From positions 8,065,001-8,129,000 of the forward strand of contig OX419755.1 in the NCBI GenBank assembly GCA_948567375.1: DNA of 64,000 nucleotides, read 5' to 3'. The translations under genes and the position numbers were made by a program. The number at the start of each line of letters is the position of its first letter. Position 1 is the stretch's first letter. Of the stretch, positions 1 to 64,000 are shown piece by piece. This stretch comes from Lunularia cruciata (lineage: Eukaryota > Streptophyta > Marchantiopsida > Lunulariales > Lunulariaceae). The notes below the pieces were generated by a model. It was not told the origin of the DNA. It searched no databases and saw only the letters and a program-made list of their open reading frames with translations.

Positions 1-1110
1 GGAAGAAGAAGAAACTTAGTTTGTCTAAACTTGTAGGACCAAGAAAAAAAGGAGTGTACTATAGGATCAGAGGAGGACATGAGAGAGGAGGTTGTGGTTT
101 AGAACCAATTCCACTAAGCTCCATTAGAGAGGAAGAAGCCACCAAAGAGCCACAAGATTGAGCTGAGTGCTTGAATCCCCAAGAATTCTGGCCTTAAGTT
201 CTTGACAAGGCTAACGTCTTGCAACAAGAGAATGACCAGATAATTAATCATGCCAAAGAGGAGTATATTGAAATTCCAAATCTTGCACCAAGGCATGGAA
301 AGAAACTGGAGAGGAATCAACACCCTCAGTACTAGTGCTAGTTCAAGAGAGAACCAACTTTGTGATACATTTAATTGGAGTTGAGTACAAGCATAACAAG
401 AAGGAATCCAAAGAAAAATTTTGTGGCAAGTGCCAAGAGTTGGACAACACTTGAAATAAACTGAAGGAGGGCTATGATCAAGTTGCCACCTTAGAAGTTG
501 AATTGGAAGGCATATTGGAAAGAGGTGGCACTGCAACTAGATTGCTTGATTCAGGAATTGGATAAAGAAAAGACCAAGTAGGCAAAGAGTAGCCACTTGC
601 AAGAAGCATGGAAGGCAGAGTGGGTTACTTGGACTCAACACAAGGACAAAGACTAGCTCAAGACTATTCATCAGATAGAGGAGTCCCAAAATTTCTTCAT
701 TGAGAAGCTAAGGGAGGAAGTACAATATCAAGCATCTTAGATAAAACATCCTGAGCTAAACTTCAAGGTTGAAAGAGTAGAGAACCAGGCCTACAAGGAG
801 GATAAGATGAACTTCCTTATACTTGAACAAGAAGTTCACAAAAACTTGCCAAACTCTTTTGTTAGAAATAGGTAGATATCAAGGCCAAACTAATCAGTTA
901 GTTAGGTACCTTAAGGGAAATTATAGTCTATCAACCCCAGCAATTATAGCAGAAGGCACCTTGCCAAGAGGAAGTCCTTCAAAGGTGGTTGGCACTCTAA
1001 GTAAATAGTCAGATACTTGGAGTTACATGTTAGTATCCACACTTGGAATTGTATCTACTTCACCAAGTGCAGTTGGAATTCTACAAGACTTTGGAGTTGT
1101 AGTTTAAAAT
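1..1110 (+). pseudogene. Coiled-coil protein remnant, decayed
   Basis: Plus-strand frames are rich in Glu, Lys, Gln and Leu with heptad-like spacing, but stops and frameshifts break them. Readable pieces include KLREEVQYQAS and LILEQEVHKNL near 700-840, and an acidic patch near 90-160 (REEEATKEPQD). The style matches the C-terminal coiled coil of the CCE protein at 27112-29268. I see no catalytic motif. It is probably the tail of a mobile-element protein, either a divergent CCE relative or a gag-like protein. Its partner is at 20690-22530. It is certainly not functional. Confidence 0.5.
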
Positions 1111-1339
1111 TAGTGTAAGATAGGATCAAGATTAAAAACTTTGTTGAAACCATGTTAAGCACCTAATCATTTTGTAGACGAATAGGATAAGATAGGATTA
1201 GGTCCTTGAGCAAGTGATAAACAATCCAGATTAGGATTTTTAAGAGATACACTTGGTTATGCTTATTCATTTCCAACCTTTATCCTCATGAGAACAACCT
1301 ATTATTATTGACTATACTATAAATAGATTAACCTTAGGC

Positions 1340-2130
1340 TACCACAATATCACCAAAATGATTTGAAATGATCTATCTTTTCTCTATCAAAACATGGATA
1401 TTGTAACCATGTTGCTTCTCCTTTAGGTGCTTGTGCTTGATATTTGGAAATTGAATTTGAATCAGATTTAGATTGATCCTTCTTGATGGAAGTCTCTTCC
1501 TCCATGCTTGTGTTCACACTTGAAGCTCTATGTTTTGAATCTGATTCCCAATAATCAGAAGATGGTGTGTCTGAATGCAAAGTGTTGTGTAATGTTAGTC
1601 ATAAGAATTATAATTTGATAGTTTGATGGCCCAATCCTCAAGTATCCTTTTTGCCGTCAATCAGTTGTGCATGCTGCTCTCAACCATGGCCTCCCAAGAA
1701 GCAAATCATAGCTTGAAACCTTAAAGAATTGGAAACTCATGAGATTTTGAACTCCAATACTTGAAACTACCACTTTATCCATCATCTCTATTGGTCAAAC
1801 TTGTTGCTTATTTTCCATGATCACCACAAATGTTGAAGGTCTAGAGGGTAACATACCCAACTTCTTCATCAAATTCTCTAACATTGCATTCACTATAGAT
1901 CCTCCATCCACAAGTGCATCTTTGATGTTATGACCATCCACTCTCACATCAATCTTAGAGGTATATTCACAAGCCTCCCATGGTGTTGGCATCCACCATC
2001 CCCATTGATAATGGAGCTTTCTAATTTTACTTTCTTCTTCCTCTTGCTCCTTCTTGAACTCAAACCACCTCCTAACTCTTTTCTCAAGGTAAGATTCAAA
2101 GCGATCAATTAACCCACTATGATGTTAGCC
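1340..2130 (-). pseudogene. Inverted Ty3/gypsy (G1) protease and protease-RT linker
   Basis: On the minus strand, 1795-1992 encodes a retropepsin-like stretch with DALVDGGSIVNAM followed by MKKLGM. This is the layout of a retroviral aspartic protease active site, with DGG in place of the usual D-T/S-G. The downstream piece at 1350-1580 is Ser/Asp/Glu rich (TPSSDYWESDSK) and matches the linker between protease and RT in the G1 copy at 49260-49400. The piece is inverted relative to the RNase H/integrase piece that follows on the plus strand. The same inversion is present at 22740-23480, so it is older than the duplication. Confidence 0.75.
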
Positions 2131-2189
2131 TTGTGACCACCAACATCCTCCAACACATTGTAATTTCATTGTTGCTTTGAGATGACACA

Positions 2190-3110
2190 AATGCTTCCAA
2201 TGTAGCTATAGGATGCACTCTTAGTCAATTAGGCCAAGAGATGCATGATCCTCCAATATTTTATGCTAGTAGACAGATGGTTTTAGTAGAAAAGTACTAC
2301 TCAATCATAGAGAAAGAAGCAATGATCTTTGGTCTCAAGAAGTTTAGACACTACTTGATTGGAGGGAAATTCACCATTAAGGATAGGCTAGAGACAAAAC
2401 ATGCAAATTCTGATTCATTATTTATGGCCTATGATCATGATGGAGTTGAACCAATGGATAATTCCTTCCCAAATGAGGAGCTCATGACAATCTCAATCAC
2501 TCAAGAGGTTCCAATAGAGTACAAGGAGATTGTGGACTTTGTTACAAGAGGTACCTATCTAGAAGGTATGCATGCTAGAGAGAGGAAGGCCCTTGCAACA
2601 AGATCTAGACCTGATACAATGGTGGAGGATATTCCTTTTCACCAAGGAGTAGATGGTTTATTTAGAAGAGTAGTGGGTAAGGAAGAGTCTATCCTACTCA
2701 TAAAGGAGTTTCATGAAGGATTAGTGTGTGGGGGACACTTTGCAAAAAAATTGATTGCTTGTAAGATTTTAGATGCATGTTACCATTGGAGGGTGATTTT
2801 CAAGGATTATTTTGACTATTGCAAAACTTGTCATGTTTGTCAAGCTTTTTTTAGAAATTTTACTTCCACTTCCTCTCTTAGATCAATTCCATTGTTAGGA
2901 CCTTTTGGGGAACCTTTTAGGACTTTGTAGGTCCTCTCAATAAAAACCCAAGGAACAATTGGTACATTTTAGTGGTTAATGATTACCTTACCAAGTGGGT
3001 TGAGGCTATTCCATTGAGGGACAAGAATGAAGATGAAGTTGGTAGATTTCTTTATGAATGTATAAACACAAAGTTTGGGTGCACTTTGGAGTTGGTTTTT
3101 GATAGAGGAG
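2190..3110 (+). pseudogene. Ty3/gypsy (G1) RNase H end and integrase start
   Basis: The 229-codon open stretch at 2241-2930 begins in RNase H (YASRQMVLVEKYYSI, then HYLIGGK). A short deletion relative to the G1 copy at 47683-48018 follows, then the conserved run-out DGVEPMDNSFPNEELM. The integrase HHCC zinc-binding region is visible as FHEGLVCGGHF and CKTCHVCQ. Beyond 2930 the integrase core continues in a shifted frame (KWVEAIPLRDKNEDE near 2995-3035) and stops abruptly near 3110. There is no start context of its own; it is an internal pol fragment and is broken. Confidence 0.85.
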
Positions 3111-3439
3111 TTGGGGAATGTCTACATTTTTGCTCATAAGCTTCAAGGTGGAGTTTTGGGGGGTCCATTTGTCAAAAATCAAAAAGACTAATGGACAAAT
3201 GTGCAAGAGATTGGGTCCCAAGAGAGAAATCAATAGTTTTTTGATAATCAAAGGAGTTTGGGGAGGTCATCCAACGAGTAGAGACCATGGTTGAAAAGAG
3301 GGGAGGACAGGCTACAATTTGAAGATAAAAATCACACAATTTGAGCTGATTATAGGAGGGATATGATCAATTGAATCAGGGGGGTAAAATTCATACCCAA
3401 GAGCACAAAGTAGGCCATTGAGAGAGCTTCTTGAGACAC
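3111..3439. other. Unassigned junction DNA between blocks P1 and D1
   Basis: I see no gene, no recognisable repeat and no match to the rest of the window. It joins the truncated G1 integrase of P1 to the truncated G1 leader of D1. In the other copy these two points are ~27.5 kb apart (24365 and 51920), so this looks like filler DNA at a large deletion. Confidence 0.5.
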
Positions 3440-3974
3440 AATGTCACTGAAATCTCTCAACTTGTATGTCACAATTCTCAAAAAAATTTCATACTTTATC
3501 ACAACTCCAATTCGTCCTCCTTTGCAAAATTTCATTCTTTTCATGAGGCCATTTGGCCTATGCATCTTTCTATTCAACGTATATATTTCAGATTTGATCT
3601 GAAAACCACCCCCCTCACTTTAAAAACTTATCACTCTTTGTAAAAGAATGATCTCTCTCTAATTTTTATGTTAATAGGTAAGATACAACGCATTGAATTT
3701 TTTTTTAAAACTTCTAACCCAATACGCATAGTAGTTCTCACAATAATTTCAAGTGTGATAACTGAAAGATCACCCAAAATATCATGTGTAGAAATTTCAA
3801 TTCCAGATCTTAAACTTGAGATTTTGCCCAAAATCATTCAACTTCTTCAACCCTCATGGACTAAAGTAAGGTCCTTACTATCTTAGCTATGACTAACTTT
3901 AGCTTATCATGACTAATATAGAACCATATTTTTATCTCTTTATAAATAATATCTCTCAAGTACTTATAATACCA
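3440..3974 (-). repeat. G1 leader and truncated G1 5' LTR
   Basis: 3440-3840 matches the untranslated leader of the minus-strand G1 element (51920-52320). 3861-3974 matches the first part of the G1 LTR in reverse orientation (TAAGGTCC...TATCTTAGCTATGACTAA), ending at a deletion that removes the outermost ~70 bp. This shows that the D1 precursor already contained G1 inserted into the G2 integrase, as D2 still does. Confidence 0.8.
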
Positions 3975-4163
3975 TTTCAAGTTTTGTGTGACAAGGTTTT
4001 TATTGATCATTGTACTACCTCTCAAGATCATCTTAAGGCCAATTGCTTAGCAAAGAGAGTGGTTCAAATGGTGAAGAGAGGATTGCAAAAGCATGGTAAA
4101 GAGGTTCTTCAAGTGAAACAGGCCTTTTGTGTGAATGAACCACCAACATCAAGAGCTTATTAG
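3975..4163 (+). pseudogene. G2 integrase core, C-terminal part
   Basis: The frame reads FQVLCDKVFIDHCTTSQDH and then RVVQMVKRGLQKHGKEVLQ. This is the usual run of a Ty3/gypsy integrase core, in which the retroviral Glu region follows a Pro/His-rich Q-D-H-P-x-A-D-G stretch. Here the A-D-G is altered. It continues the G2 integrase interrupted at 35304 and matches 53192-53390. The upstream residues were lost with the LTR deletion. Confidence 0.75.
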
Positions 4164-5560
4164 ATCTTTTATGAGAGTGGTAGTTAGTGTCTCTTTTCCT
4201 TGGAGATATTATTGGACCACAGACATTTGAGTGTGTGATAATGGATTTGGCACATAGATAGATGGCTTTGCCATTCTTGTGTGGAGGGGTTGGCTTGCTA
4301 TCTATGGAGTAGATGGCACCTATAGCATTTTTAGGTAGTTGGGCTTTCTTGGCACCCCTACTTTCCTCTCATTTTGTGGTTGTTGATATGCTGGTTTTGG
4401 AGACTTATGTGACAGAGGTGGAGGAGGGATCCTTTTCTCTTCAGATGTTATTGTGGTAGACAAGAGATGATCTATTCCCATGGGCATGAGAGGACTTTCA
4501 ATCGTTTCCTTCACTATTATCAGATTGGACTAGAGGTTTCCAGTCTTCCTTGACAAAACAGCAATAGTGTGAGCATACGCTACATTCTCTCTTACTTGAT
4601 TCATCCATTGCTCAGCCCATTCGAGCACATCTTTGCTCTTGCTTTAGCAATGGTGCAGGCTCTTGGATTCTAGCTTGACCATACATTAGGGCATTTTGAC
4701 TCGCACTAGTTACTATCTCTACAACAATGAGGTTTTGCCTAGGTTTGGTCCACCCATTTTCACTTCATTACTCACTTGTGAGCGTGGTTCTACACTAGAT
4801 GTAACATCAGTTCATATGACATAGTGTCCTTTTGGAGGATAGAGGATAACCACCCTTGATGCTATTAGGACATAGTGTTTTCTATGCCATGAGAGAGTGG
4901 ATACTTGGCTTGGGAGGAGCATTTGTATGGTTTGTAGACAACACTTGTCAAGGTAGACTTGTATTTGGTCCAAGATGATCAGGTGATAGTAGTTGATGTT
5001 GTGGTTATAGATCCTATGCAAGATACAATTTTGGAGGGAGGATGTACCCATCCCCTAGGATAGGTGGCAAGTGCAGTAGCAAGTTGCAAGGTCTCCAAGT
5101 ATAGGTGCATGCAACAAGGTCACCTCTTTGTTCCTCCAGCCTTGGAGTTATATGGAGTGATGGACACAGCATTTGAACACATTTGTATAGGAGTACATGA
5201 GAGCTTATCATGTTAGGCGCCAGGGGGTACCACTCTTACTCTCATAATTTGTAGCATATTTTAGATAGTGTGTGTCCATTGCTCTATAGAGGGTAGTGGC
5301 TGGTGCAATTCATAGGAGAGCAATCACACAAGATTGCTTCTTTGGATGCTCCAAATGTTTGTAGACTATACGACTTGCATAGCTTGGATATCTTTGGTGT
5401 TGTAGGGCAGATTTCCCATATAGACTCTATTTTTGTGTTTTCTACACGGTTGCCCTTTTTCTATTTTTTATAGAGAGCCATACTGGATGTTTATATCCTC
5501 TTCTGGTAGTGGTTCTTGCTCAAGAGGTTAAAGAAGCAAGAATAGACAACTTTTGATATT
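4164..5560 (+). pseudogene. Mobile-element polyprotein tail, decayed (LINE-like end?)
   Basis: Plus-strand frames between about 4940 and 5470 hold a conserved stretch: VDLYLVQDDQVIV..DVVV, then KVSKYR..QQGHLFVPPALELYG, then a shifted frame with VVAGAIHRRAI-type residues. The pattern resembles the C-terminal domain that follows reverse transcriptase in some non-LTR elements. The partner at 54176-54720 is better preserved. 4164-4930 shows no clear domain on this strand. The minus strand also has open, Pro-rich frames here (4320-4514, PPPPLSHKSPKPAYQQ). Family assignment is from memory of the pattern and is tentative. Confidence 0.3.
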
Positions 5561-5707
5561 GTGATACTTTGGCTTCACTTTTAGTCATTTCCAATCTGAA
5601 TCCTTACAAGAATGACCTATTCTTACCATTTATACTATTAGTATGTTGACATTGGGTTGTCATAGTATTCTCCCTCTTTGTAGCCTTTGGTGTAGCCAAT
5701 TCTTCAT

Positions 5708-6559
5708 CTACAAGCACAAACAGTCTTGTCTTGGATAAATGGCATCAGCACTTCTGTACTTGGCAATCAACTTTTGTCCTTCAAGTTGGTCATCAAAATA
5801 AATTGTAGGATGAAAGTGAGTAGGGAACCTCTTCCTTTCCTCTTGGATCAAGAGATTGGTTCCCATGTAGTAATGTATGGCAAATGGAGCAGGGTATGTA
5901 GCACCTTTTTCCTCTTCAAAGTCTATATGCAAGGTCTTAATCTATCATTGAAATATGTTTGCCCCATCTATTGGCTTGTCTTGAGAACATGTTATTGAAA
6001 AATACAACCTTGCTATTGGTCACATTGGTAGTGATTTTGGATTTAACAGTTTCATAACTACCTTTACTATGGCTCTTCTTGTCTGTTCTTTGTAATTGGC
6101 TACCTTCCACCACTTATTCTTTGACCTCTTGTCATTAAAAGTGGCCTTGATCTTGGCCATCAGCTCCTTGTCAGCAAAATTTGAGTCCAAAGTCCTTCCT
6201 CCTACCACCCCTACATCCATGTTGAGTACCAATTGCCAATTGTCCATCGTCCCATTGTGAGGATTACCTCTCATTCTCCCTAGTGTCTTCTCTTTCTTCC
6301 TCCTCATCTCATGTATTATGGTAAAGTTGGTCAATTCCCAATTCTAGAGAAAGAACCCCAAGTGTTTGTTTTGGATCATTGTAGTTCTATAGTGAATTGC
6401 CCATTTTTTCACTACAAGAGACCTAAGGGTGGCCTGTGGAATCTTTCTATATGCTTTAGGTGCAATCACCATTGTTCTGGATGGTAGGAAGAAGGCAAAA
6501 CTATGGTTGGATCTACTCTGAGTACAGTGCATCACTACACATGCTACCTCGATCAACAT
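5708..6559 (-). pseudogene. CCE-related N-terminal domain protein, broken
   Basis: Two minus-strand pieces (6020-6334 and 5708-5932, with an upstream piece at 6344-6559) form one domain. Landmarks are NWQLVLNMDVG, KATFNDKRSKNKWWKVANYK, RRAIVKVVMKLL, then YPAPFAIHYYMGTNLL and FPTHFHPTIYFDDQL. The same landmarks occur in the CCE protein at 28753-29268 (KRTKNGYKVKSYKDPVKRGIV, VPFAAHFYLGLNLL, LHFHPDL), so this is a second, divergent member. I do not recognise the domain from known families. Frameshifts and stops break it. Its copy at 54835-55770 is slightly better preserved. Confidence 0.6.
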
Positions 6560-6949
6560 GCAATGGACTCTCTCTTGGTTCTTGTCAAAGTGTAGATTCT
6601 AATCAATCAGCTATGCAAGTAAGTGACTCTGCAAAAAGTGCGCCTATTGGCCAAACTCCTCAATTTATAGCCCAGATCCTTGTGTGTTCTTCAGCCTTTC
6701 TGCGGTTAAGGAGCAGGTGGGCAATCACCATCTTCACATGCAAAGGCATCAGTCTTCCACATGCAAAAGATTCTCCACAAGTCACTTCCCATGTACTAAG
6801 CTTGCACACCAGGTGCTAACAGTTATCTCTGGTGTAACAACCCTCTGCAACAATTCCTACTTGAGATGGCAGTGCATTCAAATCATGGCACTGATTGTGT
6901 GGGGTACTTGGTACTTGGGCTTTGTAAGTGCTCAACCAGTAAGCACTCC

Positions 6950-7066
6950 ACAGGCTAGTACTTCAACCCATAGGAAACTATGAGTTGAAGTTGATATTTT
7001 CAACTAATTGATGCTAAAAACCCTTCAGCTTGAAAATATCAACTTCAACTTATTGGAAACTTACTT
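6950..7066. repeat. Inverted repeat with ~32-bp arms
   Basis: The arm at 6972-7003 (AGGAAACTATGAGTTGAAG...) pairs with 7030-7062 (...CTTCAACTTATTGGAAAC) across a ~26-bp loop. In the partner copy (56220-56321) the arms are closer to perfect, and a second short palindrome (TTCAACCCATAG, 4-nt loop, CTATGGGTTGAA at 56220-56247) is visible. It sits between the CCE-related pseudogene and the copia remnant and could be a transposon end or a small folded element. Confidence 0.6.
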
Positions 7067-7249
7067 CCTACTTTGTGCACTAATATTTCTCAACCTTTAT
7101 TAGGAAAAATGGTCAGTCAACCATGGAATTCAGAAATTCAGTTAATTAGATGAGGCTATAAGTAGTACATCTCATCCGGAAATACAGCAAAGAAAAATTA
7201 CAAGGGTAAAATATCTAGTTAAATATTTTCAAGTTGAAGATTTTTTAGC

Positions 7250-8789
7250 ATAACACAATGCATATATAGCAAAAGCTACAGAAGACCAAGAACCAATTTC
7301 TCTTGAGAACTTGATGCATCATACAGATTGGGTGCAAGTCATGGAGCTTGAATTTCATCACTAAATCACCAAAAAACATGGGGGTTGGTGGATTCACTAC
7401 TTGGTAAGCAGGCAATTCACTGCATGTGGATTTTAAGATTGAGAGAAATTCTGATTTTTTTGTGAGTAGGTACAATGCAAGACTTGTGGCCAAGGGCTGT
7501 CCAAATTAATATGGAATTGTTTTTTATGAGACATCAACCCTATTGCCATTTATTTCACTCTCTTAGTATTGGCCGTTTAAATAAGTTGAAGCTTTATCAG
7601 ATGGAATTTAATAAAACCTTCCAAAACAAAGATTTGGAGAGGGAGGTCTACATTATCCAACCACCTGGATATGAAGATCAAAGATATCCAAACAAATTTT
7701 GTTTATTGAAAGACTCTCGCTGTGGACTTAAGCAAGCTCCATGAGCTTGGAATGCCAAGATAAACTCATATCCTTTACACATTGGATATAGAGTGTGCGT
7801 TCAGATTCTTTGATGTACAGATTACAAGCTGGTGATAAAATGGTTAAATTACTCATCTGTTGATGATATGATTATCATCAGTAACTATCAAGATCTAATT
7901 AAGCAAATACAAGATCAGTTGAAGGGGAGTTAGGCATGAAGGACTTGGAAGAACTCAAATACTTTTGGGGCATTGAGTTTATTCAGGACTGCAATGACCT
8001 TTGGTTAATTCAACATCAATATTTATTCTCTGGAGAAGTTGGAGAAGCTTGGTATAATGGCATGTAAGCCTATTTGTACTCCTCTCCCAACTTCATTTAA
8101 GTTAAGTGCAGAAGATGGTTAGTCGTTGGCTGATCCAAATATATACAGGCAGATAGTTGGAAGTTTGATTTATGTGACTCTTACAAGGCCAGATCTAAGC
8201 TATGGTGTTGGACTAGTGAGTCTATTTGTACAAGCACCAAGGAAGTCATATCTTGACATGATTAGAATTTTTTTGCATTATGTGAAGTTTATCATCCAAT
8301 TTCATCTTCACTGTTTATCTGGTGGATTACCCGTTCTTGACTGATGTGGACTCCGTAGGAAGTGGAGAATATCTCAGATCAGCATCAAGTTATGTTTTTA
8401 ATCTTGAAAGTTCTGCACTTAGTTCGTCACCAAAGAAGCAATCTACTGCTGCTTTATCATCAATAGAACCAGAATATGGAGGTGCCACTAATATTATGTG
8501 TGAATCAATTTGGTTTAAAACCATTACAAGATATAGCATATGCATTTTTCCCTCTTATAATCTTATTATAAACACTGCAACTAATCCAATATTTCATGCC
8601 AGGCCCAAACATACCGAGGTGCATTATCATTTCAGTAGAGAGAAGGTATTGGCTGGAGAAATAGATCTGGCGTATTTTTTCACATGAGCAAGTAGTTGAT
8701 ATTTTAACCAAAGCTTTAGCTAGAGATAAATTTGAATAATTCAGATTTCATAAAGGCATCCAAGATATTGACATTAGCATGAAGGGGAA
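7250..8789 (+). pseudogene. Ty1/copia RT-RNase H remnant (D1)
   Basis: The pol order is copia-like. RT begins near 7290 (DWVQVMELEF) and continues through EVYIIQPPGYEDQRYPNKF and KDSRCGLKQAP (7475-7744). The thumb/connection reads YRQIVGSLIYVTLTRPDLSYGV (8126-8344). RNase H reads RSASSYVFNLESSA, PKKQSTAALSSIEPEYGGATN and then HTEVHYHFSREKV (8322-8687). The FVDDMIIISN-type catalytic stretch near 7860 is out of frame. Gag, protease and integrase are absent. A purine tract and LTR start follow directly at 8781-8790. The nearly identical copy is at 56380-57844 and an inverted older one at 15791-17345. Confidence 0.9.
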
Positions 8790-8860
8790 TGTTGATAGAG
8801 TATCACAAGCTAATATTCCTAGTTGCTAGTGTACACAAGAAATTTTAGTCCCCATTTTTC
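8781..8860 (+). repeat. Copia polypurine tract and start of 3' LTR
   Basis: GAAGGGGAA (8781-8789) is followed by TGTTGATAGAGTATCACAAG, the typical tract plus TG start of a copia LTR. I cannot find the LTR's other end or a 5' LTR. The match to the inverted copia copy stops about 64 bp into the LTR. Confidence 0.65.
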
Positions 8861-8869
8861 GCTGATCAC

Positions 8870-11800
8870 CATTTCAAATTTATGGTGAAGAGTGACTCAA
8901 CATACTTCTATACATTCTCGTCCAATAAATAAATAAATGAACACGACTTGTGCCCTGGAAAATTTTGCCATTCTTCGGTGAACTTTGGCGTCTCCATTCC
9001 CATTTTTCACTTCGTAATATAATAATGCCATCTTCTACTACAAATAGCTGCGGCAAATTACATAATGACAGGTGACAGATGAAATCCCCAGCCGCCGAAG
9101 GTCTGCATCTGTCCGGGGATTCCTCTTGTCATTTTGTACTTATGGAATAGAAAAGCATTCCAGATCTGCAATGATTCCGGTGCGTCGACCATAAGAGTTC
9201 AGGACATCGGAATTCAACACGTGGTAGCGGTATGAGGAAAGCTTGTTCAGATTCAAAACGAGATCACTTTGTCTAGCACTGCTATTACAAAGGTCGTGAT
9301 ATCGTTCCCGCAAGTTTAGAGGTAGTATCCATTCATAGAAGTTGCAAGGATGAATGTTTCACTAAGTCACTAAACCCGGCTCATAGAGCCTTCCAACATT
9401 AAACAGGGCGAGGGCTGTCTACGAACCGACAATTGGACAGATAATCATTAGGAAATGATCTAGACGAATAAATTATCAAACGATGATTGCATCTCAAGAC
9501 ACGAATAAAAGAACTATGAAATGTCGTCAGTCAGATTCACGTGGCCTCACCGACGAATGATGACCCGTCGTAACCGTGCTGTTTCAATTGAGCCTGGCAT
9601 GTCTTCCCACTTTCCTGTCCTTCCGGACGGGTCTTAATTTGTGTTTGCTCCAAAAGGCTATTGTCATCGAAGACAATTACCGACGCATCTCCATCTAATT
9701 GACCTCGACGTACATGTCGCTGCTGTTGCGAGTTCGCAGTAGTATTGAGTCTTCATGACGATGAGTTACTCGCAGAAGGATTCGAATTGCCGCGCTCTTT
9801 CTCCCTCCCCCGAGGACGACGAATGCAAAAACTCTGGAACATGTCACACCGCGTACCTTGTACTTGACCTTAAGACCCTTAGGTCCCTTATTCTCTTAGT
9901 TCCTTGTCATAGAGTTCAAAGAGGTTGAATAATTAAAATTATGACGGCTTGGTGAGGTTTTCTCAGTTGCATTTCATCATCTGCAGGTCCTCGACTCGTG
10001 ACAACGACTTGATGATAGCAAGGAAAATGACAACAATGAGTTTGGACCAGATTAGCTATTGTAATAATGAGCTGAATCCATAGCTAGTCTGGATAGTTCA
10101 TACTGAACATAGTATACTGATAGTTGACACCATGGTAGAAGAAACCACCTCCGGGAAGTTTACAATTTCTGAAACTTGGCAAACTGAAGTCCGTTTTGTA
10201 CTGGATCGATGACATATTGCATAAGTTGAACTGATTACTAAAGAAGTGAGAAGAATTCTGGAGATGAGTACACGTACTAAGAAGGCTGGCTAAAATCAGC
10301 AACTTACCTACACACAAGCCAATAGAACAAGCTGCTGAGGATAGCTCATGGAAACGTCCCAGTGATTTGACTCCAAACGCAAATCTCTTCTCGACTGTCA
10401 CCCGCACTCACATTTCCGAAATTCTTTCAGCAGTCAATTCCGCTGACAACCACAAAATTCCATATCCGAGTCAACGGGAGTCAGATTTGAGGATCAGATA
10501 GAAGTAGCTATTCTGCATCTTAAAGCTTATTCAACTATCATCGCGTGAGAACGATTGACTCTCAGGCACAGGTCTGGCATGGCTCTTGTTTCTAGTTGTT
10601 CAGAATTACCATGTGCTGTCCCTGTTTTTCAATGCAGAACAGCGTTCAGAGATCGCTGACCGCAAAGAGTCAAGAATCAAAAACATAAACGAATCTCATA
10701 TGCTGGTTGTTGGGCTGTGTTTTGAGCAGTTGAGTGGAAGTTGAATCTCCTGAAACGATAGAGCAGGGGTATGGAAGACATAGAATAGCATGGCAAGATC
10801 AGACCATAAGAGTATAAATCACAGCTTGATCTCAATAAGATCAAGCCTCAGTATCCAGAAGTTTCACCACCAACACAACTCTATATCAGTTCAGAAAAGC
10901 GTGCAGAAACTGGTCATTCACAGTCAAAACATTTCAGAGAAACCTTATCTGCAGATTTGTAAACCTGTCTTTCGAGCAGCTGAGTAAAATTACAAGTATT
11001 TGAAGAGAACAGTGCTGCTGAAAGAGGTGTGAGCGCCAGAGAATTGAAGGTGAGGTTAGGCTACAAGAGGAGAGAACAGAACTTTAAATTACTAGAGGCT
11101 TACGGATTTTCTCAGTAAGCAGATCATTGTTTACCTTCTTGGACGTTTATACAGAAGTATTAACAGTTGCGTTGGTATAATCAGTACAGTTCCAACGTGC
11201 TGCGAACAACTTTGTATATTTACACGTCTACAGCTTGAGATGGCTGACCCAACGGTGTTTACCCACGATCCCCCACCGCCATGGCTAATGGCATCCGTTG
11301 GTTCCCCAGTCGACCGTGAAGATGATGATGGTTAGGAACATCACGGTTGAAACCGTTGAATTATGACAGGTCGCCTTACCACTCAGCAAGAGAACAGAAT
11401 TTATTTCCACAGTATACTTTGCATGCGTGGGTGTGAAGCTTCGGGGGTTGGCTTCAAATTAAAAACCCTTTGTCAAAGCGAGCCTGTACAGATTTATAGT
11501 TAGCCTAGCTCCATCCTCACTGGATTAGCAATTGCAGATCAGAGTGATGATAAGGAACATAGATTCTGATAGTTGGGTGGACATACTCCTGGCCTATAGG
11601 TTCTCTGCACAGTTCCCTCGTTTTAGATATACACGATTCATTACTGAAGTCACATGACGTACTCCCTCGTATGTTGAACCTCCAGTTTCAATATGCATAC
11701 TATGGGCACAAGTCGACTGACAGTTGTTGTGCATATGTACTGGTCACCAGTACACAACACTTGTTATAGAGACCGCAATATTCGCATCCGCTTGGCCACC
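8870..11800. other. Less repetitive DNA, no convincing gene
   Basis: This part of D1 has higher GC and no transposon signature, and is duplicated at 58070-60990. Short frames exist. 9520-9740 and 9750-9930 correspond to 58712-59121 in the other copy, but D1 has a stop where D2 has Tyr. A minus-strand frame of 107 codons (10084-10407) and a plus-strand one of 65 codons (10790-10987) are open in both copies. The differences between copies in the 107-codon frame are mostly amino-acid changing, which argues against a conserved protein. I would treat the region as host intergenic or promoter DNA. Confidence 0.4.
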
Positions 11801-11808
11801 TCTGTATT

Positions 11809-11816
11809 TATAAATA
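11809..11816 (+). promoter_or_regulatory. Candidate TATA box upstream of signal-peptide ORF
   Basis: TATAAATA lies 126-133 bp upstream of the first ATG of a possible secreted-protein exon. The same box and spacing are kept in the D2 copy at 60999-61006. Initiation would fall near 11840. The call depends on the exon being real. Confidence 0.35.
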
Positions 11817-11941
11817 AAAGACCGGATGTTTGAGTAATTGCATCTGTAGAATTGAGATATTAAAATTCGCCTTTGGAAGGGCTGTCCTGTCTATCCTAGT
11901 TATACTTTTTCTGCATCGATTAGGAGCGTTAGGAGCGAACT

Positions 11942-11996
11942 ATGATGAACGCCCATTTCTATTCGTTGTTGGTTGTTTTCCTCTGCTCCTTGATCG
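11942..11996 (+). pseudogene. Possible first exon encoding a signal peptide
   Basis: The frame starts MMNAHFYSLLVVFLCSLIG: a short polar start, a hydrophobic core and a small residue, as in a secretory signal peptide. It runs directly into GGTAATC, a plausible splice donor, leaving an 18-codon exon plus one base. Read through, the frame meets a stop about 27 codons later, so the exon only makes sense if spliced. The D2 copy (61133-61187) keeps the same reading with one residue changed. I cannot identify following exons, so the gene may be only a captured 5' end. It may also be chance. Confidence 0.3.
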
Positions 11997-12279
11997 GTAA
12001 TCTTCCTGTAGTGCCAGTAATCACTCTCGATTTGCATGCTCTGCTCCGGTGTTCTAGTGATTCACGCTTTGGAGGACCTTGAATTGTTCATATGTATAAG
12101 CAGCATTTAGCTTTGGGTTTCTAATGGCTGCCGCACGGATTCAGTTGTCCTGTGAACAAGTAAAGCACAATCTGGCGAAATAGTATCCTTGTCGAACACA
12201 TATACTAAGTTTCCACCAGGACATGACCATCTATCTCAAATTTCTCCAGTATTATGTAGTTAATCTTTTCTGTGTAGTC

Positions 12280-12682
12280 TCAAAATTGTCGCCAACATGC
12301 AGGATTTGGCATTGACTGACAGAAAAATACAAGAAAATTGGATGCAGGAGTGAAACTGCAAGAGTTAAAGCAGGTGAAGGTAATTCGTGCCATCCGACCA
12401 GGCAATTTCAGTTCGATTTGCTTCCTAGAGAAATATATACCAAGCGTCAAAACTGCGAGAGCACTTGCACGTTGGTATTGCCACTCCTGAGAGGTCTGCT
12501 TGATATTCTGACTCTGGCTCTCGCTCGGCCATTGCAATTTTTCAGACAAGTGTTGGTCGATCTCAGACTTTGGAGCTGCAAAGCAGTGCAGTGAGTTTAT
12601 CATTCATGCATTTTACAACTTTGCCCGCTGCTGCCCTTGCTGCACACAAACATGTTGACCCAACACCAGGGTGAGCAGCAGC
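12280..12682. other. End of block D1, short ORFs only
   Basis: In the partner a 120-codon plus-strand frame is open (61488-61850), but the equivalent here is broken by small indels. A minus-strand 107-codon frame (12280-12603) is open here. Neither resembles a known protein. Confidence 0.3.
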
Positions 12683-13213
12683 ATATAACGGCATATAACA
12701 ATGAGAAGAACTGTTCCTCTCATCAGTTGGATTGCTGGTTTAGAAGGAAACACACTAATCACTGCCTTCGAAGATCTTTTCCGACTTAGTTCAAATAGAA
12801 TACTCTTCGACGAACCAGTCTTGGAAAATAAAAAACGAGGAATTGCACTTCACTGCTTGAAGTGCAATTCCTCGGAGGAATTGCAATGCAACCGGAGGAA
12901 TAAAATTGACCACCTTATGGTGTTTCGCCCAGACTTTCCATCGGAAGTACATTGTTGAATAAAAACGGAGATTTGACATAACAAGACTTAGTGGTGATCT
13001 TCAAAAATATTTTGAAAGTCTGAGAAATCAGAGCAACTCCCTGGAATCCTATACGTGTTACGTTTAAGCTGGAGTCAGTAAAGATGTAAAAGAAAGGATA
13101 AGAAATAAAAAACTAATTGAATAGACATCGAATGATCTCTCCCATATTATGCTATGCAAAGATGCACAAACCTTGGGAAAATATCTGCTAGCTTGAGCTA
13201 GGATTTTGTGAAG
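12683..13213 (+). repeat. Repeat R, direct-repeat copy 1
   Basis: Starting at CATATAACGGCATATAAC, this segment matches 15306-15790 in direct orientation and 63290-63735 in reverse. It includes GAGAAGAACTGTTCCTCTCA at its start and CTAGCTTGAGCTAGGATTTT at its end. Two direct copies flanking ~2 kb suggest the LTRs of an element. The ends are not clean enough to prove it: the preceding X segment (14210-14480, also at 63740-63990) is missing here. Confidence 0.6.
12836..12874. repeat. Perfect 17-bp-arm hairpin
   Basis: CGAGGAATTGCACTTCA is followed by the loop CTGCT and the exact reverse complement. The other R copies have a normal, non-palindromic sequence at this point (15450-15480 and its mirror near 63575), so the second arm is a local inverted copy of the first. 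Confidence 0.85.
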
Positions 13214-14209
13214 TATTTATATCTAAATCTCCTTCTAATAATGTCTCTGGAAGAGATCTATAAACAAGGCAGGTTATTCTCTCATTTTATTCCCTTAATC
13301 TCCGCTTTTCCACAAGGAAACAAAGGTACTCTGAAGGACTCTGAAGGTGTGCTCAGTGGGGAGCGTTGCTTTTTTGGTGTACCGCTAAGGAAGACATCTT
13401 TCTGCTGTTTCCCCGGGACCTCTTACTCTCGGTAGCGTTTTACCGGGGTTGGCTCCTCTGGCAGTTCGAAACTCTAGGCCTTTTGCTGATTTCCCGTGCG
13501 TTACATTAGTGCTTTTGCAGGGGCCTTTCCTCCCGCTTATGGAACTCCCCGGGTTTTGTCTGGTATTTCGGTGTCTCCACCTCTTGTTCTGAGGTGGGTA
13601 TAAAATCGTTCGTGAGCCTCGTCTCTCGTTCAACTTATAAAAGAAGTTATTGGAATTATTGGACTCCAAAAACCTGTCCTAGTGATAGTCGCACAACTGG
13701 GTTGGATGAGGTGACTCGTGATCAGGTTCGATTGTCGTCCATAGGCGTCGGAAGAACCAGAGACTGCCCTCCATATCGAGGCAAATGGCTGAGTGACATC
13801 TGAGGTTTATTCGACCTTGTGGATGAAATGACTTACTCATTCTGTAACGCACTTACAATTCCCTAACTTCTCCTTGCACCTGCAGGACATAGATACAAGG
13901 CTTCCTCTTCAGGTATCAATAACATGTCCATGAGTGCAGGAAACTGTCGAAGATGAGTTCCAATATTTATTACTGCTTTCATGTCTATTTTGGTGGTGTC
14001 GAGAACCTCTCTCCAATGTGTAGTAGCGAGCACTGTCGAATCGCACTATAAGCTCTATGGAAAGAGGGAGAGGATAAATATTGGTGGCCTGCAGTACGGA
14101 TTCAACTCCTCAACGAAGAAGAGTCCTAGTCTGATCTGAAAACGATCAGTCGTTGGAACGGGCTCTTGGATGGTCTGCTGACCTGCTGATCAACACCGAG
14201 ATCTTAAAA
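13214..14209 (+). repeat. Repeat R, internal or long-LTR part
   Basis: 13214-13820 matches 62497-63290 in reverse. A TATA-like box (TATAAAAT, 13599-13606) follows GAGGTGGG. A short frame from 13594 reads DSRTTGLDEVTR; in the other copy it continues with an Arg-rich stretch. Relative to that copy, ~190 bp are deleted after 13780. 13820-14209 has no partner in the window and no recognisable domain. I cannot place the element in a superfamily. Confidence 0.45.
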
Positions 14210-14480
14210 AATGATACTTGACCAGATAGGTGGCGGCACCCGCTGGATTTGGCGGTATTCAGCCTAAGAAATAATTGTTGACAGGATTTATTTTGCTGAG
14301 TTTGGAGAGAGAAGCTCTTCTAATGTGCCATTGGCTGACTCCTTTCTCCTATTCTTTCGGACGGAATGGATAGATGTACAAAAAGCAAGGATAAGGAATG
14401 AAAAGATTACGTTGGTCATGAACGAGACTCACAGTGCACCTGGGACAAACAGTGCACTCTACAATGGTTTATAAAATGGC
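14210..14480 (+). repeat. Repeat R, segment X
   Basis: It matches 63740-63990 in reverse (GGATTTGGCGGTATTCAGCC at one end, CATGAACGAGACTCACAGTG further in, then GTTTATAAAATGGC). In the other copy it runs without a break into the R direct repeat. Here a hAT-like insertion separates them. TGTTGACAGG near 14276 could be an LTR start, but the other copy differs there. Confidence 0.6.
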
Positions 14481-15297
14481 TAGGGAAACGTTTGTTTGTT
14501 TCTCGTTTTAAAATAGGACTTCTTAAAACGTTTTAAAACGCGTTTTAAAAGACCACGATTTTTTTTTAAATGGTTTTTTTATATTGTACGGAGAACATCA
14601 GAGTTCATCAGGGCCAAAAGAATGATATACAATGACTCGGGTATATAAAAAGGATGATTGAAGCCGGTTCATACCATTATCAAGATATCCAATTCGCACA
14701 AGGCTTCTTCAAGCAAATTGCAGGATGTATTTTCGGATTATTTGACCTAGATGAAACAACTCAGCTGCAGTGCAAACATTTAATACACATTGATTTGAAC
14801 ACCACGTCTTCAAACTCCTGATCGAAATGCTCTTGGTCAGCCCCTCGCTTTACACCTTAGCCAGTGACATTCATATTTGATAAAACAAAGAACAATCAAC
14901 TTGTGGAGCAAGTACCCTTGTCAGACAAAGTCACACAGACCCTGGAAACCCTAAACTTCTTTGTCTGCTCGAATAATGGGACTACACAGGTGTGGAGCAA
15001 GTACCCTTGTCAGACAAAGTCACACAGACCCTGGAAACCCTAAACTTCTTTGTCTGCTCGAATAATGGGACTACACAGGTGTGGAGCAAGTACCCTTGTC
15101 AGACAAAGTCACACAGACCCTGGAAACCCTAAACTTCTTTGTCTGCTCGAATAATGGGACTACACAGGTGACAGACTCGCGTGCACCAAGAAAAGAACGA
15201 AAAGAACGTTTTGTAAAATAATTTAAAATAATTTAAAACAATTTAAAACATTTAAAAACGTTCTATTAGCCGCAGTAGTAAAATGAACGTTTCAATA
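14481..15297. mobile_element. Non-autonomous hAT-like element, 817 bp
   Basis: The ends form a short terminal inverted repeat. The left end is TAGGGAAACGTTTGTTT, and the right end read in reverse is TATTGAAACGTTCATTT. An 8-bp direct duplication AAAATGGC flanks it (14473-14480 and 15298-15305). The uninterrupted R copy at ~63735 shows the empty-site structure, with one target copy only. An 8-bp duplication and a TA(G)GG-type end are features of the hAT superfamily. There is no transposase frame. Subterminal AT-rich palindromes (TTAAAACGTTTTAAAACGCG on the left, repeated AATTTAAAA on the right) and a three-unit 89-bp tandem array fill the interior. Confidence 0.75.
14903..15169. repeat. Three perfect 89-bp tandem repeats
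   Basis: Units at 14903-14991, 14992-15080 and 15081-15169 start GTGGAGCAAGTACCC and end ACTACACAGGT. I see no difference among them. Each unit contains AACCCTAAAC, which matches the plant telomere repeat once, probably by chance. Perfect identity in an otherwise diverged neighbourhood indicates recent expansion or an assembly effect. Confidence 0.95.
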
Positions 15298-15305
15298 AAA
15301 ATGGC

Positions 15306-15790
15306 ATATAATAATGAGAAGAACGGTTCCTCTCATCAGTTGGATTGCTGGTTTAGAAGGAAACACACTAATCACTGCCTTCGAAGTTATTTTCCGACTT
15401 AGTTGGAATGGAATACCCTTCGACCAACCAGTGTTAGAAAGTAAAAAATGAGGAATTGCACTTCACTGCTTGTTGCTATGCCGGAGAAATTAAATTGACC
15501 ACCTTATGGTGTTTCTCCCAGACTTTCTATCGGAAGTACATTGTTGATTAAAAACGGAGATTTTACAAAACAAGACTTAGTGGTGATCTTCAAAAATACT
15601 TTGAAAGTCCGAGAAATCAGAGCAACTCTCTGGAATCCTTTACGTGTTACGTTTTAGCTGGAGTCTGTAAAGATGTAAAAGAAAGGATAAGAAATTTAAA
15701 AACTAGAATGCTCTCTCCCATATTATGGTATGCAAAGATGCACAAACCTTGGGAACAAATCTGCTAGCTTGAGCTGGAATTTTGTGAAAT
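15306..15790 (+). repeat. Repeat R, direct-repeat copy 2
   Basis: It is the partner of 12683-13213, beginning ATATAATAATGAGAAGAACG and ending CTGGAATTTTGTGA, where it is cut by the inverted copia fragment. It lacks the hairpin seen in copy 1. Confidence 0.7.
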
Positions 15791-17345
15791 GGTGATTGAA
15801 ATTTCTTGCGTACAATGGCAACTAGGAATATTAGCTTGTGATACTCTATCAACAGTCTCTTTCATGCTAATGTCATTATTTTGGATGCCTATAGGAAATC
15901 TGAAATATTCAGTTTATCTCTAGGTAAAGCTTTGGTTAAATTATCAACGACTTGCTCATGTGTAAAAATACACGAGATCTATTTCTCCGGCCAATACCTT
16001 CTCTCTAATGAAATGATAATGGACCTCCGTATGTTTGGGCCTGGCATGAAGTATTGGATTATTAGCATGTTTAATACTCCTGTTGTAATAAGATTATAAG
16101 AGGATAAAATGCATATCGTATATCTTGAAAATGTTTAAAACCAAATTAATTCACACATAATATGAGTGGCACCCCTATATCCTGCTTCTATTGATGATAA
16201 AGCAGCAGTAGATTGCTTCTTTGGTGACCAACTAAGTGCAGAACTTCCAAGGTTAAAAACATAACCTGATGCTGATCTTAGATCTTCTCCACTTCTGCAG
16301 AGTCCACATCAGGAAAACCTTGCAAAACGGGTAATCCACCAGAAAAATAGTGAAGATCAAACTGGATGATAAACTTCACATAACGCAAATCTTTTTTGAC
16401 CCGGTCAAGATATGACTTCCTTGGTACTTGTACAAATCGACTCACTAGTCCAACAACGTAGCTTAGATCTGACCTAGTAAGAGTAAAATTAAATCAGACT
16501 TCAAACGATCCGATCCACATGTATACATTTGGATCAGCCAACTACTCACCATCTTCTGCACTTAACTTAAATGAAGTTGGCAGAGGAGTAAACATAGGCT
16601 TACATCCCATCCAAATTTCTCCACACTTCTCCATGTTGGGAGAATATTGATGTTGAATTAACCAAAGTTCATTACAGTCTTGAACAAACTCAATACCCAA
16701 GAAGTATTTGAGTTCCCCCAAGTCCTTCATGAGTAACTCTCCCTTCAACTAATCTTGTATTTGGTGAATTAGATCTTGAAAGTTACTGATGATAATCATA
16801 TCATCAACAGATGAGTAATTGAACCATATTATAACCAGCTTGTTGTCTGTACATCAAAGAATCTGAACTGCACATTCTATATCCAAATGTATAAAGGATA
16901 TGAGTTTATCTTGGCATCCCAAGCTCATGGAGCTTGCTTAAGTCCATAGAGAGACCTTTTCAATAAACAAACTTTCTTTGGATATCTTTGATCTCTGTAT
17001 CCAGATGGTTGGATCATGTAGACCTCCCCTCTAAATCTCCGTTGAGAAATATTTTTTTAAAGTCTATTTGACCAAGCCTCCACTTATTTAAAATGGCCAA
17101 TGCTAAGAGAGTGAGAATACATGCCAACAGGGTTGAATGTCTCATCGAAACCAATTCCATATTGATGTGACAGCCCTTTGCCACAAGTACTACTCACTAA
17201 ATCATCAGAATTTCTCTTAATCTTAAAAGTCCACATGCAGGTAAATTGACCAACTTCCATGTTTTCTGGTGATGTAGTGATGAACTTCAACTTCCATGGC
17301 TTGCACCAAATATGCATGATGCATCACTTTCTCAAGATAATTTGG
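15791..17345 (-). pseudogene. Inverted Ty1/copia fragment
   Basis: On the minus strand it runs from RT (17084-17317: CMWTFKIKRNSDD, YGIGFDETFNPV) through the palm (LLMKDLGELKYFLGIEFV, 16542-16748) and RNase H to the polypurine tract and LTR start (15791-15854, TGTTGATAGAG read in reverse). It belongs to the same family as 7250-8789 and 56380-57844 but is more diverged from them than they are from each other. It is truncated at both ends and broken by stops. Confidence 0.85.
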
Positions 17346-20300
17346 TCTTTCTCAAACGGCCACTTCCCCTTGAAGAGCCTCTTTTATCCAAAGATTAGTC
17401 CTCTCTAAAATTTTATTTCATCCCAAAGGTCAGTTTTCAACCCAAAGTTCATTTCACCCTTACATTGTCAATGACTATGTACATCCCTTCCTAAAAGGTG
17501 TACCCCCAAAAAAATCCAAAATTTACTGTCTACTAGGAATTTCTATTCCAAGGTACTTCCAATGCTACATCATTCCCGAACCTTTCCTCACATTGCTTCA
17601 CCCATTTGGAATGTCAAGGGTAAATTCATTGATAGATTGTGAATTTCCTAAGTAAGGACTCAAACACACACTACTATTGCAAAATTCCTCACCTCTACTT
17701 GGCCAAGCATACAACCAAAGGTGTAAGTGCAAACAATTCAGCACAAATACTAGAGAGATCCTCAAGCTCAATATTTTGATTATGAAAGAAGTGAACAAAT
17801 CTTCTTTGAAACTCAACCCATGTATACAATTTCCTACTTCTCAATGAAGATAATCAGCAACTAAGGGGGGTTGTTAGTCTTTGAATTACATCTACATCAC
17901 TCATTGCTAATCCTACCCTATCTTATCCTTATGTGAAATTAAGAATTGTCTGCACATCAACAGCTAGTTCTGCCACTCAACTTATTTTAACATGGGCTAC
18001 AAGTTCTTAGGCCCAAAAATTATTCCTAAGTTGGGTTTGGTGGTATGCTTCTTGTTCTCTTTGAATTCTCCCCGCCTTCTACTTCTTTGTTCTCTCCTAT
18101 TGCACCTCCTTCTTCAAGGCTGCTCCTTCTTCCCTGAGCTTGGCTGCCCCCTATCCCAATTTGTTACTGCATTTTCCCATCTCCAAGTGTTAGGCACAAA
18201 CTTCTGCCAATTTGTCTCATGTCTCAGTCATATCTTGTACAACCCCTTGCACCAATTGATGGAGGTGACTAAGGGGGATAACATAACTGGTAATCTTTCC
18301 ATGACATGCGTTGTATATAGGAAGGAGGTGGTCCATTAGTTTTAGCATTGGACTTACTATGTGCACAACTAATTTGGAGAGTAGCACCATGATGACCAAT
18401 AAAGCTTCCCTTTTGCTCGAGATAGTGTAATTCCATTAGCTAGATAGATTATCTAGAGATGGAAATTGGTTTAGAAATATCTTGGGGATGTTATATATGA
18501 TGTTCTAAGTAGTTTGGATAGAGGTGCTACCAAACAGCTACTTCCACTAATAGGGCAGAGGTCAAACACACCATGGAAACTTCAAAGCCAATTTTGGAGG
18601 CCTAAACATATGAATTAGGCTCCAAAAATTGAAAGATCCCCCTTCCTTTGGAATTAAAGCTACTACCTTCTCCACCTTTCATTCATTTTATCTAGAGCTT
18701 TCCAACAGTAACTTACCATGTCGTTTTGAGCTTGCTAACATGTCACCAATCCATGTATCCAAGTGTGTAGCTCTTGAGTGGTTCCTCTTTTCCATATCAT
18801 AAAGACAAGTTACTCCTTTGGGGCATCAAAGTATTGAGGGAGGAAGCCTTGCATTTCTCTTGTGTTTCTTCTTTTGTGTTTTTCTTGAAGTTTCTTGTGT
18901 CCTCAGAACGTTATAGCTAGCCTCTTACGCTATTCTAAATGCTATTGAAGGTCCACTCTACTCCTTGTTGGTTTCAACAAAAAAAGGTGGAGTCTCCTTG
19001 CTTATGTTCTCCTCTTGTCATTGTATGGACTTTGGTCTTGGACAATTCTATGTCCTAAAGACATACTTTGGTTGAGCCCTTCTTTTGGTTGAAGTTCACC
19101 TACAACCCTGAAGTTCTCCCTTGGCATGATAGGAGCCTGCATCTTTTGCCACTCCTTCAACTTTGAGCACTCTTTCCTTTTTCACCTCTACTTCTCCTAC
19201 AAGTGGAAACAAGGGGGATCTTGTTATCCATGTGCTCTTTGCTACATTCTTCTTGGGGCTTGAAGCCCAACTTTTCATCATATCTTTCATTAGACAAGTA
19301 CTTTTTCTTTTGCTAGAAGATCATCCTTCATCCTTGGAGGAGTCTAGGCCAAAGTCAATCATAATTCTCCACCTTAGTCCTGTTTTACTTCCTTGCCAGA
19401 TAAGATGATAATTCAAGTGAACAACTACTTGTTGTTGGTGGGTTTGTGTTCTAGTTTTTGTCCAGCTTTTGTCTTTGTCTACAAGGGTCCTCCTTGTCCT
19501 TTTTTTGGCCACCGTCTTTGGCCTAGAAGGTGTTGCATGTCTCTTCTTTTCCCTGACTGGGGGCTTTCCTACCACTTCCTCCTACCTTTCTTATCAAGGC
19601 ATTTGGGTGGGGGGCAAGGGGGCGGGGATTTTTTGGCCCCAACACTTTCCGCCAATGTTCTTGTGTCTAAGAGATGAGGTTACCTCTTAGGGTCTCCATC
19701 CCTACATCCCAATTATCCTTTATCTTATGTAGCATTGCATGATCACCCAACTCTCAATCCCATAACCAGAATTCCATCTTCTTGCTACAAAGCAACTTCT
19801 ATCCATAATGAAGTGCACACTTAACCAATCTTAGGGACTTGATTATGAATTTGGATGATCTAGACTTAGATACTTGAATGATTGCTAATTCATTTCCTTT
19901 CATTCCTTTCAATCCTTCTCACATAGCTGCCTTCATTTTCAATTTGAATTCCTAAGTTGTACAATTTCTCACCAAGGGTGAGGAAATCCTAACTGATCTT
20001 GCTCTAGTTAACTCTACAACAAATGAAAAGGATCTAAGACCAATGTAGATATTTAAGGTGATGGCTCAACCATTACAAAATTTGGTAGGTGGGCCATGTG
20101 GTGAGCAATTGCATCTCACACATATGGGTGGTAAATATAATTAAACAATCATCATGCCATTGGCATCACATTTAAGTTCTCAATATTCTTACTGACTCAC
20201 TAACTTCTAGGCCAAGGAATCTAAGGCCAAATGATCTTCTGGCCAAAGGCCTCCTTTTAGGACAAAGGTCTTTTTGGGCAAAGGGTTTTCTCAACAATAG

Positions 20301-20684
20301 TATCTCTAATTGAAGACCTTCTTTGTTGAAGAGCCATGACTTGGGCTCTTCATTCAGATCCATTATTGGTGGTCTTTTCATGGCATATTCCTTCCACATC
20401 CCTTGAAGTTGTGGTTTCCATTGAGGTGGAAGCAAAAAAAAAGAATAAGCTTGCTTTCTTCCTTTCTGACGAGCTATTTCTTTGTCTTCTTGAGTAAACT
20501 AAGCAATTTGAAAGAGAAAGGTGAGACATCACAAATACCACACAAAAGAAGAAACCTTCCTCAACCAAGAAACCAAGGGCCAACACCCAAATAGTAGAGG
20601 TATATTCATGAAAGGGAGAAGCTGAAGATATTAAATATGATGAGGAGGAGGAATAAGGGTCCTTCATCCGTCAAGCATTGACCT
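17346..20684. other. Unassigned AT-rich DNA with decayed minus-strand frames
   Basis: No domain is recognisable. The minus strand has several Lys/Arg/Ser-rich frames (19321-19575 with KKRTRRTLVDKDKSW, 19096-19290, 20172-20435) that look like the basic region of an old gag-like or CCE-like protein. Plus-strand frames here are compositional shadows. 20400-20684 may be the upstream part of the coiled-coil remnant in block P2. Confidence 0.35.
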
Positions 20685-20689
20685 CTACT

Positions 20690-22530
20690 TCAGACAAAGG
20701 GGAAGAAGAAGAGACTTGGGAAGATACATAGTTTGTTCTAAACTTGTAGGACCAAAAAAAAAGGAATGTACTACAGGATCAGAGAAGGACATGAGAGAGG
20801 AGGTTGTGGTGTTAGAACCAATGCCATTAAGATCCATTAGAGAGGAAGAAGCCACCAAAGAGCCACAAGATTGAGCTGAGTGCTTGAATGCCCAAGAACT
20901 TTGGCCTAAATTTCTTAACAAGGCTAAAGTCATGCAACAAAAGACTGACCAAATAATTAATCATGCCAAAGAGAAGTATGTCCAAATTCCAAATCTTGCA
21001 CCAAGGGCTGTGAGCCGACATGTTTCTCACTCAGGATGAACCTCTGATGGCTATTATGGTAGCGCACCATGGACTAAGAAGGCAAGGAACCCCAACTCCA
21101 TCATACTCCTCCAAGGCTAACACTCCAAGACTCATGACATTGCTCACTAGAGAACTCAATGAGAGAGAGATAGTTGCAAATGAAAGGATGATGAGTTCTC
21201 CCTCACCCCTTGTTTATATACTTGTGAAATAGCTACGTACCAAAGTTACTAATTCCCAAAGTAACTGAAGTTACTAGACTAAAAGTCAAGTAAAGTCAAA
21301 AAGTAGAAAGGAATATCCATTCACATGGGCATCTTCCCCCAAGCATGTGGTCTTATCTTGACCCAACCACTAAGTCAAGGATTCCTTCACATGGGCTATC
21401 CTTGAATTAAAGAAGAATCCAAAACAAAAAGGCTTGCGGGCCCAAGAGTTCTCAACTCTTTCCTCAAAGCCAAACACCTAGGAATAATACCAAGTCAACA
21501 CACTAAAATCCAAAATAGTGGTGCTCATCTTTTCTAGTTCCTCTAAAGTAAGGTCCCCTCTATCTTAGCTATGACTAAATTTAGCTAACCATGACTAATA
21601 TAGAACAATCCTTTTTCTCTATAGAAATAATATCTCTTAAGTACTTGTAATACCAAGCTAAATATCACAATACCACACACATGCACAAATGGGTCTTATA
21701 GGGCATAGATAGAAACTGGAGAGGAATCAACACCCTTAGTAATAGTGCTAGTACAAGAGAGAACCAACTTTGTGATACATTCAATTGGAGTTGAGTACAA
21801 GCATTTCAAGAAGGAATCCAAAGAAAAATTTTGTGGCAAGTGACAAGAGTTGGACAGCACTTGAAATGAACTGAAGGAGGGCCGTGATCAAGTTGCCACC
21901 TTAGAAGTTCAATTTGGAGGAGTATTGGAAAGAGGTGGCACTGCAACTAGATTGCTTGACTGAGGAATTGGATAAAAAAAAGACCAAGTAGGCAAAGAGT
22001 AGCCGCTTGCAAGAAGCATGGAAGGCAGAGTGAGATACTTGGACTCAACACAAGGACAAAGACTAGCTCAAGACTATTCATCAGATAGAAGAGTCCCGTA
22101 ATTTCTTCATTGAGAAGCTAAAGGAGGAAGTAAAACTTCATGCATCATAGATAAAACATCATGAGCTAAACATCAATGTTGAAAGATTAGAGAACCAGGC
22201 CTACAAGAAGGATAAGATGAACTTTCTATCCTTATACTTGAACAAGAACTTCACAAAAACTTGCCAAACTTTTTTGTTAGAAATAGCTAGATATCAAGCC
22301 CAAACTAGTTAGTTAGTTAGGTTCCTTAAGGGTAATTATAGTCTATCAACCCCAGCAATTATAGCAGAAGGCACCTTGCCAAGAGGAAGTCCTTCAAAGG
22401 CATTGGCATTCTAAGTAAATAGTCAGATACTTGGAGTTACATGTAAGTATCCGCACTTGGAATTGTATCTACTTCACCAAGTGCAGTTGGAATTCTACAA
22501 GACTTTGGAGTTGTAGTTTAAATAAGGCTA
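20690..22530 (+). pseudogene. Coiled-coil protein remnant (P2), split by a solo LTR
   Basis: It carries the same acidic and coiled-coil landmarks as 1-1110: SIREEEATKEPQD near 20830, KFLNKAKVMQQKTDQIINHA near 20910, then after the LTR the LQEAWKAE and IEKLKEE stretches. The frame is broken by many stops. Without the LTR the sequence reads through CACCAAGGGCATAGATAG, as P1 does with small differences. Confidence 0.5.
21009..21700 (-). mobile_element. G1 solo LTR, 692 bp, TSD GGGC
   Basis: On the plus strand it reads TGTGAGCCGACATG... to ...CAAATGGGTCTTATA, the reverse of the G1 LTR. A 4-bp duplication GGGC flanks it (21005-21008 and 21701-21704). P1 shows the empty site. The terminal TGTAAC has decayed to TATAAG. 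Confidence 0.92.
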
Positions 22531-22739
22531 AGATAGGATCAAGATTAACAACTTTGTTGAAACCGTGTTAAGCACCTAATAATTTTGTAGATGAATAGGA
22601 TAAGATAGGATTAGGTCCTTGAACAAGTGATGTACAATACATATTAGGATTTTTAAGAGATACACTTGGTTATGTTTAGCCTTTATCCTCATGAGAAAAA
22701 CCTATTCTTATTGATTATACTATAAATACATTAACCTTG

Positions 22740-23480
22740 GGATACCATAATATCATCAAAATGATTTGAAATGATCTATCTTTTCTCTATCAAAACATGG
22801 ATATTGTAACCATATTGCTTCTCCACAAGGTGCTTGATATTTGGAAATTGAATTTGAATCAGATTCAGATTCATCCTTCTTGATGGAAGTCTTTTCCTCC
22901 ATGCTTGTGTTCACACTTGAAGCTCCATCTTTTGAATCTGATTCCCAATAATTAGAAGATGGTGTGTCTAAATGCAAAGTGTCGTGTAGTGTTAGTCATA
23001 AGAATTATAACTTAATAATTTGATGGCCCAATCCTCAAGTACCCTTTTTGCCATCAATCAGTTGTGCATGTTCCTCTGAACCATGGCCTCTCAAGAAGGA
23101 AATCATAGCCTAAAACCTTAAAGAGTTGAAAAGTCATGAGATTTTGAACTCCAATAATTGAAACTACCACTTTATCCATCACCTCTATTGGTCAAACTTG
23201 TTGCTTATTTTCCATGATCACCACAAATATTGAAGGTCTAGAGTGTATCATACCCAACTTCTTCATCAACTTCTCTAACATGGCATTCACTATAGATCCT
23301 CCATCCACAAGTGCATCCTTGATGTTGTGACCATCCACTCTCACATCAATCTTGGAGGTATATTCACAAGCCTCTATGGTGTTAGCATCTAAACATCCTC
23401 CACACATTGTTATTCCATTGTTGCTTTGAGATGACACTAATGCTTCCAATGTAGCTATAGGATGCACTCTTAGTCAATTA
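22740..23480 (-). pseudogene. Inverted G1 protease and linker (P2)
   Basis: The retropepsin-like stretch DALVDGGSIVNAMLEKL lies at 23192-23467 on the minus strand. The acidic linker (SSNYWESDSKDGASS) is at 22756-22977. It is the partner of 1340-2130 and is inverted with respect to the flanking RNase H/integrase piece. Confidence 0.75.
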
Positions 23481-24498
23481 GGCCAAGAGGAGCATGATCA
23501 TCCAATGTCTTATGCTAGTAGACATATGGTTTTAGTACAAAAGTACTACTCAATCATAAAGAAAGAAGGGTTGGCATTGATCTTTGGTCTCAAGAAGTTT
23601 AGACACTACTTGATTGGAGTGAAAGCCAGCATTAAGGATAGGCTAGGGAAGAAACATGCAAATCCTAATTTATTATCTAGGGCCTTTGATTATCATGGAG
23701 TTGAACCAATGGATGATTCCTTCCCCAATGAGGAGCTCATGACAATCTCAACCACTCAAGAGGTTCCAATGGAGTACAAGGAGATTGCGGACTTTGTTAC
23801 AAGAGGTACCTATCTAGAAGGTGTGCATGCTAGAGGGAGGAAGGCCCTTGCAACAAGATCTAGACCTTATACAATGGTGAAGGGTATTATTTTTCACCAA
23901 GGAGTAGATGGTTTATTTAGAAGAGTAGTGGGTAAGGAAGAGTCTATCCTACTCATAAAAGAGTTTCATGAAGGATTAGTGTGTGGGGGACACTTTGCAA
24001 AAAAAGTGATTTCTTGCAAGATTTTAGATGCAAGTTACCTTGTAGGGTGATTTTCAAGGATTGTCTTGATTATTGCAAAACTTGTCATATTTGTCAAGCT
24101 TTTACTAGAAAGTCTACTTCTACTTCCCCTCTTAGATCAATTCCATTGTTAGGACCTTTTGGGGAACCTTTAAAGATTTTGTAGGTCCTCTTAATAAAAC
24201 CCCAAAGAACAGTTGGTACATTGTGGTGGCTAATGATTACCTTACCAAGTAGGTTGAGGCTAGTCTATTGAGGGACAAGAATGAAGATGAAGTTGGTAGA
24301 TTTCTTTATGAATGCATTAACACAAAGTTTGGGTGCCCTTTGGAGTTGGTTTCTGATAGAGGAGAAGAGTTTATAAGAAGTATCACTATAGCTATGCTAT
24401 CACATTTCTCTATCACAAATAGAGTAAAAATATACAACAAGCCAAATTCCAATGGGTTGGAAGAGAGAACCAATCAGACCTTGTGCATGATGTTGGCC

Positions 24499-25190
24499 TG
24501 TAACACCCATTTGTGCATGTGTATGGTATTGTGATATTTAGCTTGGTATTACAAGTATTTAAGAGATATTATTTATATAGAGATAAAGGATGGTCCTATA
24601 TTAGTCATGGTTAGCTAAATTTAGTCATAGCTAAGATAGAGGGGACCTTACTTTAGAGGAAGTAGAAAAGATGAGCACCACTATTCTGGATTTTAGTGTG
24701 TTGACTTGGTATTATTCCTAGGTGTTTGGCTTTGAGGAAAGAGTTGAGAACTCTTGGGCCCGCAAACCTTTTTGTTTTGGATTCTTCTTTAGTCCAAGGA
24801 TAGCCCATGTGAAGGAATCCTTGACTTAGTGGTTGGGTCAAGATAAGACCACATGCTTAGGGGAATATGCCCATGTGAATGGATATTCCTTTCTACTTTT
24901 TGACTTTACTAGACTTTTAGTCTAGTAATTTGACTTACTATGGTAATAAGTAACTTTGGTACGTAACTATTTCACAAGTATATAAACAAGGGGTGAGGAG
25001 GTACTCATCATCCTTTTATTTGCAACTATCTCTCTCTCATTGAGTTCTCTAGTGAGCAATGTCTTGAGTCTTGAAGTGTTAGCCTTGGAGGAGTATGATG
25101 GAGTTGGGGTTCCTTGCCTTCTTAGTCCATGGTGCGCTACCATAATAGCCATCAGAGGTTCATCTTGAGTGAGAGACAAGCCGGCTCACA
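24499..25190 (+). mobile_element. G1 solo LTR, 692 bp, TSD GGCC
   Basis: It begins TGTAACACCCATTTGTGCAT and ends GCCGGCTCACA, flanked by GGCC (24495-24498 and 25191-25194). Removing LTR and one GGCC restores continuity of the host integrase reading (ATGTTGGCC then AAAGGTGCAG), so the empty site can be inferred. The TATA box TATATAAA is at 24979-24986. Confidence 0.95.
24979..24986 (+). promoter_or_regulatory. TATA box of the G1 LTR
   Basis: TATATAAA is followed by CAAGGGGTGAGGAGGTACTC. It is conserved in the other G1 LTRs (near 42580 on the plus strand, and in reverse near 21219 and 35511), which marks the U3/R promoter. Confidence 0.7.
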
Positions 25191-27111
25191 GGCCAAAGGT
25201 GCAGAAATGGAGGGGGTTAAAGATCATTGGGACAAGAAGATCATGCAGTTTTGTGGGAGTATAGAACAATCATGAAGACTTCCACAAAATATTCTCTATT
25301 TTATTTGGTATGTGGTATTGATTCTACCTTACCTATTCACTTGATCGTCTTACATTTTAATGCATTCATAAGAGATTAAAGAAAGCACAAGGAGATGATG
25401 TATAGAAGTCAAGGAAGGATCAACTCATCAAATTGGAAGAGGCAAGAGCAGTTGCTATGGTCTAAGTGGAGCAAGCCATAGAAAACAAAAGGAGAGATAT
25501 GACAAGAGGCAAGGCAAGAAGAAGTTGCAGTCCTTCAAAGAAGGGGACTGGATAAAGTTGTTTGATTCTATTTGATCCAAGAGAGTGCAAAAGAAGTTTT
25601 GCTTAAGTACTTTGGACCTTTCATAGTGGAGAAGGTGTGGAGCAATTACAAGTATGATCTTAAGGAGTTGGGAGGACAACACTTTGACAGGATTAACCAT
25701 GATAAGTTGAAGTTGTATCATAGAAGGTAGAGAGACCTTCACTTTGAGGACAAACTAAAATTTTAGTCCAAGTGTAAATGTAACTCCTACTTGTGCATGT
25801 GTGTGGGATAATGATATGTAGTTTATTATTATAAGTATTTGAAAGATATCATTTATATAGATATAAATGATGGTTCTACATTAGTCATGATTAACTAAAG
25901 TTCCTCATGGCTAAGATAGAGGGGACCTTACTTTAGAGGAAGTAGAAAAGATGAGCACCACTACTCTGGATACTAGTGTGTTGACTTTGTATCATTCTCA
26001 GGTGTTTGGCTTTGAGGAAAGAGTTTAGAACTCTCGGACCCACAAGCTTTTTTTTTAGATTCTTCTATAGTCTAAGGATAGTCCATATGAAGAAATCCTT
26101 GACTTAGTGATTGGGTCAAGATAAGATCACATGCTTAGGAGAATATTACTATGAGTATGGATATTCTTGTAGTCTTTTGACTTTTACCCTAGGAACTTGA
26201 GTTACTCTATTAATTAGTAACTTTGGTGTGTAACTATTTCATAAGTATATAAACTAGGGGTGAGAAGATATTCATCATCTTTTCATTTGCAATTATCTCT
26301 CTCGTATTGAGTTCTCTAGTGTGACAACCTAGCAAATATCACTTTTGCGGTAATCGGGTAAGTAAAGTTTGTTCCCGCAGAGATACGAGTCAGAATTGGT
26401 CAAATACAAAGCAAATAATAACAATGTAGTTCTTCTTGGTTGCATCTTTAATCTCTTAGGTAGAAACCACACCCAAAAGAGAGTAACAAGTACTGACTCA
26501 TAGTCTTGTCACAAATTCACACTCCTTAATCACAACTCCAACAAATCTTTCCAAACAATCTTGATTGTGATGATTTAGGCTCTCTCAAAAATGGCAATTC
26601 ACTGCAAAACGACTTTGCCTCAGAATTGTGTTCCACCCCTTCATTGAAGGCACAACTTCCTCAATCAAAATTGCTTCACATCAACTTTGCACTACACTCA
26701 CAAATATAGAATACTACCAACACTACAATTCCTCTCGGATCTGTCAAGGCATTGCTTCGATTGCACTTCACTCAGGATCAAACACATAGAATGAAAATCA
26801 AGGCTACGGAATCCAACATCCAACAAGCATACTGACTTGCACTTCAAATTTCTCCAAACACTCACAAACACAATTACAAAGCTGATACTTGGAATCAAGC
26901 TCAAGAGATGAGCATTGCTTCACAACACTTCGCTTTATCTATTCTCAGAATTATGAGCACTAAACAACAATTCTCTCCAAATGCTACTCTTAAATAGTGA
27001 ACAAATTGACAGTTCTAACAACTATACCGTTCTACAACAACTCTTCTAACCTGCAGATCCGAAATGACAATGCACCTCTTCATATCTACCTCTTCAAATC
27101 TCAAAATGTTA

Positions 27112-29606
27112 CTAGTCTGATCTGATGTCTACTTCTTCCTCGGCTATCAAACCCAAACCCAAAGTAAATTTACTTCCTATTATTCTATCCGTGGGTTTCA
27201 TATCTTCTACTTCTTCTACCAGATCCAGCAATTCTCTTTCTTGATCTGAAATTGCACTAGTGGGTAATCTATCTAACTCTTCATCTCTTGACCCACTCTT
27301 CTCCAATGTCTCCATTTCTAACTCCAAAGACATCTGCACTCTTATGTTATCTACTTCGGGTTTGGCTCTAACGTCTTTCCAAAGTTTTTCTATCTTTATT
27401 TTCACTAAGTCTAATCTAATCGCAATATTGTCTTCTACTTCTTAGATCTTCCTGTCTACATGAGTTCTTAAACTAATCAACAAGGCATTCAAATCAGTAT
27501 CTTTTGCCTATCTTTGCCTCGTCTCTTGCACCAACAACTTCAACTCGTGCAGCCTTGTCTCTTCAATTTGAACGCTAGACTCTGTACTCAACATTGCATT
27601 CATTATGAGGACTATCTCCTTCAACGGCTCCAATCTCATCTTCCTCTCTCGCTCTTGATCTGCGAGCCAGTCCTCCCTATACATTGCAAATTCCGCTTTG
27701 AACTTGGCTTTTACCGTCTCCTTCTCCTTCTCCTTTTGGACAACTCTCTCCTCCTGATTACGAAGTAACTCTCGTAATCTCTCTTCTTCCCTATACCATG
27801 TTGCCAACTCTCTTTGCCAGAGTTGCTTCTTCTCTTCTACACTCTCCATCACCCTATCAAGCTCTTGATCCTTTGCTGCGACTCTTGCCATAGCATGGAT
27901 AACTTCTACTCTTGAATCAGCAAATTGTTGCTTCAAGATCTCGTATTCAGCTACTTGTCTTTCTCTTGCTATGTCACTCTTCTTAACAAGATCATCTCAA
28001 TATCTCACTTCTCTCTTCAGGTCTTCAATTACCTAAGTCCTCACTATTGCCTCCGATCGTAGTACTTCCCTCTCCTCCTCACCTTGGGTTATACTCTTCT
28101 TCAACTCCGAGTTCTCTTCTTCTAATCTTGACAACACCTGCAAAACAGTCTTTACCTCTGGACAAGTCGACTGCATCTCCTTCTTCTTGTACTCTAGCTT
28201 CACCAACAAAGGACACACCACCTCCCGTAGGTACTCGACTCCATCGCTCAAGATTACTTCTCCTTGCATAGCCACTTCTCTTTGCACTTCTTGTTCATCC
28301 GATACTCATCTTCTTCTTTGCATTCTTTGTATCGGAACGGACACCTCGCTTCCCGAGCTTGCATTCGCTTCTTCTTGCACATTACTCGAACCTGCATTGT
28401 ACTTTGCCTTATGTCTCCAGCGGACTCCTCTCTGAACTGCAATCTTCTCTTCTGCCTTGGGTACTTCGTCTTCCAATGTCGTGTTGTCCTTGGCCTCAAT
28501 CTCTGCCTGCACTTCTTCTTCTTCTTCTTCTGCAGCAACTGGTGCCAATGTCATTTCTCCTCCTTCATCGTTGTCGCTACTCATATCTCCACTTTGTAGC
28601 ATTAGCTCAGGCTCCTCTTTGTGTTCCAAGTCTTTGGTCTTGCGCTCGGCGTCACCTTCCGAGTCTTCAACTTCCGACTCGATCACCACCATACCTCGCC
28701 TCGGGTTTCCTCTCTTGGTCTTCCGAGGTTTCATCGTGTCTTCGGCTTTGCCCTACCGACTTCTCTTCTTTGAGTTTGGAGTACTCACTTCGATCTCCAC
28801 ATTCTTCCCTGTCTTCTTGTAGTACTCATCGGTGCTTCTGATTTGCAAGATGTACTGCTGCTCCTCTACATTGACCTCCTTTCTCAAATCGGGATGGAAA
28901 TGCAACACCATCCAAGTTTGCTCCACCAAGTTCAGCAAATTTAACCCGAGGTAGAAATGAGCTGCAAACGGCACGATGTAGTGTGGAGGCAATTTATCCC
29001 GCATATTCCACACCATTTGTTGCGTTCTCCCATGGAAACACCTCACCCAATTGATTGGTTCTCTTGAAAACAACTTGTGAAAGAACACCGCTTGGTGTTT
29101 CATCACATAGGTTGTTCTCTCTTGCTTCAGGATTACCATCAGAGCACTCACAATTCCTCTCTTGACAGGGTCCTTGTAACTCTTGACTTTGTACCCATTC
29201 TTTGTCCGCTTTGACGAGAATGCATCTCTCACCTCTTGGGTTTCTTGAGCTATCTCTCCCTTCCCCAAGAACGTGGCCCCTTGCTCCGAGCCTGCTTCCT
29301 TCTCGAGTACTAGTCTCCAATCCGACTCTGTCTAGCAAGCCGGATTTCCTCTCTTCCCTTCTTCCTCAGGTCCATCAAGACACTCGATGATTTTTGTCAT
29401 GAAACCTGGAAACTCACGTTCCAGTTCCACGCCAAGAAGGTAATCCGAAGTTGGCTCAAGACTTTGATCCTAGCAATCACATCTGACCTCCAAATTGCAT
29501 GATTTCTCACTGTGAATTTGGAGTTTCTCTTTCCTCCTCCCATCTCTCCTGCTTTCTCACTGTCTCTTGATTTCACTCTTGCAACTTCTCCCTTACACAC
29601 TAACAC
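27112..29606 (-). pseudogene. CCE coiled-coil protein (copy 1)
   Basis: The N-terminal piece (29397-29606) has WRSDVIARIKVLSQL and FLAWNWNVSF, then frameshifts. From 29268 to 27112 one frame is kept over ~2.1 kb, broken only by single stops. In order: a conserved globular domain (SKRTKNGYKVKSYKDP, VFFHKLFSREPINW, VPFAAHFYLGLNLL, LHFHPDL), a basic then acidic low-complexity segment (EEEEEEVQAEIEAKD near 28500), and a long coiled coil (EYKKKEMQSTCPEV, LEEENSELKK, REEERLRELLRNQEERV, IEETRLHELKLLVQETR). The end is TLGLGLIAEEEVDIRSD. There is no zinc knuckle, protease or RT. Its function is unknown. Particle assembly, as in gag, is a guess. Confidence 0.75.
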
Positions 29607-29875
29607 GTTTTAAACTCTATTTCCCTTCCCACAATCACCTACAGGACAACTTCTCAATGGCAAAGGAAAATTACTCAACATTTCGTCGTTGCGGGTTTGA
29701 TTTTTATAGAGTTGCGCTTTCTTTGTCTTTCTTCACTTTGAGTTTCTACCAAGAAATCACACCTCCTGCATGCACCTGTCACTATCAATCATACTTTGCA
29801 CGTATGGGCCGCCAGTTTTTGAACGGTCCCTTCTTGAATTTCTTGCCCCGACGAAAGGTTGTTAGACTGACTTTG

Positions 29876-30010
29876 CCTCGGGTTGAGCTCCCCCTGATAC
29901 GAAGACTTCTTTACTTCGGGTTGTGTGCTGACAGGGTATTTTTGAGTACTTCGCCTTATGATCCAAAGTCACTTTACTTTGGGTTTCATCCCAAAGACTC
30001 TTTTCTTCGC
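29876..30010. promoter_or_regulatory. Inverted-motif array in the CCE leader (copy 1)
   Basis: Short palindromes with central spacers recur: CCAAAGT-6-ACTTTGG at 29963-29982, and CGAAG...CTTCG at 29900-29918, with further half-sites (GACTTTG, CCCAAAGACT). The same design occurs in copy 2 at 35768-36355. Candidate transcription-factor or folding motifs; no known factor is assigned. Confidence 0.5.
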
Positions 30011-30526
30011 CTTCTTTGGCCATACAAGCGCAATCCAACTTCTCTATACACTTCTTCTTCTTTATTTTGAAAAAAACAAAAAATGTGGGCACCACATCTA
30101 GTGAGTAATGTTTTGAATCTTTGAGTGTTAGCCTTGGAGGAGTATGATGGAGTTGGGGTTCCTTGCCTTCTTAGTCCATGGTGTGCTACCATAATAGCCA
30201 TTAGAAGTTCATCATGAGTGAAAGATAGGCCGGCTCATAGAGCAGCATAGGTAGATGCATCTGCCATAGTGACTAGGAGTGCATTATGCGCTCCAAAGCC
30301 TAGAGGACCATCAGTGGAGTTGGACCCACAATGAGGAGAGCTTGGTAGACAAGTAAGACTTCCCTAGTCTTTTACACTCTCTAAGACACTTTAGATGATA
30401 TCCATGGCTCCTAGCTATCCTAGTGCAAGTGTGGTAGGTGGTGATGGGGTGCATGATAGACTACTTATTATTCAACCACTTGCTTCTACACAAGCTGAGT
30501 CTAGAATGATGTTGGGGACAGATTAG

Positions 30527-31200
30527 TTGATTATGTACTTTTCATTATTCTCAACCAATCACATATTTACATTGGAAGTTGACCCAGCTCTCGTGTTCCT
30601 GTTGGCTACCACACTTTGTGAGAGTAGAGATGATGTGGTTCCTACTTCTAGACAAAGGTGGTTGATATTGGAGCTAACTTGGTTGAGGAGCATGGGATTT
30701 GCTCAAGAACTAGTGATTTATGGCAAACAACAATGGCTAGATTGGAGGAATTACCAACCAGTTTGGCCTTTGAGTGAGCATGATTCACACTTAGATTTGT
30801 CCTATTGGATAACCAAAGGAGGATTTTTTTATGGGACCTTCAAGGAAGGTCTGTACACCATATAGTGTCTTACTAGACTTTGGAGCATAGCCCTTTATGT
30901 TGAGGAAGGCTACAATTGTTGGTTGGGAGCTACGTGAGACCGATGTGGAGAGATGTTCATTTCAAATACAAACATCTCTAGGACGTGGTTCTACAGAATA
31001 CATCACATGTTGAGAGCATGTTACCTAGATTCTATTTGGTCATCTGATTAATAGCTTTGCGGTGAAAGCTCAAGCTATTGCAACAGTAGTTGAGTCATGT
31101 GACGTGCTAGTTGGTGGAGTAGTATTATACTCCATGGGTTTAAGTATTAACTATTGGGGAGGAGACCTCCTAAAGACCAGGTTGGCAATCACATGAAGGA
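30527..31200 (+). pseudogene. G2 pre-protease region and retropepsin
   Basis: 30527-30865 is an open stretch of 112 codons (SRQRWLILELTWLRSMGFAQ, GGFFYGTFKEGLYTI) of unknown role. In a shifted frame, 30867-30887 reads VLLDFGA, a retropepsin active site with Phe where Ser/Thr is expected. It is followed by TIVGWELRETDVE, FQIQTSLGRGS and DVLVGGVVLYSMGLSINYW, the usual flap and C-terminal order of plant gypsy proteases. It is broken by several stops. Confidence 0.65.
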
Positions 31201-31504
31201 CAAGTATGTCACCCACCAGTATGCTTTAGTAGTGGCAATCTTGGTTTACTATACTTTGAGACTATTGCGACATTAGTTTCAACTTCCAATGGTTTTGTTA
31301 CTTGGCTTGATGACTTATTGGAGGGGAATGCCCATGCAAAGGATACTCCAATATTGGAAGAGATCACTTGGATTTGGAGTTTGAGTAGGATCATTCTATC
31401 CATCTTGGATGTTCTATTGTAGAGTTTAGAGGAGGCATTGCAACAACATGTAGATCAATTGGTGCAATGGGCTTGGAGTAGAGGCTTTGTAACACCATGA
31501 GACC

Positions 31505-31952
31505 AATATGAGGAGAGCCTCCAAAGTCAACTACCTTGACACCTCTAAATACCACACCCATTTCTTGGAAATATCCAATAGAGAGAGTATGTCTATTGGT
31601 GTTATTTGGTGGGATTAGCACTAGACTAGCTATGGTACTATAGGTAGGTATACAAGTACAAAGGTATTTGTATGTGGAGAGAGAGGAGATTGCTAGGCAA
31701 GTCTCTCTACATCAAGGTAGATTGAGGAGATATGAAGAGAACCTCTAGAGTCAATTACATTGACATCTCTAAATACCACACCCATTTCTTGGCAATATCC
31801 AATAGAAGGAGTATGTCTATTGCAGTTGTTTGGTGGGATTAACACTAGACTAGCTATGGTACTACTTGCGGGTATACAAGTACACAGGTACTTGTATGTA
31901 GGGAGAGAGGAGACTGTTAGGTCAGTCTACATCATAAGGCACACTTGGCCTA
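31505..31952. repeat. 224-bp tandem duplication covering methyltransferase motif I
   Basis: 31505-31728 and 31729-31952 are diverged direct copies. Both encode NTTPISW, YPIE, then LFGGI(S/N)TRLAMVL and GIQV(Q/H)RYLYV. The duplication repeats the cofactor-binding motif and cannot be compatible with a working enzyme. Confidence 0.85.
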
Positions 31953-32770
31953 TTAATATCCTAAGTTATTAATGATATTAGCAAGCAGGGGCTACCAAAA
32001 GACCATACAAGTAAACATTTCTTTGTTGGGACGTTGGACTTGGAGAGACATGGTCCAATTCATTTGGTGATTTCTGGATGGCCATGTTAGGGATATACAC
32101 ATGGTGGCTCAAGTTTGGCTCTTTATGATCCTCATTTTGGTGTGTTTTGGGGGGTGTTACATATACTACACCATCTCCAAGTTCATCATTCTGTTTCTCT
32201 AGCTTACATTTTGGAAAATGTTCCTTTGATGGGTGATTCTTGCACCTAGATAATGGTGACTACACATTAGGTCAATTCTTGGATGGAACCTACTGTGTTG
32301 TTGGATACAGCCAAAGTGGGATCACGGGCTCATCATCTTGGTCTTTGGTGGACAAACCTCTTACCTAGAGAAGTTTTACAATGCACTTATGATGGGATTC
32401 AACAACTAGACCACTTCACTATTGATGACATCTTGGATGTTGGGTGTCAGTCTCAAATGGTAGTAGTGGTTGATAGGTCACCTATGGTAGTGGTGAACCT
32501 TGTTAGACAACCCAAAGCCACTTTACCCACATTTATGAGTTTTCTAAGCTCTTATGCTTTTTAGGAGGGGGATCTTGGACATGTTTAGGATTTACAATTA
32601 CAATAGTTGGTGGAACCTAACATGCATGAGAGGGAGCGGGTGATGGGTTTTTGCACTAGTATTACCATTGTTCTAATAGTGTTAGAGGCATCCAAGCATT
32701 AGGTATTAGGTCAGGCTATGGACCTAAATTGTTTGACTTGGATTTTGAGCTTTGGCTTGGCAAAGCAATG
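31505..32770 (+). pseudogene. Cytosine-5 DNA methyltransferase-like domain in G2
   Basis: Motifs appear in the order known for C5 methyltransferases. Motif I (SAM binding) is LFGGI.TRLAMVL at 31826-31852, and also in the tandem copy at 31602-31628. Motif IV is GWPC at 32076-32087, with the catalytic Cys codon at 32085-32087 and a stop where Gln is expected. Motif VI is ENV at 32214-32222. A motif VIII-like GSRAHH is at 32319-32336. The target-side region follows. Motif IX-like ERERVMGF is at 32628-32651 and motif X-like LGQAMDLN at 32706-32729. From ~32040 to 32770 a single frame is kept, with stops. It lies between protease and RT in the same orientation, so it was part of the G2 polyprotein. 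Known precedent: methyltransferase domains have been described in some eukaryotic retrotransposons. This copy is inactive. Confidence 0.78.
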
Positions 32771-33349
32771 GAGGATGCGCTTGATAGGCATCACTACTTA
32801 GACACTTGTGAGCTCTATGCCTATCAAGAGGATTCACACACATGTTGGGAGTGATGGACCAAGTAGACATGGTATTCTTAATACATAACTAGTAGCTACT
32901 AGGGAGAGTGGTTTGTTTGGAGTCCATCAAGGTGAGCTTGGTCTACTTGGAATGCGACTAGAGGACGTATGGAGCATGCAGCCAAATTAAAGGGATTTTT
33001 TGACACTGAGGCTAGGACTTCTAATGGTTGGAGGCATGACACCATTGCTCCCAAGGGCCCAGTGTAGCAGCCAATCAGTACGTCTTCCACTTCTATGATA
33101 GTTATAGAGGATACTTGGGAGCCAAATCTTGGACCCAAGCTTACAAGAGAGGAAAGATGGAGAGTTTGGAGGTTCTCAAGGAGCTACACAAGTTGCTTTG
33201 CCTTCAATATGAAGGATTTGGGTGCTCTTAAGGGACTTGGTATTTAGATTGAGTTGACTAGTGATACATCAATTTTTTACATCCTTATAAATATAGTGAC
33301 ATGGAGCAAGCATTGATTTAGAATAGAGTAGAGACCTTTTTGAGACTTG
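32771..33349 (+). pseudogene. G2 linker between methyltransferase domain and RT
   Basis: It is poorly conserved and has several stops. It probably encoded the connector to RT. I see no separate domain. Confidence 0.35.
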
Positions 33350-33960
33350 TTTGGTGGAGATTTCACATGGAGAGTATGCATTAGCCATAGTAATGCCAAC
33401 CAAGAAGGATACGCATGGAAATTACATAGAGAAGCGGATGTGTAGAGATTACCGTCCTATTAATTGATAGATTAGGGCTGATTGGCATGCCATGCATACA
33501 CTATAGGAGATCTTTGCGATTGGGCTTGCAAAGGTCTGAAGTACTTTGGATATTTGAGTAGGATATCATTAGTTGCCAATCAAGGAAGAAAATAAGTCCA
33601 AGATAATATTTTGGGCTATTGATCATCACGGTAAGGATGTGTTATATCAATGGAGGTTCTTACTATTTGGGTTAAAGAATACTTTTGTTGAGTTCTAGTG
33701 GGTCATGGACAAGATCCTAGTAGGACTGGATTTTGCTTGGTGCTTTATTGATGACACTTTGGTCTATAGCACTATTGTGTAGAGCATGAGAGATAATTGC
33801 TGGAGGTGTTTGAGAGGTTGAGATCTCATGAACTCGAATTACATCTTGGGAATTGCAAGTTCTTCCATGAGTATGTTGAGTATTTGGGTCACATATCTCT
33901 CCTAGAGGGCTTGGTGTTAAGCAGGCCAAGGTGGAGGCTATTGCACATATTCCTTGGCCT
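33350..33960 (+). pseudogene. G2 reverse transcriptase
   Basis: The Ty3/gypsy RT order is clear: EYALAIVMPTKKD, CRDYRPIN, STLDI, GYHQLPIKEENKSK, then W.ID.HGKD, YQWRFLLFGLKN and the catalytic CFIDDTLVYS near 33741-33770. This is followed in shifted frames by the GHI-type and ANFY-type C-terminal motifs (VQAFIGLANF near 33975). It is broken by stops and frameshifts. Confidence 0.9.
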
Positions 33961-34082
33961 ACAGATGTGAGTAGAGTGCAAGCATTCATTGGGTTGGCAA
34001 ATTTTTTATCACTACTATGTTAGAGAATTTAGTGTCATTGCCAAGGCCTTGACAAAGTTGACCAAGCCTACACAAGAGTGGT

Positions 34083-34570
34083 GTGGGAGATGCACAAGAG
34101 ATAGCTTTTATAGATTTCAAAAAGCAATTTGACATCTACTCCTACTTTGAGGGTGACCAATCAGAAGATGACCATTTTAGGTTCAATGATTGGAGTAAGT
34201 TGGAGCTTGGAGTAGTGCTCACCCAAAATAATGATGAGGGGAAGGAATTTATGGTGGTTAATGCTAGTTGCTCTAATAATTCAATAAAGACAAAGTATAG
34301 TTCATATGAGAGCAATATAGGCAATAGCACATTTCTAATGTTACCTATTTGGTAGCCCCTTCACTCTCATTATTGATCATCAGCCACTAAACTGGTTGAC
34401 GGAGTTGTCCAGGCTTTCAAAGAAGCTTGCACGATGGGCGTTGATTTTATAGGAGTGTCATTTCACAGTTATTCAAAGACCTAGAGTGGTGAACCATGAT
34501 GTAGATGGGTTGAGTAGAAACCCATATCCTAGCCAACAGGATCAGACCGGAGCACATTGACATGGTGAGA
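34083..34570 (+). pseudogene. G2 RNase H
   Basis: The open frame 34083-34355 reads FNDWSKLELGVVLTQNNDEGKEF then KTKYSSYESN, the typical DWS..G.G.VL.Q..D.G and Y...E of gypsy RNase H. The next part in another frame reads LIIDHQPLNWLTE, ARWALIL, and VDGLSRNP near 34510. It is broken. Confidence 0.85.
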
Positions 34571-35304
34571 TAGATGAGGAGATGGTGTTTGGGTTTGCAT
34601 GCATCTACCGTTCTATGTATATTTTATGAGACTTTGGTGGTATCTCTCTCAATGCATCCAAGAAGAGCTATTGAGGTCACAGATTTAAAGAGGGGAGATA
34701 GTGGTATAGTTCAACAAGACATTCATGATGATGTCTTAATGATGGACTACCTTTGCACTTGTATTGTGGGTGGCATAGTTGGGGCCAAGGAGAGAGACCA
34801 TATCCTTTAGCAAGCCATGTGGTTCAAATTGCATAACACCTTTTGCATGTATGGGAGGATGGTAGAGTGTGAGTAGTACCACTTCTATCTCAAAGACCAA
34901 AATTGGTTTTTCATATTCATGAGGAGCTAGGACATTTTGGAGTAAAGCGGACATATAGCTTACTCTAGAGTCATTATTGGTGGCACAACATGCAGAGTAA
35001 TGTACAATAGTTTTTTGCTAGATGTGTGGTTTGTGATTGAGTTAGAGCATCATTCAATGCTCATATATCATAGTTACATCCATTACTTATCAATGGATTG
35101 GGTTACCATGGGAGTTTGGACTTCACTGGACCTTGATCATTGATTGTGAGTCATCATCGATACATTTTGGTGATGGAGCACTTCTCCAAGTGGATTGAGT
35201 TGGTGGTACTTTCTGACAAGTCCATTGAACGGACAACTTACTTTTTCCTAGATTGGGTTCTTAATCATTTTGGTGCACCAGTGAGATTTGACTGATCAAG
35301 ATAC
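34571..35304 (+). pseudogene. G2 integrase, N-terminal and core start
   Basis: The zinc region near 34905-35030 reads HIHEELGHFGVKRTY and then CVVCD. The core start follows: GSLDFTGP with the first Asp, HRYILV..EHFSKWIE, FGAPVRF. The reading stops at the G1 insertion (35305) just before the second catalytic Asp region, which would span the insertion point (TDQDTKFLGEF when read across). Confidence 0.85.
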
Positions 35305-35643
35305 TATGAGCCGGCCTGTCTCTCACTCAAGATAAACCTTTGATGGCTATTATGGTAGTGCACCATGGACTAAGAAGGCAAAGAACCCCAACTCCATCAT
35401 ATTCCTCCAAGGCTAACACTCCAAGACCCATGCCATTGCTCACTAGAGAGCTCAATGAGAGAGAGATAGTTGCAAATGAAAGGATGATGAGTACCTCCTC
35501 ACCCCTAGTTTATATACTTGTGAAATAGTTACGCACCAAAATTACTAATAATTGGAGTAACTCAAGTTAATAGGCTAAAAGTCAAGTAAAATTAAAAAAT
35601 ATAAAGGAATATCCATCCACATAGGTATATTCCACTAAGTATG
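35305..35643 (-). repeat. G1 3' LTR, distal half
   Basis: It reads TATGAGCCGGCCTGTCTCTC on the plus strand, the reverse of the LTR end with TGTG changed to TATG. It is cut at 35643 by the CCE and continues at 46027-46372. Confidence 0.88.
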
Positions 35644-35767
35644 TGTGGTACCCACATTTTTATTTTTTTAAGTTTTTGTTCTATTTGGAACAAGAAGAGT
35701 CCAGAAAAATTTGTGTTGAACCCAAATGGCATTGGAAGTTGAAGAACTTTACCTTTGGTTTGTAACC

Positions 35768-36355
35768 CGAAGTAAAGTGACTTCGTGTCAGACATGAAGT
35801 ACTTGGATCGGATTTGTCAGAGTTCAATCCAAAGTAAGGAGACTTTGCCTTGGGGTGATCAACCGAATGCAAAGACAGAGTAACAAATTTCCTTTGGGTT
35901 GGAAATTTATTAATTTTACCACACACAAAAATAGCTAAGGCACAAGCAAGAGAAATTGATAGTGATAGGAGAAGTGCATGCAGAAGGTGTGATTTCTTGG
36001 TAGACAAGCATTTGAAGAATGATTGAGAAACATCAGACTATAAATTTAGGTTTTGAATCAAGAAGGATATGAATGGCAAGTGAATTTCCTTTGCCTTTGC
36101 AAAGTCATCCTGAGGGAGACTTGTGGTACTTACATTTTTCATTTTGGATGAGTTTTGAAGAAGAAGTGCCTTGTTGAAACCAAACAAAAACCAAATGGAA
36201 AAGAAATGAGAGGAAATCTATGTTTTGATTAGGCCAAACAAAGTCAATTTTTTGTTAGAGGAAGAAGGAGTCAGATTGGATCAGACCCAAAGAAGCTTAC
36301 TTTGTGTTAGAGGAAGAGGAAGAAGGAGGTCAGACCCCAAAGGAGTGTTACTTTG
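35768..36355. promoter_or_regulatory. Inverted-motif array in the CCE leader (copy 2)
   Basis: Four spaced palindromes are visible: CGAAGT-6-ACTTCG (35768-35785), CAAAGT-6-ACTTTG (35830-35847), CAAAG-6-ACTTTG (36288-36304) and CAAAG-7-ACTTTG (36338-36355). Two of them follow CAGACCC. The same design is present in copy 1 with different spacer sequences, so the arms are conserved while the spacers vary. Confidence 0.55.
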
Positions 36356-36977
36356 CATCAAAATGGAGGTTACAAATATGATTACTACGGGGGCTATATC
36401 TCAGTGATGATATGTCTAAATCAAGCGTGCTATGTGTTTTTGAAAGCGTCTCGTTTAGGGCTTTCCACTACCACCAAAATTGCAAATTTTAAAGGTCTAT
36501 AGGAGAAGTTACAAGTATTTGAAGTTTTGGGAGTAGATGTATAGAGTAGTTGAGTGACTTTGGGTTATAGAGACTTTGGGTCAAGAGACTTTGCCTTAGG
36601 CCAACAGTGACTAGATCTGAGGTAATCAGACTTTGGAGTGCAATGAAGGTGACTTTGGGAGTCTTGATAGAGGTATCAAAGGAAGTTAGAGTAAGGAAAA
36701 AAGATATTTAGGATACCCATGATTTCAATTTCAGTTTTGATTGAAAATGAGATATAAATTGAAGGAGAAGTAATAGTAGTGAATGAACCCAAAGTGCAAG
36801 ATCAAACAATAAGTGCCTTAGGGGCAGTAACATGAGTGATTAAGGGAAAATGAGTTACAAATTGAAGGTGTAAATAGTGTATCTATACTTTCAATTACAA
36901 CTCTTGATGAGGATATAGTAGAACTAGCAAAGGAATTGATAATAGTGAAACCGAAAGTAGCATAAGTAGGACTGCAT

Positions 36978-37200
36978 GTGTCTTTGAAGTTGACATTGAA
37001 GACATTAGAGAGGAGTGGGTTAGAGGATAAGGAAGTAGACAGATTAGATATAAGTTTAATTGTAGATCAGGAAGAAGAAGTAGTAGAAATAATGAAAGAT
37101 TTAGTAGAATTAGATAAACCCGAGGATAAAGTACTATGTGAAGTTACTTTGGGATTGGAAGCCGAGGAAGAAGTAGACATCGGATCGAAGTAGAAACATA
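36978..37200 (+). pseudogene. CCE protein C-terminal remnant (unit 1)
   Basis: 71 open codons read LKTLERSGLEDKEVDRLDIS, DQEEEVVEIMKDLVEL and CEVTLGLEAEEEVDIGSK. This aligns with the ends at 27112-27405 and 45020-45230. Confidence 0.8.
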
Positions 37201-37427
37201 TTTGAGATTTGAAGAGGTAGATATGAAGATATGCATTGTAATTTTGGATTTGTAGGTTAGAAGAGGTTATTGTAGACGGTATAATTGTTAGTAGTGTCAA
37301 TTGCTTCACTATTTGAAGGAGGCATTTGTAGTTTTATGTTGTTTAGTATTTATTATTTTTGAGAATGGATAAAGCAAAGTGTTGATTTTAGTGCTCGTCA
37401 CTTGAGCTTGATTTTGAGTATCAATGT

Positions 37428-37449
37428 TGTGTGTGTGTGTGTGTGTGTT
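37428..37449. repeat. (TG)n microsatellite
   Basis: About eleven TG units lie in the CCE unit 1 trailer. Confidence 0.95.
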
Positions 37450-37960
37450 TATGAGTGTGTAGAGAATTCTAAAGTGCAAATTTGTTTGTTTGTTGGATGT
37501 TGGATTCCACAACCATGATCTTCATTCTGTGTGTTTGATCTTGAGTGAAGTGCAATTGGAGTGTTGGTAGTATTTTGCATTTGTAAGTACAACATAGTGT
37601 TGATGTGGAGCAATTTCAATCAAGGAAGTTGTGCCTTTAGTGGAGGGGTAGAACACAATTCTGAGGCAAAGTTGTTTTGCATTGAAATGCCATTTTTGGG
37701 AGAATTTGAATCATCACAATCAAGGTTGTTTGGAAAGATTTGATGGAGTTATGATTAAGTGTGACAATTTGTTGAGAGTGCAAGTTAGTGCTTGTTGCTC
37801 TCTTTTGGGTGTAGTTTCTACCTGAGAGATTAAAGAAGAATCCAAGAAGAACTAATTTGGTTACTTTGCTTTGCATTTGGAATTTTTTGACTAGTATCTC
37901 TACTGGAACAAACTTTACTTACTTGATTACCGCAAAAATGATATTTGCCAAGTTGTCACA

Positions 37961-38860
37961 AGACTAGTGAAGAGGAGTGGTAGTGAGTGAAGCTAGGAAG
38001 AATTCATAGGGATTGAGAGTTGCAAGTCCAGGTGACGAGAAAATTGTATTGTAGAAGCACATCACAAAGGAGAGTAGAATGAAGGGAATCAAGAAGTGCC
38101 TTACGGTGGCATCAAGAAACCCAATGATTAAGAGGTTAGATGTGATGGCTTGCATTACTTTCCTTGCATGGAATTGGAACCTAAGTTTTCCCAATATCAT
38201 GGTAGAAATCACAGCCAATAAGTGTGTAGATGGGCCGGTAGTCGTCAAGAAGAAAGGCATTCTGGCTCAATGGACAGAGTCAGATTGGAGATTGGTGTTA
38301 GGAAGAGAGAGTGGGGAAGAGTATGGGGCCACGTTCTTGGGGAAGGGAGAAGTTGCAAAAGAAACCCAAGAGATTAGAAATTTTTTTCACCTCAAAGCGC
38401 ATGAAGAATGTGTACAAGGTGTAGACTTCTTGAGACCTAGTGCATGGAAGTATTGTAGGAGTGATGATGGTGTTGTTCAAATCTGAGTGTACTACCTATG
38501 TAATGAAGCAACAAGCGGTGTTCTTCTACAAGATGTTTGCAAGAGAGCCAATCAATTGGGCAAAGTGTTTTTATCAGCGGATGAGGTAGGTGGTGTTGTA
38601 TTGGAGGACTTTGACACCACCACATTAATTTGTTCCTTTTGTAGCACATTTCTACCTTGGGTTGAATTTGCTAAGTAGCAATGAAAAGAAGAAGATTGTG
38701 TCTCACTTTCGTCCCGATCTGCATTAAGAAGCCAATGATGAGGAGTGACAATACATTTGGCAATTGAGAAGTAATGATGATCATTATGTAAGAATGGGAT
38801 AGGATCAAAATATAGTTGTGCTCCTACCAAGCAAGACAAAGAAAAGTCAACCTAAGGTGG
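37961..38860 (+). pseudogene. CCE protein N-terminal domain (unit 2)
   Basis: The open frame 38079-38486 reads ITFLAWNWNLSFPN, WTESDWRLVLGRESGEE and GATFLGKGEVAKETQEI. Shifted frames then carry YVMKQQAVFF, MFARESINW, FVPFVAHFYLGLNLL and SHFRPDL up to about 38740. It aligns with 28753-29606 of copy 1. Several frameshifts are present. Confidence 0.7.
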
Positions 38861-39062
38861 AGAGCTTGCCAATGTAGCCCCAAAAATTAAGAAGAATTAG
38901 GCAGAGAGAAGGAAAGCAAGTCCATAGGATTGCACTTGAAGAGGAGGTCAAATCAGAAGGCAAAGCAGAGTCTACATTAGAGGAAGAAGAGGTGGAATTA
39001 ACTCTATGGAGTGAAGAGTCTAGTGAGGAGAGCAAGGGTGAAGCCAAGGTGCAGCAAGGTCA

Positions 39063-39100
39063 AATTTCATCTTGCAGCATTCATGCTGCAAGATGAAATT
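39063..39100. repeat. Perfect 18-bp-arm hairpin
   Basis: AATTTCATCTTGCAGCAT, a 2-nt spacer TC, then its exact reverse complement. It lies in the acidic region of the CCE frame. No such palindrome is seen in copy 1, so it arose locally. Confidence 0.9.
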
Positions 39101-39820
39101 GAGCGGCATGATGCAAAAGAAGAGATTATGGTGGAGTTAGCAATTCAAGGAGAAGAAGGATTGGTGGCCGAGTCAAGGTAGTACACACTATACGGAGAAG
39201 GTTTGAATACAGTCCAAAAAATAATCCATCTTGATGATGAAGAAAGTTTGGAGGATGACGTATCATTGATAATATGAAGATCCTGACTTTGTAGTAAAGC
39301 ATTGGACTTGAAAGGAAAGAACAAGATTGATGAAGTTCCTAAAGAGAAGGTAGAAGAAGAAGTAGGGTGTGAGGGAGTAGAGTACTTTTGAGATGTGGTG
39401 TGTCTGTTGTTGTTGTAGATAGAGAAGACAAAGAAGGAGATGCAAAGCAGATATCCTGATGTGCAAACTATGTTGCAGGTGCTGGAGCGATTAGAGTATG
39501 TGAATTGGAAGTTGTAGGAAAGTTTGAGCAAAGGAGACGAAGAAAGAGAAATATTGCAAGTAGATGCAATGTTACAAAAGAAGATCAATGAGAATCTGCA
39601 AGAGAAGTTTGGAAAGTAGGGAAGAGAGTTGGCGATGAAAGTGAAGGAAGTTATGCAAGAAAGACTTTGGGTGGAGAAATTACAAGCCAAAGTAAAGTTA
39701 GAGCAAGAAAAGAGCAAGGAATTGGTAGAAGCTAAGGAAGAAGAGCTCAACACATTCTGACAGAAGGTAGAAGAGAAGATAATAGCCTAGCAATGTGAAT
39801 TGACTAAGCACCATCAGGAA

Positions 39821-40239
39821 TGTATGGATACAATATGGAGTTTAACAACGTAGTTAGTAAGGCTAATGAAGTAGAGAATAAGCCAGATTAGCCTAAAATA
39901 TTCTAGAAGCATCTAGGAAGCTTCTGGGGAAGCTTCCCAACTAGTTAACTTGCACTCCAAGCAAATAGCTTCTAGAAGGAAGCTTCAAGAAACTTCTAAC
40001 TAGCTTAACTTGCATGCCAAGTAGGCAGCTTCTACAAGGAAGCTTCTTGGTTAACTTGGCTTGCACTCTAAGAAAGCAGCTCAAGGAAGCTTCTTGAGAA
40101 GCTTCTCAAGGGCCTTGTATGTTATCTATAAATACCAAAGCCGAAGCTCATGCTAGGCATTTGGAGTTTTCCCTCATTCAAGTATCCCCAATGTGAGTTT
40201 CCATTCTCCTATTTCTCTCCTCGGTCTTGGTCTTTTACA
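39821..40239 (+). repeat. G3 5' LTR with heat-shock-element-like cluster
   Basis: It begins TGTATGGATACAATATGG and ends GGTCTTTTACA. 39901-40110 is packed with GAA/TTC blocks such as TTCTAGAAG and GAAGCTTC. A TATA box TATAAATA is at 40127-40134. Confidence 0.9.
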
Positions 40240-40251
40240 TTGGTATTAGAG
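40240..40251 (+). promoter_or_regulatory. G3 primer-binding site
   Basis: TTGGTATTAGAG directly follows the LTR. It matches the plant initiator-tRNA-Met site (TGGTATCAGAGC) with small changes. Confidence 0.8.
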
Positions 40252-40770
40252 AAGGAATGAGATGGATGGAATTTATGGACCACCAAATCCACCTCCTCCA
40301 AACCATTGGGATTTCCATGTCTTGATATTATCCAAGCATCATTTCACATAATTCATCACCTCGTGCTTTGGGTAGGATTTTCTACATATGATTACCGTGT
40401 CTGAGGAACCCTTGATACTTCCAGTTGTAACTTGTGGAGAACAATGGACGTGCTGCATCTTTATGTTAATCAATTAGATAACATGGGAGTAGTGGGATAG
40501 AGTAGTAGCTATGGCAGCAATACCGGAAGTTATCCTTGCAATGCAACAACAAATTGAGCACCTTACTCAATTGTTGGATGAACAAGATCAGCAACAACAA
40601 GAACATATAGAGAGAGCGCCAATTTGAGATGGAGAAAAATTTCATTTGATTTCCAAAACCCAAGGTGTTTAAAGGCAAGAACCTTCCGGGCATAGTGGAG
40701 AATTTTGTGTTTGACTGCAAAAGTTACTTTGAAGCCACCAATCTTCAAGATGAATGGAACTAGATTATAG
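40252..40770 (+). pseudogene. G3 gag remnant
   Basis: The recognisable gag start is FPKPKVFKGKNLPGIVENFV then [11 protein letters not shown] near 40660-40760, as in chromovirus gag. The rest of gag, the zinc knuckle and the protease are missing; RT begins at once. Confidence 0.65.
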
Positions 40771-41500
40771 TACCTCTCCTAAGGGAACATCAGTACTATT
40801 TGTTCCAAAGAAGGATGGAGGACTTTGTTTCTATATTGATTACCATGGGCTCAATAAGCAAACCGTGAAGAATGCATATCCCTTGCCTTGGATTGATGAC
40901 TTGCTTGATCAACTAAGTGGAGCATGCTACTTTTCCAAGCTAGATCTTTGCAGCGGCTATTGGTAAATTCCTATTGAAAGAGAGGATGTGTAAAAGATTG
41001 CCTTTTGCACAAGGTATGGGCATTTTGAGTGGAGAGTTTTACCTTTTGAACTCACTAATGCTCCAGTAGTCTTCATGGATCAGATGCATTGGGTGTTGGA
41101 AGGACTATTGGATTGATCCATGGTGGTGTTCTTAGATGATATCTTAATCTATAGCAAGATAGAGGCAAAACCCATGAATCATGTGCAAAAAGTCCTAAGA
41201 CAACTACGACAATGGAAATTTTATTGCAAGAAGTCAAAGTATGCCTTTTGGCAAAAGGAGGTTACCTTCTTGGGTCATAAGATCTCATCAGAGGGGATCA
41301 ATATGGAAGAAGAGAAGATCAAGGCCATTACTAATTGGCCTACTCCAAAGGATCCTAGAAAAGTACGTGCATTCAATAGATTGGCCAATTTTTACCGATG
41401 GTTCATCCACTATTATGCTCATGTGGCTGCACCATTGACTGACCTCTTGGAAAAGAACTTGAGCTTCCAATAGACCACCAAGCATGAAGAAGCATTCCAG
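40754..41500 (+). pseudogene. G3 reverse transcriptase
   Basis: The order is [47 protein letters not shown] (40754-40966), then after stops LPFELTNAP and the catalytic VVFLDDILIYSK at 41122-41157. KVTFLGHKISSEGI-type and AFNRLANFYRWFI motifs follow to 41473. Phe replaces Tyr in YLDD. It has in-frame stops. Confidence 0.93.
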
Positions 41501-41614
41501 AAGTTAAAGCATATGGTGTCTTCAAGACCCATTCTTCAACCATATGATCCTCAACTACCTTATGTGATTGATTTTGATGCTTCTAACTTTGCAATTGGAG
41601 CTATGTTGCAACAG

Positions 41615-41686
<72 letters not shown>

Positions 41687-41910
41687 CTTGAAATGGTATA
41701 TGCCACCAAGTTATGGGGGCATTACCACTTGGGGAAACAAGTGGTCATGCAAACTGATCACAAACCATTGTTGCAGACCTTACACTTGGAACACATGAAG
41801 AGTTGACTTCATCGATGGGAAGAGCAACTCCAATTGTTTGACATCAAACTTGAGTACAAACCAGGTCGGTTCTATGTCATCCCTGATGCTCTATCACAAT
41901 GACCTGATTT
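41500..41910 (+). pseudogene. G3 RNase H, interrupted by a microsatellite
   Basis: PYVIDFDASNFAIGAMLQQE (41555-41615) is a normal RNase H start. The frame then enters the (AT)n tract, which has replaced the middle of the domain, and resumes with HYHLGKQVVMQTDHKPLLQ (41720-41775) and YKPGRF (41853-41870). Confidence 0.9.
41617..41683. repeat. (AT)33 microsatellite inside RNase H
   Basis: A 67-bp pure AT tract. It keeps the frame open only because it translates as Ile-Tyr repeats. The expected RNase H residues between DASN.AIGA.L.Q and Y...LW are missing. Confidence 0.97.
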
Positions 41911-43430
41911 GAAGTCTCTTCCCCTCATCACGGCGGCAATTACATCGGTGTCAATTGACCCCAAGGTCCATAATAAGTTTTGGTTAGCTCTACAACAAGA
42001 TCCCTTCTTCCAAATGGTACATGGTTGTGTGACAACATGCAACAAGAAGTACAATACCTTCTCCTTCAAAAAAGGCCTTCTATTCCATGCGGACCTATAA
42101 CACCCATTTGTGCATGTGTGTGGTATTGTGATATTTAGCTTGGTATTACAAGTACTTAAGAGATATTATTTATATAGAGATAAAGGATGGTCCTATATTA
42201 GTCATGGTTAGCTAAAGTTAGTCATAGCTAAGATAGAGAGGACCTTACTTTAGAGGAAGTAGAAAAGATGAGCACCACTATTTTGGATTTTAGTGTGTTG
42301 ACTTGGTATTATTCCTAGGTGTTTGGCTTTGAGGAAAGAGTTGAGAACTCTTGGGCCCGCAAGCCTTTTTGTTTTGGATTCTTCTTTAGTCCAAGGATAG
42401 CCCATGTGAAGGAATCCTTGACTTAGTGGTTGGGTCAAGATAAGACCACATGCTCAGGGGAATATGCCCATGTGAATGGATATTCGTTTCTACTTTTTGA
42501 CTTTACTTGACTTTTAGTCTAGTAACTTGAGTTACTACGGTAATTAGTAACTTTGGTACGTAACTATTTCAAAAGTATATAAACAAGGGGTGAGGAAGTA
42601 CTCATCATCCTTTCATTTTGCAACTATCTCTCTCTCATTGAATTCTCTAGTGAGCAATGTCTTGAGTCTTGGAGTGTTAGCCTTGGATGAGCATGATGGA
42701 GTTCAGGTTCCTTGCCTTCTTAGTCCATGGTGCGCTACCATAATAGCTATCAGAGGTTCTTCCTGAGTGAGAGACAGGCCGGCTCACAGACCGGATGTAT
42801 GTTCCACCCAAAGTTGATCTCCAACTTGTGCACCTTTAGGAAGCCCAGGATTTGCCAATAGTTGGTCGAATGGGGATGGACAAGACCTTGCGTACCCTCC
42901 AACGCCAATGGTGGTGGCCCAACATGACATAAGATATTTGGGAGTTTGTCCGATTGTGTGAGAGCTATCAGCACTACAAGGCTAGTAACTAGAAGCCAAG
43001 TGGACTCCTTCAGCCACTTCCCATTCCAACTACTTGTTGGGAACATGTGAGCTTAGATCTCATCATCTCCTTGCCCAAGACACAACAAGGTCACACAGCA
43101 ATTGTGGTGTTTGTGGATAAGCTTAGTGAGCAAATCTATTAAGCACCGACAATTGATATTGTGGATGCTCCAACCTTGGTGCAACTCTACTTCAATAATG
43201 TATTCAAACATCATGACATGTCACGTGTGCTCATCTCCGACCGTGATCCTTGCTTCACCGGAAAGTTTTGGCAAGCCCTCTTCTAGATACTTAGTACCAA
43301 GCTTGCCTTGTTGACAGCCTATCATCCTCAAACAGATGGACAAACTGAATGTGCAAATTGCACCTTGAAGATATGATTTGTGCCTTTGTCAACATTTACC
43401 ATACCAATTGGGATGAATGTCTTGCAGCTA
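41911..43430 (+). pseudogene. G3 integrase, split by a G1 solo LTR
   Basis: The pre-integrase region is 41911-42095. After the LTR, GRMGMDKTLRTLQRQWWWPNM and C..CQ-type residues are visible (42860-42990). The core reads WEHVSLDLIISLP (first Asp), IVVFVDKLSE, VLISDRDPCFTGKFW (second Asp) and TAYHPQTDGQTE (Glu) from 43040 to 43355, the DDE triad of Ty3/gypsy integrases. It has stops and a frameshift. Confidence 0.9.
42096..42788 (+). mobile_element. G1 solo LTR inside G3, TSD GACC
   Basis: It begins TATAACACCCATTTGTGCAT (TG changed to TA) and ends GCCGGCTCACA, flanked by GACC (42092-42095 and 42789-42792). The G3 frame reads through when it is removed. It is very similar to 24499-25190, so it is a late insertion. 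Confidence 0.95.
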
Positions 43431-44138
43431 CAAATTTGCATACAACAATTCTAAACAAGTAAGCACCAAATTCTCTCCTTTCTTTCTCAATTTTGGCCAA
43501 ATTTACTTGTCCCAAATTCTCTTCTTGCTTCTCCTCCATCTCAGGTCCCTCATACTTCAACCTTCTCGACCACCATATCCAAATCTCTCCAACAAGCCAA
43601 ATCTCACCTCCTTGTTGCTTAGAATCATCAAAAAAAATATGCAGACCATCATCATCATGATCTCACCTCTGAATTTGGTGATAAAGTTATGCTATCCTCT
43701 AGTAATCTACCCCTCCCACTTGATACCCAAGTTCGTAAACTTACCCCTAATTGGATAGGACCTTTTGATGTCACCCAAATTGTCTCTCTTGTTGCTTATT
43801 GACTTGCCTTGCCTTATCATATGCACATCCATCCTATCTTTCATGTTTCCAAGTTGAAACCCTTTGTTCCTAATCCCTCTTGAGTCCAACCTCCCCCTCT
43901 CCCTCCCCCTATCCCTATCAATGATCGTGAAGAGTACAAAGTTGATCGTATCCTTGCGCATCGCCACATCCAACAAGGACATCGACAACATACAAAGTAC
44001 AAGGTCCTTTGGAAAGGGTATCCCCTTCATGATGCCACATAGGAACCTCTTTCTCACCTCTAGAATGCACAGACAACTATCCAAGAGTTTGAAGCTTCAA
44101 TGCCAATGAGGACCTCACCAACTAACGGTGGAAGAATA
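43431..44138 (+). pseudogene. G3 integrase C-terminus and chromodomain
   Basis: FGDKVMLSSSNL, KLTPNWIGPFDV and HPIFHVSKLKPF (43670-43865) form the integrase C-terminal GPY/F-like module. EEYKVDRILAHRHI...TKYKVLWKGYPLHDAT.EPLSHL (43929-44060) is a chromodomain with the conserved Tyr/Trp chromobox pattern. This places G3 among chromoviruses, whose chromodomain is thought to guide insertion to chromatin. Confidence 0.9.
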
Positions 44139-44563
44139 TGTAACAATATGGAGTTTAACAACGTAGTTAGTAAGGCTAATGAAGTAGAGAATAAGCCAAA
44201 GAAGCCTAGAATATTCTAGAAGCATCTAGGAAGCTTCTTGGGAAGCTTCCCAGCTAGTTAACTTGCGCTTCAAGCAAGTAGCTTCTAGAAGGAAGCTTCT
44301 AGAAGCTTCTAACTAGTTTAACTTGCAAGCCAAGTAGGCGGCTTCTAGAAAGAAGCTTCTTGAGAAGCTTCATGTTAACTTGGCTTGCACTCTAAGAAAG
44401 TGGTTCAAGTAAGCTTCTTGAGAAGCTTCTCAAGGACCTTGTATGTTACCTATAAATACCAAAGCTGAAGCTCATGCTAGGCATTCGGAGTTTTCCCTCA
44501 TTCAAGTGTCTCCAATGTGAGTTTCCATTCTCCTATTTCTCTCCTCGGTCTTGGTCTTTTACA
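44139..44563 (+). repeat. G3 3' LTR
   Basis: It starts TGTAACAATATGGAG and ends GGTCTTTTACA. It is 425 bp, with TATA box TATAAATA at 44451-44458. Confidence 0.95.
44214..44433. promoter_or_regulatory. Heat-shock-element-like cluster in the G3 LTR
   Basis: Repeated inverted GAA/TTC units spaced by 2 nt, the binding pattern of heat-shock factors. The best is GAAGCTTCTAGAAGCTTC at 44292-44309, four perfect units, preceded one base away by TTCTAGAA (44283-44290). More blocks lie at 44216-44250, 44343-44371 and 44411-44430, all upstream of the TATA box. ONSEN-type elements of Arabidopsis are a known precedent for heat-driven LTRs. Confidence 0.65.
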
Positions 44564-45230
44564 AGGAAGAAGGGAGTCTTAGAGATCTTGTGAAGACACT
44601 AGAGGCAAAGATTGATCAATACATGAAGGAGTTGGAGGATCACACAATAGAGTATGAGGAGGAGTTGAAGATCAAAAAAATTGAGATGGAGAAGGAGAGA
44701 CAAAAGAAGCAAGAGAAGGGATTGGTTGAAGAAGTGATTGTGGAACTGAAGGCAAGATTAACCACCAAAGCCAAAGTGAGAATGGAGGAATTACATTTAC
44801 ATAAATTGAGATTGCTTGTGTAGGAGACAAGGAGTAAGAATGTGAAGGACAAGGACTTGAATGCCTTGCTAATCAGTCTTAGAACTCGGATTGATAGGAA
44901 GATATTAGATGTAGAGAATAACATTTCTATCAGATTTAGATTGATTAAGTTAGAGATAGAAAGTCTTCATAATATTGCACATATTAGACATGAAGTAACT
45001 AAGATGTGAGAGCAAGTGTCCTCAGATTTGACACTTGATACTTTAGAGAAGAGTGGGTTTCAAGATAAGGAGGTAGAAAGATTACCTGTGAGGTTAATTG
45101 AAGATCAAAGTGAAGACATGTTAGAATTTGTAGATGAGTTGGAAGTTGTAGAACAAAAAGTATAGGAGGTGAATGGACTTCCCTCAAGTTTGGAAGCTCA
45201 AGTAGAAGTAGACATCAGATTGGATTAGGA

Positions 45231-46026
45231 CCAATTCTGAGATAGGAAGAGGCAAATATGAAGAGATGCATTGTCATTTCAGATATGTAGGTTGGTAAAG
45301 TTATTAGGAAGCAATTTAGGAAGTTAAATAACTATCAAGTGCTTTGCCTATTTAAAGGAGGCCTTTTTGGTAAAATGTTTTTTACTATTTATTTTCCTAA
45401 GAATAGATAAAGCAAATTGTTGTGAAGAAGTGCTCATCACTTGAACTTAATTCCAAGTATCAATTTTGTGTTTTTATATTTGTGAGTGTGTGGAGGAATT
45501 TGTAGTGCAAGGAAGTGTGTTAGTTTAATGTTGGATTCTACAACCTTGATCTTCATTCTATGTGTTTTCCCTTAGTGAACTGCAATTAGAGCAATGCCTT
45601 GATAGATCTGAGGGGAATTGTAGTGTTTGTAGTATTCTACACTTGTGAGTGTGCAACGCTAAGTTGAGGTGAAGAAATTTTGATTGAGGAAGTTGTGCCT
45701 TCAATGGAGGGGTTGAACACAATTTTGGTGAAGTTGTTTAGAGTGAAGTAGCTAATTTCAAGAGAGACTAAATCATCGCAATCAAAATTTTTTTGGATAG
45801 AATTGAATGAGTTGTGATTATTGAGTGTTAATTTGTGATGAGACTACAAGTTGGTGCTTTTTACTCTCTTTTGGGTGTAGTTTCTACCTTAGAGATTAAA
45901 GATTCAACCAAGAAGAACTACGTGTTACACTTGACTTTGTATTTGACCAATTTTGACTTGTATCTCCATGGGAACAAACTTTACTTACTTGATTACCGCA
46001 AAAGTGATATTTTCCGAGTTGTCATA
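45231..46026 (+). repeat. CCE trailer (unit 2)
   Basis: It aligns with 37200-37960 and with the reverse of 26320-27110 (for example TGGTGCTTTTTACTCTCTTT and TACCGCAAAAGTGATATTTT). It has no coding content. Confidence 0.8.
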
Positions 46027-46372
46027 GCATATGATCTTATCTTGACCCAACCACTAAGTCAAAAATTTCTTCACATGGGCTATCCTTGGACTATAGGAGA
46101 ATCCAAAACCAAAAGGTTTGCAGGCCCAAGAGTTCTCAACTCTTTCCTCAAAGCCAAACACCTAGGAATAATACCAAGTCAACACATTAGAATCCAAAAA
46201 AGTGGTGTTCACTACTAAAGTAAGGTCCCCACTATCTTAGCTATGAATAAATTTAGCTAATCATGACTAATGTAGAACCATCCTTTATCTCTATATAAAT
46301 ATTATCTCTCAAGTACTTATAGTACCAAGCTTAATATCACAATACCACACACATGCACACATAGGTGTTACA
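46027..46372 (-). repeat. G1 3' LTR, proximal half
   Basis: The plus-strand read runs to ATAGGTGTTACA at 46372, the reverse of the LTR start. It completes the LTR begun at 35305. The adjacent TTTACCCCTGGAC (46373 on) is the reverse of the G1 polypurine tract. Confidence 0.88.
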
Positions 46373-47680
46373 TTTACCCCTGGACTAAGTTTTCACCTTG
46401 TCCTCAAAGTGAAGGTCTCTCTACTTTCTATGATACATCTTCAACTTATCATGGTTAATCTTATCAAAAGTCTTCCTCCCAACTCCTTCAGACCATAATT
46501 GTAATTGCCCCACACCTTCTACATTATGAAAGGTCAAAAATACTACGGCAAAAACTTCTTTTGCACTCTCTTGAATCAAATGGAATCAAACAACATTACC
46601 CAATCACCTTGTTTGAAAGGATCTACCTTCTTCTTGCCTTGCCTCTTGTCAAAGCTCTCCTTTTGTTTCCTTTGGGCTTGCTCCACTTGAACCATAGCAA
46701 TTGCTCTTACCTCTTCCAATTCTATGAGTTGATCCTTCCTTGAATTCTCTATAGTACCTCCTTGTGCTTTTTTCAATCTCTTATGAATGCTTTGGAAGGT
46801 AGGAAAATCAAAGTGAATAGGTAAGGTAGACTTAATACCATATACCATTGAAATGGAAAATATCCAATGGAAGTCTTCATGGTTGTCCTATACTCTCACA
46901 AAATTGTATGAATCCTCTTGTTGCAATGATGTTTAGCCCCTTCCATTTCTGCATCTTTGGCCAACGTCATGCACAAGGTCTGATTGGTTCTCTTTGCCAA
47001 GCCATTAGAATTTGGCTTTAAGATGTAGTTACTCTATGTGTGATAGAGAAATGTCATAACATGGCTGTAGTAATGCTTCCTATAAACCCTCTTCCTCTAT
47101 TAAAAACCAACTCCAAAGGGCATCTAAACCTAGTGATAATGCGTTCATAAAGAAATCTACCCACTTCATCTTCATTCTTGTCCTTCAATGATCTAGCCTC
47201 AACCTTCTTGGTAAGATAATCAGTAACTACAACAATGTATTGATTATTCCTTGGGGTTATGTTGAGAGGACCTACAAAATCAATTCCTCACTTCTCAAAA
47301 GGTCATAGCAAGAGAATTGATCTAAGAGGTGGAGTGGAGGTAGACTTTCTAGCAAAAGCTGGACAAATATGACAAGTTTTGCAATAATCAAGACAATCCC
47401 TCTCCAATGGTAACCTGCATCTAGAATCTTGAAAGTAGTCACCTTTGTTGGAAAGTGTCCTTCACATACTAAACCTTCATGAAACTCCTTTATAAGTACT
47501 CTTCCTTACCCATTGCTCTTTGAAGTAGATCATCTACTCCTTGGTGAAAAAAGAATATCCTCCACTATTTTGTAAGGTCTGGATCTTGCTACAAAGGCCT
47601 TCCTCTCCCTAGCATGCATCCCTTCTAGAAATTTACCTCTTGTCACATAATCCACAATCTCCTTGTACTCCATCGGAACC
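46373..47680 (-). pseudogene. G1 integrase
   Basis: Minus strand: HHCC region near 47470-47350 (FHEGLVCEGHF, then a decayed C..C), core near 47280-47000, and C-terminal piece 46576-46848 (PIHFDFPTFQSIHKRL, RKQKESFDKRQGKKKVDPFK, GDWVMLF). Frameshifts are frequent. Confidence 0.82.
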
Positions 47681-47682
47681 TC

Positions 47683-48018
47683 TTAAGTGATTGAGGTTGT
47701 CATGAGCTCCTCATCCGGGAAGGAATCATCCATTTGCTCATCTCCATCATGATCATAGGCCCTAGATAACAAATCAGCATTTGCATATTTCTTTCCTAAC
47801 CTACCCTCAATGGTGTGGTCATACTCAAACAAGAGTATCATCCACCTTGCTAGCCTCCCTTCCACATTTGGCTTGTTGAAGATGTACTTCAAAGCCTTGT
47901 GATCCATGACAATAGTGGCTTTTCCTCCAATCAAGTAGTATCTACACTTCTTGAGACAAAAGATCATTGCCAACCCTTCTCTTTCTATGATAGAGTAGTT
48001 CTTTTTTGCTGAAACCAT
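47683..48018 (-). pseudogene. G1 RNase H
   Basis: An open stretch of 111 codons: NYSIIEREGLAMIFCLKK, HYLIGGKATIVMDHKAL-type residues, YIFNKPNVEGRLARW, LFEYDHTIEGRLGKKYANAD and LLSRAYDHDGDEQMDDSFP. It is the best RNase H of the family and shows what was deleted in the P1 and P2 copies. Confidence 0.92.
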
Positions 48019-48331
48019 CTACCTACTAGCATAAGCTATTAGATGATCATGCCCATCTTGGTCTAATTGACTAAGAGTGAATCATAAAGCTACATTAGAA
48101 GCATCAGTGTAGAGGATGAAAGGCTTACTCCAATCAAGTTTAGCAAAAATTAGAGTTACAACAAGGGATTGCTTGAGCTACACAAAAGCTTTGAGAGCCT
48201 CCTTGTCTTCCAAATCACCATGTAATCTACACCTTTCTTCATGTAGATGGTCAATGCATAAACCTTGTTGAAAAATGAGAAGATAAACCTCCTATAGTAC
48301 CCAGCCATCACCAAGAAGTGGCATAACTCTG

Positions 48332-49129
48332 TCAAGCTTGAAGGGAATGGAAGGTTTGAGATTTCCTCACCTTCTCAAGATCAACTACTATTCCATCCTT
48401 GGAGATGATGTGCCCAAAAAGTAGACCTTCTTCACATCTAAAAATACACTTCTTTGGGTTGAGTGATGCATTTGCTTCATCCAAGCATTGCAAGACCTTG
48501 ATTAGGTGCTCAAAGCGCTCCTCCTTGCTCCCATAGACACAAAAGTCATCAGTGAAGTCTCTCACAAATTTCCCAATGAAAGGTTCAAACACCTTGTTCA
48601 TGAACCATTGGAATGTGGCTGGAGCATTGCAAAGCCCAAAAGGCATGACCTTGAAAGCATAAGTTCCCTAAGGTGTGGTAAATGTGGTGAGTTGTTGATG
48701 CTTTGCTGCAATCTTGATTTGGTTCTATTAACTATAACCATCTCCAAAACTATACCTCTCATGACATGCAATCTCTTCCAAGATCTCATCAATGAATGGC
48801 AACAAGTAGTAATCCTTCTTGGTAACAACATTAAGCTTCTTGTAATCTACACATACTTGAAACTTACCATTCTTTTTCTTCACAATCACAATTGGAGACA
48901 TCCATTCTAAATTCTCCACCTCAAAGATAAATCTTGCCTCCTTGAGCTTATCAATCTCCTCCTTCACAACCAAAGCTATTGGTGTACTAATGCAATGTTG
49001 CTCTTGGCAAACTGGTCTTACATGTGATTCCACCTCTATTTTGTGCTCCTCCAAGCTGACTTCCTTTAGATCCTTGTAACTAAAAGCAAACATATGGATA
49101 AACTTGCAGAAAATCTCCTTAAATCTCAC
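48332..49129 (-). pseudogene. G1 reverse transcriptase
   Basis: 48728-49129: KEARFIFEVENLEWMSPIVI, VKKKNGKFQVCVDYKKLN, LLPFIDEILEEIA. 48332-48646: MPFGLCNAPATFQWFM and FTDDFCVYGSKEERFEHL, with DD retained in the active site, then FGHIISKDGI. The two pieces are joined by a short frameshifted stretch. The thumb/connection to RNase H (48020-48330) has stops. Confidence 0.92.
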
Positions 49130-49259
49130 TTTCTCCTATTTGGCAACATTTGGATCATTCTTGAGAGTAAATAACCTCCTTCTTATCTCCTCAAGTGTCA
49201 ATGGTGATTTATCTGGGTCCTTCAAAACCTCTAGTTTAGATGCAAAATAGCGCACAAGG

Positions 49260-49944
49260 GATATGCATCTAAATCAGATTCAAATTTTTCCTCCTCCATA
49301 GAAGTCTCCTCCTCCCTACTTTTTATCCACACCAAAAGCTCCTTCTTTTGAATTTGATTCCTATTAATCAAAAGATGGTGAATCTAAATTTGAAGTGTTG
49401 GTAGTGTTAGTCATAAGATTGTGGTTTTATGGTTTGATGGCCCAATCCTCAAGTACCATTTGTACCATCGATTAGTTACTATCAACCATGGCCTTCCAAG
49501 AAGCAAATCATAGCTTGAATCCTTCAAGACTTAAAAAGTCATGAGATTTTGAACTCCCATAATTGAAACTACCACCTTATCCATCACCTCTACTAGTTAA
49601 ACTTGTTGCTTTTTTGCCATGCTCACCACAAATGTTGAAGATCTTGATGGTATCATACCCATCAACCTTTTTGACATGGCATTCACCATTGATCCTCCAT
49701 CAACCAATGCATCCTTGATGTTGTGACCATTCACTCTCACATTAATCTTGGAGGCATATTTACAAGCCTTCCATGGTGCTGGTTTGGCATCCACCACCCC
49801 CATTGATATTGGAGCTGTTGTCTTCTTCTTCCTCTTGCTCCTTGTAGAACTCAGACCACCTCTAAGCTCCTTCCTCAAAAGAAGATTCAAAGCAATCAAT
49901 TGGCTTACTATGATGTTAGCCTTGTGACTACTAACATCATCCAA
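49260..49944 (-). pseudogene. G1 protease and linker to RT
   Basis: The minus-strand frame 49597-49944 has a basic stretch (STRSKRKKKTTAP) followed by APWKACKYASKINVRVNGHN and the retropepsin-like KDALVDGGSMVNAM. The linker 49260-49400 is Glu/Ser rich (REEETSMEEE-type in a shifted frame). Confidence 0.8.
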
Positions 49945-49962
49945 GACATTGTAGTTCCATTT

Positions 49963-51160
49963 TTACTTTGAGATCAAAAAGTCCTTTGTTGATGGTGTTG
50001 AAGTGCTTGTGCAAGTGCTCCTAGTAGGCATAGGAGTATCTTGGCTAGGAGTAAATCCTTGAGAAGAGTGCACATCCTTTGCAAAACAAGCTCTCTTCTT
50101 CTCTTGTGCCAAAAGATCCAAATGAAGACCTTTGGAGTTTGAGCACTCCCTCTTCTCATACTTGCTCTTAGCCACATCTATGGATACTATCCTCTTATCT
50201 TTGTTTGGATTAAGGAGCCACTTGGGTTTCATTCCCTCCCTCTTTCCCTCTATTAGCTCCTTCATAACTCCTCCTCCATGGTAAGTAGAATTTGGGCAAT
50301 TCCTTTGGATGTGGCCTATTTCTCCATGACCTAAATAATTTCTCTCATTGAAATTGTTGGTTGGTTGGCCTCCTCTACATGGATAACTGGCATAACTCCT
50401 GGGCCCTCTCCTTACATTTTGATCAACCTCTCTCTTCTCCCATAGTTGCACCATATTGATCTTTAGATCTACAAGTTGTTATGTGATGGTTTGAAGTGGA
50501 TCTTTGGGTGGAGGTGCAAGAATTGGAGCAACTACTACTTGTGGTGAAATCCTTACCAACAAAGTATCAGCAGTTCCCCCATAATTTTAGCTTTGAGGAG
50601 GATGCACAACTTCCTTCACCACCAAATCACTCTCATCCATTTCCAAACCCTAAACTCCAAAGCTTTTCATATTTCACTTTATTTCTAATTTGTGGTCTCA
50701 ACCCTCCCATAAAATTCTTGGTGACTATAGCTCCTATGCCAATCATAGTTGTCTCTGCATCATCCCTACCCTTCCTTGACACTATGAAAAATCAGTGCTC
50801 TAACTTCTCCACTCTTTCCACATAGACTCTCACTTTCTCTCTGTCTCCTTGCTTGAGGAAGATAACCTCACTCACCAATCTCTCACAACTCTCATCTGGG
50901 AGAAATTTCTCAATGAGTGCTCAAGTTAAACTCTCCCAAGACTTTTCTTGCCCATCTCTCCTCTCTCTCTTTTGGTATTTTGATTCATACCATGTAAATG
51001 TTGCATCCTCCAAGAAATCTGGTAATAATGAGGCCCACTCATTCTTCCTGCTCTCATTATTTCTTGTGTAAGCTCTCTTGAAGTCTCTCACAAAGGCCTC
51101 CACATCTTCTCCATCCTTGCTAAAGAAAATTGGAAGTTTCTTTATCTTAACCCCTCATTA
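49963..51160 (-). pseudogene. G1 gag with degenerate zinc knuckle
   Basis: 50921-51103 reads MEAFVRDFKRAYTRNNESRK, WASLLPDFLEDATFTWYES, a retrotransposon-gag core. It continues in shifted frames (FLPDESCERLVSEVIFLKQG, 50820-50920). 49963-50454 holds GHGEIGHIQRNCPN, a CCHC knuckle in which the first two Cys are lost. 50460-50800 has stops and no extra domain. Confidence 0.8.
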
Positions 51161-52572
51161 TCTTTCTTTTCTCCCACTCTATAACTAATGAGTATATATA
51201 TGACTAACACCATTTGAGAGTAATCCACCCTAAGCAACACAAAAGGATCAGGTTACTCCAAGATTTCTATAGTAACATCTAATCCTAGAGTGAGTATTAA
51301 TCAAACTCTCATGGATAGTTTATTCAATAAATTGAAGATTATCTACATCATTAGTCTTAAGAACTAGCTAATTAAGATGGTAGTAGTTTTGTAGTTGTAC
51401 TAAGACTCTCTCCAAGATCTTTCACCAAAGTTTCCAAATTTCTTTTACTCCACTACACTTGTGTCCTTTTGGAAGTCCTTCCACTCCCCCAACCTCATAC
51501 AACTCCTTGGTCTTAGATCTTCTCCCTCCTAATCTTGGTGAAAAAGGTCCAACATGCAAACCCAAGTCAAGTAAGCCTCTCCTTTCCCTTAAATCTCTTG
51601 CTCTCAAAGATCAATGGTCATAAACTTACCTTATGTCCCTTCTCTCTACATAAAAACACTTAGACTCACTTTTTCCTCCAAGTAGTGTAGGTTCTTGGAT
51701 CCTCTCAATACTCTTCAAATTTTATTCTTAACTTTCTTTTTCCCAAATCCACCCCTACAATCAACTCAAACCCTTGGGGAACCTTGTATAGCCTCAATTT
51801 CTACTCTTGGTGACCCTCTATGTTCCCAAGATGAGTCTTAACACTCAAACATACTTTTCGTTTCTCTCACACTTCTCATGCATGAGATTTCAACTCTACA
51901 GAATTGGCCTTTCCTCATAATGTCACTGAAATCTCTCAATTTGTATGTTACAATTCTCTAAAACTTTTCACACTTTATCACAACTCCAGTTTGTCCTTCT
52001 TTGCAAAATTTTAGATCTTTTCATGAGGCCATTTGGCCTTTGCATCTTTTTATTCAATGCACATATTTGGTCTAAAAACCACCCCCCTCACTTTAAAAAC
52101 TTATCACTCTTTGTTAAAGAATAATCTCTCTTTAATTTATGTGTTAATAGGTAGGATACAATGCATTGAATTTTCTTCCAAAACTTCTAGCCCAATGCAC
52201 ATAGGAATTCTCACAATAATTTCAAGTGTGATAACTGAAGGATAACCCAAAATATCATGTGTAGAATTTTCAAGTCCAAATCTTAAACTTAAGATTTTAC
52301 CCAAAATCACCTTCATTCCCAAAATCTACAATCCATCTCACACAATCTCTCCAAATCCTCTCATATGTACAAAATATACAAAATCATCTCAAAAATATCA
52401 TAATCAACTACAAGGTATAAAATGGGTCCAAGTTCTCTAACATAAGTTCAACACTCTCCTCCCCTAATAATTCTCTCCAAGTGAGCTCTCATAGGCTCCT
52501 TCTATCTAATATAGAATTGTACATGGAATATTATCTTGCTTTCTAGACAGGTCTGGGCAATGGAACTAAAAT
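51161..52572 (-). repeat. G1 leader between 5' LTR and gag
   Basis: No domain is seen. A minus-strand 61-codon frame (51422-51607) is not recognisable. Its part 51920-52320 is shared with D1. The sequence directly after the LTR (ATTTTAGTTCCATTGCC on the minus strand) does not match the common initiator-tRNA primer site. Confidence 0.5.
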
Positions 52573-53188
52573 TGTGAGCCGGCCTATCTCTCACTCAAGA
52601 TGAAACTTTGATGGCTATTATGGTAGCGCACTATGGACTAAAAAGGCAAAGAACCCCAACTCCATCATACAGCTCCAAGGTTAACACTTCAAGACTCAAG
52701 CCATTTTTTAGTAGAGAACTCAATCAGAGAAAGATAGTTACATATGAAAGAATGATGAGTACCTCCTCACCCTTAATTCATATACTTGTGAAATATTTAT
52801 GCATCAAAGTTACTAATTATTGAAGTAACTCAAATTACTAGGCTAAAAGTCAAGTAAAATCAAAGAGTATAAAAGAATATTCATCCACATGTGCATATTC
52901 CATTAAGCATGTGATCTTATCTTGACCCAACCACTAAGTCAAGGATTCCTTCACATGGGCTATCTTTGGATTGTAGAAAAATCCAACACATTAGAATCCA
53001 AAATAGTGGTGTTCATCTTTTCCACTTCCTCTAAATTAAGGTCTCTATCATCTTAGTTATGACTAATTTTAGCTAATCATGACTAATATAAAACCATATT
53101 TTATCGCTTTATAAATAATCTCTCTCAAGTACTTATAATACCAAACTAAATATCATAATACCACACACATGCACAAATGGGTGTTACC
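52573..53188 (-). repeat. G1 5' LTR with ~77-bp internal deletion
   Basis: The plus-strand read is TGTGAGCCGGCCTATC... to ...AAATGGGTGTTACC. Near 52985 the segment containing GCGGGCCCAAGAGTTCTCAA is missing compared with other G1 LTRs. It pairs with the split 3' LTR at 35305-46372. Confidence 0.88.
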
Positions 53189-53395
53189 GTACAAAGTTCT
53201 TAGGGGAGTTTCAAGTTTTGTGTGACAAGGCTTTTTATTGATCATTGTACTACCTCCCAAGATCATCCTAAGGCCGATGGCTTAGCAAAGAGAGTGGTTA
53301 AAATTGTGAAGAAAGGATTGCAAAAGCATGGTAAAGAGGTTCTTCAAGTGGAAGAGGCCTTTTGTGTGAATGAACCACCAACATCAAGAGCTTAT
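53189..53395 (+). pseudogene. G2 integrase core, continuation after G1
   Basis: From the GTAC duplication the sequence continues KFLGEFQVLCDKAF-type residues, then CTTSQDHPKADGLAKRVVKI and KGLQKHGKEVLQVEEAF. This completes the integrase broken at 35304 and proves the insertion order. Confidence 0.82.
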
Positions 53396-54830
53396 TAGAT
53401 CTTTTGTGAGAGTGGTAGTTAGTTTCTCTTTTCTTTGAGGATATTATTGGACCACAAACATTTGAGTGTGTGATAATGGATTTGGCACATAGATAGATGG
53501 CTATGACAATCTTGTGTGGAGGGTTTGGCTTGCTTTCTATGTAGTAGATGGCACCTATAGCATTTTTGGGTAGTTGGGCTTTCTTGGCACCCTAACTTCC
53601 TCTCATTTTGTGGTTGTTGATAGGTTGGTTTGGAGACTTATGTGACAGAGGTGGAGGAGGGATCCTTTTCTCTTCAGATATTATTGTGGCAGACAAGAGA
53701 TAGTCTGTTCCCATGGGCATGAGAGGACTTTCCATTTTTTCCTTCACTATTATCAGATTGGACTAGAGGTTTACAGTCTTCCTTGACGGAGCAATAGTTT
53801 AAGCATATGCTACATTCTCTCTTACTTGACTCATCCATTCCTCAGCCCACTAGAGCACATCTTTGCTCTTGCTTTAGCAATGGTGCAGGCTTTTGGATCC
53901 TAGCTCAACTGTGCATTAGGGCATTTTGATTCACACTAGTTACTTTCTCTACAACAATGAGGTTTTACCTAGGTTTGGTCCACCCATTTGCACTTCATTA
54001 CTCACTTGTGAGTGTGGTTCTACAGTAGATGTAACATCAGTCCATATGACATAGTGTCCTTTTGGAGGATAGAGGATAGCCATCCATGATGCTATTAGGG
54101 ACATAGTGTTTGCTATTCCATGAGAGAGTGGATACTTGGCTTGGGAGGAGCGTTTGTATAGTTTTTAGACAACACTTGTCAAGGTAGACTTGTATTTGGT
54201 CCGAGATGATCAGGTGATTGTAGCTGATGTTGTGGTTACAGGCCTAATGCAAGATACAATTTTGGAGAGAGTGATTACCCATTGTCTTGGATGGGCGGCA
54301 AGTGCAGTAGCAGGTTGCAAGGTCTCCAAATATAGGGGCATACAACGAGGTCACCTCTTTGTTCCTCCAGCCTTAGAGTTACATGGGAGCAATGGACACG
54401 GCATTTGAACACATTTGTATGGGAGTGCATGAGAGCTTATCATGTTATGCGCCAAAGGGTACCACTCTTACTTTCATAATTTGTAGCATATTTTAGATAG
54501 TGTGTGTCTATTGCTCTACAGAGGGTAGTGGCTGGTGCAATCCATATGAGAGCAATCACACTAGGTGATGCTTCTTTGGATGCTCCAAATGTTTGTAGAC
54601 TGTACAACTTGCATAGCTTGGGTATCTTTGGTGTTGTAGGGCAGATTTCTCATATAGACTCTATTTTTTTGTTTTCTACACGGTTGCTCTTTCTTGATTT
54701 TATTTAGAGAGCCATATTGGATGTCTCTATCCTCTTCTAGTAGTGGTTGCTCAAGAGGTTAAACAAGTAAGAATAGACAAGTTTTGATATGGTGATACTT
54801 TGGCTTCACTTTTAGTCATTTCCAATCTGT
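53396..54830 (+). pseudogene. Mobile-element polyprotein tail (D2)
   Basis: 54160-54405 reads KVDLYLVRDDQVIVADVVV, ILERVITHCLGWAASAVAGC, KVSKYRGIQRGHLFVPPALE. 54504-54707 reads SIALQRVVAGAIHMRAITLG, DASLDAPNVCRLYNLHSLGI, FGVVGQISHID. Together these resemble the tail that follows RT in some non-LTR elements, but the match is from memory. 53396-54160 shows no clear plus-strand domain. The minus strand is Pro/Lys-rich (PPPPLSHKSP near 53650). It is unclear whether this belongs to G2 or to a separate element. Confidence 0.35.
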
Positions 54831-54834
54831 ATCC

Positions 54835-55770
54835 TTACAAGATTGACCTATTCTTACCATTTATATTATTAGTATGTTGAGATTGGGTTGTCATAGTATT
54901 CTCCCTCTTTGTAGCCTTTGGTGTAGCCAATTCTTCATCTACAAGCACAAAGAGTCTTGTCTTGGCAAATTTTGCATCCAGACTTCTGTACTTGGCAATC
55001 AACTTTGGTCCTTCAAGTTGGTCATCAAAATAAATTGAAGGATGAAAGTGAGGAGGAAACCTCTTCCTTTCCTCTTGGATCAAGTGATTGGTTCCCATGT
55101 AGTAATGTATGGAAAATGGAGCAGGGTATGTAGCACCTTTGTCATCTTCAAACTCTATATGCAAGGTCTTAATCTATCATTGAAACATGTTTGCCCCATC
55201 TATTGGCTTGTCTTGAGAACATGTTCATGAAAAATACAACCTTGCTATTGGTCAAGTAGATAGCTTTTTTGGATTTAAAGAGTTTCATAACTACCTTTAC
55301 TATGGCTCTTCTTGTATGTTCTTTGTAATTGGCTACCTTCCACCCATTATTCTTTGATCTCTTATCATTGAAAGTGGCCTTGATCTTGGCCATCAGCTCC
55401 TCGTCAGCAAATTTGAGTCCAAAGTCCTTGCTCCTACCAACCCTACATCCATGTTGAGTACCAACTGCCAATGGTCCTTCATCCCATTGTGAGGATTACC
55501 TCTCATTCTCCCTAGTGTCTTCTCTTTCTTCCTCCTCATCTCATGTATTATGGTAAAGTCAGTCAATTCTCAATTCTAGAGCAAGAACCCCAAGTGTTTG
55601 CTTTGAACCATTGAAGTTCTATAGTGAATTGCCCATTTTTTTACTATAGGAGACCTAAGGATGGCCTGTGGAATCTTTCTATACGCTTTAGGTGCAACCC
55701 CAATTGTTCTGGATAGTAGGAAGAAGGCAAAAACTATGGTTGGATCTACTCTGAGTACAGTGCATCACTC
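54835..55770 (-). pseudogene. CCE-related N-terminal domain protein (D2)
   Basis: 55169-55471 reads FADEELMAKIKATFNDKRSK, WKVANYKEHTRRAIVKVVMK, NSKVVFFMNMFSRQANRWGK. 54835-55164 reads YPAPFSIHYYMGTNHL, FPPHFHPSIYFDDQLEG and LIAKYRSLDAKFAKTRLFVL. It is the best copy of this divergent family; one stop separates the two pieces. The landmarks align with CCE 28753-29268. It is unrecognised otherwise. Confidence 0.65.
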
Positions 55771-56211
55771 CAGATGCTACCTCAATCAACATGCAATGGA
55801 CTCTCTCTTGGTTCTTGTCAAAGTTGTAGATTCTAATCAATCAGCTATGCAAGCAAGTGGCTCTCCAAAAAGTGCACCTATGGGCCAAACTCCTCAATTT
55901 ATAGCCCAGATCCTTGTGTGTTCTTCAGCCTTCTGTGGTTAAAGAGCAGGTGGGCACTAACCATCTTCACATGCAAAGGCATCAGTATATCCTCCATGGT
56001 TAGGCATCACTCTCCTACATGCAAAAGATTCTCCACAAGTCACTTCCCATGTACTAAGCTTGCACACCAGGTGCTAACAGTTATCTCTTGTGTAACAACC
56101 CTTAGCAACAATTCCTAACTGAGATGGCGGTGCATTCAAATCATGGCAGTGATTGTGTGAGGTACTTGGTACTTGGGCTTTGTAAGTGCTCAACCAGTAA
56201 GCACTCCATAG

Positions 56212-56330
56212 GCTAGTACTTCAACCCATAGGAAACTATGGGTTGAAGTTGATATTTTAAACTAATTGATGCTAAAGACCCTTCAACTTGAACATATCAA
56301 CTTCAACCCATAGGAAACTTACTTCCTACT
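56212..56330. repeat. Nested inverted repeat (D2)
   Basis: Palindrome TTCAACCCATAG/CTATGGGTTGAA with a GAAA loop (56220-56247), inside a longer repeat whose far arm is CATATCAACTTCAACCCATA (near 56293). It is the partner of 6950-7066. Confidence 0.75.
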
Positions 56331-56379
56331 TTGTGCACTAATATTTCTCATCCTTTATTAGAAAAAATGGTCAGTCAAG

Positions 56380-57844
56380 TATGGAGCTTGAATTTCATCA
56401 CTAAATCACCAAAAAACATGGGGGTTGGTGGATTCACCTCTTGGTAAGAAGGCAATTCACTGCAGGTGGATTTTTAAGATTGAGAGAAATTCTGATTGTT
56501 TTGTGAGTAGGTACAAGGCAAGACTTGTTGCCAAGGGCTGTCCACATTAATATGGAATTGTTTTTGATGAGACACCAACCCTATTGCCATTTATTCTCAC
56601 TCTCTTACTATTGGCCATTTTAAATAAGTTGAAGCTTTATCAGATGGAATTTGATAAAAAAATTCAGCAGCGGAGATTCGGAGGGGGAGGTCTACATTAT
56701 CCAACCACCTGGATATGGAGATCAAAGATATCCAAACAAATTTTGTTTATTGAAAGACTCTCCCTATGGACTTAAGCAAGCTCCATGAGCTTGGAATGCC
56801 AAGATAAACTCATATCCTTTATACATTGGATAAAGAGTGTGCAGTTCAGATTCTTTGATGTACAGATTACAAGCTGGTGATAAAATGGTTTATTTACTCA
56901 TCTGTTGATGATATGATTATCATCAGTAACTATCAAGATCTAATTAAGCAAATACAAGATCAGTTGAAGGGGAGTTAGGCATGAAGGACTTGGAAGACCT
57001 CAAATACTTCTGGGGCATTGAGTTTATTCAGGACTGCAATGACCTTTGGTTAATTCATCATCAATATTTATTCTCCAAAGAAGTTGGAGAAGCTTGGTAT
57101 AATGGCATGTGAGCCTATTTCTACTCCTCTCCCAACTTCATTTAAGTTAAGTGCAGAAGATGGTTAGTCGTTGGCTGATCCAAATATATACAGGCAGATA
57201 GTTGGAAGTTTGATTTATGAGACTCTTACTAGACCAGATCTAAGCTATGGGGTTGGACTAGTGAGTCTATTTGTACAAGTACCAAGGAGGTCATATCTTG
57301 ACATGATTAGAAATTTTTGCATTATGTGAAGTTTATCATCGAATTTCATCTTCACTGTTTATCTGGTGGATAACCCGTTCTTGACTGATGTGGACTCCGT
57401 AGGAAGTGGAGAATATCTAAGATCAGCATCAAGTTATGTTTTTAATCTTGAAAGTTCTGTACTTAGTTGGTCACCAAAGAAGCAATCTACTGCTGCTTTA
57501 TCATCAATAGAACCAGAATATGGAGGTGCCACTAATATTATGTGTGAATCAATTTGGTTTAAAACCTTTACAAGATATAGGATATGCATTTTTTCCTCTT
57601 ATAATCTTATTACATCAGTAGTATTAAACATGCAAATAATCCAATATTTCATGCCAGGCCCAAACATACCGAGCTCCATTATCATTTCATTAGAGAGGAG
57701 GTCTTGGCTGGAGAAATAGATCTGGCGTATTTTTTCACATGAGCAAGTCGTTGATATTTTAGCCAAAGCTTTAGCTAGAGAAAAATTTGAATAATTCAGA
57801 TTTCATAAAGGCATCCAAGATATTGACATTAGCATGAAGGAGAA
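56380..57844 (+). pseudogene. Ty1/copia RT-RNase H remnant (D2)
   Basis: RT start reads GWWIHLLVRRQF-type in one frame and DSPPGKKAIHC, WIFKIERNSDCFVSRYKARL in another (56405-56530). The palm (DSPYGLKQAP near 56760) and RNase H (57366-57600: RSASSYVFNLESSVLSWSPK, KKQSTAALSSIEPEYGGATN) follow, then the polypurine tract GAAGGAGAA at 57836-57844. It is truncated upstream; a ~290-bp stretch present in D1 (7105-7330) is missing here. Confidence 0.9.
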
Positions 57845-57884
57845 TGTTGATAGAGTATTACAAGCTAATATTCCTAGTTGCCAT

Positions 57885-58156
57885 TGTACGCAAGAAATTT
57901 CAATCACCATTTTTCGCTGATCACCATTTCAAATTTATGGTGAAAAGTGACTCAACATACTTGTATACATTCTCGTCCAATAAATAAATAAATGAACACG
58001 ACTTGTGCCCTGGAAAATCTTGTACACAACAAATTTTAGTCTCCATTTTTCGCTGATCACCATTTCAAATTTATGGTGAAGAGTGACTCAACATACTTCT
58101 ATACATTTTCGTCCAATAAATAAATAAATGAACACGACTTGTGCCCTGGAAAATTT
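57885..58156. repeat. 136-bp tandem duplication
   Basis: 57885-58020 and 58021-58156 are two direct copies (TGTAC(G/A)CAA... to ...CCCTGGAAAAT), starting just inside the copia LTR remnant. D1 has one copy only (8830-8965). Confidence 0.9.
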
Positions 58157-60990
58157 TGCCATTCTTCAGTGAACTTTGGCGTCTCCATTCCCATTTTTCA
58201 CTTCGTAATATAATAATGCCATCTTCTACTACAAATAGCTGCGGCAAATTACATAATGACAGGTGACAGATGAAATCCCCAGCCGCCGAAGGTCTGCATC
58301 TGTCCGGGGATTCCTCTTGTCATTTTGTACTTATGGAATAGAAAAGCATTCCAGATCTGCAATGATTCCGGTGCGTCGACCATAAGAGTTCAGGACATCG
58401 GAATTCAACACGTGGTAGCGGTATGAGGAAAGCTTGTTCAGATTCAAAACGAGATCACTTTGTCTAGCACTGCTATTACAAAGGTCGTGATATCGTTCCC
58501 GCAAGTTTAGAGGTAGTATCCATTCATAGAAGTTGCAAGGATGAATGTTTCACTAAGTCACTAAACCCGGCTCATAGAGCCTTCCAACATTAAACAGGGC
58601 GAGGGCTGTCTACGAACCGACAATTGGACAGATAATCATTAGGAAATGATCTAGACGAATAAATTATCAAACGATGATTGCATCTCAAGACACGAATAAA
58701 AGAACTATGAAATGTCGTCAGTCAGATTCACGTGGCCTCACCGACGAATGATGACCCGTCGTAACCGTGCTGTTTCAATTGAGCCTGGCATGTCTTCCCA
58801 CTTTCCTGTCCTTCCGGACGGGTCTTACTTTGTGCTTGCTCCAAAAGACTATTGTCATCGAGAACAAATACCGACGCATCTCCATCTAATTGACCTCGAC
58901 GTACATGTCGCTGCTGTTGCGAGTTCGCAGTAGTATTGAGTCTTCATGACGATAAGTTACTCGCAGAAGGATTCGAATTGCCGCCCTCTTTCTCCCTCTC
59001 CCCCGAGGACGACGAATGCAAAAACTCTGAAATATGTCACACCGCGTACCTTCTACTTGACCTTAAGACCCTTAGGTCCCTTATTCTCTTAGTTCCTCGT
59101 CATGGAGTTCAAAGAGGTTGACTAATTAAAATTATGACGGATTGGTGAGGTTTTCTCAGTTGCATTTCATCATCTGCAGGTCCTCGACTCGTGACAACGA
59201 CTTGATGATAGCAAGGAAAATGACAACAATAAGTTTGGACCAGATTAGCTATTGTAATAATGAGCTGAATCTATAGCTAGTCTGGATAGTTCATACTGAA
59301 CATAGTATACTGATAGTTCACACAATGGTAGAAGAAACCACCTCCGAGAAGTTTACAAATTCTGAAACTTGGCAAACTCAAGTCCGTTTTGTACTGCATC
59401 GATGATATATTACATAAGTTGAACTGATTACTAAAGAAGTGAGAAGAATTCTGGAGCTGAGTACACGTACTAAGAAGGCTGGCTAAAATCAGCAACTTAC
59501 CTACACACAAGCCAGTAGAACAAGCTGCTGAGGATAGCTCATGGAAAGGTCCCAGTGATTTGACTCCAAACGCAAATCTCTTCTCGACTGTCACCCGCAC
59601 TCACATTTCCGAAATTCTTTCAGCAGTCAATTCCGCTGACCACCACAAACTTCGATATCCGAGTCAACGGGAGTCAGATTTGAGGTTCAGATAGAAGTAG
59701 CTATTCTGCATATTAAACCTTATTCAACTATCATCGCGTGAGAACGATTGACTCTCAGGCACAGGTCTGGCATGGCTCTTGTTTCTAGTTGTTCAGAATT
59801 ACCATGTGCTGTCCCTGTTTTTCAATGCAAAACAGCGTTGAGAGATCTCTGACCGCAAAGAGTCAAGTATCAAAAACATAAAAGAATCTCACATGCTGGT
59901 TGTGGGCTGTGTTTTGAGCAGTTGAGTGGAAGTTGAATCTCCTGAAACGATAGAGCAGAGGTATGGAAGACATAGAATAGCATGGCAAGATCAGACCACA
60001 AGAGTATAAATCACAGCTTGATCTCAATAAGATCAAGCCTCAGTATCCAGAAGTTTCACCACCAACATAACTCTATATCAGTTCAGAAAAGCGTGCAGAA
60101 ACTGGTCATCCACAGTCAAAACATTTCAGAGAAACCTGATCCGCAGATTTGTAAACCTGTCTTTCGAGCAGCTGAGTAAAATTACAAGTATTTGAAGAGA
60201 ACAGTGCTGCTGAAAGAGGTGTGAGCGCCAGAGAATTGAAGGTGAGGTTAGACCACAAGAGGAGAGAACAGAACTTTAAATTACTAGAGGCTTACGGATT
60301 TTCTCAGTAAGCAGATCATTGTTTACCTTCTTGGACGTTTAGACAGAAGTATTAACAGTTGCGTTGGTGTAATCAGTACAATTTCAACGTGCTGCGAACA
60401 ACTTTGTATATTTACACGTCTACAGCTTGAGATGGCTGACCCAACGGTGTTTACCCATGATCCCCCACCGCCATGGCTAATAGCATCCGTTGGTTCCTCA
60501 GTCGACCGTGAAGATGATGAGGGTTAGGAACATCACGGTTGAAACCGTTGAATTATGACAGGTCGCCTTACCACTCAGCAACAGAACAGAATTTATTTCC
60601 ACAGTATAATTTGCGTCCGTGCGGGTGAAGCTTCGGGGGATGGCTTCAAATTAAAAACCCTTTGTCAAAGCGAGCCTGTACAGATTTACAGTTAGCCTAG
60701 CTCCATCCTCACTGGATTAGCAATTGCATATCAGAGTGATGATCAGGAACATAGATTCTTATAGTTGAGGGGACATACTCCCGGTTATAGGTTCTCTGCA
60801 CATTTCCCTCTTTTTAGATATACACGATTCATTACTCCAGTCACATGACGTACTCCCTCATATGTTGACCCCCAGTTTCAGTATGCATACTACGGGCACA
60901 AGTCAACTGACAGTTGTTGTGCATATGTACTGGTCACCAGTACACAGTACTTGTTATAGAGACCGCACTATCCGCATCCGCTTGGCCACC
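58157..60990. other. Less repetitive DNA (D2), no convincing gene
   Basis: It is the partner of 8966-11800. Plus-strand frames 58712-58933 (PVLPDGSYFVLAPKDY, HLHLIDLDVHVAAVASS) and 58936-59121 are adjacent but in different frames and broken in D1. The minus-strand 107-codon frame is at 59277-59600 and the plus-strand 65-codon frame at 59982-60179. A 31-codon frame (MADPTVFTHDPPPPW, about 60432-60527) is open in both copies. None is recognised. Confidence 0.4.
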
Positions 60991-60998
60991 TCTGGATT

Positions 60999-61006
60999 TA
61001 TAAATA
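60999..61006 (+). promoter_or_regulatory. Candidate TATA box (D2)
   Basis: TATAAATA lies 127-134 bp upstream of the ATG at 61133. The partner of 11809-11816. Confidence 0.35.
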
Positions 61007-61132
61007 AAAAACCAGATGTTTGAGTGATTACATTTGTAGAATTGAGATGTTAAAATTCGCTTTTGGAAGGGCTGTCCTGTCTATCCTAGTTATACGTTTT
61101 CTGCATCGATTTAGGAGCGTTAGGAGCGAACT

Positions 61133-61187
61133 ATGATGAACGCCCATTTCTATTCGTTGTTGGTTGTTTTCCTCTGCTCCTTATTCG
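61133..61187 (+). pseudogene. Possible signal-peptide exon (D2)
   Basis: MMNAHFYSLLVVFLCSLFG followed by GGTAATC, a possible splice donor, as in D1. Only one residue differs. Later exons are not identified. The 120-codon frame 61488-61850 downstream (QDLALTDRK, QFQFDLLPTEIY) has no recognised similarity and is broken in D1. Confidence 0.3.
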
Positions 61188-61859
61188 GTAATCTTCCTGT
61201 AGTACCAGTAATCATTCTCGATTTGCACGCTCTGCTCCCTTATTCTAGTGATTCAAGCTTTGAAGGACCTTGAATTGTTCATATGTATAAGCAGCATTTA
61301 GTTTTTGGTTTCTAATGCCTGCGGCACGGATTCAGTTGTCCGGTGAACAAGTATAGCACAATCTGGCGAAATAGTATCCTTGTCGAACACATATACTAAG
61401 TTTCCACCAGGACATGACCAACTACCTCAAATTTCTCCAGTATTATGTAGTTAATCTTTTCTGTTTAGTCTCAAAATTCTCGCCAACATGCAGGATTTGG
61501 CATTGACTGACAGAAAAGTAACAACAAGATTGGATGCAGGAGTTAAAACAGGTGAAGGTAATTCGTGCCATCCGACCAGGCAATTTCAGTTCGATTTGCT
61601 TCCTACAGAAATATATACCAAGCATCAAAACTGCGAGAGCACTTACTCGTTGGTATCGCCACTCCTGAGAAGTCTGCTTGATATTCGGACTCTGGCTCTC
61701 CCTCGGCCATTGCAATTTCAGACAAGTGTTGGTCGATCTCAGATTTTGGAGCTGCAAAGCAGCGGAGTGAGTTTATCATTCAGGCGTTTTACAAGTTTGC
61801 CCGCTGCTGCCCGTGCTGCACACAAACATGTTGACCCAACACCAGGGTGAGCAGCAGCC

Positions 61860-62496
61860 GCGGCTGCTTCTTCGCGAGATATTGATTAATCAAACGATGA
61901 AGCCCAGATTTGCAAAGGTACCAAAATGAACCAGCGAACGAAAATCTTACACTAATTGTCACGTGCCCAGGAATCGGATAAATTCAAACGAGTACCTCCT
62001 CAAAAATTCCAGCACCTCGTCAAAGCTTGACTAATCCACCCTAGCACAAGTAGGAACCGATTAGGACGTATCGTTTATGCGACAGTTTTGATAGGAAGTT
62101 CAGGCCAGAATTCACAAATTTATACGAAGTTACTAAAATGTTGCGGAGGGCTTGACGCGTACGCTACAACATCTGAATTGGCCGAAGAGACTGCAGAACA
62201 AATTGTTTCGTCCGCAATAACGTGTCGAACAATCTTAGACTGCACTTCTATGTGGGAGAGTGCCACTTTTCAAAACCTGTCTTACACGGTCGAAGGAGTT
62301 TCAAACGGCCGTCGTAAGCCACGGACGCGGCCCCCGAGGTCTTAATTTTCAGTAAGCTGATGATTTCATGCTCGAGCCAGTGAAGCGTCTTCTCAAGTGG
62401 CAGATTATCCAGTTTCGAGAATCACTTGTGATGAGACTAGAAGTTTGATACGATATTCGCACACGTACATATGGGAATTGTACCTCATAGCAGGTC
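61860..62496. other. Unassigned DNA right of block D2
   Basis: GC-richer than the transposon regions and unmatched in the window. An 85-codon plus-strand frame (62088-62345) ends RRKPRTRPPRS and is not recognised. I see no transposon features. Confidence 0.35.
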
Positions 62497-64000
62497 CCGC
62501 ATCCTTCTCAGATGTCACTCAGCCATTTGCCGATTTGCTCAATTTAGATCCATTCCTGCATTCCGAATGGCCTGCGGAATCGTCCAGGTAGGGTGGTGCG
62601 GGTTCTATAATAATGAATCGGGTGGGGACCTTCAGTAAGGTCAGTAGTTGGTCCCGGCTCAACTAAATCCTCGTTCTGCCAAAGCCTCGATTTGCAGGAC
62701 AGTCTCTGGTTCTTCCGACGCCTATGGACGTCAATCGAACCTGATCGAGTTACCTCATCCAACCCAGTCGTGCGACTGTCCACTAGGACAGGACTTTGGA
62801 GGCCAATAATTCCAATAACTTCTTTTATAAGTTGAACGAGGGACGAGGCCGACGAAGAATTTTATACCCACCTCAGAACAAGAGGTGGAGACATGGAAAA
62901 ATCAGGCAAACCCCGAGGAGATGGCCAGCTCCATAAGCGCGAGGAAAGGCCCCTGCAACAGCACTAATCTAACCCACGGGAAATCAGCAAAAAGGCCTAG
63001 AGTTTGGAAACGCCAGAGGAGCCAACCCCAGTAAAACGATACCAAGAGTAAGAGGTCCGGGGGAAATAGCAGAAAGATGTTTTACTTAGCGGTAGACCAA
63101 AACAGCAACGCTCCCCACTATGCACACCTTCAGAGTACTTTCGTTTCCTTGTAGAAAAGGGAAAATTAAGGGAATGAAATGAGAGAATCGCCTGCCTTGT
63201 TTATAGATCTCTTCCATTATTACAAGGAGATATAGATTTAAATACGTCACAAAACCCTGGCTCAAACTAGCGGGTTTGTTCCCAAGGTATGTGCATCTTT
63301 GCATACCATTATATGAGAGAGATCATTCTATCTCTATTCTATTTTTTAAGTTTCTTATCCTTTCTTTTACATCTTTACTGACCCCAGCTATAAAGTAACA
63401 CGTAGAGGATTCCAGGGAGTTGCTCTGATTTCTCGGACTTTCAAAGTATTTTTGAAGATCACCGCTAAGTCTCGTTTTGTCAAATCTCCGTTTCTATTGA
63501 ACAATGTACTTCCCATAAAATTTCTGGGAGAAACACCATAAGGTGGTCAATCTAATTCCTCCGACATAGCAACAAGCAGTGAAGGGCAATTCCTCATTTT
63601 TTTATTTTCTAACACTGGTTGGTCGAAGAGTTTTTCGTTTCAACTAAGTCGGAAAATAGCTTCGAAGGCAGTGATTAGTGTGTTCCTCTTAAATCAGCAA
63701 TCCAACTGATGAGAGGAACCTTTCTTCTCATTGTTATATGCCGTTTTATAAAGCATTCTAGAGTGCACTGTTTGTCCCAGGTGCACTGTGAGTCTCGTTC
63801 ATGACCAACGTAATCTTTTCATTCCTTATCCTTCCTTTTTGTATATGCATCCATTCCGTCCGAAGGAATAGGGGAAAGGAGTCAGCCAATGGCACATTAG
63901 AAGAGCCTCTCTCTCCAAACTCAGCAAAATAAAACCTGTCAAAAATGATTTCTTCGGCTGAATACCGCCAAATCGAGTGGGTTGGCGCACCTATCTGGAC
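62497..64000 (-). repeat. Repeat R, inverted copy
   Basis: Read on the minus strand: segment X (63990-63740), the R direct-repeat part (63735-63290), then the internal or long-LTR part (63290-62497). This is the same order without the hAT insertion seen at 14481-15297. Its short frame (62544-62783: SRTTGLDEVTRSGSIDVHRR, RTTLPGRFRRPFGM) is longer than in copy 1. The copy runs off the window end. Confidence 0.7.

What the first reader, a model, noticed from the sequence alone, without database searches (positions are those of the whole stretch)
31505..32770. DNA cytosine methyltransferase-like domain inside a Ty3/gypsy polyprotein
Seen: LFGGI motif I, GWPC motif IV, ENV motif VI, GSRAHH, ERERVMGF and LGQAMDLN in the canonical C5-methyltransferase order, between a retropepsin and an RT in the same orientation. 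Known: methyltransferase-bearing retrotransposons have been reported in a few eukaryotic lineages. Inference: G2 is a land-plant member in which an element carried its own DNA modification enzyme, perhaps to tune host silencing or mark its DNA. This copy is dead, with stops including one directly after the catalytic Cys.
Basis: partly seen in the sequence, partly recalled or inferred. Interest (0 to 1): 0.9.

Follow-up and report, generated by a model that had tools for sequence, protein, structure and literature searches.

The report
Dead retrotransposon carrying DNA methyltransferase domain
A long-dead jumping gene in a probable plant genome carried its own DNA-methylating enzyme of the DNMT3 type, and related elements in a moss genus and several liverworts suggest that a whole lineage of such elements lives in land plants.

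The parts
30242..30650 (+). remnant of the gag C-terminal part
   Evidence: tblastn with Marchantia P0042 residues 434-562, 40% identity, E 1e-12; similar for P0046 and P0051
30825..31157 (+). retropepsin-like protease remnant
   Evidence: tblastn with P0017, P0034, P0042, P0050, 38-44% identity. Pfam found nothing on the decayed piece itself
31159..31494 (+). linker between protease and methyltransferase, conserved in relatives
   Evidence: tblastn with P0042 735-841, P0050 248-354, P0006, P0033, 41-46% identity
31506..31704 (+). first copy of a tandemly duplicated segment holding motif I (LFGGI)
   Evidence: the repeat finder D2; 172 of 199 identical to 31730-31928
31730..31928 (+). second copy of the motif I segment, the one continuous with the rest of the domain
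31736..32860 (+). DNMT3-type C5-cytosine methyltransferase domain, motifs I, IV, VI, VIII, ERER and X (motif numbers recalled), with stops and one frame change
33110..33342 (+). pre-RT region
   Evidence: tblastn P0050 696-771, P0058 963-1032, 48-73% identity
33333..34596 (+). reverse transcriptase and RNase H remnants in several frames
   Evidence: tblastn P0050 and P0055 (Pfam RVT_1, RT_RNaseH), 39-56% identity over the main pieces
34840..35289 (+). integrase zinc-binding region and first part of the core; coding match ends here
   Evidence: tblastn P0064, P0065, P0067 and P0058 integrase, 31-64% identity
30097..30240 (+). flank: 3' end of a high-copy LTR-like repeat, abutting the element
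35304..35645 (-). flank: the same LTR-like repeat in opposite orientation, where the integrase match stops

Best explanation
This is a dead, truncated copy of a Ty3/gypsy retrotransposon that carried a DNMT3-type C5-cytosine methyltransferase (identity of the thing: about 0.95). Shown: the domain, its order and its place (protease, methyltransferase, RT, RNase H, integrase), and the same design in relatives that keep the catalytic residues. Seen in database proteins only: in a dozen relatives the protein ends about 90 residues after motif X, before the RT, so the methyltransferase may be the last part of a Gag-protease polyprotein. Inferred (about 0.45): the enzyme is made and packaged with Gag, released by the element's protease, and methylates the element's newly made double-stranded DNA inside the particle or just after nuclear entry. 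A fresh copy would then already carry methylcytosine, either to look like host DNA and avoid sensing or degradation, or to be quietly tolerated. Inferred for this copy: stops, frameshifts and methylcytosine deamination killed it long ago.
Against: The yeast test of the nearest published relative, KnitGypsy-Dnmt3, showed no methylation and was called inconclusive. No activity, expression or packaging data for the bryophyte lineage turned up in anything read here. No nucleotide sequences of relatives could be fetched, so neither purifying selection nor the inferred end of the Gag-protease ORF was tested on DNA, and ends of proteins from short contigs may be contig ends. Five proteins (P0026, P0046, P0050, P0051, P0058) run on into the RT, possibly through predicted introns. 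Gag and integrase are incomplete in the window and no direct LTR pair of the element was found. The AlphaFold model has mean pLDDT 59, with a good core but a poor middle part.
Confidence: 0.6

Rival explanations
1. The methyltransferase acts in trans on chromatin: it methylates older copies or the host genome, limiting the element's own activity (self-restraint) or disturbing host silencing, and does not mark its own cDNA.
For: DNMT3-type enzymes are de novo methylators; de Mendoza et al. discuss restraint as a possibility (PMC5890265 discussion). The window's old DNA is strongly CpG-depleted, which fits heavy methylation by whatever enzyme.
Against: A place beside Gag and protease would put the enzyme in the particle (inference). 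CpG depletion also follows from ordinary host methylation.
Confidence: 0.2
2. The domain no longer methylates DNA in most members: it methylates RNA (such as the element's genomic RNA) or serves as a binding or structural part of the particle.
For: The SymbioLINE and KnitGypsy enzymes showed no activity in the yeast test, and RNA methylation was suggested there for SymbioLINE-Dnmt. Two of 31 rows have Glu for the Pro before the catalytic Cys (P0065 is one, sequence).
Against: Catalytic Cys, ENV and most motif VIII residues are kept across diverged members; the family is nearest to DNMT3, and DNMT2-type hits are far weaker (8e-5 at best against 7e-18).
Confidence: 0.15
3. Nested insertion: a host methyltransferase pseudogene happened to land inside an ordinary gypsy element, so the window does not show an element-borne domain.
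For: The window is a thicket of nested repeats.
Against: Relatives in Marchantia, Sphagnum and Calypogeia, and unnamed ones, have Gag or protease in one protein with the same domain (P0042, P0058, P0034, P0057), and protease, linker and domain follow each other in the window as in them.
Confidence: 0.02
4. The long Marchantia and Sphagnum proteins are domesticated host genes derived from the element, and the window copy is a decayed relative of such genes.
For: Several Marchantia models end after the methyltransferase without RT (P0041, P0042), and P0042 stands for 18 member sequences.
Against: The window copy has RT, RNase H and integrase remnants in register; many Marchantia loci and fusion to RT-RNase H in P0050 and P0055 fit a multicopy element.
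Confidence: 0.05

Closest known systems
KnitGypsy-Dnmt3 of the charophyte Klebsormidium nitens (de Mendoza et al. 2018, PMC5890265)
   Same: LTR Gypsy domain set with an un-rearranged, intronless DNMT3-type methyltransferase in the element's coding region, conserved key residues (abstract, sections 9-11 and passages read).
   Different: Reported from a charophyte and described as lying in the Pol polyprotein ORF with DIRS-like repeats. The lineage here is found in bryophytes, with the domain after protease and before RT, possibly in a Gag-protease ORF. The figure and sequences of the K. nitens element are not held, so position and kinship could not be compared directly.
SymbioDIRS-Dnmt3 of dinoflagellates (PMC5890265)
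   Same: Retrotransposon-borne Dnmt3-type enzyme; two copies methylate CG de novo in yeast.
   Different: DIRS elements with a tyrosine recombinase; here a DDE integrase of Ty3 type (rve hits in P0058, P0064, P0065, P0067, P0068).
Plant cellular DNMT3 (Physcomitrium and other non-flowering streptophytes, PMC6453930, passages and abstract opening read)
   Same: DNMT3-type catalytic domain, distinct from DRM.
   Different: Host enzyme (recalled: free-standing), not part of a Gag-protease or Pol polyprotein.
DRM (DRM2 and relatives)
   Same: DNMT3-related; the profile matches DRM2 over its motif I-IV part (E 1.3e-6) and 4onj, which I recall as a tobacco DRM, at 9e-9.
   Different: DRM has a rearranged motif order; here the order is canonical.

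Membership tests
C5-cytosine DNA methyltransferase (PF00145) | Motifs I, IV (PC), VI (ENV), VIII (RxR region) and X in this order | tested here: met
   Window translation and alignment with relatives; the RxR arginines are altered in the decayed copy but present in most relatives (29 and 32 of 33 rows)
C5-cytosine DNA methyltransferase (PF00145) | Pfam gathering score | tested here: inconclusive
   Window piece 11.4 bits against 22; relatives pass: 8 of 10, 5 of 7, 6 of 7
DNMT3 | Catalytic domain closer to DNMT3 than to other classes | tested here: met
DNMT3 | Falls inside the clade of cellular DNMT3 in a tree | not tested
   Only one partial DNMT3A row was available as outgroup
DRM | Rearranged motif order | tested here: not met
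   Order I-IV-VI-VIII-X in window and relatives
Ty3/gypsy retrotransposon | gag, PR, RT, RNase H, DDE integrase in this order on one strand | tested here: met
   tblastn collinearity 30242-35289 with P0042, P0050, P0055, P0058 and P0064-P0067. Gag and integrase are incomplete
Ty3/gypsy retrotransposon | Pair of direct LTRs and target-site duplication | tested here: inconclusive
   No direct LTR pair around the body; both flanks are inverted pieces of a high-copy repeat
KnitGypsy-Dnmt3 type element | Gypsy element with a Dnmt3-type domain in its coding region | tested here: met
   definition from PMC5890265 section 9
KnitGypsy-Dnmt3 type element | Same clade and same domain position as the K. 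nitens copies | not testable with these tools
   K. nitens does not appear among the named hits and the figure is not held

The most novel reading that the evidence does not exclude
Land plants harbour an old, distinct Ty3 lineage whose Gag-protease reading frame ends in a DNMT3-type methyltransferase, so that every particle carries the enzyme at a Gag-like dose and pre-methylates its own DNA. A sister design in other, unnamed organisms has the enzyme between RNase H and integrase and often a PHD finger. If the window's host is a vascular plant, the lineage also reached tracheophytes, where such elements have been said not to exist.
Probability: 0.3. Interest if true: 0.82.

Novelty: new member of a known kind. 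Interest (0 to 1): 0.6.

Why it matters
Methylation is a main weapon of plants against retrotransposons, so an element lineage that encodes the methylating enzyme is a paradox that can be tested. The Gypsy-Dnmt3 case that I could read about is a charophyte alga (PMC5890265), and a 2019 paper builds an argument on the absence of methylase-encoding transposons from land plants (PMC6338049, passage read). The relatives found here put them in Marchantia, a genetic model, where the question of why a retrotransposon should methylate DNA can be asked by gene removal and methylome sequencing.

Tried and rejected
Rejected: chance similarity; nested host pseudogene; DRM (motif order). DNMT1, MET1 or CMT type: no such entry among the 55 matches at E up to 10. 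No support found for a prokaryotic or viral source: A1 patterns matched 12 stretches in genome contigs, none a relative by tblastn; 5 and 30 stretches in viral contigs, none a relative. These scans use a few short patterns, so they are weak evidence of absence.

Led nowhere: host identification by a better preserved gypsy RNaseH-integrase ORF (one weak hit, Salvia, 25% identity); Rfam and tRNA scans of the window (none); the genome search (not completed). Whether the RNaseH-MTase-integrase design arose within the PR-MTase-RT design stays open: holding the latter together as one clade is not rejected (AU p 0.214). The window's place relative to the other rows of its group is open (AU p 0.256). 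The first tree (37 rows) seemed to nest the second design; the smaller tree (25 rows; 12 rows dropped for speed) does not resolve it. Of the 71 rows with a domain match (70 database proteins and the window), 36 with enough coverage went into the first tree, plus one DNMT3A row.

Literature: nine searches listed no paper whose title or abstract opening describes a methyltransferase-bearing gypsy element in bryophytes; some lists were capped (20 of 81, 25 of 29, 15 of 17), and subscription papers and preprints are largely not held. PMC5890265: abstract, sections 9, 10, 11 and passages. PMC12344493, PMC6453930, PMC6338049, PMC9516144, PMC10952607, PMC9033089, PMC8616336: passages only. PMC6338049 also says, citing others, that methylase-encoding Ty3/Gypsy and DIRS elements occur in stramenopiles, red and green algae and charophytes; I did not follow those sources.

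Full report
WHAT IS THERE. The window is repeat-rich DNA, 39.7% G+C, with CpG strongly depleted in old parts (observed/expected down to 0.03 per 4 kb) and 0.57-0.80 in the 4-kb blocks with the youngest repeats. In it, 30242-35303 (+) is a decayed Ty3/gypsy body. Database relatives align to it in order on the plus strand: gag C-terminus from 30242, protease 30825-31157, a conserved linker 31159-31494, a methyltransferase to about 32860, pre-RT from 33110, RT and RNase H to about 34596, and integrase 34840-35289. On both sides the coding match stops at pieces of a high-copy LTR-like repeat.

THE METHYLTRANSFERASE. A 199-bp segment with motif I is tandemly duplicated (172 of 199 identical; 19 of 27 differences are transitions). 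The second copy is the one that continues into the rest of the domain, with a change of frame in between. A stop follows the catalytic Cys directly. Read with X at stops, the piece (359 letters) misses the Pfam cut-off. It still finds DNMT3A in the PDB at E 1.2e-5 and 40 proteins at E 0.001 or better, best 6e-104 at 52% identity. tblastn of P0001 on the window gives E 5e-93; the control of 200 Markov sequences plus the reversed window gave a best E of 1.2.

RELATIVES AND ARCHITECTURE. Two searches gave 70 proteins. Thirty of 70 carry a species name and all 30 are bryophytes (Marchantia, Riccia, Calypogeia, Sphagnum); the other 40 are unnamed. Two designs appear. In the first, protease is followed by the methyltransferase and then RT: P0050 and P0058 show all three (the protease region of P0058 is incomplete), P0017, P0034, P0042, P0057 and others show the first two, P0026 and P0055 the last two. 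Of 43 proteins in which motif X was found (71 scanned), 12 end 89-92 residues after it, five run on into the RT, four of the second design run on into integrase, and the others are cut short or end elsewhere. I read this as a Gag-protease-methyltransferase frame that stops before the RT frame; no DNA was available to prove it. In the second design, in unnamed proteins, the domain lies after RNase H (P0064, P0065, P0067, P0070) and before integrase (P0064, P0065, P0067, P0068); P0068 starts too late to show RT and P0070 ends inside the domain. A PHD finger follows in P0064, P0065 and P0068, not in P0067. RT-RNase H of the two designs are 38-43% identical.

TREE. In the 37-row tree the window falls in a 25-row group with Sphagnum, Marchantia, Calypogeia and unnamed rows (100/100), and in the 25-row tree in a 13-row group (99/100). 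Its end branch is long (0.84-0.90), as expected of a decayed copy, and its place in or beside the other rows of that group is open (AU p 0.256). Which of the two designs came first is open too (AU p 0.214).

STATE OF THE COPY. It is dead. Among 26 stop positions that relatives cover between 30700 and 33500, 16 are places where the commonest residue in relatives is Gln, Arg or Trp, whose codons can become stops by one or two C-to-T or G-to-A changes; some of the 26 are covered by only one to three alignments. CpG observed/expected is 0.09 in the domain and 0.15 in the body. This is the usual mark of long methylation and deamination and says nothing about which enzyme did it.

HOW IT MOST LIKELY WORKED. 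Shown: an element lineage keeps a DNMT3-type domain, with catalytic Cys (31 of 31 filled rows) and Glu-Asn (35 of 35) conserved across diverged relatives (the rows are gene models or ORFs, so broken copies are under-represented). Inferred: the enzyme is made with Gag and protease, enters the particle and methylates the element's own new DNA. Related Symbiodinium domains do methylate CG de novo in yeast, while the Klebsormidium Gypsy domain showed none in a test called inconclusive (PMC5890265). Trans-acting restraint and an RNA or structural role remain rivals.

COMPARISON. The kind is known: Gypsy elements with Dnmt3 in Klebsormidium nitens (PMC5890265). [quoted passage not shown] the bryophyte hits here contradict the land-plant part. 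I found no paper describing the bryophyte elements in nine searches, but the library is partial and some lists were capped. The window's host is unknown, so spread to vascular plants is not claimed.

Noticed in passing
21008-21702 (-), 24497-25191 (+), 42094-42789 (+); pieces at 30097-30240, 35304-35645, 46026-46370, 52573-53187: A high-copy repeat of about 695 bp with TG...CA-like ends and, by eye, 4-bp direct repeats at three copies; an empty site for one copy is visible in the window. Two inverted pieces of its 3' end abut the methyltransferase element on both sides, which I cannot explain beyond two separate insertions.
   Followed up: partly
27511-29331 (-), partial second copy 38055-38483 (+): Well preserved open frames of 148-192 residues with no Pfam match and high CpG content (0.67), while much of the window is decayed; partly repeated downstream in the other orientation.
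   Followed up: partly
8830-12682 and 58021-61858: Two 3.8-kb copies 96% identical with near-normal CpG content, near Copia-like RNase H remnants (recalled resemblance): possibly very long LTRs of a young element.
   Followed up: no
40838-41905 (+) and 47722-49090 (-): RT and RNase H remnants of other Ty3-like elements, without a methyltransferase match at E 0.001.
   Followed up: no
41617-41686: A 70-bp near-perfect self-complementary tract.
   Followed up: no
14902-15170: Exact tandem repeat with a unit of 89 bp, about three copies.
   Followed up: no
proteins P0064, P0065, P0068, P0069 (unnamed sources): Ty3-type polyproteins with the methyltransferase before the integrase and a PHD finger: a possible chromatin-reading partner for an element-borne DNMT3.
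   Followed up: partly
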